DNA of 34,402 bases from IMG/VR virus record IMGVR_UViG_3300039106_000357, positions 33,314-67,715 of that record; one strand, given 5' to 3'. Positions 1 to 34,402 of the stretch are shown here, piece after piece. Below the pieces are notes generated by a model that was not told where the DNA came from, did no database searches, and was given only the letters and a program-made list of their open reading frames with translations. A program made the translations under genes and the position numbers. The first letter of the stretch is position 1. The number at the start of each line of letters is the position of its first letter. The stretch comes from a virus.

Positions 1-25
1 GGTCAACGTTATAGAATAGAACAGC

Positions 26-337
26 ATGGCCAATACAGATTCAAAGATTCGAAATAAAATTGCGGTTAGAACAAACATTTCCGAACCCAATCAGTTTCGT
101 GTAATTTTCCTAAATGACGCAGTCACCACAGCAGAGTTTGTTGCTGAGGTGCTCATGCTGAATTTCAATTACAATCAGACTCGTGCGATTGAAATTACCA
201 AAACAATTGACGCAGAAGGTTCAGCAGTAGTTGCAGTGCTACCTTATGAAATTGCTGAGCAGAAGGGCGTGGAAGTGACCATGCTGGCTCGCAACAACGG
301 TTTCCCACTTCAGGTGAAACTGGAAGAAAACGTCTAG
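26..337 (+). CDS. clpS: ClpS-like adaptor of the Clp protease (N-degron adaptor homologue)
   Basis: 103 residues that align along their whole length with ClpS, the adaptor that delivers N-degron substrates to ClpAP. Visible landmarks are the strand F24-R-V-I-F-L-N30-D31, the E37-F-V segment, and E75-I-A-E-Q-K80. The last corresponds to E79 and K84 of E. coli ClpS, on the face that contacts ClpA. By comparison with E. coli ClpS recalled from memory, the substrate pocket is altered: D36 becomes A32, the gatekeeper M40 becomes A36, and the pocket H66 becomes D62. The fold and ClpA docking may be kept while N-degron recognition is lost or changed. It is the first gene in the window, 45 bp before an exonuclease gene, so its own promoter is mostly outside. 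Possible roles are redirecting the host Clp protease or blocking its normal adaptor. Family assignment is firm; the function is inferred. Confidence 0.85.
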   Translation: MANTDSKIRNKIAVRTNISEPNQFRVIFLNDAVTTAEFVAEVLMLNFNYNQTRAIEITKTIDAEGSAVVAVLPYEIAEQKGVEVTMLARNNGFPLQVKLEENV

Positions 338-363
338 ACATATATAAAATTTTCAACTACAAT
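335..363 (+). promoter_or_regulatory. Candidate sigma70-type promoter
   Basis: TAGACA at 335-340 and TACAAT at 358-363 are separated by exactly 17 bp in the short gap between the ClpS-like gene and the exonuclease gene. The region is AT-rich. A ribosome-binding site (AGGAG, about 372-376) follows before the ATG at 383. It would serve the exonuclease and GMP reductase genes. The -35 box is imperfect, so this is moderate evidence. Confidence 0.5.
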
Positions 364-382
364 ATATTCTAGGAGAATATCT

Positions 383-919
383 ATGGCTTTACATGTAATG
401 ATCGACTTGGAAACTCTGTCAGTTCGACCTGATGCAGTTATCCTGACACTGGGTGCAGTCAAGTTCGACCCGTTTGAAGACACACTGGGCGAAGAACTGG
501 CACTGAAATTTGACATTGATGGACAGACTGCAATGGGCCGTCACATCGATGAAGACACACTACGCTGGTGGGGTGAGCAAACACCCGAAGCACAAGAAGA
601 AGCATTTAGTACTGAAGGCCGTCTCACAGTGGATGCGGCCATGGATCAGTTCCACAAATTTGTCTGGCAGAGTGGCCCAGTCTGGAGTCATGGTAGTGTG
701 TTCGACATTATCATACTGGAAAACTTGTACACTCAATTGGGCCGCGCCAAGGCCTGGGAGTTCTGGAGTGTACGTGACACTCGCACCATGTTTGATCTAG
801 GTGTAGATCCAGAAATGCCCAAAGTGACAGCTCACAGAGCTCTTGATGACGCCAAAGCACAGGCCATTGCCGTGCAGAACGTCTATCGTAAATTAGGAAT
901 CAAACGTGCGAATCGTTAA
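383..919 (+). CDS. DEDD-family 3'-5' exonuclease (DexA / Rv2179c-like)
   Basis: 178 residues. The N-terminus M-I-D8-L-E10-T carries the DxE of motif Exo I. H-G-S-V-F-D near residue 108 supplies the middle aspartate, and H-R-A-L-D-D-A-K-A near residue 151 gives the H-x4-D of Exo III. This matches the DnaQ-like exonucleases represented by T4 DexA and mycobacterial Rv2179c, which degrade nucleic acid 3' to 5' with two metal ions. T4-like phages use such enzymes in host-nucleic-acid breakdown or RNA turnover; whether DNA or RNA is the substrate here cannot be read. The ATG follows AGGAG at good spacing. The 3' end overlaps the start of the GMP reductase gene by 14 bp, so the two are probably co-translated. 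Confidence 0.85.
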
Positions 920-2030
920 TGATGTGAAATTGGATTACAGCGATGTGTTGTTCGTGCCCAAGCGCAGTGAGCTCAGCAGTCGCAAAGAAGTGGATCTAAA
1001 TCGAACATATAAGTTCAAACATAGCGGAACGGAATGGACTGGCGTTCCCATCATGGCCGCTAATATGGACGGCGTGGGCACTTTGCACATGGCAAATTCC
1101 CTGTACCAACATAGAATGTTCACCTGTTTAATTAAAAATGTTGACACGGCATTTTTAGAACCAACGATCCAGGAAATAGGTGGTAATTACTTCGCTGTCA
1201 GCACAGGCACAAGCGAACGAGATCTTAATAGACTATGTGCTATTCTAGATTTACACAAACAGATACAGTTTGTTTGCATCGATGTGGCCAACGGTTACAG
1301 TGAACGTTTTGGTGACTTTGTTGCCAAAGTCCGTGCAGAGTTTCCCAACGTCACCATCATTGCAGGCAACGTGGTAACTGCGGACATGACACAGGAACTT
1401 ATCCTGAGAGGAGCGGACATTGTCAAAGTTGGAATCGGACCGGGATCGGTATGCACGACTAGGATACAAACTGGGGTTGGCTACCCGCAACTTTCTGCAG
1501 TTATTGAGTGCGCTGATGCGGCACATGGCCTCGGTGCCCATATTATTGCTGATGGCGGCTGCACTTGCCCAGGTGATGTGGCTAAAGCATTTGGTGCTGG
1601 TGCCGACTTTGTCATGCTGGGTGGCATGCTAGCAGGACACGATGAAGGTGGTGGTGATATAATTACCAAACTGATCGAGACCGACGAATTGCAAGCACGC
1701 CAACGCACTCTACCTGATGGACAAACCGAGTGGACCTGGACCGGCAATAAAGTTCAAGAGCAGAAGTTTGTTCAGTTTTATGGCATGAGTAGTGACACTG
1801 CCATGGAAAAACATCATGGTGGTGTGGCACCCTATCGCAGTAGCGAAGGTCGCACTGTCACTGTGCCCTATCGTGGTGCAGTGGATGACACTGTGTTGAA
1901 CATTCTGGGTGGATTGCGTAGCACTTGCACATACGTGGGCGCACGTAACCTAAAACAATTGAGCAAATGTACAACCTTTGTGCAAGTCAATCGCCAGGTT
2001 AATACAGTATATGCAGGAGGAAACAACTGA
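906..2030 (+). CDS. guaC: GMP reductase / IMP dehydrogenase family enzyme
   Basis: 374 residues starting at GTG 906, inside the end of the exonuclease gene. It is a TIM-barrel IMPDH/GMPR protein: the catalytic loop G-P-G-S-V-C183-T-T-R holds the nucleophilic cysteine, N-M-D-G lies near residue 53, and the phosphate-binding I-I-A-D-G-G-C and G-A-D-F-V-M-L-G-G segments are in order. There is no CBS insertion, and the length is close to bacterial GuaC (about 347) rather than IMPDH. GMP reductase converts GMP to IMP with NADPH and so feeds purine interconversion. For a phage this would help turn host RNA or DNA guanylate into adenine nucleotides. The stop overlaps the next ATG by one base (TGATG), which suggests coupling. 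Assignment to GMPR rather than IMPDH rests on length and overall resemblance. Confidence 0.85.
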
Positions 2031-2377
2031 TGAATATTATATTTGGAAGACACAATGCTGAAAAGCTCAAGGACAAGCACATTGTTCTAGAGCTGGAAGA
2101 TTTTGATGTGGAAAATGCCCAGGGCGTAATTGAACGTATGCCAGCATTCTGCGTGGTGCCAGCCAGTATGGCCACTATCCCTGAACTGGCCAACATGCCT
2201 GACTATGTCAAGATGCATGAAGATCTAATTGAGTCACTTAAGAAAGATGACTGGAACTTTGTGCGTCAGGCTATTCCACATCTGCGTGACCGTTTTGCTG
2301 GTGAAATGCGCTCGTTCTATGATGAGATTGCCAGCCGCGACCCTGAACTTAAAGAGGCAACTGATGAATCCAACTGA
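2030..2377 (+). CDS. Conserved hypothetical phage protein
   Basis: 115 residues, mostly polar, starting M-N-I-I-F-G-R. No transmembrane segment or catalytic motif is visible. The second half is helix-prone and acidic, with many E, D and R residues. I believe proteins of this type occur in T4-like marine phages, but I do not know a function. The start codon overlaps the guaC stop, and a good ribosome-binding site (AGGAGG, 2015-2020) precedes it. The gene overlaps the next small gene by 14 bp, so it sits in the guaC operon and probably shares its timing. Confidence 0.7.
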   Translation: MNIIFGRHNAEKLKDKHIVLELEDFDVENAQGVIERMPAFCVVPASMATIPELANMPDYVKMHEDLIESLKKDDWNFVRQAIPHLRDRFAGEMRSFYDEIASRDPELKEATDESN

Positions 2378-2591
2378 CGTAAAACACCTGTTAATCACTG
2401 TAATCATAGTAGTGGGACTGTTATTTGCCAGCCTAATGGGATACATGATTCGTAAAAGCGAACTGGAACACCAGATAATACAGAGTGCAGTAGAACGCAA
2501 TGGTGATTCCATCGCCACAGCCTGTGCAATTAATGTAAAAGAGAAAAACGAGTTTTGTGAAAAGTTTCTTATACTTAAATTGCAAAAATAA
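2364..2591 (+). CDS. Small single-pass membrane protein
   Basis: 75 residues from ATG 2364. This start was chosen because an AAAGAGG ribosome-binding site lies about 7 bp upstream and because the longer reading frame would run deep into the previous gene. Residues 8-29 form one hydrophobic segment (L-L-I-T-V-I-I-V-V-G-L-L-F...). They are followed by a charged, helix-prone tail with two cysteines. Topology and role are unknown. It is the last gene of this operon, and a strong hairpin terminator follows within 20 bp. Confidence 0.65.
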   Translation: MNPTDVKHLLITVIIVVGLLFASLMGYMIRKSELEHQIIQSAVERNGDSIATACAINVKEKNEFCEKFLILKLQK

Positions 2592-2610
2592 CAACTGTTT
2601 GCCCTAACGC

Positions 2611-2637
2611 AAAAAACCTGCATTTAGCAGGTTTTTT
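2611..2637 (+). terminator. Rho-independent terminator
   Basis: AAAAAACCTGC, a 5-base ATTTA loop, and GCAGGTTTTTT form a perfect 11-bp hairpin with a U-tract on the plus strand. The A-tract on the other side makes it potentially bidirectional. It separates the guaC operon from the curli block. Confidence 0.85.
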
Positions 2638-2711
2638 CATGACTGATTTAGTGAGCTTTTAATGAACAGCACAAACACAGTAAATAAAAGTGCAGGAGCC
2701 TAGAGTGAAAA

Positions 2712-3170
2712 ATGAAAACTATAATAAAAAACTCTGCACACAGCATAATTCTGTGTGTTTTATCTGCGCCGTTACAAGCGGCGCCTATAGCTGACTATTC
2801 TTTTAAAAGCCCATCATTTAATGGTGCAGGCTATAGTAGTCATGTGTTAACCATCGAAAATCAAGAAGCTACACGTAAGAAAGCTCTTGAAGACAAGATA
2901 CAAGCCGCACTAGACAAGGCTGCATCTGATGCTAAGAACACCAACCTTTCCAAATTTTTAAACAACCTGGAATCGCGTATCTATGCACAGATCAGTCAGA
3001 ATCTAGCCACAGCCATGTTTGCCAATGGTGGTACCACTAGTGGTACATTGAACTTTGAGGGCAACACTATATTCTGGTCCAAAGACAGCAGTAACGTTTA
3101 CCTAACTGTGACAGACACAGTGGGCAACCAGACACAAGTAACAATTCCACTGGGTCAGTTCCAGTTCTAA
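2712..3170 (+). CDS. csgF: CsgF-like curli assembly factor
   Basis: 152 residues with a Sec signal peptide (about 1-24, ending P-L-Q-A-A). The mature start has Y-S-F-K-S-P-S-F-N-G, the N-terminal F-x-x-P-x-F-G-G-like segment by which CsgF plugs into the CsgG pore. The C-terminal strand region V-Y-L-T-V-T-D-T also resembles CsgF. In E. coli, CsgF sits on the outer face of CsgG, narrows the channel and anchors the nucleator at the cell surface. Here it is directly followed by csgG, with a 4-bp gap. The ATG is the first in frame after a stop at 2706-2708. The nearest purine-rich site (GCAGGAG) is about 14 bases upstream, a long spacing that may mean weak initiation. CsgF/CsgG pairs are known in some marine phages; the curlin partners downstream make this copy more complete. 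Confidence 0.8.
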   Translation: MKTIIKNSAHSIILCVLSAPLQAAPIADYSFKSPSFNGAGYSSHVLTIENQEATRKKALEDKIQAALDKAASDAKNTNLSKFLNNLESRIYAQISQNLATAMFANGGTTSGTLNFEGNTIFWSKDSSNVYLTVTDTVGNQTQVTIPLGQFQF

Positions 3171-3174
3171 TGCC

Positions 3175-4113
3175 ATGAAAAAAACAATAATAACATTAGC
3201 ACTATTAAGTCTATTAACTGGTTGCGCCATCAACCAGAAGGGCGGCTTCGAGTACAGACCCGAAGTTGCTGAAAACAAACTGCAAAAAGAGTTTGATGCA
3301 GTTCCGCCACCCGAGGGCAAAAAGCTCACAGTGGCAGTCTACAGTTTCCAGGACAAAACAGGACAACGCCGACCAGTTGCCAACATTGCCAGCTTGAGTA
3401 CAGCAGTTACTCAGGGTGGTGAAACATTCCTAATCAAGGCCCTGCAGGATGTGGGCAAAGGACAATGGTTTGATGTTGTGGAACGTGTGGGCATTGACAA
3501 CCTAACCAAAGAACGACTGATCATTCGCCAGATGCGTGAAGCATATGAAGGTGCGGGTGCCAAACCACTGATGCCCATGCAGTTTGCTGGCATCATCATG
3601 GAGGGTGGTATCATTGGTTACGACAGCAGTACAGAATCAGGCGGTGCTGCTCACAGATTCTTGGGTATTGGTAAACAGACACAATACAGTAAAGACATAG
3701 TGACCGTCAGCCTACGTGCTGTCAGTGTCAACACAGGCAAGGTTTTAGCCACTGTGGCAATTACCAAAACTGTGTACAGTACAGCAGACAGTATTGCAGT
3801 TCTTCGTTTCCTGAACAACGGAACAGAAGCATTTGAGGCAGAGACAGGATTAACCATCAACGAGCCAGGTACTCTGGCAGTCAAGGCCACGGTGGAAGCA
3901 GCCGTTGTGGAATTGATCAAAGAAGGTGAGCGCAAGGGAATATGGGGTTATAAAGTCGGCGCTCTGCAAATTCAGGAGAAACAAGATGAGTTGGTTCAGA
4001 AGAACACGAACAGCCAAGAACCCACCCAAGCTGCGTCCTCACCGACACAGTCCAATGGCACTGGAGATGCAGGAACGGTCCAAAGAACTGGGACCAAAGA
4101 AGAAAAACAATAA
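3175..4113 (+). CDS. csgG: CsgG-like curli secretion channel lipoprotein
   Basis: 312 residues. The lipobox L-L-T-G-C puts the acylated cysteine at residue 17. The body follows CsgG: L-T-V-A-V-Y-S-F-Q-D-K-T-G-Q, then W-F-D-V-V-E-R, then the transmembrane hairpin region around the G-G-I-I-G-Y-D-S stretch, and a segment with V-S-V-N-T-G-K-V-L. CsgG forms a nonameric outer-membrane pore for unfolded curli subunits. Compared with E. coli CsgG it has an added C-terminal tail of about 45 residues, rich in Q, N, T, S and E. No clear ribosome-binding site precedes ATG 3175, so translation probably depends on coupling to csgF 4 bp upstream. In phages such a pore could export fibres or act in lysis; curlin genes just downstream favour export. 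Confidence 0.88.
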   Translation: MKKTIITLALLSLLTGCAINQKGGFEYRPEVAENKLQKEFDAVPPPEGKKLTVAVYSFQDKTGQRRPVANIASLSTAVTQGGETFLIKALQDVGKGQWFDVVERVGIDNLTKERLIIRQMREAYEGAGAKPLMPMQFAGIIMEGGIIGYDSSTESGGAAHRFLGIGKQTQYSKDIVTVSLRAVSVNTGKVLATVAITKTVYSTADSIAVLRFLNNGTEAFEAETGLTINEPGTLAVKATVEAAVVELIKEGERKGIWGYKVGALQIQEKQDELVQKNTNSQEPTQAASSPTQSNGTGDAGTVQRTGTKEEKQ

Positions 4114-4159
4114 TAAAAAGGAAGAGGCACAATAAATGTGCCCTGGAGGAGACAGTATC

Positions 4160-4945
4160 ATGAAAATAAAAACAATAAAATTGCTACTAATTCTTGGGTT
4201 TAGTGCTCAGCTTGCCTGGGCAGATGACAACAGCATCTATCTAAACCAGGCTGGAGATAATGCCACTATCACTATGTTGCAGGAGGGCGCGGGCAACCGT
4301 ATCCGTGCTATTCAGAGCATAGGCAACACTGGTAATACTGTGCCCAGTAATATCATTGGTGATGCCATCTCTGTTGACGTACAACAGATTGGTAGCGGCA
4401 ACATACTTAACCTGGGTGTTAACACCACGACTGCCAACGGCTCAAGTCCATCTAGTGTGTTCTATCGAGTCACTGGTAGTAATGCTGTGGGTACTATCAA
4501 CATCAACAATGCTGGAACTGGTATCGCAGCCAGCCAGGCATTGCACATTGACCAGACTGGCAACGGCGCCATTGCCACTGTCAGTATGCTGGGTACAGAC
4601 AACAGTCTAACAGTAACACAAGCTGGTGGTAACAATAATAAAATATTTGCCATACTTAATGCCAGCCAGGTCACAGCCATTGTGAACCAGACTGGTGGTG
4701 GCGGTAACGAAACCACACTGAACCTGACTGGTGACAAAGGGTATGTGGATGTGACAACAGTGGGTGCTACTAACATCACCAGTATCACACAGAGTGGTGG
4801 TGGGGCGAGTGGACACTATGCCAAATTGGACATCACTGGTTCCAGCAACAACACCACAATCAGTCAGAGTGGCACTATTGATACCACTGTGAACATCAAG
4901 AGTGTTGGAAGTGGTAACACATTCAACATAACCACTCGCAACTAA
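4160..4945 (+). CDS. Curlin-repeat secreted amyloid-type protein (CsgA/CsgB-like)
   Basis: 261 residues from ATG 4160, chosen because GGAGGAG lies 7-8 bases upstream and a Sec signal peptide (K-I-K-T-I-K-L-L-L-I-L-G..., ending A-W-A) begins there. The mature part consists of imperfect repeats of about 20-25 residues with the curlin pattern N-x-x-x-I-x-Q-x-G-x-x-N, for example S-I-Y-L-N-Q-A-G-D-N and L-T-V-T-Q-A-G-G-N-N. It is rich in N, G, T, S, Q and I, and almost free of Cys and Lys. Curlins fold into beta-solenoid amyloid after passing CsgG. The gene follows csgF and csgG on the same strand, so its product is the obvious cargo. Whether it is the major fibre or a nucleator cannot be told. 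Confidence 0.85.
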   Translation: MKIKTIKLLLILGFSAQLAWADDNSIYLNQAGDNATITMLQEGAGNRIRAIQSIGNTGNTVPSNIIGDAISVDVQQIGSGNILNLGVNTTTANGSSPSSVFYRVTGSNAVGTININNAGTGIAASQALHIDQTGNGAIATVSMLGTDNSLTVTQAGGNNNKIFAILNASQVTAIVNQTGGGGNETTLNLTGDKGYVDVTTVGATNITSITQSGGGASGHYAKLDITGSSNNTTISQSGTIDTTVNIKSVGSGNTFNITTRN

Positions 4946-4957
4946 TAGGAGTGAACG

Positions 4958-6070
4958 GTGAAACTATGGCCAGCTCTTGCATTTATCGGATGCTTGATAT
5001 TTGATGCGTATGCCGCAGTTGGTCAAGTTACCGAGCAGTTGAATGCACCCCCAAATATCACTAGGCAAAATAAAAATCTACCTGGCCCCAAAGGCACCGG
5101 CGTGGAAATGCAGGACGCTATCAAAACTGGCCAGGGCAAAGTTGGTATCACTTTTGAAGATGATACTCGAGTACAGATAACCGAAAACAGTAAACTGGTT
5201 ATTGACGACTTTGTCTACGACCCCAAAAGCAAATCGGGCAACAAACTGGCAGTAAAAATGGCCATGGGCACAATACGTTATGCCAGTGGTCAGATTGCCA
5301 AGAACAGTCCACAGAGTGTGGCAGTGACCACACCATCAGCCACCATTGGTGTGCGTGGTACTGACTTTACTGCCACTATTGAGGAACTGGGTGAGAGTAC
5401 TATTATTCTGTTGCCCAGTTGCCCACGTGACAAGCCACATCGTAACGTTAAGGATATTGAATCCAATTGTGTCACTGGCACAATTATAGTGGAAAGTGAT
5501 GCTGGTACTGTGATATTGAATCAGCCGTTCCAGGCCACTAGAGTTACCAGCAGAGCTGCCGTACCTATGAAGCCAGTGACACTGTCGCTGAGTGAAGATG
5601 CTATCAGCAACCTGCTGATTCTAAGTCCACCTAAAGAGATAGCTGAAGCAAATAAAACAGAAATAAAAATGCGTAATGCTCTGGATCGTGACTTTTTTGC
5701 ATTTAACGGACTGGACAATGCACTAGAAATGCAAATGAATTTATTCAACCAGGATCGCTTGGCTAGTCAGTTTCTAGAACAAGATTACCTGATTAATATT
5801 TTTTCTATATTAGACGGACAGAACGGTTTGAATGAGGATTTCCTTAAAGAAGTGGATACAGTGTTGCCTGACTACAAACGCAGTTCAGGCATTGTGGCAT
5901 TCAAAGATGATTTGATAGTGGAACTGTGTCGTGATGACGGCAGTAATATACAGTGTGTCACCACACCAAAGAATCAAAATAGTACCATATATCAGACACA
6001 ACGTAATCTGGAATTTAAAAACAGAGTAAATCAGGGAGGTAATACTATTATTACCTTGATACAACGATGA
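4958..6070 (+). CDS. FecR-domain secreted protein
   Basis: 370 residues starting at GTG 4958, with TAGGAG a few bases upstream. A signal peptide (about 1-19) is followed by a FecR domain at about residues 45-150. Its key parts are G-T-G-V-E-M-Q-D-A-I-K-T-G near the start, the V-Q-I-T-E-N-S-K-L-V-I strand, and the T-P-S-A-T-I-G-V-R-G-T-D-F signature. Classical FecR relays signals to an ECF sigma factor through an inner-membrane anchor; no sigma factor gene is visible here and no such anchor is seen after the signal. In bacterial genomes, secreted FecR-domain proteins often neighbour CHASE2-type cyclases, and one is encoded two genes downstream. The C-terminal 200 residues are unassigned. Its position between two curlin genes suggests a role at the cell surface or in sensing fibre export. 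Confidence 0.8.
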   Translation: MKLWPALAFIGCLIFDAYAAVGQVTEQLNAPPNITRQNKNLPGPKGTGVEMQDAIKTGQGKVGITFEDDTRVQITENSKLVIDDFVYDPKSKSGNKLAVKMAMGTIRYASGQIAKNSPQSVAVTTPSATIGVRGTDFTATIEELGESTIILLPSCPRDKPHRNVKDIESNCVTGTIIVESDAGTVILNQPFQATRVTSRAAVPMKPVTLSLSEDAISNLLILSPPKEIAEANKTEIKMRNALDRDFFAFNGLDNALEMQMNLFNQDRLASQFLEQDYLINIFSILDGQNGLNEDFLKEVDTVLPDYKRSSGIVAFKDDLIVELCRDDGSNIQCVTTPKNQNSTIYQTQRNLEFKNRVNQGGNTIITLIQR

Positions 6071-8625
6071 TGCGACTACCCAGCCTAATATTTGCATTTG
6101 TCATGCTACTGCTATTCAGCTGTGCGGCAAAGGCTCAGACAGAATACAACGCCATTGCCACGGCTTACGTTACAACTACGATTAGCCAGAACGTGGTATT
6201 CGACAGCACAATGCAACAGGGCGGCACATTTACCATGAGTGTACTGGCGCACAACGGTGGTGGTCGTGCTGGGCAGAGCGATACTGCTAACGTAAAGATA
6301 CAATTCTATAATAGCAGTGGTGGATTAATAACTTCAGTAAACTCCACTAACTCTGCCAACCTACCAAATCCAAATGCGGTATGTGGTAACCCTTGTATTG
6401 ATACTAGTGTTCCTTGGACAACACTAACTATCAGTAAAACTTTAACTGCGGCTGAAGCATCACAAGTGGCCTATGCTACAGTTAGTATGTATGGTATTGA
6501 CGGAAGCTTCTGGGCGGGTGACTATGGTCCGTGGTATCGTGCTCCAACATTTCAGAAAGATGGCGGCGGCAACTTATTATACAACCCAGAGTTTGGTCCT
6601 TACAATGGCATAACAGCACAGGGCTGGACAAGTAGCCCAGGCTTTGGCGCTTGCCAAGGTGCGTGGGGCGGATCAAATGCATGTATTGTTAACAGCGATG
6701 GCGTACCAGGATCTAGCACAGTTGGTCTAGTTGCCAACGCCAACGGTGGCGGGCCAAGTGCTACTGGTGGAACAACTAGCGGCACAGCTGGTGGATATAA
6801 CAACACGATGTCAGTAACCAATGCTGGTACAGGCGCAACAGCAGGTGCGGCACCTGCGCCCACTCCCACAGTGACAGGCACAAGTGTAACCTATACAACA
6901 AGAACAGTGACCAGTGGCAACGTCACCACTGTATATCGCACACCTGTGACCACAACAACTTATAGTGATGGTACTAGTACAAGTACAAACGGAACTGAAG
7001 CACTATATCAGACTAGAACCACATCCACAGTGATAACTAACAAAATTGTGGGTAACACTCTTACCACTATCAGTACCCCTATTACCACAGTTAACACAGG
7101 TGGAGTAGTTACAGTTGAAGCCAATGGCACACCAGTCAGCGTGGATCAGACTGTACAACGTGGACTGAACTATCAGGTGTGGCGTTACGATTCCAAAACA
7201 TACAGTTGCGGCTGGCTGGGTTGTATCTGGGACTTGGGTCGTAGAACTCCTAGCACCAATATCGGTAGTTACGGCAATCCTGTGCGTACAGGCTTAACCA
7301 CCAATGGCATGTATCTGGCTACCAATGCACGATTGCCCAACGGCGACTCCAGTTGGGTGGGTTACAACGACAACACTGTTATCCGTTACACTGGTACAAT
7401 TACTATTCCAATCACAGCAGATCACCCTGCTGGTTCAGTGTACAGAATTTACTTCTACAACAACACAGACGATGGCTTTAAACTGTTGATCAACGGCACC
7501 ACAGTTATCAATCAGAACTCCACTGACACCTGGCAGAAACTGATTGGTTACACCAGCAATGGCTGGCTGGATGTGGTTGCAGGACAAACTTATAATCTAG
7601 AAGGCTGGTACTGGAACGTGCTGGGTGGTGTGGGTCACAGATTCTACTGGGACTACGGTGCTGGTGTACAGGGTGTGCCCAACTCGGCATTTACCACTGG
7701 CACAATCTCCACAGCAACTATTGATACCACAGGTGTATCATATACAGGTGGCGTGGTGGATGTGACAGGCGCAGTGGTTGCCATGTATCCCGACTATGTG
7801 ACCAACAACAGCGGCAGCAGTATCACAGTGGCTGACGGTGCTGGTTCCAGTGCAATCACTGACGATCAACAGGCTGCTATTAATGATGTGACCACAAGAA
7901 AAGCTGCCATGTCCGCTGGCAACCATGTGTATATTGAACAAGTGGGCGACAGCAACACCATCACAATATTACAAACCAGCAACAACAATGTGGTAAAAGG
8001 TGTGGGGCAGACTGCCGCACTGATTAGCGGAGACAGCAACAACATCACCATACGTCAGGGCAATCCAGCTGGCAACACTGCTGGACGAAATCTATTGGAA
8101 CTCAACCTAGTGGGAGATGCCAACACTCTCAATTTAAATCAAGCACAAACCACAACAGGAGGTTATAACACTGCTGACAGCAACGATCACTATCAGCTGA
8201 TAAACGTCACTGGCAGTAGAAATTCCGTTACTACTGAACAGACCAACATCAACAGCACACAAGTGGGCCACTTTATGGAAACCACTGTAAGTGGCAACGA
8301 CAACACGCTGGACTTGCGTCAGGCATCTGCTGGCAAGACCATGTTTGTGAATGTGAATGGCAACAGCAACTCAGCTACAGTACAACAAAAGGATCTGGGC
8401 AACCACTATCTGGATTTAAAAATGACTGGCAACGGCAACAATGCTATCATACTACAGGAGGGCAATGTGGGTCACAAGGCCACTGTGGACATGAGTCGTG
8501 GATCAGGCGGTGCCAACATGCTGGATCTAAGTCAGAGTTCCAGCACCAACCCGCTGAGTTTTTCAATACAACAGACCTGCAATCAGGCCAACTGTGGCAC
8601 AGTAGTGATAAGACAGACGCAGTAA
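6067..8625 (+). CDS. Large secreted protein with C-terminal curlin repeats
   Basis: 852 residues. The start overlaps the previous stop (ATGA); a second ATG at 6070 is an equal choice. A signal peptide (1-23) is followed by a beta-rich N-terminal part of about 230 residues. Then comes a Thr-rich linker (about 250-370) and a domain at about 400-555 that resembles the PA14/lectin-like fold: I-T-A-D-H-P-A-G-S-V-Y-R-I-Y-F, D-D-G-F-K-L-L-I-N-G-T, and a Y-N-L-E-G-W-Y-W strand. Residues about 615-852 are curlin-like repeats (V-Y-I-E-Q-V-G-D-S-N, I-T-I-R-Q-G-N). This looks like an adhesive or cap-like subunit whose tail could co-assemble with the 261-residue curlin and whose head could bind sugar or another surface. 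The domain calls come from pattern recognition only; the curlin repeats are the safest part. Confidence 0.75.
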   Translation: MMRLPSLIFAFVMLLLFSCAAKAQTEYNAIATAYVTTTISQNVVFDSTMQQGGTFTMSVLAHNGGGRAGQSDTANVKIQFYNSSGGLITSVNSTNSANLPNPNAVCGNPCIDTSVPWTTLTISKTLTAAEASQVAYATVSMYGIDGSFWAGDYGPWYRAPTFQKDGGGNLLYNPEFGPYNGITAQGWTSSPGFGACQGAWGGSNACIVNSDGVPGSSTVGLVANANGGGPSATGGTTSGTAGGYNNTMSVTNAGTGATAGAAPAPTPTVTGTSVTYTTRTVTSGNVTTVYRTPVTTTTYSDGTSTSTNGTEALYQTRTTSTVITNKIVGNTLTTISTPITTVNTGGVVTVEANGTPVSVDQTVQRGLNYQVWRYDSKTYSCGWLGCIWDLGRRTPSTNIGSYGNPVRTGLTTNGMYLATNARLPNGDSSWVGYNDNTVIRYTGTITIPITADHPAGSVYRIYFYNNTDDGFKLLINGTTVINQNSTDTWQKLIGYTSNGWLDVVAGQTYNLEGWYWNVLGGVGHRFYWDYGAGVQGVPNSAFTTGTISTATIDTTGVSYTGGVVDVTGAVVAMYPDYVTNNSGSSITVADGAGSSAITDDQQAAINDVTTRKAAMSAGNHVYIEQVGDSNTITILQTSNNNVVKGVGQTAALISGDSNNITIRQGNPAGNTAGRNLLELNLVGDANTLNLNQAQTTTGGYNTADSNDHYQLINVTGSRNSVTTEQTNINSTQVGHFMETTVSGNDNTLDLRQASAGKTMFVNVNGNSNSATVQQKDLGNHYLDLKMTGNGNNAIILQEGNVGHKATVDMSRGSGGANMLDLSQSSSTNPLSFSIQQTCNQANCGTVVIRQTQ

Positions 8626-8641
8626 TAGTAGCACATTACTG

Positions 8642-8670
8642 TTGATTTTGCTGTGAAATCATGCTATTAT
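8642..8670 (+). promoter_or_regulatory. Sigma70-type promoter of the cyclase gene
   Basis: TTGATT at 8642-8647 and TATTAT at 8665-8670 are 17 bp apart, in the 81-bp gap between the curlin-tail gene and the cyclase gene. The start site would fall near 8677. It lets the cyclase and peptidase genes be expressed separately from the curli genes. No ribosome-binding site of note precedes ATG 8707. Confidence 0.65.
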
Positions 8671-8706
8671 AGCCCTTATTCGTGAAAACTATTTAAATAT
8701 TCAACG

Positions 8707-10773
8707 ATGACAAAATACCTAACAAGCATATATGCCGTAATTGTACTTCTTTTTGGTCTGATTACACTACGCTATCTAGACCCACTGCCAGTGGAAGTAC
8801 TAAGACTGAAAAATTTCGACTTGTTGCAAAGAGTTGAACCCACCATCAAGAGCGACAACATCGTTCTATTAGAGGTGACTGAAGTCAGTATTCAGAAATA
8901 TGGACAATGGCCCTGGAGCCGTGAACGCATGGCTGATGTGGTCAACCGTGCATTACAAGCTGGAGCCGCCGAAGTGGTGTTGCCCATTATTTTCAGTGAG
9001 ACTGACCGTCTGGGTGGTGATGCCAAGTTTGCCAGAACAATCAGCAACAAGCCAGTGGTGCTAGCACAGACTGCCACAGTACAGCCTGCCAAGCCCTACG
9101 CAGTGGGCCGCGGTGTTGCTGCCATTGGTGATGATCCACGCCCCTGGTTGTACAGTTGGGCTGGTGCCATTGCTCCTATTCCTGAACTGGCCCGCAGTGC
9201 CGCAGGCGTGGGTATTGTGGCCAGCGTACCTGAAGTGGATGGTGTCACTCGTCGTATTCCACAACTGGTTTACATTCAAGACAAAATTTATCCCAGCCTG
9301 GGCCTAGAAGCCCTGCGTGTGGCTGGTGGCGAAGTCAGCTACCAGGTCAAGACTGGTGACAGTGGCGTACAAGCTGTGCGTATTCCACAGTTTGGCACAG
9401 TACAAACAGACAGCCACGGTCAAGTATGGGTCAAGTGGAACAATGAATTCCAACGTCAGGATGTCACTGGTGAATTTGCCAACTTAAAAGATAAAATTGT
9501 TATTATTGGTATCACAGCCGAAGGCCTAAGCAACCCGGTGGCAACACCCAACGGTGCTCGAGCACCACATGATGTACAGGCACAAATCCTACAGACCATG
9601 ATCAATGGCACCACAATCAAACGCATGGACTATGCGGACTTTGCTGAACTGGCACTGTTGTTGGGCTTTGGTATTGTGCTGATCGTGCTGGTGCCACGTG
9701 CTAGTCTGATGTACACTCTGCCTGTATACGTGGTATATCTAGCAGGCGTGGGCTTGTTTGGATACATCAGCTATACACACTACAACACACTCTGGGACAT
9801 GAGTTGGCCCATCGTGGCTGGCACTGGTGTGTTCATGTACCTGTTGTTTAACAAGTACGCTAAAGAATTATTCCTAAAACTGCAAATCAAGAAACAGTTT
9901 GGTACTTACTTGAGTCCAGCAATGGTCGAGAAGTTACAAAAGAATCCAGAAATGCTACAACTGGGTGGCGAAAGTCGCGAGCTGAGTATTATGTTTACAG
10001 ACGTTCGTGGCTTTACCAGCATCAGTGAGCACTACGGCAAGGACGTTCAGGGTCTTACCAAGATCATGAACAGATACATGACAGCGATGACTGCCAAGAT
10101 TATCGAAAACGAAGGCACACTAGACAAGTACATCGGTGACGCACAGATGGCTTTCTGGAATGCTCCACTGGACGATGCCAATCATGCCAAGAACGCTGTG
10201 CGTACAGGTTTACAAATGATGGGGAGTTTAGATGAATTTAATCGCGAAATTACAGCAGAAGGCGTTCCTGCTTTCGGTATGGGTCTTGGCATTAATACCG
10301 ATACTGTGGTCGTTGGTAACATGGGATCAAGTCAACGCTTTGATTACACTTGTCTGGGTGATGGCGTTAATTTGGCTAGTAGACTGGAGGGCCAGAGTAA
10401 GCCCTACGGAGTAAAAATTGTCATTGGTGCCAAAACCAATGAGCAAGTTCGTGACGAATACTTCACACTAGAGTTGGATTGTATAGCAGTTAAAGGTAAG
10501 AAAGAAGGTGTTAACATCTTTACGGTACTGGAAACAGATGCAGGTGCAATGGTAGACTATCTATCCACCCGCGAGCATCATGACCTGATGCTACAATGCT
10601 ACCGTGAACAAAAATGGGCGTCAGCAATCAAGTTAATTAATGACAATCTCAAGGGTGAATTTGACGGACAGATGGATCATTATTATGACCTCTGGCTGGA
10701 GCGAATTGGAGAAATGAAGAATGCAAAGTTGCCTAAAGACTGGGACGGTGTATTCCGTGCTACCAGTAAATAA
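8707..10773 (+). CDS. CHASE2-domain class III adenylate/guanylate cyclase
   Basis: 688 residues. One N-terminal membrane segment (about 5-24) precedes a CHASE2 extracytoplasmic sensor (about 30-300; note N-I-V-L-L-E-V-T-E and the Q-W-P-W-S-R motif). Three more membrane helices lie at about 310-395. The cytoplasmic cyclase domain (about 420-610) keeps all the residues expected for activity: metal-binding D432 (F-T-D-V-R-G-F), K474 and D478 (K-Y-I-G-D), N555 and R559 (V-N-L-A-S-R). The base-selecting position is T548, which by family convention points to class IIIb (adenylate-type) cyclases. About 80 residues follow, of unknown fold. It probably makes cAMP in response to a periplasmic or membrane signal. 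It has its own promoter and lies after the FecR and curlin genes. A phage-encoded membrane cyclase would let the virus control host cAMP-CRP regulation. Family assignment is firm; the nucleotide made is inferred. Confidence 0.92.
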   Translation: MTKYLTSIYAVIVLLFGLITLRYLDPLPVEVLRLKNFDLLQRVEPTIKSDNIVLLEVTEVSIQKYGQWPWSRERMADVVNRALQAGAAEVVLPIIFSETDRLGGDAKFARTISNKPVVLAQTATVQPAKPYAVGRGVAAIGDDPRPWLYSWAGAIAPIPELARSAAGVGIVASVPEVDGVTRRIPQLVYIQDKIYPSLGLEALRVAGGEVSYQVKTGDSGVQAVRIPQFGTVQTDSHGQVWVKWNNEFQRQDVTGEFANLKDKIVIIGITAEGLSNPVATPNGARAPHDVQAQILQTMINGTTIKRMDYADFAELALLLGFGIVLIVLVPRASLMYTLPVYVVYLAGVGLFGYISYTHYNTLWDMSWPIVAGTGVFMYLLFNKYAKELFLKLQIKKQFGTYLSPAMVEKLQKNPEMLQLGGESRELSIMFTDVRGFTSISEHYGKDVQGLTKIMNRYMTAMTAKIIENEGTLDKYIGDAQMAFWNAPLDDANHAKNAVRTGLQMMGSLDEFNREITAEGVPAFGMGLGINTDTVVVGNMGSSQRFDYTCLGDGVNLASRLEGQSKPYGVKIVIGAKTNEQVRDEYFTLELDCIAVKGKKEGVNIFTVLETDAGAMVDYLSTREHHDLMLQCYREQKWASAIKLINDNLKGEFDGQMDHYYDLWLERIGEMKNAKLPKDWDGVFRATSK

Positions 10774-10788
10774 CAGGATCTTTGACCT

Positions 10789-11526
10789 ATGGTTAGAACT
10801 CTGGCTATACTATTACTATCTGCCCTATTTTATTGTGGGCAAGCAACCGCTGCCACCAATGGCAAATCTGTGCCCATCACCGCCAGCTCGTGGCTGATTG
10901 CCGACGGCGATGGCAAAATACTAAACAGCGAAAATATCGACGAACAACGTAGCATTGCCAGTATTACCAAACTGATGACAGTGATGGTGGTGCTGGATGC
11001 CAAACAAAATCTAGACGAATACATCAAACCCTACACTCGTCGTGAACTGATACAGCTGAGTATTGTTCACAGTGACAATCGTGCCACACAAAAACTGTGC
11101 GAGCATTACCCTGGTGGCACCACTGCCTGCGTCAATGCCATGAACACCAAGGCACATTTTATGGGGTTGCGTAGCACTAGGTATGTGGAGCCCACAGGAT
11201 TGAGCGTGTTTAATGTGAGCACAGCACATGAACTGGTCACACTGGTTAAAGCTGCCGCAGATTATCCTGAGATTGTGGAAGCCAGCAAAACATCAGAGGT
11301 AAAGATACGTTCCAAGAAACACACATCAGTATACAGGAACACCAACCCCATTATTGGCAAGCGTTTTGACTTTATCGTGAGCAAAACAGGCTGGATTCGT
11401 GCTTCAGGAGGCTGTATTGTCATGATGTTGGACACTAGTATGGGCAGGCGCATTGTTGTGTTGCTCAACAGCAAAAACACACGCACTCGCATACCTGAAG
11501 CTGAGTTAATTGCACTCAGTGCTTGA
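10789..11526 (+). CDS. PBP7-type D-alanyl-D-alanine peptidase (S11 family)
   Basis: 245 residues with a signal peptide (about 1-22). All three penicillin-binding motifs are present and well spaced: S58-I-T-K61, S95-D-N97, and K199-T-G201. The S-A-S-I-T-K / H-S-D-N pattern and the short length without the C-terminal anchor domain resemble PbpG (PBP7), which cuts D-Ala-meso-DAP crosslinks in the periplasm. The gene lies 15 bp after the cyclase gene, with AGGATC before the ATG, so it is probably co-transcribed from the promoter at 8642. It could loosen peptidoglycan for assembly of the CsgG pore, or help lysis. Which of endopeptidase or carboxypeptidase activity it has is not decided by sequence. 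Confidence 0.85.
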   Translation: MVRTLAILLLSALFYCGQATAATNGKSVPITASSWLIADGDGKILNSENIDEQRSIASITKLMTVMVVLDAKQNLDEYIKPYTRRELIQLSIVHSDNRATQKLCEHYPGGTTACVNAMNTKAHFMGLRSTRYVEPTGLSVFNVSTAHELVTLVKAAADYPEIVEASKTSEVKIRSKKHTSVYRNTNPIIGKRFDFIVSKTGWIRASGGCIVMMLDTSMGRRIVVLLNSKNTRTRIPEAELIALSA

Positions 11527-11543
11527 ATTAGTGCTCACTTGTT

Positions 11544-11632
11544 GTAAGTATCTGGCGTAATACTTACTATAGGCAGCAGCCGCCCACACACTTATAACGC
11601 AAAGGTCCTAAGGTAGTGTGTTCTTTAAGAAC
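11544..11632. other. Structured intergenic spacer with a 23S rRNA-like segment
   Basis: Between convergent gene ends there are three inverted repeats: GTAAGTAT/ATACTTAC (11544-11551 with 11560-11567, 8-bp stem), ACACACT/AGTGTGT (11586-11592 with 11614-11620) and GTTCTT/AAGAAC (11620-11632). The loop of the second contains TATAACG and, at 11604-11616, GGTCCTAAGGTAG. That 13-mer is identical, as I recall it, to the helix 69/71 part of bacterial 23S rRNA, where the I-CeuI homing site lies. No good U-tract follows any stem. It may be a processed RNA, a protein-binding site or a terminator region. Confidence 0.4.
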
Positions 11633-12005
11633 TGCCCCCGGCAGCTTCTTTCTTATCTGATGGATCTATACTTTTCTTTGCAATACTATCAGCTTCATCC
11701 ATGGCTTCGTGAAACTTCTTGTTAGCTTGTGCTTCAACTTTTTGCGTTTCCATAACACGATCCGACTCAATCATCTTGCCACGCAAGTGTAACACAGTGT
11801 TTACCTTCTGATTCAGACGGATCAAGTCATTGTCCAACATACGGATACGATCAATAAGAGCAATCAACACAGTATTAGCATCACTAATAACAGGCTTGAC
11901 TTCCAGTGTTGCCCACTCCCAGACATATTTGATGATGTAACCCATACCAACCGCCATGACGATTGGAAATCCATATTTGTTTACCAGTTCACCTATTTCA
12001 CCCAT
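11625..12005 (-). CDS. Membrane-anchored coiled protein, paralogue A (holin-like architecture)
   Basis: 126 residues, minus strand, with TAGGAG before the ATG. It begins M-G-E-I-G, has one hydrophobic segment at about 12-30 (G-F-P-I-V-M-A-V-G-M-G-Y), then a long charged helix with I-A-L-I-D-R-I-R-M-L-D-N-D-L-I-R-L, and a Lys/Glu/Ala-rich tail. The 93-residue product of the gene at 13177-13458 shares the M-G-E-I...G-F-P...M-A...G-Y start and the D-R/N-R-V...D...R-I/L pattern, so the two are paralogues that bracket this minus-strand cassette. The N-terminal anchor plus amphipathic helix resembles BhlA-type holins, but no function is proven. Similar proteins occur, I believe, in marine T4-like phages. 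Confidence 0.7.
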   Translation of the reverse strand: MGEIGELVNKYGFPIVMAVGMGYIIKYVWEWATLEVKPVISDANTVLIALIDRIRMLDNDLIRLNQKVNTVLHLRGKMIESDRVMETQKVEAQANKKFHEAMDEADSIAKKSIDPSDKKEAAGGSS

Positions 12006-12030
12006 GTTATTATTCTCCTATTGTATTTAC

Positions 12031-12171
12031 TTACTTGATTAACACTAACATTTTTGATATTAATATTGCCACACCCAGCACTGTAAGGAAAATCAAACTG
12101 GCAGCGACTATTACCGCCATGGCGGCAATGGCTGTTCCGTATTGCATTAAACTACTCCAGGGGGTTTTCAT
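12031..12171 (-). CDS. Very small membrane protein
   Basis: 46 residues from ATG 12171 on the minus strand, one base after the stop of the upstream gene. This start is preferred over an upstream ATG that would overlap the neighbour by about 80 bp. Residues 12-42 are almost entirely hydrophobic (A-I-A-A-M-A-V-I-V-A-A-S-L-I-F-L...), enough for one long or two short membrane helices. Position and size fit a small holin-like or accessory membrane protein in the cassette. There is no family assignment. Confidence 0.55.
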   Translation of the reverse strand: MKTPWSSLMQYGTAIAAMAVIVAASLIFLTVLGVAILISKMLVLIK

Positions 12172-12172
12172 T

Positions 12173-12955
12173 TTATCTACCAGTCCATCGTTTTGGTGCC
12201 GCCTCAAGCCGCCTTTGTTCTTCTGTCTTTGGTATCCAACCATCACCAAGGTGTGGATACTTTTCTATTCGGTTTTGTACTACCCACACCATGGCCAGCC
12301 CAACAACTGTGGACACTGCTAACCCACCAATGCCAATGGCAATTTCAGTACGCAGGTGTTCCAATCGGCGCTTTCTTCTCAATTTTTCAAGATACTCGTT
12401 GTCCATTTGTCGAGCAATGAGCACACGCTGAGTTTCGCCCATGTGCTTCATCATGGCTTCCACTTCTGTGTAAAGCGCACCCAGTTCGGGCGGTGATTGA
12501 TACACCATCAGTTCACGCAAGTCCACACTCATTTGCTCTAATTGCTTACGCATCAGCACACGCTGTAGCGCACGTTTGCCCAAACTGGCATCGCCTGTGT
12601 AAACTTCTTCTTCTGCACGGCGTTCTTCTTCGTCAAACACAGCCATACACTTGTAGAAGTTGTCGTAGTAAGTGCCCAAGTGTTCCCCAATTTCCTGATA
12701 GATACCAGTGTGTGCGCCTGACTCAGCTTTTTTGTTAAGCTCAATTACATTGTTCTTTTCTTTAATGAATTGATTACGTTGTTCTACAGTGGCAGGCTTC
12801 TCAGGTGGGTGTAGCTTCTTGAATTGGTCGTCAAGATCTTTGAGGACGTCTTTAACTTCCCCAGCGGCACCTTTGATATCTTTGTAGAGTTTACAGCCAG
12901 CCTTGACAGCAGATACCGCACCGTTAGCTAACGCAAAGAGTGTTAATGGATCCAC
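12173..12955 (-). CDS. Coiled-coil protein with one C-terminal membrane segment
   Basis: 260 residues from GTG 12955, with AAAGGG 8 bases upstream on the minus strand. It starts M-D-P-L-T-L-F-A-L-A-N-G-A-V, then has a long charged helical region (about 25-200) rich in E, K, Q and R. A transmembrane helix lies at about 209-229 (I-A-I-G-I-G-G-L-A-V-S-T-V-V-G-L), followed by a short basic tail ending K-R-W-T-G-R. I associate this N-terminus with conserved proteins of marine T4-like phages, of unknown function. Surrounded by four small, mostly membrane-linked proteins, it may be part of an envelope-disrupting or virion membrane-interaction set. A spanin or tail role is only a guess. Confidence 0.7.
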   Translation of the reverse strand: MDPLTLFALANGAVSAVKAGCKLYKDIKGAAGEVKDVLKDLDDQFKKLHPPEKPATVEQRNQFIKEKNNVIELNKKAESGAHTGIYQEIGEHLGTYYDNFYKCMAVFDEEERRAEEEVYTGDASLGKRALQRVLMRKQLEQMSVDLRELMVYQSPPELGALYTEVEAMMKHMGETQRVLIARQMDNEYLEKLRRKRRLEHLRTEIAIGIGGLAVSTVVGLAMVWVVQNRIEKYPHLGDGWIPKTEEQRRLEAAPKRWTGR

Positions 12956-12967
12956 ATCGTAAACCCT

Positions 12968-13174
12968 TTAACTTTCAGTTGCGGGTGGCACGTTGCTCAC
13001 CCCCAATGTAAATTTAACTACAGGATCTACTTTTTTAAGTATTTTTCTTCCGTCACTAGTATCAACCACTTGCCAGAGGTCGCCGGTGTTCCATTCTAAT
13101 CGATCAGTGTTGAGTTCCTTGTCAGGAACTATAGTTGTAGGAGATAGATCCCAGTCGTAGCCTGCATACAACAT
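12968..13174 (-). CDS. Conserved hypothetical protein of the minus-strand cassette
   Basis: 68 residues, minus strand, starting M-L-Y-A-G-Y-D-W-D-L-S-P-T-T. It is acidic and aromatic-rich at the start with no membrane segment. An AAGGGA ribosome-binding site lies just upstream, and the start is 2 bp after the previous stop. I believe relatives accompany the neighbouring genes in other T4-like marine phages, which supports a real gene, but no function is known. It could be a small virion or assembly protein. Confidence 0.6.
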   Translation of the reverse strand: MLYAGYDWDLSPTTIVPDKELNTDRLEWNTGDLWQVVDTSDGRKILKKVDPVVKFTLGVSNVPPATES

Positions 13175-13176
13175 GG

Positions 13177-13458
13177 TTAATCCCTTCGAGCATCGTTCTT
13201 ACCATCAGCGCGAGCAATACGATCCACGTCGGGTTTTAGACCCAATGCGTTGGATACGATTGTATCAATACGCACTACATCATGGTTCATCGTCTTGACA
13301 CGATTGTCTAGAGCTGTAATAATACCAGCCATACCCCTAATAGATCCTAGGACCCCACCCAGTAACAGTTTAATAGTCAGATACACAAAGTATCCACCTG
13401 CTAAAGCCATAGCCACTGGAAATCCTAGATCACCTATAATTTTGAAAATCTCACCCAT
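13177..13458 (-). CDS. Membrane-anchored coiled protein, paralogue B (holin-like architecture)
   Basis: 93 residues from ATG 13458, chosen over an upstream in-frame start because ACAGGAG lies about 7 bases before it and because M-G-E-I is the start shared with paralogue A at 11625-12005. It has a hydrophobic N-terminal half (two possible helices, about 10-30 and 33-50). This is followed by A-L-D-N-R-V-K-T-M-N-H-D-V-V-R-I-D and a basic/acidic tail ending D-A-R-R-D. It is the first gene of a five-gene minus-strand operon driven by the late promoter at 13491-13498. Function unknown; a holin or virion membrane role is possible. Confidence 0.7.
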   Translation of the reverse strand: MGEIFKIIGDLGFPVAMALAGGYFVYLTIKLLLGGVLGSIRGMAGIITALDNRVKTMNHDVVRIDTIVSNALGLKPDVDRIARADGKNDARRD

Positions 13459-13490
13459 TTTTGGCTCCTGTACCAATTTGTTTTTATTAG

Positions 13491-13498
13491 TATTTATG
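13491..13498 (-). promoter_or_regulatory. T4-type late promoter core (CATAAATA)
   Basis: On the minus strand this reads CATAAATA, matching the NATAAATA late core used by T4-like phages. It lies 33 bp before the start of the first gene of the minus-strand cassette. No -35 element is expected for this class. Confidence 0.65.
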
Positions 13499-13566
13499 AA
13501 AAAAATGTACAGAATGGCCGCCCAGTTAAATACTGTGTTAATTCTATTTTTTAAGGAGTTTTATCT

Positions 13567-14799
13567 ATGAAAGTTGGCTTTATTGGCGTTGGAAAACTCG
13601 GCATGGCTTGTGCCGAAGTAATGAGTTCCAAACATGATGTGGTGGGCTACGATGTTATGCCCAGAACCAGTGACAAAATCCGTGTGAGCGACACCCTGGA
13701 AGGCGCTGTTGCAGGGCGCGAATTGATTTTCGTTGCAGTCCAGACCCCACACGACCCCATTTATGACGGCAGTCAGCCTAGCTGTCATCTGCCCAACAAG
13801 GACTTTGACTACACCACAGTCAAACAGTGCTTGAAGGACATCAACGCCTTTGCCACCCCTGATCAGTTGGTGGTATTAATTAGTACAGTACTGCCAGGCA
13901 CAGTTCGTCGTGAATTGCGCGAATGTATCAGCAATGCTCGTTTCATCTACAACCCCTATCTGATTGCCATGGGCAGTGTGGAATGGGACATGGTCAACCC
14001 CGAGATGGTGATCATTGGTACAGACGATGGTTCAGAGACTGGCGATGCCAAAATCCTCACTGATTTCTATCATACCATCATGGAAAACGACCCACGCTAT
14101 ATCATTGGCACCTGGGACGAAGCAGAAGCTATCAAGATCTTCTACAACACATTTATCAGTGCCAAAGTGGGCCTGGTAAACATGATTCAGGACGTGGCTA
14201 TTAAAAACGGCAACATCAACGTGGATGTGGTCACAGGCGCACTGGCCAAATCCAACATGCGTATCATGGGACCCAAGTATATGACAGCAGGTATGGGCGA
14301 TGCTGGTCCTTGCCACCCACGTGACAACATTGCACTACGCTGGATGGCTGGCAATCTAGGATTGGGTTACGATCTGTTCGATGCTATCATGGGCGCACGT
14401 GAAGTGCAAGCGGAAAACCTGGCAAAAGAACTGGTAAAACAAGCACAGGCGACTGCTCAACGTATCTATATCCATGGCAAAGCATACAAACCCAATGTGT
14501 CCTATTGTGATGGCAGTTACAGCCTGTTGGTGGGGCACTATTGTGAAAAACACGGCTTCCCACCCATCTATATTGACCCATTGACTGGTGATGATGCACT
14601 GACTGAAGTACAAGGTGTGGTGTTGTTGGCACACAATGCTGGCATCACCTATGACTATGCCAACATTGCCAATAAAGAAGTCAAACTGTATGTTAAGATC
14701 TTGCCTGGCAGTGTGATTGTTGATCCCTGGAGACAGTACCCACGTGACAGCCAAGACGTCACAGTGATCCACTACGGCAATACTCGCCTTTCTGAATAA
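13567..14799 (+). CDS. UDP-glucose/GDP-mannose dehydrogenase family enzyme
   Basis: 410 residues. The Rossmann fingerprint G7-V-G-K-L-G12 is at the N-terminus, and A-V-Q-T-P lies near 57-61. A conserved central N-T-F-I-S-A-K segment follows, and the catalytic cysteine is C249 in G-P-C-H-P-R-D-N, the counterpart of the family's G-x-C-F-P-K-D. Such enzymes oxidise a nucleotide sugar to its uronic acid with 2 NAD+. The exact substrate is not clear, and the C-terminal third is divergent. TAAGGAG precedes the ATG. It may modify host surface polysaccharide or supply sugars for a phage glycosylation. The next gene (methyltransferase-like) has its own late promoter, which overlaps the end of this one. 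Confidence 0.85.
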   Translation: MKVGFIGVGKLGMACAEVMSSKHDVVGYDVMPRTSDKIRVSDTLEGAVAGRELIFVAVQTPHDPIYDGSQPSCHLPNKDFDYTTVKQCLKDINAFATPDQLVVLISTVLPGTVRRELRECISNARFIYNPYLIAMGSVEWDMVNPEMVIIGTDDGSETGDAKILTDFYHTIMENDPRYIIGTWDEAEAIKIFYNTFISAKVGLVNMIQDVAIKNGNINVDVVTGALAKSNMRIMGPKYMTAGMGDAGPCHPRDNIALRWMAGNLGLGYDLFDAIMGAREVQAENLAKELVKQAQATAQRIYIHGKAYKPNVSYCDGSYSLLVGHYCEKHGFPPIYIDPLTGDDALTEVQGVVLLAHNAGITYDYANIANKEVKLYVKILPGSVIVDPWRQYPRDSQDVTVIHYGNTRLSE

Positions 14800-14802
14800 A
14801 TA
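14795..14802 (+). promoter_or_regulatory. T4-type late promoter core (AATAAATA)
   Basis: AATAAATA overlaps the stop codon of the nucleotide-sugar dehydrogenase gene and lies 26 bp before the next ATG, the usual distance for late promoters here. AAAGGAAAG then serves as ribosome-binding site. Confidence 0.6.
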
Positions 14803-14827
14803 TCATAACAAAAAGGAAAGCCCGTGT

Positions 14828-15535
14828 ATGCAAAACATTGCGGATTACAATGACGTTCTATGGGACGCATGGAACAGTTACGGTAAGCAGGAAGATCTAA
14901 TAACAAAAAAACAAGCATTACTAGAGTCAGTGTTCGGGGACAACATCCCTGAGACTGGCACAGTATTGTTCAGCGGTTTCACACCTTTGTTGTTTGCAAT
15001 GCAGGGCTACGATGTCTACTTGGATAATTGTAGCCCCGAATTATTGGAAGCTCTGCAGGAAATTACACCAGTTAAGAAGGCTGACTACTCACGCCGCTAT
15101 AACGTGGTAATTGCCAGTGACGAGTTCTTTACATTTGCCGAGTCTGAAGCAGATCAGATTGGGCAGATTACCAAATACTGCCGCCTATCATCAGGTGGTA
15201 CACTGTTGGCCACTGTGCGCGATTATAAGAATCAGGACTACAAGGAACGTGAAGTCAGTCAGCCTGCTATCGTTCGTAATAAGAATACCACACGCTTGTA
15301 TGTGGAACACTTACAATCAGACGTACAGAACCGTGAAGTCATGCACTGCCGTGTGTATGCACTGGGTGATGATATGAAACAGGCAGGGCCTTGGCAGCGT
15401 AGACCCTTGTATTTTAAACAGTTTGCCAAGTTCTGTTATGATGCTGGTGCCAAGACGTTCACTGTACAGAAGAATGCCATGTACAAGAGTCTAATCAAAC
15501 GCACTTACGAGCACATCATCACTGTCAAGTTCTAA
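14828..15535 (+). CDS. Class I methyltransferase-like protein
   Basis: 235 residues. The order of elements fits a divergent Rossmann methyltransferase: T-V-L-F-S-G-F-T-P-L-L near residue 45 (motif I position), Y-D-V-Y-L-D-N-C-S-P (acidic end of strand 2), Y-N-V-V-I-A-S-D-E-F-F (motif IV position) and G-G-T-L-L-A-T-V-R-D-Y (motif after helix D). The glycine-rich loop is degraded, so SAM binding is not certain. It follows a sugar dehydrogenase and faces a radical SAM gene, with which it abuts at the stop codons without a gap. The substrate is unknown; a virion protein, sugar or nucleic acid are all possible. It is probably expressed late. Confidence 0.5.
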   Translation: MQNIADYNDVLWDAWNSYGKQEDLITKKQALLESVFGDNIPETGTVLFSGFTPLLFAMQGYDVYLDNCSPELLEALQEITPVKKADYSRRYNVVIASDEFFTFAESEADQIGQITKYCRLSSGGTLLATVRDYKNQDYKEREVSQPAIVRNKNTTRLYVEHLQSDVQNREVMHCRVYALGDDMKQAGPWQRRPLYFKQFAKFCYDAGAKTFTVQKNAMYKSLIKRTYEHIITVKF

Positions 15536-17575
15536 TCACCACTGGCCTTGGCCAGTGTAGTGATAGTCAAAACTCAAATCCAGGTCTTTATACTGATCCA
15601 TAGTGGTCTGATAATGATGGTCAAAGTCCTCAATCACCTCAGTGTTGCCACTCAACTGTCTAGCACGGTCACTGGCTACACTCTTGGCACCACGGAAGTT
15701 GAGATAGTGCCAGGAATTGGGTCTTTGTTTGTGTACATAGTTAAAGTCAGCAGTCCAGGCACCTGATTTGTCTATTTCAAATTGGATCTGTGCAGAAAAG
15801 TCGCAACTGATCTGTGCGCCAAACTCACCGTCATCCAGTTGTGGATCAAATTGTATTTGTATACGATAGGCACCACGTGTTCTCCAGAGCATCCGTAGTA
15901 ATGGCCAGATTTCATTAACCACACTGTCTGCCAATTGCCCTTTACCAGTGTTGATGATGTTGAAATCGAACTGTTCGTATTCAATTTCTCTTAGATCCTG
16001 TTCAAAAAACTCCAGCTGATAGTGATGTGCTACACTGGGCCTATCACCAAACGTTATATGGCGTTCGTTTTTAAGGCGTTGTAGCAAGATGGCCACTGAC
16101 TTCAGTCGTATCAGTCTGTTGATCTTGGTATTACCAAAGTCCTTGGTAATCCAGGCACCTTCATAATTGACTTCAGCAACACCAAAACGTGCCATGTGTT
16201 GTGCCACAATGGTCTCAGGTGGAATATTAAAACCACCACCAGCGGCAATCACACTAAGAGCGCTGTTTCGCATACGCCACATCATGGTCATGGTTTCGTA
16301 TACATGTTGCGGGCGTTCAGTAGGGAAGCCCATGATCCAGGTGCTGAATGCTTCCACCCCCACACGGGCGCCATCCAGTAGATTTTGCTCAATCTCTGCC
16401 ACAGTAGTGCCCTTGTCCATGTCTTTTAGTATTTGTTCAGACCCTGACTCAATACCAAAGCTCAGTGAGATACATCCAGAGTCTGCCAGGTCCTGGAAGA
16501 ACTCTAGATCCATACGTTCATCACAACGAGCATAGCCGGTCCAGTTGATTTTAATACCCGATGCAATGATGCCTTTACAGAATGCACGTAGTTCTTTTAG
16601 ATTGCCGTTGACTAGACTGTCCAGGAACCAGACCACATCTACACCACGGTTGTAATACAAGTCCACCAGTTCGTTTACCACCTTGTCTGCAAGACGGCCA
16701 CGATATTTCCAGAAATGTGTTTCAGCGCAGAACACGCATTTGGCAATACACCCGCGACTGAGTTCAAAGTTGATGCCATTAGGTATGCCGTAGTCTTCGG
16801 GCGGAAAGTAACTGTAGTCGGGTGCTGGCAACATGTCCAGGTTCAGGCGTTCGCCCTCCTGTTGGCGTATGTGCATCTGTTTGTCCAGTGGTTTGCCCGA
16901 CTCAATGTGCTCTAGTATGTCCAACAACATCTGTTCACCTTCACCAGTGACAATGTAATCGTATTCAGGCTCAGGAGTCCAGTAGCCATTCTGTGTATCA
17001 GGCCCGCCAATGATGATTTTGATGTCAGGGCGGCGGCGTTTCAGCTCACGTGCCATCCACTTGGTGGGCTCAGCATTGCAATAGTACAAGCAGAAGCCCA
17101 CAGCAGTGAAGTTCTGCTCTAATATGATATCCACATATTTCTTTAGGAAAGGTTCCACATACTGATGCAGATCATTCCAGTAACTCTGCCCCACCCATTT
17201 CCAATCGCGTGTGCCTGACCAGGGATTGAAGTCTAGGCCTTCCCAATTACACTGGTCCTGATTGGCTTTGGCATTCAGATCGTATGCGTGTGTGCGATAC
17301 CCAGCTTGTTTGGCCACAGCGGCCAGCCGTGCCAGATTGTAGGGTGGGAAATTCACAGCCCATTCGGGAAGTAATACAAAAGCAATACTAGTATTTCGTG
17401 TTACATTTTCAATCTGAACCTGCTTGAGATTGCTCTGTGTTTTCAGTTTGGAATAGGGCAACAGTGCATCCAGAATCTTTTGTTCACGGGTGCCGTCAGC
17501 CACTTCCACTTTTCTTGCCACTGGGGTCTGGCGCAGATCCATGATTTTTTGCCAGCCGTATTTTTTAATTGACAT
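15536..17575 (-). CDS. Radical SAM protein with an N-terminal B12-binding-like domain
   Basis: 679 residues, minus strand. Residues about 62-225 look like the cobalamin-binding Rossmann domain found before many radical SAM cores (P-P-Y-N-L-A-R-L-A, I-I-I-G-G-P-D-T, I-V-T-G-E-G-E), although no D-x-H-x-x-G is visible. The radical SAM cluster is C276-x3-C280-x2-C283 in S-R-G-C-I-A-K-C-V-F-C. It is followed by the G-I-E-S-G-S motif and a long C-terminal region (about 460-679) without a clear family. Enzymes of this type perform radical methylation or rearrangement. The start codon lacks a recognisable ribosome-binding site. The 3' end abuts the methyltransferase-like gene. Substrate unknown; modification of a phage structural protein or a sugar are possibilities. 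Confidence 0.85.
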   Translation of the reverse strand: MSIKKYGWQKIMDLRQTPVARKVEVADGTREQKILDALLPYSKLKTQSNLKQVQIENVTRNTSIAFVLLPEWAVNFPPYNLARLAAVAKQAGYRTHAYDLNAKANQDQCNWEGLDFNPWSGTRDWKWVGQSYWNDLHQYVEPFLKKYVDIILEQNFTAVGFCLYYCNAEPTKWMARELKRRRPDIKIIIGGPDTQNGYWTPEPEYDYIVTGEGEQMLLDILEHIESGKPLDKQMHIRQQEGERLNLDMLPAPDYSYFPPEDYGIPNGINFELSRGCIAKCVFCAETHFWKYRGRLADKVVNELVDLYYNRGVDVVWFLDSLVNGNLKELRAFCKGIIASGIKINWTGYARCDERMDLEFFQDLADSGCISLSFGIESGSEQILKDMDKGTTVAEIEQNLLDGARVGVEAFSTWIMGFPTERPQHVYETMTMMWRMRNSALSVIAAGGGFNIPPETIVAQHMARFGVAEVNYEGAWITKDFGNTKINRLIRLKSVAILLQRLKNERHITFGDRPSVAHHYQLEFFEQDLREIEYEQFDFNIINTGKGQLADSVVNEIWPLLRMLWRTRGAYRIQIQFDPQLDDGEFGAQISCDFSAQIQFEIDKSGAWTADFNYVHKQRPNSWHYLNFRGAKSVASDRARQLSGNTEVIEDFDHHYQTTMDQYKDLDLSFDYHYTGQGQW
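15540..15557. terminator. Hairpin at convergent gene ends
   Basis: CACTGGCC-TT-GGCCAGTG is a perfect palindrome located in the last codons of the radical SAM gene and right after the methyltransferase-like stop. It could end transcription from both sides, but there is no U-tract, so it may only protect 3' ends. Confidence 0.4.
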
Positions 17576-17627
17576 GAGGTGTTAAATATGTTAGAGTTAC
17601 AGTTACTTATTACTTTTAAGGTTTGCT

Positions 17628-18656
17628 TTGACTATTAAACGCATCGGTTTCGCCTGTAAGTGGATTGACCGCCCTGATCAGATCAACGGCATCAAGCCCA
17701 AGGACGAATGTAAACTGCTGAACACCATGGGCACAACTGTGGCCTGGCTGAACAGACAGAGCAAGGCAGCCGCAGAAGAAAAACTGTGGGAAATTACCAA
17801 ATACAACATCGAGTCCATTCGGCGCCTTGTTGAACGAGTGGGAGAACAACATGAAGATCTTAGGATGGTGCGTCTTGGCAGCGATCTGTTGCCTGTTTTT
17901 ACCGAGCCTACTTGGGGTTATTTTTACAACAGTGCTGATGTTATTAGCTATTGCGAGCGCCATTTCGCTACTGTTGGTGACCTGGCTCGTCAGCTTGGTG
18001 TTCGTCTGTCTTTCCATCCTGGGCAATTTTGCGTCCTTGCTAGCGAGACACCTGACATAGTAGAACGTAGTATTGAGGAGTTGGAATATCATGCAACTAT
18101 GGCTAAGTGGATGGGATACGGCAGAAAATTTCAGGATTTTAAGATCAATGTACACATCTCCGGTCGTAAAGGCCCCCAAGGCATTAGAGATGTATATGGC
18201 CGTCTATCGCCTGAGGCACGTAACTGTCTGACATTAGAAAACGAGGAATATTCACATGGACTTGACGATTGTTTATCCGTTAGCGATCTTGTACCTACTG
18301 TGCTTGACATACATCATTATTGGATACGTGAAGGGGTATACATTGACCCAGACAGTGACAGCGTTAAGAGAGTGGTGGATAGTTGGCGCGGTGTACGCCC
18401 TACTATGCATTACAGTGTTAGCCGTGAAGATGTACTCGTCGGTCATGCCACTGACGATAGCCCAAGCATGGAGTCTCTGCTTCTAGAAGGATTCAGCAAA
18501 CAAAAATTGCGAGCACATAGTGACTACTACTGGAATACCCAAGTCAACAACTGGGCACTGACCTTCCGTGATCAGTTCGACATCATGTGCGAAAGCAAAG
18601 CCAAGAATTTAGCCAGCTTTGCTCTGCATAAACATGCAAAACAGGCTGGCTATTAA
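17628..18656 (+). CDS. uvsE: UV damage endonuclease UvsE/UvdE
   Basis: 342 residues. The start is TTG 17628 with TAAGG about 7 bases upstream. Family motifs in order: I-G-F-A-C-K, the R-L-G-S-D-L-L-P segment, L-S-F-H-P-G-Q-F-C-V-L, I-E-E-L-E-Y-H-A, N-V-H-I-S-G, L-T-L-E-N-E-E-Y, and V-L-D-I-H-H-Y with its metal-binding histidines. UvsE nicks DNA 5' of cyclobutane dimers and 6-4 photoproducts without cofactors, and several sunlit-water phages carry repair genes. Codon choice is uneven: by hand count, T in third position rises from about 19% (before 17851) to about 54% (17856-18057), about 42% (18256-18480), and back to about 21% at the end. That matches the extents of the nested ORFs listed separately. 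It converges on a minus-strand gene with a shared terminator. Confidence 0.9.
   Translation: MTIKRIGFACKWIDRPDQINGIKPKDECKLLNTMGTTVAWLNRQSKAAAEEKLWEITKYNIESIRRLVERVGEQHEDLRMVRLGSDLLPVFTEPTWGYFYNSADVISYCERHFATVGDLARQLGVRLSFHPGQFCVLASETPDIVERSIEELEYHATMAKWMGYGRKFQDFKINVHISGRKGPQGIRDVYGRLSPEARNCLTLENEEYSHGLDDCLSVSDLVPTVLDIHHYWIREGVYIDPDSDSVKRVVDSWRGVRPTMHYSVSREDVLVGHATDDSPSMESLLLEGFSKQKLRAHSDYYWNTQVNNWALTFRDQFDIMCESKAKNLASFALHKHAKQAGY
17851..18060 (+). CDS. Nested ORF inside uvsE (+1 frame), multi-pass membrane protein
   Basis: 69 residues, M-K-I-L-G-W-C-V-L-A start, in the +1 frame of uvsE. GGGAG at 17840-17844 gives a ribosome-binding site about 6 bases from ATG 17851. The translation is nearly all hydrophobic, enough for two or three membrane helices, with few charges (K2, R66, H67). 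The matching shift in uvsE codon use to T-ending codons over exactly this stretch suggests that both frames are under selection. It resembles holin or superinfection-exclusion proteins in size and character, but I recognise no family. Hydrophobic out-of-frame ORFs can also arise by chance from T-rich third positions, so this needs comparison with relatives. Confidence 0.45.
   Translation: MKILGWCVLAAICCLFLPSLLGVIFTTVLMLLAIASAISLLLVTWLVSLVFVCLSILGNFASLLARHLT
18091..18228 (+). CDS. Possible nested ORF inside uvsE (+1 frame), soluble
   Basis: 45-46 residues beginning M-Q-L-W-L-S-G-W, in the same +1 frame and lying between the two hydrophobic nested ORFs. GAGGAG at 18075-18080 is about 10 bases upstream, but these bases also encode the conserved UvsE motif I-E-E-L, so the site may be accidental. 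The third-position T rise here is smaller (about 34%). Weak candidate, listed because it would complete a three-gene nested run. Confidence 0.2.
18256..18486 (+). CDS. Nested ORF inside uvsE (+1 frame), two-pass membrane protein
   Basis: 76 residues starting M-D-L-T-I-V-Y-P, in the +1 frame of uvsE. GAGG at 18243-18246 precedes ATG 18256 by 9 bases. There are two clear membrane helices, about residues 5-24 (V-Y-P-L-A-I-L-Y-L-L-C-L...) and 41-58 (W-I-V-G-A-V-Y-A-L-L-C-I...). A charged segment with K, R and E lies between them, so it looks like a designed two-pass protein rather than random hydrophobic text. uvsE codon use is again T3-rich here. It resembles immunity or superinfection-exclusion proteins only in size and topology. 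Confidence 0.45.
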   Translation: MDLTIVYPLAILYLLCLTYIIIGYVKGYTLTQTVTALREWWIVGAVYALLCITVLAVKMYSSVMPLTIAQAWSLCF

Positions 18657-18674
18657 AAAGTTTTAGGACTTTTT
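18655..18674. terminator. Bidirectional terminator between uvsE and a minus-strand gene
   Basis: AAAAAGT, loop TTTAGG, and ACTTTTT form a 7-bp hairpin with T-tracts readable in both directions. It begins right after the uvsE stop and overlaps the stop codon of the minus-strand gene. Confidence 0.7.
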
Positions 18675-18996
18675 ATTTCTTTACAGGTGCTTTTTTAGCG
18701 GCCACTGGTTTTTTAGTGCCAGTGGCCTTTTTTGCGGCCGCTGGCTTCTTAGCTGCCACTGGCTTCTTGGGTGTTGTTGCTTTCACAGTTCTGGCCTTTT
18801 TAACTGGTGCTGTCTCAGCTACCACAACTGTGGCTGGTGGCTCGCCCACTGCCACAACTGGTGCTTCAACTTTGTATGGTGCCGCTTCTGGTTTGATTTC
18901 ATCCGCAGGCTTGGCGTCGAGTTCTTTTCTGGTGTTACTGTTACTGATCCAGAAAAATGCGATTGCTACTAAAACTAAAAATAATACTATTTCCAT
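18673..18996 (-). CDS. Membrane-anchored Lys/Ala/Pro-rich (histone H1-like tail) protein
   Basis: 107 residues from ATG 18996, minus strand, with AAGGAGA about 8 bases upstream; the longer in-frame start has no such site. Residues 2-18 are a hydrophobic N-terminal anchor (E-I-V-L-F-L-V-L-V-A-I-A-F-F-W-I). After a Pro/Val/Glu-rich linker, the C-terminal 45 residues are repeats of K-K-P-V-A-A-K-K and A-A-A-K-K, as in histone H1 or bacterial AlgP/HctB tails. Such a tail binds nucleic acid or polyanions. Anchored to the membrane, it might tether DNA or interact with the envelope. A perfect late promoter (TATAAATA) lies 34 bp upstream, so it is a late protein. Confidence 0.7.
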   Translation of the reverse strand: MEIVLFLVLVAIAFFWISNSNTRKELDAKPADEIKPEAAPYKVEAPVVAVGEPPATVVVAETAPVKKARTVKATTPKKPVAAKKPAAAKKATGTKKPVAAKKAPVKK

Positions 18997-19029
18997 TATC
19001 GATTCTCCTTGCAAGTTATTTCGATTAAA

Positions 19030-19037
19030 TATTTATA
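19030..19037 (-). promoter_or_regulatory. T4-type late promoter core, perfect TATAAATA
   Basis: On the minus strand the sequence is TATAAATA, the exact T4 late consensus. It overlaps the stop codon of the PP-loop gene and lies 34 bp upstream of the start of the Lys/Ala-rich protein gene. Confidence 0.8.
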
Positions 19038-20214
19038 AACCATGTTTACCAATGGTATATTTTTTTGTTAATACATATTGCACACTCCAGGGCTGACCGT
19101 CACGATGTATGAAGAAATCTGGAACTACATCAGACACACGTCTGACCTGATCCAGAAAAGCCAGTCGATTGTCTCCAGTGCTCTGGAAGAACCAGCTGTT
19201 GCGTTCGGGGAAAATTACACTAGCATGACTTTTGTCGTTTACGAACTGGCTGGTTGGTAAACTGGGGTAAATCACGCGGTCAATGTGTTCTTTACGTAAC
19301 CAACGACCGCTCCAGTGTTGTATCGTGGCTGATGTTGCTGACAACTGATCACGATCTATCAACTGGTCGCTGTCAGCTGGAATAGACTCCAGATGTTGCA
19401 TCAGTGCATGAGTCTGGGCACGTTGTATCACAGGATCATTTGCTCGAATATAGAAACTTTCGTCAGGGTAGATGTATTTTGGATCACCTAGATAACGTTC
19501 ACGGAACTCGTCAGTGAGGAAACGATCCAGACTGAGGTCACTCATGTAAGTCTGGTACTCACCCTGTTTGCAGATCATGCCGGGTTTGTCCATGCCCCAG
19601 ACAAATCCCACACGTTTGCCCTGGTCCACTAGATCACGTAGATGCTGGAAATGGGTGTCCTTGAGTATGTTGCTACTGCGAGTGGCCAGCATCCAGGGAT
19701 TCATAATGCCATTGCTGTAATAAACGAAATTGGCAGCATGGTGTGGATCAGTAAACTGTTTCATGATCATCTGGCCCACTTCCAGCACTCGTGTGTTGCC
19801 CACCTGATGTGCAATCTCCTTTAGTCGTGGCACGGCCACTCTCACTGTCTCACGATTGAACAAGTGGTCTTCTGGTGCCACGTCAGTGGCCGTAAAACTG
19901 CACACTTCATCTAGATGTATCTGGTTACGAAGGAACGTTTCCAGAATGTTGTGGCTGTCCACACCACCTGAATACATTAGCACCAGATGGTCGTAACGGT
20001 CTCTCAGTTCTTGTGCTCTTTGACGATACAGTTCATCCAGTGTGTCTGCTGGTTGCTGGTGCCAGGGCACCTGATCAAATGTCGATTGGTTGAACATCAG
20101 CTGTACGTGCTGAACGCCTGTTGCTGATGTAAATGCTGCCAGTTTGCTGTGTGTTCGAACTTCGTGGCCTGAATGGGTGTGTTCCGCTGGAACTAGGTAG
20201 TAGATGTTGTTCAT
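19033..20214 (-). CDS. PP-loop (N-type ATP pyrophosphatase) family protein
   Basis: 393 residues, minus strand. The PP-loop S82-G-G-V-D-S87 follows a hydrophobic strand (H-L-V-L-M-Y), as in asparagine synthetase, 7-cyano-7-deazaguanine synthase and tRNA-thiolation enzymes. No zinc-cysteine cluster typical of QueC and no glutaminase domain is visible. The family adenylates a substrate before amide, thio or nitrile formation; the substrate here is unknown. Possible targets are a nucleobase, a tRNA, or a sugar or protein carboxylate. The C-terminal half is long and unassigned. The gene is divergent from the phasin-like gene; no clear minus-strand promoter was found in the 150-bp gap. Confidence 0.7.
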   Translation of the reverse strand: MNNIYYLVPAEHTHSGHEVRTHSKLAAFTSATGVQHVQLMFNQSTFDQVPWHQQPADTLDELYRQRAQELRDRYDHLVLMYSGGVDSHNILETFLRNQIHLDEVCSFTATDVAPEDHLFNRETVRVAVPRLKEIAHQVGNTRVLEVGQMIMKQFTDPHHAANFVYYSNGIMNPWMLATRSSNILKDTHFQHLRDLVDQGKRVGFVWGMDKPGMICKQGEYQTYMSDLSLDRFLTDEFRERYLGDPKYIYPDESFYIRANDPVIQRAQTHALMQHLESIPADSDQLIDRDQLSATSATIQHWSGRWLRKEHIDRVIYPSLPTSQFVNDKSHASVIFPERNSWFFQSTGDNRLAFLDQVRRVSDVVPDFFIHRDGQPWSVQYVLTKKYTIGKHGL

Positions 20215-20259
20215 AATATACGTACTTATGAATTAGTGACCGCGCACTAGAAAAAATCG

Positions 20260-20297
20260 TTGACTTTTGCTGCGATGCAACATAAAATAGATAAATA
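20260..20297 (+). promoter_or_regulatory. Tandem sigma70-type and T4-type late promoters
   Basis: TTGACT (20260-20265) and TAAAAT (20283-20288) are 17 bp apart. They are followed directly by GATAAATA (20290-20297), a late core. Both point to the phasin-like gene, whose ATG is 70 bp downstream. The remainder of the 150-bp gap to the PP-loop gene (20215-20259 and 20298-20367) holds a 5' leader with AAAGGAAAAG as ribosome-binding site and nothing else I recognise. Confidence 0.65.
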
Positions 20298-20367
20298 CTT
20301 TGAAGGGTGCCGCAATAAGGTGGGCTCTTAGAAAAGTAAATTTCGCTTATATAAAGGAAAAGAAATT

Positions 20368-20643
20368 ATGTTTACAGCAGACGCAACTATCGACGCAGTA
20401 CAAACTGCAAAAAAGACTTTCGTTAACACATTCGTGACCAACGAAACACACAAAGAAGCAATGATCAAGTTCATTGATGCACAAGCCGATTACACCAAGA
20501 AGGCAGCCAAGGTTGGCATGGACACTTTCACTTCGCTTGCTAGCGAAGCAGTAAAGCAAATGCAAGAAGCCACCAAGTTTGACTATACCAAATTTGGTGA
20601 AGGCATTATGAAAGCCTACACAGCCCAGACAGCTAAAAAGTAA
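20368..20643 (+). CDS. Phasin-like protein
   Basis: 91 residues, all helical in character, with amphipathic heptads and no Cys or Pro. It resembles the phasin family, especially F-I-D-A-Q-A-D-Y-T-K-K-A-A-K and F-T-S-L-A-S-E-A-V-K-Q-M near the middle. Phasins coat polyhydroxyalkanoate granules and also act as chaperone-like or DNA-binding helical proteins. In a phage it could act on host storage granules or as an abundant virion or nucleoid-associated protein. Two stacked promoters (early and late type) suggest high expression throughout infection. It is shorter than bacterial PhaP (about 150-190), so it may be only the core helical pair. The match is by motif only. Confidence 0.6.
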   Translation: MFTADATIDAVQTAKKTFVNTFVTNETHKEAMIKFIDAQADYTKKAAKVGMDTFTSLASEAVKQMQEATKFDYTKFGEGIMKAYTAQTAKK

Positions 20644-20659
20644 TACTTTTAACTAAGTA

Positions 20660-20688
20660 TTGACATAAGCCAGAAACCAGCTTATAAT
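20660..20688 (+). promoter_or_regulatory. Consensus sigma70 promoter embedded in a palindrome
   Basis: TTGACA (20660-20665) and TATAAT (20683-20688) are both perfect boxes with a 17-bp spacer. The -10 box sits in the loop of a perfect 9-bp inverted repeat, GAAACCAGC (20673-20681) and GCTGGTTTC (20689-20697). The repeat may be an operator, or the terminator of the phasin-like gene (no U-tract). It drives the small basic gene at 20712. Confidence 0.8.
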
Positions 20689-20711
20689 GCTGGTTTCGTC
20701 GCGAGAACCAT

Positions 20712-20864
20712 ATGGAAAAGCAAACTTTGATCATTGAAGTGCCACGTCGTCGTCGTAGAGCTGTCGAGCTGTACGCCGCCAACTCACCTTTCAAACCCAA
20801 GGTTGTGCAGAGCAAGCTGAGATTCCGACGTCGTGACAAGCACCAGAAAGACTGGGACTATTAA
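20712..20864 (+). CDS. Small Arg/Lys-rich basic protein
   Basis: 50 residues: M-E-K-Q-T-L-I-I-E-V-P then five arginines, a short A-V-E-L-Y-A-A-N segment, F-K-P-K-V-V-Q-S-K, R-F-R-R-R-D, and an acidic end W-D-Y. It is strongly basic and likely binds nucleic acid. A perfect early-type promoter lies right upstream and a hairpin with a U-tract right downstream, so it is a single-gene early unit. I believe similar small basic proteins (with the K-V-V-x-S-K stretch) occur in T4-like marine phages. It may modify host transcription or RNA, but this is a guess. Confidence 0.65.
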   Translation: MEKQTLIIEVPRRRRRAVELYAANSPFKPKVVQSKLRFRRRDKHQKDWDY

Positions 20865-20870
20865 AGACAA

Positions 20871-20903
20871 CCCCCTTGGCAGTAAATACTCCAGGGGGGT
20901 TTT
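20871..20903 (+). terminator. GC-rich hairpin with U-tract that also carries the next ribosome-binding site
   Basis: CCCCCTTGG (20871-20879) pairs with CCAGGGGGG (20891-20899, one G:U) across an 11-base loop, followed by TTTT. It should terminate the small basic gene. Its 3' arm contains the only G-rich ribosome-binding sequence for ATG 20907 (SprT-like gene), so the hairpin would hide that site in read-through RNA. Confidence 0.65.
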
Positions 20904-20906
20904 CAC

Positions 20907-21392
20907 ATGCCGAAGCCAAATCCATTGCGTCTGATAATGCAGTCTGAGCTACCGCCAGTTAGTGTTCAGCGGCGTCTTCCCTATCGTCCCAGTCAACGTG
21001 AAGTACATCGAGTATACGATCTGCTCAATCGTTATGTGTTTGACAACTGTCTAACCCGTCCAAAAATTGAATTGGGTAGAACCAAAGGTTACTGGGGCAT
21101 GTGTTATGGCTCCTGGACAGAAACCCGAACAGGCACTTATGTTACTATCAAATTGAGCGACAAGTGGTTTTGTCCGCAGTGGTTTGTAAACACACTGGCA
21201 CATGAAATGGTGCATCAATATCAGTGGGACATAATAAGTCCAGCAAGAGAAGATAGTGGAAAAGAATGGCTGATGAGTCATGGTCCTAGTTTCTTTATGT
21301 TCAGAGATGAACTAGAGAAATATGGCATCAGTTTAAAGACAGCTCACGGACGCAAACGCTGGTTTAAACACCAAAACTTCAATAAGTGCTAG
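20907..21392 (+). CDS. SprT-like zinc metalloprotease
   Basis: 161 residues. The zinc site H99-E-M-V-H103 lies in N-T-L-A-H-E-M-V-H-Q-Y, with H125 (S-H-G-P-S-F) as likely third ligand, as in SprT/Spartan/Wss1 proteases. The segment G-Y-W-G-M-C-Y-G-S-W with I-K-L-S before the active site is also typical (G-x-C...I-x-L-S). These enzymes degrade proteins crosslinked to or bound on DNA. In a phage this may clear obstacles to replication or remove host chromatin proteins. The start overlaps a hairpin that can sequester its ribosome-binding site. A later ATG at 20937 is possible but lacks any site. No C-terminal zinc finger is present. Confidence 0.8.
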   Translation: MPKPNPLRLIMQSELPPVSVQRRLPYRPSQREVHRVYDLLNRYVFDNCLTRPKIELGRTKGYWGMCYGSWTETRTGTYVTIKLSDKWFCPQWFVNTLAHEMVHQYQWDIISPAREDSGKEWLMSHGPSFFMFRDELEKYGISLKTAHGRKRWFKHQNFNKC

Positions 21393-21405
21393 TTGTCTAG
21401 AATCC

Positions 21406-21413
21406 CATAAATA
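21406..21413 (+). promoter_or_regulatory. T4-type late promoter core (CATAAATA)
   Basis: CATAAATA lies 36 bp before ATG 21449 and heads the run of co-directional genes up to 28202 (nuclease plus the M-R-start cluster), which have no other obvious promoter. Confidence 0.65.
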
Positions 21414-21448
21414 CTGAACTGAAAAGTATTTTTTACAAGGGATTTTAC

Positions 21449-22264
21449 ATGAAACGTTTAGTTTTTGCTGTTCTAGCATTTTTGTCTTTCACCGCTGGCG
21501 CCTGGGACCAGCGAGCTCCACTACCCCCACAAGCATGTGCTGTTCACAGTCCTTATGGTTTTGCCCAGACTGCAAGACCTGCACTGCCTATCTGCCGTGA
21601 AGGCTATCTAGTAGCATACGATGCGCCAGTAAAAATCCCTGTATACGTGGCTTACACGCTACTACCACAAAATGCGCTGGGTTGTTTCCCACGCACCAAC
21701 GCATTCGTTGCTGACCAAAGTTTAGGTGGCACTGGTGCTCGTCCTGACGATTACATCGGCACTGGATACGACAAAGGCCATGCGGCACCCGACGGGGATT
21801 TGTCCTGGAGCCAGCAAGTGGAATACGAAAGTTTCTTAATGACCAACATGTATCCACAAGCTGGCAGTCTAAACCGTGGCATCTGGAAGTTACTGGAAAC
21901 TTCAGTGCGTGGCTGGGCAGTGCAAACGAACCAAAGCTATACGATATTCGTTGGCGCTATGTATGGCGCTGGTGATAAAACCATCGGCAATGGCGTGATT
22001 GTACCACACGGCTATTACAAGATTGTCATCAACAATAATACAAAACAAATTGCTGGTTGGCAATTCCCCCACGTGGCACCCTATCCCAATTTAGGCAATG
22101 ACCTACGTGCATTCCGCAAGCCAGTGTCTAGTATTATGCAGGAGGCGGGTGTACAATATGCCTTCCCAGCTGGTGCAGTTGAAGTACCACCAGGTGCTGA
22201 GTGGCCAGTGGACTACGGCGCACTGACTAATGCCAAACGTGCCAAGTGCGGCCGTGCTGAGTAA
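21449..22264 (+). CDS. Secreted DNA/RNA non-specific endonuclease (Serratia nuclease family)
   Basis: 271 residues with a signal peptide (about 1-18, ending A-G-A). The active-site motif is D108-K-G-H111 in place of the usual D-R-G-H. It is followed by M-T-N-M-Y-P-Q and N142-R-G-I-W-K-L-L-E150, matching the metal-binding N119 and E127 of Serratia nuclease. Four cysteines may form disulphides. The product is exported to the periplasm or beyond. There it could digest incoming DNA of competing phages, host DNA released at lysis, or extracellular DNA for nucleotide gain. It is first in the late operon. Unlike the six following genes it does not carry the M-R-x-x start, in keeping with Sec export rather than head packaging. 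Confidence 0.85.
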   Translation: MKRLVFAVLAFLSFTAGAWDQRAPLPPQACAVHSPYGFAQTARPALPICREGYLVAYDAPVKIPVYVAYTLLPQNALGCFPRTNAFVADQSLGGTGARPDDYIGTGYDKGHAAPDGDLSWSQQVEYESFLMTNMYPQAGSLNRGIWKLLETSVRGWAVQTNQSYTIFVGAMYGAGDKTIGNGVIVPHGYYKIVINNNTKQIAGWQFPHVAPYPNLGNDLRAFRKPVSSIMQEAGVQYAFPAGAVEVPPGAEWPVDYGALTNAKRAKCGRAE

Positions 22265-22274
22265 GGAATAGATC

Positions 22275-23168
22275 GTGCGCTTTAAAGACCTAATTGATGA
22301 AAATTTTAAAGACGGTCGTCACCCTGAAGACAAGGGTGACAGCGCACGTCATGGCATACCCAAACATGCTAGCATAAGTACTTTGCGTAAAATTGCCAAG
22401 CAGGGTGGGCGTCGTGGACAACTGGCCCATTGGCAAGCCAATATGCGTAGTGGAAGAAGAAAAAAGAAAATGAATGAAAGTGATCTAGTTAGCGACAACA
22501 TCGCCTATCATCAGGACCTGAGTCCTGCTGCCTGGGCCAATGGCAGTCTGCGTCCTGAAGTGAGATACAAACTGTTGAAGACAGCTCAGGTGTTTATCAG
22601 CTATCTGGACATTCCTGAATTTAAAATCACTGATGTGGTGTTGACTGGCAGCATGTGCAATTACAACTATACACAGTTCAGTGACTTTGATGTACATGTG
22701 GTCACACGTTACAGTGATCTACAATGCGACGACATTGCTGAAGCATTCTATCGTGCTAAAAAAGAATTATGGAACAACGCACATGATGTGATAGTCAACA
22801 ATCATGATGTGGAATTGTATGTGGAAGACGTAAAACAGCCACCAGTTAGTGCAGGTGTATACAGCCTACTGGATGACAAATGGTTGAAAGAACCACAGTA
22901 TGCTCCACCCACTATTGACGACAAAGCAGTCAATGCCAAGGTGGTGGACCTGATGACACAGATTGACCGAGCACTGGATTCAGATGCAGACAGCACAGAC
23001 ATTCAGCGCCTAAGAGAAAAGATTCGTAAAATGCGCCGCAGTGGACTGGACCGTGAGGGCGAGTTCGGTGTAGAGAATTTGGCATTCAAAGTTCTACGAA
23101 ACATGGGCTATCTAGACAAGATAAGTAAATTATATAACCACAAGCAGGATCAGGAACTAAGTTTATGA
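22275..23168 (+). CDS. Nucleotidyltransferase-fold protein with capsid-targeting-like N-terminus
   Basis: 297 residues from GTG 22275, with TAAGGA upstream. The start M-R-F-K-D-L-I-D-E9 has an I-D-E site. A basic module follows (about 12-65: G-R-H-P-E-D-K-G-D-S-A-R-H-G-I-P-K-H then many K and R). The catalytic domain has G125-S126 and S-D137-F-D139-V-H, the hallmark of the polymerase-beta-like nucleotidyltransferase superfamily. Targets in this family range from tRNA and antibiotics to proteins (AMPylation, MNT toxin-antitoxin); the substrate here is unknown. The C-terminus has helical R/K-rich repeats. The stop overlaps the next ATG (ATGA). It is the first member of the six-gene M-R cluster. 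Confidence 0.7.
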   Translation: MRFKDLIDENFKDGRHPEDKGDSARHGIPKHASISTLRKIAKQGGRRGQLAHWQANMRSGRRKKKMNESDLVSDNIAYHQDLSPAAWANGSLRPEVRYKLLKTAQVFISYLDIPEFKITDVVLTGSMCNYNYTQFSDFDVHVVTRYSDLQCDDIAEAFYRAKKELWNNAHDVIVNNHDVELYVEDVKQPPVSAGVYSLLDDKWLKEPQYAPPTIDDKAVNAKVVDLMTQIDRALDSDADSTDIQRLREKIRKMRRSGLDREGEFGVENLAFKVLRNMGYLDKISKLYNHKQDQELSL

Positions 23169-24337
23169 GATTAATAGAACTATATGATAAAGTCGCTGAG
23201 GCTGAAGCCAAGCGCACGTTAGGTGGCTTTGACGTCACTCCATTGGACATTGAACATCAGGACACTGATGAAGCAATTAAAATAGACGCACCACAAACAA
23301 AGTGGAGCCGTGACGATATGCAAGACTACTTGGGTCGTATCAAAAATGACACCAAGACCAAAGCAGATAAATTTAAACCTATTATTCATGGTAGTAACAT
23401 CAAGGCTATCACAAAAGATGACGGCGGCACTGAGTGGGACCTGGATGACCTGACTCAACAGATCACCACACGCCCCACCATGATCCTGGGCACCAATGCC
23501 AAAATGGCCAAGAGTAAAGAAGAAGGTGCCATGACCTATGACCTAACATTGCCTGCTCTGTCAGGCATTGTTGTGGATGAAGAGACTGGTGAGTTTGTGG
23601 AAATTAAAACCTGCCCAGGCGCTGGTGAATGTCAATTGTTCTGCTACGCTCGTAAGGGTGGCTATCGCATGTTCCCCGCTAGTAGCATGTCGGCAGCTCA
23701 AGCATTGAACTTCCTGGTTAACGATCCACAGGGATATATGGCTATGTTTGACCGAGAAGTCAAGGCAGCACTTGCTCGTACGCAAAAAGCAGGCGTCAAG
23801 TTACTGGTGCGTATACACGATGCTGGTGACTTCTTTAGTAAAGAATACTATAACCTGGCAATGAATGTGGCCAAGAACAATCCTGGTGCCACCTTCTACT
23901 TCTATACCAAGATGGGCGACATTGCCACTGATGCCAATGCACCAGCCAACGTGGTTGGCCAGTTCTCGGGTGGCGCACAAAGCCGCGAAGTGAAGAAAGT
24001 GGCATTCACACGTAATGCTGGTCGCCATGTCAAGGACGCTATCACGTTACCCAAAGACATGTTCCGTGATTTGTTTACGACAGATGCCAAAGGCAAGTAT
24101 GTGAAGGATGCCAAAGGCCGCACACAAGTCAAGAGTGAAGCTGACTGGAACCAGTTTAAAGACAAACTGGCGTCTGCTTACAACATTCCTGCAGACTCCA
24201 TTGTCACATACGATCAGATTCTGCGTATTCCCGAAGGTCCTAAACCCAAGTGGAACGTGGTTGTTTTTCCAGCTGGTCACGGTGACCTAGCTGCCGCCCG
24301 TCTAGACGTGGCACACCAGTTCCTAATGTTCCACTAA
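23165..24337 (+). CDS. GP88-like protein
   Basis: 390 residues. The start M-R-L-I-E-L-Y-D-K-V-A-E12 contains a V-A-E site. The distinctive motif C-P-G-A-G-E-C-x4-C-Y-A at about 150-162, followed by a basic K-G-G-Y-R, matches the phage 'gene product 88' family as I remember it. V-R-I-H-D-A-G-D-F-F at about 218-227 and the pattern Y-F-Y-T-K are also shared. The family's function is not known; the cysteines may bind a metal or an Fe-S cluster. The start overlaps the previous stop and the next gene starts 1 bp after this stop, so the gene is within the late operon. Confidence 0.6.
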   Translation: MRLIELYDKVAEAEAKRTLGGFDVTPLDIEHQDTDEAIKIDAPQTKWSRDDMQDYLGRIKNDTKTKADKFKPIIHGSNIKAITKDDGGTEWDLDDLTQQITTRPTMILGTNAKMAKSKEEGAMTYDLTLPALSGIVVDEETGEFVEIKTCPGAGECQLFCYARKGGYRMFPASSMSAAQALNFLVNDPQGYMAMFDREVKAALARTQKAGVKLLVRIHDAGDFFSKEYYNLAMNVAKNNPGATFYFYTKMGDIATDANAPANVVGQFSGGAQSREVKKVAFTRNAGRHVKDAITLPKDMFRDLFTTDAKGKYVKDAKGRTQVKSEADWNQFKDKLASAYNIPADSIVTYDQILRIPEGPKPKWNVVVFPAGHGDLAAARLDVAHQFLMFH

Positions 24338-24338
24338 A

Positions 24339-25895
24339 ATGCGAGCCACTGAGTTTGTCACTGAAATATTTGCCCCTGGTAAGAAAAACTGGGAGTGGGC
24401 ACGCCTTGGTACTAACGAAGTATCTGCGTTTTTTAAAGTAGGCGGTAGAGAATATCTTTGGCAAGCGTTTACTGGTGTTAGTAATCCTACTAAGTGGGAA
24501 ATACAATTTCGTTTAATAAGAAAACCTGATGAAGACCCTGATGATTTAGACTTATTCGGACAAACTGGCACAGGTAACTCAGCAGAAGTGATGTCAACCG
24601 CTGTGGATATCACCCGCGCATTCTTAAAAGAATACGGACTTGATAGAGTAGAAGAAATTACATTCAATGCTAAAGAAGATAGTCGCATCGCACTGTATGC
24701 CAAGATGATTAAACGACTGTTGCCTGACTGGGACTTGTATAGTAGAAAAGATTCAGTGAATGGTATGACATTTTCTCTTACAGATCGTAGAGCATATGAC
24801 AAGCCTGAGAACAAAATAGGTGAAGCATTTAATCAACCATACAAAATGCAATGGGAAAAGAGTGAAGCTGATGACTCTATGGATGCATTGGTTCGATTAC
24901 CCGACGGATCAAACCTAAGTATCATGTTCAACCAGGAGTACGGTGACGAAGGTGAAGAAGTTACGCAAGTTGAGTTCTGGAGAAATAACAGCCAAGAGGT
25001 CACTGGTGAAGGTGATGCTCAACGAATCTTTGCTACAGTGTTGGCCGCCATTCAGAAGTACATTAAAAAACACAAACCGCAAAGACTGAGTTTTTCAGCC
25101 AGCAAAGAAGTTGACCCATCTACGTACTATGGACCAGATGATGTTGTGCCAAACCCTGAAAGTCGTGCCAAGTTATACGACAGACTGGTTCAGCGTTATG
25201 CTAAAGCGTGGGGCTACAGAGCTTTCCGTGCTGACAATGGTGATTTAGTTATATATGAATTGAGTAGATTAAAGCCTGGTGTGGCGGAAGATATTTCGCG
25301 TAGAGGATTCCTAGGTGGGATGGCTGCGGCCGCCGCTGGCATGGCCGCTACTGATGCTGAGGCAGGTAAAAAGAAACCAGCGAATGACAAGAATGCCAAG
25401 GCCATGAACACTAAGATTGATCCCAAGTATCAATTGGCACACGGCGACGATTTGCCTGTACTCAGTAACAATCCCCGTGTGGAGATTGCTGTACAAAAAG
25501 CAGCCAAAGCTCATGGCATCACACACCCTACCGAGCTGGCACAGTTTATGGCACAAACCAATCACGAAAGCTGGGACTTTAGCAAACTGTATCAAGTGGG
25601 TGATAAACGTGTGTACGGTGGTAAAGGCATCATCCAGTTAACTGGCAAAAACAACTACGCCGCAGCCAGCAAGTATGCTGGTGTGGATCTGGTCAAGAAC
25701 CCCGAGCAGGCAGCTAAACTGGATGTAGCACTAAAGGTAGCCATCTGGTTCTGGAAAAACGAAGTACGCCGCTATGCCAAGACACCTGAACAGTTTTTAA
25801 ACACCAAGTTGATCACACGCATTGTGAACGGACCTGACATGAATGGACTCAAGGACCGTGAAGAGAAATTTAAGAGATACTTGAGCATACTATGA
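24339..25895 (+). CDS. Multi-domain polyprotein ending in a GH19-type muralytic domain
   Basis: 518 residues starting M-R-A-T-E-F-V-T-E9. There are two similar alpha/beta domains: about 12-150 with E-D-S-R-I-A-L-Y-A-K-M-I-K-R-L near its end, and about 165-310 with E-S-R-A-K-L-Y-D-R-L-V-Q-R-Y at the same place. They are separated by I-G-E162. Then come G-V-A-E317, a twin-arginine-type signal (S320-R-R-G-F-L-G-G followed by an Ala-rich stretch to D-A-E-A342), and a glycoside hydrolase 19 / lysozyme-like domain (about 370-518). That domain has N-H-E410-S-W-D-F with the probable catalytic glutamate and G-K-G-I-I-Q-L-T-G-K-N-N-Y. The layout suggests cleavage into separate proteins. The muramidase/chitinase part would be an endolysin or an injected wall enzyme. 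Confidence 0.75.
   Translation: MRATEFVTEIFAPGKKNWEWARLGTNEVSAFFKVGGREYLWQAFTGVSNPTKWEIQFRLIRKPDEDPDDLDLFGQTGTGNSAEVMSTAVDITRAFLKEYGLDRVEEITFNAKEDSRIALYAKMIKRLLPDWDLYSRKDSVNGMTFSLTDRRAYDKPENKIGEAFNQPYKMQWEKSEADDSMDALVRLPDGSNLSIMFNQEYGDEGEEVTQVEFWRNNSQEVTGEGDAQRIFATVLAAIQKYIKKHKPQRLSFSASKEVDPSTYYGPDDVVPNPESRAKLYDRLVQRYAKAWGYRAFRADNGDLVIYELSRLKPGVAEDISRRGFLGGMAAAAAGMAATDAEAGKKKPANDKNAKAMNTKIDPKYQLAHGDDLPVLSNNPRVEIAVQKAAKAHGITHPTELAQFMAQTNHESWDFSKLYQVGDKRVYGGKGIIQLTGKNNYAAASKYAGVDLVKNPEQAAKLDVALKVAIWFWKNEVRRYAKTPEQFLNTKLITRIVNGPDMNGLKDREEKFKRYLSIL
25278..25290 (+). repeat. Linker repeat copy 1 (GGTGTGGCGGAAG)
   Basis: 13 bases encoding G-V-A-E, identical to the copies at 27471-27484 and 27627-27640 in another gene. 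It sits at the junction between the second alpha/beta domain and the twin-arginine-like segment. Confidence 0.8.
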
Positions 25896-26593
25896 GAGCC
25901 AGAGAATTTATCACACTGCGAGAAGGCCTAGCAGTCGACGTGCCCAACGAAGACTGGTTAGAGGATGCTATTGCATACTCCATGAAAAAAGGTCGCAACA
26001 GTTTCGGTGTGCCATATATGAACAAAGTCACAGCATATCTGACTGGCGACCGGTATGTGGAGATTCCTACCAAACTGGCAGCCAGTTTTCCAGGCATGCG
26101 AGACGAACAAAAGAACGTGCGTCCAAAAGATCTAGAAGCCATCATGAAAATCATGAAGGACACCGGACGTCTGCCGTCGTTGGACAGCGGCAAAGAATAC
26201 TATCCATTTATCCGTGTGGCATACAATGGTGAAGCCTGGGTCAGTGAAGGCAACCATCGCATCATGGCTGCTGCCAAATTGGGCTGGCCCACTATTAAAG
26301 TGGAAGTGCAATACAACGACGGTGGTGAGCGTGTTAAACATGGCCCACTATACCCAGGCAAAATTGGATTGGGTAATGTTACTGAAGGCCGTTACAAAAT
26401 TGAAGAGGCACCTACTGGTCTCACATACTTTGGGTATCCATGTACCAAGGACTGTTCGGGACATCGTGCTGGCTATAACTGGGCCGTGGCCTGGAACATC
26501 ACTGATCCTGACGACTGCCCCTATCGTCCATCACACAACAGCTTCTGGGAAGGCTGCCGCAGTCTAGGAGATCCGCAAGATGAGAACGAATGA
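25892..26593 (+). CDS. ParB/Srx-fold-like protein with cysteine-rich C-terminal domain
   Basis: 233 residues, start M-R-A-R-E-F-I-T-L-R-E11 with an L-R-E site. The core has W-V-S-E119-G-N-H-R-I-M-A-A, which matches the E-G-x-H-R motif of ParB/sulfiredoxin-like nucleases and CTPases. After V-T-E165-G and I-E-E172-A there is a short C-terminal module (about 176-225), G-Y-P-C-T-K-D-C-S-G-H-R-A-G-Y-N-W, with three further cysteines and S-H-N-S-F-W-E-G-C, possibly a metal- or disulphide-stabilised domain that also occurs in other phage proteins. The start overlaps the previous stop (ATGA). Function unknown; nucleic-acid binding is likely. Confidence 0.6.
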   Translation: MRAREFITLREGLAVDVPNEDWLEDAIAYSMKKGRNSFGVPYMNKVTAYLTGDRYVEIPTKLAASFPGMRDEQKNVRPKDLEAIMKIMKDTGRLPSLDSGKEYYPFIRVAYNGEAWVSEGNHRIMAAAKLGWPTIKVEVQYNDGGERVKHGPLYPGKIGLGNVTEGRYKIEEAPTGLTYFGYPCTKDCSGHRAGYNWAVAWNITDPDDCPYRPSHNSFWEGCRSLGDPQDENE

Positions 26594-26640
26594 ATCCGTG
26601 ATCGGGTTAAATATATTAGCACCTGTTGGAAGAATTTAAC

Positions 26641-26898
26641 ATGAGAATATTTGAAATAGACGAATCACTACACGACTGGTTCACGGACAAATGGGTGCGA
26701 TTTGGTCCTGACGGAAAAATACGCGGTGATTGTGCTAGAGGTTCAGACTCTGAAGGCAAGCCCAAGTGCCTGCCACAGAGTAAGGCGCATAGTTTAGGCA
26801 AGAAGGGTCGTGCAAGTGCAGCCGCACGTAAGCGCAGGCAAGACCCCAACCCGGAAAGAAAAGGAGCGGCTATTAACGTGGCCACTAAAAAGAAATGA
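26641..26898 (+). CDS. Small basic M-R-cluster protein
   Basis: 85 residues from ATG 26641, with GGAAGA upstream; the longer reading frame would begin at TTG without a site. The start M-R-I-F-E-I-D-E8 gives an I-D-E site early. Then comes W-V-R-F-G-P-D-G-K-I-R-G-D-C-A-R-G and a Lys/Arg-rich tail with K-G-R-A-S-A-A-A-R-K-R-R. The small size, strong basic charge and late context suit an internal head protein that binds DNA. I have the impression that similar modules recur in phage proteins. The stop overlaps the next ATG. Confidence 0.6.
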   Translation: MRIFEIDESLHDWFTDKWVRFGPDGKIRGDCARGSDSEGKPKCLPQSKAHSLGKKGRASAAARKRRQDPNPERKGAAINVATKKK

Positions 26899-28202
26899 GA
26901 TTAGATGAATTTGAAAACCAATCATTGTCATGCTCAGAGTGTGGCGGCCCAGCCTTTACAGACTTAATACTGGCTGAAAAGAAAGATGCATGTTATAGCA
27001 AAGTTCGGAGTCGCTATAAAGTATGGCCCAGTGCTTATGCATCAGGTGCGTTAGTACAGTGCCGCAAGAAGGGTGCTGCCAACTGGGGCAATAAATCAGA
27101 AAACGTAGAAGAAGAAAGTATAGCAAACGAAAAGTGGAGCCAAAAGTACAAGAGTTCTATCAACTGTGATAATCCCAAAGGGTTCAGTCAACGTGCCCAT
27201 TGTGCTGGACGTAACAAGAACGAGAATATAAATGAGTTCGCCCCAGATGATGGTGGTGGCGATGGTGGTGAAGAAGATACATTACACAAGTACGCTCGTA
27301 TGTGGTACAATGGTGACTTGGGTACACAACAGAAAGTAGAACAGATCCTGGATCGCATGGGTTGGGAAATTGGCGAAATAGAATCTGAAGAGGGCGGCGC
27401 CTTTGTTGTGCAGGCTGGTGACGAAGACGGTAAAAGTTACATCGGCTTTGCTCCAGAAGATTTGTCTGAAGGTGTGGCGGAAGGCTTGGGTGATACACAA
27501 AAGAAGATTGAAGATACTATCAACAAGTTAGAAGATAGATTGAAACACGCCAAGTCAGATGAACAATGGGATAGAATTAGTGCCCGCATTGAAAGATTAC
27601 AAGCAGGGTTAAAGCGTAGTAAGCAAGGTGTGGCGGAAGGCCATGACGATGACGGATATGGATACAAGTCGTTCACTGCTGAAGATATCATGAAGCTGAT
27701 CAATACTGGCAACTGGGAAGCCATGGCAGACATTACTCCTGGCAGACATCTGCAACTGCGTAACACTCGCAATGGCAAGACCACAACAGTACACGTCAAG
27801 CAAAGCATGACAGAAGATCCAGATGCACTGTTCGACATGATTGAAGAAATGGTGGAACACATTGCACAACAACACGGTGTAGATGCCGAGTTTATCTGGG
27901 AATACCTGGAGCCAGTGAGTGATCAGGAACTGTTGGAAACTGCGGCCTGGAAACGTAAAGCAGGCAAGAACAAAAACGGTGGACTGAACCGCAAAGGCGT
28001 CATGAGCTATCGCCGTGAGCACCCTGGTAGCAAATTACAGACAGCGGTGACAACCAAGCCCAGCAAACTCAAGCCAGGTAGCAAGGCGGCCAAACGCCGC
28101 AAGAGTTTCTGTGCTAGAATGTCGGGCATGAAGGGTGCAATGAAGAAGCCCAACGGCAAACCCACACGCAAAGCATTAGCATTGAGAAAGTGGAACTGCT
28201 GA
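26895..28202 (+). CDS. Multi-module polyprotein with repeated G-V-A-E-G linkers
   Basis: 435 residues, start M-R-L-D-E-F. Modules, separated by [I/L/V]-x-E sites at L-A-E28, I-N-E114, V-A-E196, V-A-E248 and L-L-E348, are: a Cys-containing basic part (29-114, D-A-C-Y-S-K-V-R-S-R-Y and N-P-K-G-F-S-Q-R); an acidic domain starting F-A-P-D-D-G (115-196); a short coiled coil (197-248, I-E-D-T-I-N-K-L-E-D-R-L); an alpha/beta part (249-348); and a C-terminal basic domain (349-435) with N-R-K-G-V-M-S-Y-R-R-E, K-R-R-K-S-F-C-A-R-M and R-K-W-N-C. The last resembles a DUF6321-type phage module. The first, third and fifth are basic or helical and may bind DNA. No enzyme motif is seen. It looks like a packaged polyprotein and ends the late operon. 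Confidence 0.65.
   Translation: MRLDEFENQSLSCSECGGPAFTDLILAEKKDACYSKVRSRYKVWPSAYASGALVQCRKKGAANWGNKSENVEEESIANEKWSQKYKSSINCDNPKGFSQRAHCAGRNKNENINEFAPDDGGGDGGEEDTLHKYARMWYNGDLGTQQKVEQILDRMGWEIGEIESEEGGAFVVQAGDEDGKSYIGFAPEDLSEGVAEGLGDTQKKIEDTINKLEDRLKHAKSDEQWDRISARIERLQAGLKRSKQGVAEGHDDDGYGYKSFTAEDIMKLINTGNWEAMADITPGRHLQLRNTRNGKTTTVHVKQSMTEDPDALFDMIEEMVEHIAQQHGVDAEFIWEYLEPVSDQELLETAAWKRKAGKNKNGGLNRKGVMSYRREHPGSKLQTAVTTKPSKLKPGSKAAKRRKSFCARMSGMKGAMKKPNGKPTRKALALRKWNC
27471..27484 (+). repeat. Linker repeat copy 2 (GGTGTGGCGGAAGG)
   Basis: Encodes G-V-A-E-G between the acidic module and the coiled-coil module of the 435-residue protein. It is identical over 13 bases to the copy at 25278 and over 14 bases to the copy at 27627. 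Confidence 0.8.
27627..27640 (+). repeat. Linker repeat copy 3 (GGTGTGGCGGAAGG)
   Basis: Second copy within the same gene, encoding G-V-A-E-G between the coiled coil and the following module. Sequence around the two copies is unrelated, so the repeat is limited to the linker. Confidence 0.8.
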
Positions 28203-28203
28203 A

Positions 28204-28229
28204 AGTAGTACCCAAGTACTACTCTTTCT
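28204..28229 (+). terminator. Candidate terminator of the late operon
   Basis: AGTAGTAC, loop CCAA, GTACTACT form a perfect 8-bp hairpin starting 2 bases after the stop of the 435-residue gene, followed by CTTTCT, a short pyrimidine tract. Confidence 0.55.
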
Positions 28230-28232
28230 GGC

Positions 28233-28261
28233 TTGACATGTTGGGCCAGATCAGCTACAAT
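28233..28261 (+). promoter_or_regulatory. Sigma70-type promoter
   Basis: TTGACA (28233-28238) and TACAAT (28256-28261) are 17 bp apart. No ORF starts in the next 60 bp. A second promoter follows at 28321. Both would transcribe the 50-residue gene at 28371; the upstream one adds a leader of about 60 bases that I cannot interpret. Confidence 0.65.
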
Positions 28262-28320
28262 TCAGCTCTGTTCAGGTAAATAGTGTATAAAGCACTGATT
28301 TTAAACAAGAAAATTTAGGC

Positions 28321-28349
28321 TTGACATCAGAACCAAAAGGTTTTACAAT
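28321..28349 (+). promoter_or_regulatory. Sigma70-type promoter of the 50-residue gene
   Basis: TTGACA (28321-28326) and TACAAT (28344-28349), 17-bp spacer, with ATG at 28371. Same boxes and spacing as the promoter at 28233. Confidence 0.75.
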
Positions 28350-28370
28350 ACACATTAGGACAACGAATTC

Positions 28371-28523
28371 ATGTATAAAATGTTAAATTTTGAAGCTACA
28401 GTAAAGATCAATGGCGTCTATACTATAGTACGAGTCCAGGCGGAAGGTATTCAGCAAGCCAGCCGCCAACTGGAAGGCCTTTACGGCAAAGGATCAATCG
28501 TTCATCTCCCACGCCAGATTTAA
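28371..28523 (+). CDS. Small conserved hypothetical protein
   Basis: 50 residues, M-Y-K-M-L-N-F-E-A-T-V-K-I-N-G-V-Y, then V-R-V-Q-A-E-G-I-Q-Q-A-S-R-Q-L-E and a G-K-G-S-I-V-H-L-P end. The pattern beta-beta-alpha-beta (residues 5-22, 27-38, 43-47) suggests a compact small fold. A second in-frame ATG at 28380 is possible. TTAGGA lies upstream at acceptable spacing, and two consensus-type promoters precede it, so it is an early gene. I believe relatives exist in marine T4-like phages. Function unknown. Confidence 0.6.
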   Translation: MYKMLNFEATVKINGVYTIVRVQAEGIQQASRQLEGLYGKGSIVHLPRQI

Positions 28524-28541
28524 TTCTGGTTAGATGAGTGG

Positions 28542-28570
28542 TTGACACTTTACCTAAAGTCTTGTATAGT
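28542..28570 (+). promoter_or_regulatory. Sigma70-type promoter of the Lys/Ala-rich hypothetical gene
   Basis: TTGACA (28542-28547) and TATAGT (28565-28570) with a 17-bp spacer, about 48 bp before ATG 28618. A T-tract and TTAAGGAG ribosome-binding site lie between. Confidence 0.75.
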
Positions 28571-28617
28571 TCAATTGCTGTGTTTTTTTTCAATCAACCT
28601 TTTTAAGGAGTTCTTCA

Positions 28618-28974
28618 ATGACTGCTACCAAAGCAAAAATCAGCAAAGAAAGTTTCACCGTTGCAGGTGTTTCTAAACTCAATGGCAAGTTCAAAGTGCG
28701 TTTTACGCATGATCTGACCTACGTCAAAGGCCTCAGCAAAGCAGGCAACACCGAGATCGAACTGGTCGATCTTCCCAAGGCAATGACCAAGGGCGAGTGC
28801 GTCAAGCACTTGAAGACTCTGGACATGTATACTCGTCCCGAGTATCAGGCTGCAATCGATGCGGCTGATGAAAAGTACAATGGCACTGCCGTTGTCAAAG
28901 TCAAGGCCACCAAGGCCAAGACTGCCAAGGTTACCGCTGAGCAAGTGGTTGCCGCAACTAAAGAAACAGTCTAA
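28618..28974 (+). CDS. Hypothetical early protein with Lys/Ala-rich tail
   Basis: 118 residues. Residues 1-75 look like a small alpha/beta domain (F-T-V-A-G-V-S-K-L-N-G-K-F-K-V-R-F and T-K-G-E-C-V-K-H-L-K-T-L). Residues about 90-118 are V-K-V-K-A-T-K-A-K-T-A-K, a basic tail that may contact nucleic acid. An excellent ribosome-binding site (AAGGAG) and a consensus-like promoter suggest strong early expression. Codon use is C/G-ending and regular (AAG, GCC), fitting high expression. No family is recognised. A GC-rich hairpin follows the stop. Confidence 0.65.
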   Translation: MTATKAKISKESFTVAGVSKLNGKFKVRFTHDLTYVKGLSKAGNTEIELVDLPKAMTKGECVKHLKTLDMYTRPEYQAAIDAADEKYNGTAVVKVKATKAKTAKVTAEQVVAATKETV

Positions 28975-28981
28975 ACAGACG

Positions 28982-29010
28982 CCGGGCAATGCCCGGTTCC
29001 CCATTTTAAG
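28982..29010 (+). terminator. Hairpin after the Lys/Ala-rich gene
   Basis: CCGGGC-AAT-GCCCGG (28982-28996) is a stable 6-bp stem 7 bp after the stop. It is followed by CCCC and ATTTT rather than an immediate U-tract, so it is a moderate terminator or attenuator. Confidence 0.5.
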
Positions 29011-29147
29011 GATAGGTACAGCAAGTTTATAACTTCTGACGGCTGGTACACCATGGTAGTTCACTGGAGCGAAGCAGGTAAAACTGTCTAGCATTGAAGG
29101 TGGCTATTGAAATGGCCCAGCAAACCAGGTGTGATGGCCCTGGCTAA
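29011..29147 (+). pseudogene. Possible frameshifted relic of a small gene
   Basis: In frame 1 (29011-29091) the text reads K-F-I-T-S-D-G-W-Y-T-M-V-V-H-W-S-E-A-G-K and then stops at TAG 29089. Reading back one base at AAAAC (29080-29084) it continues as N-C-L-A-L-K-V-A-I-E-M-A-Q-Q up to TAA 29145. Joined, it looks like one small domain. No proper start codon exists upstream in frame; the first ATG is 29053, in the middle. Causes could be a lost A in a homopolymer (mutation or assembly error), programmed -1 shifting, or chance. The rest of the 28975-29197 gap holds the hairpin and a plain leader. Confidence 0.3.
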
Positions 29148-29197
29148 AAACGCAGTCACCCCCTATCCTGTTTTTCTTTCCACAAGGTGCAATATCC

Positions 29198-29647
29198 ATG
29201 ATCTTCTACAAAAAAGTTGGGCGTAGGTATGTGCCTGTGGCTGAATACGACCAAGAGTACCTGGACAGTTTTCCCAAGGGCAATCACTTGGTCATGTGTT
29301 ACCCCGGCGGCCAGAGTCGTCGGTTTAACATCGATCCCAATCATGCGGCATTGATCGCCGCCGCTCGTGTGGCAGAAGACGCCATTTGTCGGGCAATCAG
29401 CAAAGCGGCAGAACTGCGACCCCAACGCACTCCTCTTACGCCTAAACAGAAAAAAGCGTGGGAAAATCTGCAAGAAGCATTTGGTGAAGAACTCTGCACT
29501 TTGCGTGGTCTAAGTATTCACGACTGTGCTGAAGCAGGAATCAAAGCCCTAATGGTTGAAGCTGACAAGCTGATGCAACACCCCAGTGTGCGTGAAGCAT
29601 ATGAGCATTTCCAATTAGTGTGTCAGTTAACCAGGGAGTCCAAATGA
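29198..29647 (+). CDS. Conserved hypothetical phage protein
   Basis: 149 residues, M-I-F-Y-K-K-V-G-R-R-Y-V-P-V-A-E-Y. The N-terminal 50 residues are beta-like with P-G-G-Q-S-R-R-F-N-I-D-P, and the remainder is helical with C-R-A-I-S-K-A-A-E-L-R-P and L-S-I-H-D-C-A-E-A-G-I-K-A-L. I recall close relatives in T4-like marine phages, always annotated as hypothetical. The helical C-terminal half has no DNA-binding signature that I can name. Upstream CACAAGG gives a modest ribosome-binding site. The stop overlaps the next ATG (ATGA), so it is coupled to the small membrane gene. Confidence 0.7.
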   Translation: MIFYKKVGRRYVPVAEYDQEYLDSFPKGNHLVMCYPGGQSRRFNIDPNHAALIAAARVAEDAICRAISKAAELRPQRTPLTPKQKKAWENLQEAFGEELCTLRGLSIHDCAEAGIKALMVEADKLMQHPSVREAYEHFQLVCQLTRESK

Positions 29648-29820
29648 TACGTATACTCTTAGCATTCCTAATCGTGTTCAGCATGTTTTTCCTTGGCATC
29701 AATGCTGTCAGGGAAATGACCGGCCGAGATCGCTGGGCTTTAACCAAATTGTTGACTTACAGTCTAGCCTGCGCTATACTGACATCCGCAACTTTAATCA
29801 TGTTAGTAATTCTTTTTTAA
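29644..29820 (+). CDS. Small two-pass membrane protein
   Basis: 58 residues from ATG 29644, overlapping the previous stop; a GGGAG site lies just upstream. Hydrophobic segments lie at 4-21 (I-L-L-A-F-L-I-V-F-S-M-F-F-L-G) and 37-57 (L-T-Y-S-L-A-C-A-I-L-T-S-A-T-L). They are joined by a charged loop with R-E-M-T-G-R-D-R-W. Both ends probably lie on the same side. Size and topology resemble holins or phage inner-membrane modulators. A promoter for the next gene lies inside its 3' half. Confidence 0.65.
   Translation: MIRILLAFLIVFSMFFLGINAVREMTGRDRWALTKLLTYSLACAILTSATLIMLVILF
29752..29780 (+). promoter_or_regulatory. Sigma70-type promoter inside the small membrane gene
   Basis: TTGACT (29752-29757) and TATACT (29775-29780), 17-bp spacer, 52 bp before the SPFH gene start. 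It would give the SPFH gene and those following an independent early start. Confidence 0.65.
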
Positions 29821-29831
29821 GGAAATCAAAA

Positions 29832-30644
29832 ATGAAACGTATTCTTACTCTGTCGGTTCTGTCTGCCGCTGTACTGATGACCGGCTGTACCCGAATTGAA
29901 ACTGGTGAGGTGGGTCTGCGGGTGGGCTTTGACAAGCAGGTTAAAAACGAAGAACTGCTACCTGGTTCGTTTAACCAAGTTATCATCGGTGATGTGATGA
30001 CATTTCCAGTCAAGGAAGTGGCAGTCAAGGTGGACGACCTCAATCCACAAGCCGCTGACAACAGCACAATGAAAGACTTTGACCTGACTGTGATCTACAA
30101 CATCAACCCCAGTCAGATTGCTGAGATCTACAACAGCAAAAACAAAAGTTTCCACGCTCGCCATGACGGTGACACCTACCTGATGTACAACTACATCTTC
30201 AACGCCACACGCAATGCCGTGTACAAGGCAGCTCGCAAACACGATGCGCTGAACATGGGCGACAACCGTTCAGTCATGGAAGCAGAAATCCGTGAAACAG
30301 TCACCAAGACGCTGGGTGATGAAAAGCTGGATGGCATTATTACTATCACGCAAGTGTTGATCCGTAACATTGTGCCTGCTGACACTGTGGTGGAAAGTGC
30401 CAATGCACTGGTTCGTGCTAAAAACGAAACCAAGCAGAAGGAAGCAGAAGTTCGCACTGCCAAACTGGAAGCTGAACGTATTCAGGCTCTGGCACAGAAC
30501 GCTGGCGCTATCCAGTACATGGATGCACAGACACGCATGATGCAAGCGGAAGCCGCCAAAATTCAGGCACAAGCTATTGCACAGTTTAAAGGTGGTACAC
30601 TGGTTATCGGTGGACAACCACCAGTGTTAAATGTGGGCAAGTGA
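29832..30644 (+). CDS. SPFH/band 7 (prohibitin-like) lipoprotein
   Basis: 270 residues. The lipobox V-L-M-T-G-C19 marks a lipoprotein. The SPFH core follows: V-G-L-R-V-G-F-D-K-Q-V near 28-38, L-T-V-I-Y-N-I-N-P-S near 85, and I-T-I-T-Q-V-L-I-R-N-I near 172. A helical tail rich in A, E, Q and K is at about 190-250 (E-A-E-V-R-T-A-K-L-E-A-E-R-I-Q-A-L-A), as in prohibitin and HflC. SPFH proteins form rings or scaffolds on membranes and regulate FtsH-type proteases. A phage copy could protect or reorganise the inner membrane, or modulate proteolysis. Lipid anchoring instead of the usual N-terminal helix is unusual for the family. TTTAAGGA precedes the ATG. Confidence 0.85.
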   Translation: MKRILTLSVLSAAVLMTGCTRIETGEVGLRVGFDKQVKNEELLPGSFNQVIIGDVMTFPVKEVAVKVDDLNPQAADNSTMKDFDLTVIYNINPSQIAEIYNSKNKSFHARHDGDTYLMYNYIFNATRNAVYKAARKHDALNMGDNRSVMEAEIRETVTKTLGDEKLDGIITITQVLIRNIVPADTVVESANALVRAKNETKQKEAEVRTAKLEAERIQALAQNAGAIQYMDAQTRMMQAEAAKIQAQAIAQFKGGTLVIGGQPPVLNVGK

Positions 30645-30646
30645 TT

Positions 30647-32386
30647 ATGGCCAAGAAAAAACCCGCAACACCTGAACCCACAATTCAGGAACAGGAAAAA
30701 CTGATTGAGATTCTCAAGTTTACTCCACGCACCTACAAAATTCAGATGTGGGGGTATGGTGGCGAGTATGTGATGGGCACTGTGGATCGCCGGATCTACG
30801 ACTACTTTCGACATCGCCGCCTCAACTTGATGGATTACGCCTGGGATAGTGATTATGCACGAGATAACAATATCCCAGAAGACATGCAACCATTCCCGTC
30901 GGGTTCATGGTATGAGTGTGATGACATGGGCCACACACATGGTGTGGACCGTGGCGCTGGTACTCTGCAAATCCTAGACGAGAACGAAGAAGTCATCTAC
31001 GAACGCAGTCTGGAAGATGTTGACGGTTACAGTGATGACAGCCCCGAGTGGTCAGGTGGTGACGAAGTCTGGATTGATGAAAAGCCTGAAGGTACTGTGG
31101 TGTTCATTGGCACCAGCAGTGAGAAGGGCACGTTCTTTGAAGGTGAGATTCCGTTAACCATGCCCTTTGACATCACCAAGCTGAGCCTGAGTTACGATGA
31201 GGTGGACGGTAATGAGATCGTGAACAAAGTGACGTATGCTGAAGAAGAAATTGACAACTCGGGTGGCAGTACCAGCGGCAAGAGTTCCGACTTCGGCTTC
31301 TACATTGCCGGCTCCAACAAGCACGATGGCAAAGGATATGAGCGTTACAAGGATCTGGATGATATCAATTACACTGTGACCGACTGGTTCCCTGCCAAAG
31401 TGAAACCAGTGCGACTGGGCAAGTACAATGTCAAAACCAAGGACGGTTACAGTTACCAGGCCAACTGGAATGGCACATTCTGGCACAACGACTGGAACGA
31501 AGAAAAAATCAAAGTTACCGAGTGGCAGGGCGTTGACCACGATCCAGATGCTGATGACAACTGGGACGCTGTCACTGAGTTACAAAAGATCATAGACAGT
31601 GTGGATTTCAACCAGGGTGTGGCGGCATTTGAGCTGGCACTGGAAGAACTGGGCAAAGAGTTTGATGCAGAACAACCAGTGGCCTGTTTCAGCTGTGGTG
31701 CAGAACACCTGGAAAGTGACCTACCTGAACTGAACGGACAACTGTTTTGCCCTGACTGTAAAGAAGGCTGGGTCATGATGGATGCTCGTGAGCCAGAGGA
31801 AGAACAAACTGGCTGGCCATTTGCTGGCCCAGCTAAAGTTAAGGAGAAAGAAGTGACTGAATCCAAATGGTGGACAGTGCGTACACACTACAAGAAGTCA
31901 TGTGAACAGCACGAATATTTTGTGCAACGCGATGGCACTGGCCGTATTAAAGTGGTTGACGGTTTCCGCTTCTGCACTTATAATGTAGAGACCAATGATG
32001 GCAAGTTTCCGCAGTTTGAGTTTACCACTGTACCAGGTGGCAATGCCGCCCGAGACAGTCTGGACCTGAACAGTCTAAGTGGATCAAACATCGAAAGCTC
32101 AGAAATGGTGGAAATGTTCGACGGCGGTTGCTGGGGTGATACTGAGATCACTGGCATTGACGACGAGAACGAAGTGGAACGCCTGGAAGAGTTCCTGAGC
32201 GAGAACGGTTCGTATGCTCTAGAGGATGAGGGCGAATGGTACTTGGATGAAACAGAAGTTTGGGTTTGGGGTCCGCTAGAAGTGGAAGACGATGAAGGCA
32301 ATGTCCGCATCGTGTGTGCGGATGCGGACGGCAACATGGTGGACTTTGAGCCAGACGGACCCAAGGACAGCGACCAAGGCGGCTGA
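30647..32386 (+). CDS. Large acidic protein with zinc ribbon, conserved in T4-like marine phages
   Basis: 579 residues from ATG 30647; an in-frame GTG 30641 overlapping the previous stop (GTGA) is the alternative. The protein is very acidic (many D, E, W). The first 330 residues contain F-T-P-R-T-Y-K-I-Q-M-W-G-Y-G-G-E and W-N-G-T-F-W-H-N-D-W-N. A zinc ribbon C-F-S-C-G-A-E...F-C-P-D-C-K lies at about 348-375. The C-terminal 150 residues are again acidic, ending in a D/E-rich tail. The W/D-rich style may mimic nucleic acid. No family with known function is recognised. I think homologues occur in marine T4-like phages. Confidence 0.65.
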   Translation: MAKKKPATPEPTIQEQEKLIEILKFTPRTYKIQMWGYGGEYVMGTVDRRIYDYFRHRRLNLMDYAWDSDYARDNNIPEDMQPFPSGSWYECDDMGHTHGVDRGAGTLQILDENEEVIYERSLEDVDGYSDDSPEWSGGDEVWIDEKPEGTVVFIGTSSEKGTFFEGEIPLTMPFDITKLSLSYDEVDGNEIVNKVTYAEEEIDNSGGSTSGKSSDFGFYIAGSNKHDGKGYERYKDLDDINYTVTDWFPAKVKPVRLGKYNVKTKDGYSYQANWNGTFWHNDWNEEKIKVTEWQGVDHDPDADDNWDAVTELQKIIDSVDFNQGVAAFELALEELGKEFDAEQPVACFSCGAEHLESDLPELNGQLFCPDCKEGWVMMDAREPEEEQTGWPFAGPAKVKEKEVTESKWWTVRTHYKKSCEQHEYFVQRDGTGRIKVVDGFRFCTYNVETNDGKFPQFEFTTVPGGNAARDSLDLNSLSGSNIESSEMVEMFDGGCWGDTEITGIDDENEVERLEEFLSENGSYALEDEGEWYLDETEVWVWGPLEVEDDEGNVRIVCADADGNMVDFEPDGPKDSDQGG

Positions 32387-32417
32387 TATGTTTTGTGAAC
32401 CTGAGGAGTTGATAGAA

Positions 32418-32651
32418 ATGGAACAAGATCTAATTAACCTGGATCGTGATCGTGTGCGTGAAATCTGCTTGGAGACCATTCGCGAAATGGTGTACGAGTA
32501 TGAAGCAAACAAATACGAACTAGCACAACTGAAGGCAGGCACTCGTGTGTTACTGCCCACCAGTGATGAACATGCCAAAATGATGTTGATCATTGCCACC
32601 AACTACCTGGGTATCAAGCCTGGTGATCCCATCACTATCACTGCGCCATGA
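32418..32651 (+). CDS. Small helical conserved hypothetical protein
   Basis: 77 residues from ATG 32418, chosen because GAGGAG lies 9 bases upstream; another ATG at 32388 without a site is possible. It is highly charged, M-E-Q-D-L-I-N-L-D-R-D-R-V-R-E-I-C, then E-M-V-Y-E-Y-E-A-N-K-Y-E-L and a hydrophobic I-I-A-T-N-Y-L-G-I. Mostly helix. It overlaps the next gene by 4 bp (ATGA). Unknown function; part of a chain of small co-translated genes. Confidence 0.6.
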   Translation: MEQDLINLDRDRVREICLETIREMVYEYEANKYELAQLKAGTRVLLPTSDEHAKMMLIIATNYLGIKPGDPITITAP

Positions 32652-32944
32652 TTTACTTCAACGTCAACATTCGGAATCCCCGTTGGTGGGATCGGTTTGA
32701 GAACATCAAATGGTGGTCAGGCGCGACTCCCTTTAAGAATAAGTTTTGGGAAGTTCAAATCCTTAAAGGTCCTGAATTGTTCCGAATTGAATTTGAAGTT
32801 ACTACACAACAGGATCACGCTGGTGTGAATCTTGAACTGGGATTACTGGGCTATCATATCGGCTTTACCGTCTACGACAATCGTCATTGGCACTATGGAG
32901 AAAATCGCTGGATGATTTACACTGAAGAACAAGGACTACACTAA
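32648..32944 (+). CDS. Aromatic-rich conserved hypothetical protein
   Basis: 98 residues, start M-I-Y-F-N-V-N-I-R-N-P, with many Trp, Phe, Tyr, His and Asn. Alternating hydrophobic residues (F-R-I-E-F-E-V-T-T) indicate a beta-sandwich or barrel-like small domain. The stop is shared with the next ATG (TAATG). I believe relatives occur in marine T4-like phages. No motif links it to an enzyme family; nucleic-acid or protein binding is possible. Confidence 0.6.
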   Translation: MIYFNVNIRNPRWWDRFENIKWWSGATPFKNKFWEVQILKGPELFRIEFEVTTQQDHAGVNLELGLLGYHIGFTVYDNRHWHYGENRWMIYTEEQGLH

Positions 32945-33150
32945 TGAAAATTGAACTACATGACGACACTGTGGACGGTATGGTTCGCGATGTGTTGAGA
33001 CAACAGATTAAAATTTGTAAAGCCAATATAAAAAATCTCAAGAAACAATCCAAACTGAAAGATTTTGAGGCTGAAGATCTAGGCAACAACATCCACACAC
33101 TGGCCGCTTTGGAAACAGTGTACGACTACTTTGGTGGCGACAAATTATGA
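32944..33150 (+). CDS. Small charged helical protein
   Basis: 68 residues. Very charged with K and D, predicted mainly helical (V-R-D-V-L-R-Q-Q-I-K-I-C-K-A-N-I-K-N-L-K), then A-L-E-T-V-Y-D-Y-F. The start overlaps the previous stop and its own stop overlaps the next ATG (ATGA), so expression is by coupling. No known family. Confidence 0.55.
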   Translation: MKIELHDDTVDGMVRDVLRQQIKICKANIKNLKKQSKLKDFEAEDLGNNIHTLAALETVYDYFGGDKL

Positions 33151-33338
33151 GTGGAAATGGCGTCATTGCTGAAGAACCCATGCAACGCTGTGAGCAGTGT
33201 GGAGTGATTGAAGAGTGTCGTCCATATGGTGCCAACGATGAACAGATCTGTTTTGATTGCGCTATGAAGGACGATCAGTCACGAGCTATTGCTGAACGCA
33301 AAATGGCCGCATACATTTTTGGAGAAACAGATGTTTGA
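33147..33338 (+). CDS. Small zinc-ribbon protein
   Basis: 63 residues. C15-E-Q-C18 and C35-F-D-C38, with I-E-E-C and P-Y-G between, form a four-cysteine zinc ribbon. The rest is charged, with a helical C-terminus. Such ribbons often bind nucleic acid or RNA polymerase. It starts by overlapping the previous stop, and its last codons overlap the next start (33331). Confidence 0.65.
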   Translation: MSGNGVIAEEPMQRCEQCGVIEECRPYGANDEQICFDCAMKDDQSRAIAERKMAAYIFGETDV

Positions 33339-33642
33339 ATGGTTTAGAAATTACCGCCAGTCCAAAGGCAGTCTGGCTGAAGACATGGACACCGTGATGA
33401 ATGATGTAAACAACGTGGTCAAGTTTCCCGAGCCACGGGCAGTTCCTCCTGTGCCTCCAGTAGCACCATTACCCGAGCCTAAGATCTTTTATCGCATTGG
33501 TGCCACTGACACCAACCGCGTGGCGTTCAGCATGGGCGGCATGGAAATCACTATGAATCGAGTGGGTGTACAAAACATGATTGATCAGTTGTCAGTGTTT
33601 CGTGACCAGATTCAAGACGAAGAACCAGAGGTCAATCAGTGA
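33331..33642 (+). CDS. Conserved hypothetical protein with Pro-rich linker
   Basis: 103 residues from ATG 33331, chosen over an upstream start for its TTTGGAG site about 7 bases away. An N-terminal helical part (M-F-E-W-F-R-N-Y-R) is followed by a proline-rich linker (A-V-P-P-V-P-P-V-A-P-L-P-E-P). The C-terminal domain has F-S-M-G-G-M-E-I-T-M and a long helix. The C-terminal domain looks like a small beta-alpha fold. No function assigned. The stop overlaps the next GTG start. Confidence 0.55.
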   Translation: MFEWFRNYRQSKGSLAEDMDTVMNDVNNVVKFPEPRAVPPVPPVAPLPEPKIFYRIGATDTNRVAFSMGGMEITMNRVGVQNMIDQLSVFRDQIQDEEPEVNQ

Positions 33643-33839
33643 CCCGTGTGCCCATAAGTCCAGGACTGTGGCTGGTGTATGTGGCCAGCTCGTACCTGTT
33701 TGTAGGCCTGGGCAATCTGATCTTTCGATGGTTTCCTGGTGAGTTCGTCAGCATGGGATATGTGATCGTTTTAAGCCTGCCACTGTGGGTGCCACCACTA
33801 AGTAGATGGGTGGGCGTTGGGCCCATATGGAGAATGTAG
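33639..33839 (+). CDS. Small two-pass membrane protein
   Basis: 66 residues from GTG 33639, overlapping the previous stop (GTGA). Hydrophobic segments are at about 10-28 (L-W-L-V-Y-V-A-S-S-Y-L-F) and 38-55 (S-M-G-Y-V-I-V-L-S-L-P-L-W-V-P). Trp and Pro near the ends suggest interfacial anchoring. Unknown role; a further small membrane protein in a region rich in them. Confidence 0.5.
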   Translation: MTRVPISPGLWLVYVASSYLFVGLGNLIFRWFPGEFVSMGYVIVLSLPLWVPPLSRWVGVGPIWRM

Positions 33840-33840
33840 C

Positions 33841-34089
33841 ATGTCCAATCTAAAAGAATACTTTGAAAACAGAGCATACAAGAGTCAGTATGACATGGGT
33901 GACCGAGTGTTTGGTCGCATCAACAAGATTCCTTTCGTGGGCACAGTGGGAAATGACACCCTGATTTCTGAAATTGAAGGCCCACGCATCAGTGTGCATC
34001 TGGACCTGCCTTTAAAGATTGACGGTGAGTTGCGAACTGTTATAATTGTCAAACATCGTGACATTAAACCATTGAAAATTTATGACTAG
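33841..34089 (+). CDS. Conserved hypothetical soluble protein
   Basis: 82 residues from ATG 33841, one base after the previous stop codon; the TGGAG at about 33827 gives a plausible ribosome-binding site. The sequence has D-R-V-F-G-R-I-N-K-I-P-F-V-G-T-V-G and I-S-V-H-L-D-L-P-L, alternating hydrophobic residues of a small beta-barrel (SH3- or OB-like) fold. Unknown function. Confidence 0.55.
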   Translation: MSNLKEYFENRAYKSQYDMGDRVFGRINKIPFVGTVGNDTLISEIEGPRISVHLDLPLKIDGELRTVIIVKHRDIKPLKIYD

Positions 34090-34098
34090 GCACAACTG

Positions 34099-34402
34099 AT
34101 GGAAACTTACTTACTGACATTTTTAGCACTGATACAGTTCAAGCACTGGTACATCGATTTTGTAAACCAGAGCATGGCTGAAGTGGAAGGCAAAGGCATC
34201 TACGGCAACCCACTGGGCATCTGGCACAGTCTAAAACATGGCCTGGGCACCACTGCCTGTATTTGTGCAATCACTGGGCCAGTGGGACTCAGCTATGCAC
34301 TGATTTTAGGGGCACTGGATTTTGTTGTTCACTACCACGTGGACTGGGCCAAAATGAACTGGAGCAATCGTGACATCCAGACTCACGCATTTTGGGTACA
34401 CC
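34099..34402 (+). CDS. DUF3307-like membrane protein (partial, runs off the window)
   Basis: At least 101 residues from ATG 34099; no stop before the window end. The start M-E-T-Y-L-L-T-F-L-A-L-I-Q-F-K-H-W-Y-I-D-F-V-N-Q, the W-H-S-L-K-H-G-L segment and D-F-V-V-H-Y-H-V-D-W-A-K-M-N pattern fit the DUF3307 membrane family (conserved D-F-x-x-Q and H...H-Y-x-x-D). At least two membrane helices are visible. Family members are frequent in phages and bacteria, without a known job. The missing C-terminus should contain one more helix. Confidence 0.55.
   Translation, partial: METYLLTFLALIQFKHWYIDFVNQSMAEVEGKGIYGNPLGIWHSLKHGLGTTACICAITGPVGLSYALILGALDFVVHYHVDWAKMNWSNRDIQTHAFWVH

Follow-up and report, generated by a model that had tools for sequence, protein, structure and literature searches.

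The internal proteins of phage T4 (IPI, IPII, IPIII and Alt) carry a capsid-targeting start (CTS) and are cut by gp21, which cleaves after L/I-x-E; the ten-residue CTS of IPIII is enough for head targeting (PMC9026906). T-even internal proteins, which inhibit restriction enzymes, have been catalogued on the basis of their signal (PMC12373910). DarB and the other Dar proteins of phage P1 are antirestriction cargo with an N-terminal head-targeting signal, for which 30 DarB residues are enough, but they share no start consensus and no joint is described for them (PMC9024508). In phiKZ and SPN3US, many head proteins, including inner body and ejection proteins, are cut after x-x-Glu (at S/A-x-E) by a gp21-like protease; in the parts of that literature available to us the cuts mainly remove propeptides, and a DNA-constant joint or swapped modules do not appear there. 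The polyvalent proteins of phages and plasmids combine many unlike domains in one chain and are predicted to be injected with the DNA; according to the available portion of the source, they are processed by built-in peptidase domains or left unprocessed (PMC5512222).

Here we describe a cluster of six genes that likely encodes the injected head cargo of a T4-like phage. Judged from their sequences, its products would be modular polyproteins that are freed by a prohead protease and shuffled by way of a joint. As in the T4 internal proteins, unlike proteins share a short N-terminal tag that ends in [LI]xE, the cargo is basic or enzymatic, and relatives encode an S77 protease. In contrast to the T4 proteins, the tag has 9 residues and reads MRAxEF rather than MKTYQEF, there are many more cargo types, and one chain can string together several modules, with predicted sites in its interior, a joint of constant DNA and an embedded Tat-like signal. 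Compared with the polyvalent proteins, as far as the available part of their description goes, the difference is that predicted head-protease sites mark each border and that the border DNA is constant.

The window, the whole 34,402-nucleotide stretch analyzed, runs from base 33314 to base 67715 of a virus record of 67,715 bases (G000), which is itself a fragment. The record has 30 genes in common with G001 (352 kb) and 30 with G012 (266 kb). The material is metagenomic contigs with mechanical gene calls, and most relatives are fragmentary. All six ORFs reported earlier are present, and gene 5 begins at ATG 26641. An earlier note on this DNA had also given the operon one late promoter upstream. 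This was not upheld: TATAAATA-like matches occur in the window at the chance rate (22 found and 21.9 expected), the nearest one on the cluster strand being CATAAATA, with one mismatch, at 21406. In the table and below, a slash after Glu marks a predicted cut.

Features of the cluster, with positions given in the window.
Feature	Coordinates	Strand	Description
Gene 1, 297 aa	22275..23168	+	Start MRFKDLIDE/N; NFKDG basic module; nucleotidyltransferase-like domain
Gene 2, 390 aa	23165..24337	+	Start MRLIELYDKVAE; GP88-family domain (Pfam GP88, E 1.6e-29)
Gene 3, 518 aa	24339..25895	+	Start MRATEFVTE/I; two DUF6934-like modules; Tat-like signal; GH19 lysin
GVAE joint, gene 3	25278..25290	+	GGTGTGGCGGAAG, exact repeat
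Tat-like signal, gene 3 residues 318-343	25290..25367	+	DISRRGFLGGMAAAAAGMAATDAEAG; Pfam TAT_signal, 17.2 bits
Gene 4, 233 aa	25892..26593	+	Start MRAREFITLRE/G; weak ParB-like module (PHROG, E 9e-4)
Gene 5, 85 aa	26641..26898	+	Start MRIFEIDE/S; strongly basic module, pI 10.4; phrog_727, E 1.5e-16
Gene 6, 435 aa	26895..28202	+	phrog_727 and DUF6321 matches; C-terminal DUF6321
GVAE joint 1, gene 6	27471..27483	+	GGTGTGGCGGAAG, exact repeat
GVAE joint 2, gene 6	27627..27639	+	GGTGTGGCGGAAG, exact repeat

The six proteins share a tag despite their different Pfam and PHROG domains, and tags of about ten residues ending in [LI]xE, as in a T4-type CTS, are found in the record. The strict T4-type start, M[KR]xx[EDQNS][FLIVM][FILVM]?x(1-2)E, occurs in 8 of the 88 ORFs of the 67.7-kb record, where the internal positions of these proteins lead one to expect 0.12 (P = 6e-13, with kinship ignored). 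The earlier note described the start pattern for the six cluster genes. The pattern is far above chance, but it is not confined to the cluster: 6 of the 8 strict matches fall in a second cluster to the left of the window (contig 3491-10182), which includes a PHROG virion structural protein. Under that note's looser rule (M[KR] plus [ILV]xE within residues 2-13), 11 of 88 ORFs match, or 12 when gene 5 is read from its ATG. These 12 are all six cluster genes and six genes of the second cluster, so the search for further proteins with the same start, which had been proposed as a check, yielded six more.

The strict start is also enriched in G001 (11/435), G002 (8/100) and G012 (7/318), and the start consensus in relatives with about 30 common genes is M-[RK]-A-x-E-[FIL]-[ILV]-x-E. 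We also took 303 starts from all contigs collected, with M[RK]xx[ED][FIL] as the sole criterion. Of these, 42% have Ala at position 3, about 70% have I, L or V at position 7, and 56% have Glu at position 9, a peak that no neighboring position approaches. The starts of T4 IPII and IPIII (MKTYQEFIAE), used as a positive control, fit the start pattern.

By T4 precedent, proteins with such tags would be packaged, cut and injected, and we asked whether a suitable protease accompanies them. We sought gp21 (S77) and gp23 in the 67.7-kb fragment and found neither. G001 encodes T4-like gp17, gp18, gp20, gp21, gp23 and UvsW, with a scaffold-like gene between gp21 and gp23. The gp21-like protease that the earlier note proposed to look for is absent from the fragment but present in a relative with 30 common genes. 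Of 31 joint-bearing or related records (G000 included), 7 contain both S77 and Gp23 and 24 contain neither, the latter being linear and probably partial; every one of the seven related records with gp23 also has a T4-like gp21. With most relatives fragmentary, the link with S77 is drawn from these seven records. At the position of the T4 gp23 cut, as placed by T4 precedent, the seven gp23 proteins carry L-x-E before [SNT]: LAE/S, LKE/N, LAE/S, LME/N, LLE/N, LVE/S and LAE/T. These gp23 sites resemble VAE/G. Capsid-targeted cargo cut by a gp21-like protease, the core of the earlier proposal, is well supported at the sequence level by the start consensus, the IPII and IPIII control, module borders exactly at [ILVM]xE (below), and S77, gp22 and gp23 in relatives; the absence of gp21 and gp23 from the contig itself stands against it.

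Three further features go beyond what had been proposed before: predicted cut sites inside the proteins, the GVAE joint with its conserved DNA, and the Tat-like signal within gene 3. All of the N-terminal sites quoted earlier exist in the proteins (IDE9, VAE12, VTE9, LRE11, IDE8 and LAE28), and comparison with homologous modules in other phages separated them: support is good for E9 in genes 1 and 3 and for E8 in gene 5, moderate for E11 in gene 4, and weak for E12 in gene 2. In gene 6, LAE28 lies inside a conserved module and is doubtful. In gene 2 an internal site, TDE36/AIKIDAP, is supported better than E12, and the module of this gene follows GVAE in L029 and L150. Gene 1 (phrog_36119, E 7e-49; Pfam NTP_transf_2, weak) contains the NFKDG module, which stands alone behind a T4-like start in L005 (MKSFSDFIDE/NFKDG) and comes after GVAE in L039 and L233. 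In gene 3 (Pfam Glyco_hydro_19, E 8e-9; DUF6934, E 5e-8), IGE162/A splits the DUF6934-like modules and is followed by the joint GVAE317/D; the second DUF6934 module lies behind MRAQEFVAE in L153 and behind GVAE in L062. Gene 4 has a C-terminal Cys-containing module behind VTE165, and its VDVPNEEW module is found behind MRACEFIIE in L180 and behind other E-ended joints. The homologous start of gene 5 in L008 is MRADEFMNE/NLRKWFKEKWVRFG.

Gene 6 has at least four joints supported by homologues of each site (ANE79/K, GVAE196/G, GVAE248/G and LLE348/T). DUF6321, which follows LLE here, follows MISFKEFISE in L005 and MRANEFIIE in L195, and the KWSQKYK module follows MKAYEFITE in L133 and GVAE in L060 and L081. 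Two or more unlike domains therefore lie in one chain both in gene 3 (DUF6934 and GH19) and in gene 6 (phrog_727 and DUF6321). In the AlphaFold model of gene 3, confidence falls below 50 at segments 1-6, 157-163 and 314-373, which overlap or adjoin E9, E162 and E317. The corresponding segments of gene 6 (17-77, 107-122, 246-262 and 341-348) fit E248 and E348 and adjoin E79 but do not fit E196; GVAE196 lies in a moderately confident region, which counts against the reading proposed here. In a fold search, nothing matched gene 3 at E <= 0.001; GH19 structures ranked among the top matches and GNAT-like folds appeared too, both weak.

Chains cut into many pieces could also be parts of the prohead core or scaffold that are degraded and expelled at maturation, with no injection. 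In T4, gp21 cuts the core proteins, gp22 among them, into many pieces (PMC9026906), the pieces between the joints of gene 6 alternate between acidic and basic (pI 4.1 to 11.9), and in Eistla DUF6321 lies between scaffold and capsid genes. DUF6321 is also a stand-alone untagged gene in a podovirus, which counts against reading it as cargo. Nevertheless, we consider a core role unlikely, since the modules include enzymes (GH19, GP88 and nucleotidyltransferase) and vary widely among related phages, as would be expected of cargo.

The commonest internal site is Q/K/E-GVAE-G/D/A/E, and the DNA word that encodes it, about 18 bp long, hardly varies (AGCAAGGTGTGGCGGAAGGC). In the window, GGTGTGGCGGAAG has three exact in-frame copies, all between modules of genes 3 and 6. 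Scanning viral contigs with AAGGTGTGGCGGAAG returned at least 120 stretches, and the 13-base core, where it lies inside ORFs, is in frame as GVAE in 120 of 121 cases (first 80 loci among the matches listed). The context is usually QGVAEG, there are often several copies per protein, and the joint connects unlike modules. Since that scan fixes the DNA, we also ran a codon-blind scan for KQGVAEG: 99 of its 134 in-frame sites (74%) are spelled GGTGTGGCGGAA (GGT GTG GCG GAA), when codon use in the first-scan loci (GGT 0.44, GTG 0.22, GCG 0.095, GAA 0.77) predicts about 0.7%. Thus, the GVAE word has been kept or copied at the DNA level.

A bacterial origin of the joint was rejected, as the word is essentially absent from 84,980 bacterial genomes: the joint 20-mer had 2 matches there, with about 0.5 expected by chance, and neither lay in a phage-like cargo gene. 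Two other candidates were set aside. A second 13-mer present in three copies, TACTGAAGGCCGT, codes for TEGR, is spread over three unrelated genes, an exonuclease-like gene among them, and was not counted as a joint; GVAE in a radical-SAM gene (~16171-16183) has another DNA spelling and is probably due to chance. Among the matches listed from full-text PMC literature, which leaves subscription journals out of scope, no paper with QGVAEG or GVAEG concerned phage or described the joint; most were on alpha-synuclein.

If GVAE marks a cut, the same modules should start behind other cut sites elsewhere. With the stretch behind each GVAE, 60 residues at most, we sought the same modules at places not preceded by GVAE. 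At these homologous starts, P1 is Glu in 67%, compared with 6-16% at P2-P8, and [ILVM]xE stands directly before the module in 57%, compared with a background of 1.7% (relatives are counted repeatedly in all such figures, and P values over homologous sequences are overstated). When drifted copies of the joint were dropped, [ILVM]xE still preceded 133 of 281 modules (47%, against the same 1.7% background). In 80 of 109 module families, such a border was seen at least once. Of the homologous module starts, 42 are close to a protein N-terminus, many directly behind a tag such as MRAGEFITE (for example, MRAGEFITE/AWSEKYK), MRAQEFVAE or MKIREVINE. A minority of borders have no Glu at P1, and these count against reading the borders as cut sites.

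These borders bear on a simpler idea, that GVAE is a mere recombination joint or flexible domain linker and the proteins stay whole and multidomain. Neither strong DNA conservation nor module mixing needs a protease, and uncut injected multidomain proteins exist, for example the N4 virion RNA polymerase (PMC5512222). We regard this idea as improbable. It leaves unexplained why homologous borders end in [ILVM]xE even when they are not joint copies, why the same modules lie behind E-ended N-terminal tags, and why a Tat-like signal is placed after Glu, deep inside gene 3.

This signal lies 317 residues into the protein, directly after GVAE and before the GH19 lysin. Its Pfam score is below the cutoff of 22.7 bits, and the motif [ST]RRxFL[K/G] and a hydrophobic stretch are present. 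Every homologue of the Tat module that we found sits right after Glu, with the motif starting two residues past it. The module lies directly behind a tag in L007 (MRASEFVAE/DLSRRDFLGG) and L084, behind other sequence in L008 and L009-L017, and before other cargo in L157 (behind QGVAE) and L195 (behind TDE). The predicted cut after E317 would make the Tat-like signal the new N-terminus. Phages often carry GH19 endolysins, and gene 3 could be read as an ordinary late endolysin in an ordinary late operon, its start motif a by-product of shared ancestry. We find this very unlikely: one and the same nine-residue start heads unrelated domains in both clusters of the contig, and a lysin that stays unprocessed would not normally carry a Tat-like signal in its interior. 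Least credible of all is that ribosomes bind or initiate internally at the joint word (GTG GCG GAA read as Met-Ala-Glu), since, even though a few ORFs begin MAE/G at the joint GTG, Met after the joint shows no enrichment (0 to 0.022 by position against a background of 0.022) and long ORFs read through the motif.

We therefore return to injected, head-processed cargo as the preferred reading. The nine-residue tag, M-R-A-x-E-F-[ILV]-x-E and its variants, would steer each protein into the prohead core, and a gp21-type prohead protease would remove it by cutting after [ILVM]-x-E. The same protease would split the polyproteins of genes 3 and 6, and probably those of genes 2 and 4, and the released enzymes and basic peptides would pass into the host along with the DNA. 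Cutting within gene 3 would uncover the Tat-like signal, so that the host could export the injected GH19 lysin. The simplest layout would be tag, module, joint, module. We suggest that the joint word of about 18 bp serves as short homology for in-frame exchange of modules between phages, which would account for its constancy; the alternative is selection on the DNA for another reason. Whether the joint is a wider exchange code of T4-like phages in many environments, permitting in-frame swaps with guaranteed release by the prohead protease, modules that use Tat included, we consider evenly balanced.

If this reading is true, the T4 targeting trick would be a general, readable code from which injected proteins and their released domains could be listed by sequence. 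The code would be usable in many uncultured phages, where most such proteins are "hypothetical." It would predict exact cut sites and an unusual route for a lysin, from the head to the cytoplasm and on to the periplasm, and it would explain in concrete terms how phages could shuffle their effectors quickly and in frame.

A further group of capsid-targeting-like starts, the short T4-type N-terminal stretches on putative head cargo, was observed to the left of the window in the same virus record (G000), and a PHROG virion structural protein adjoins it. In the locus that holds this group (L002), a nucleotidyltransferase-like gene lies at 6236, and its reading frame is interrupted by a run of N at about 6720-6760.

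We observed that the phage carries a curli-like gene set; the larger relative G012 likewise has CsgF, CsgG, a curlin-repeat protein, FecR and the cyclase. ClpS and ClpX, both recognised by Pfam, are phage encoded, and so is a protein that looks Hsp20-like from its sequence. The 13-mer ATTTGACAATAAA occurs in 16 copies across the 352-kb relative G001 (L241-L258), where it is possibly a promoter or regulatory repeat.

Positions of the features
Feature	Members or starts	Position
Second group of starts	MKIKDIILE, MKITEVILE, MRFYEILRE, MRFAEIIRE	G000 3491-10182 (L002)
Curli-like set	CsgF, CsgG, curlin-repeat protein, FecR-domain protein, large protein with curlin-like repeats, CHASE2 adenylate/guanylate cyclase	window 2712-10773
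Clp and Hsp20-like genes	ClpS, ClpX, Hsp20-like protein	window 26-337; L003 8963-10186 and 12852-13292
DUF6321-like gp45	Pelagibacter phage Eistla	L139 2944-3189

DUF6321, the C-terminal module of the sixth gene of the main cluster, also has a stand-alone counterpart without the tag, gp45 of the podovirus Eistla. This protein is encoded between scaffold and capsid genes, which suggests a head role for DUF6321.
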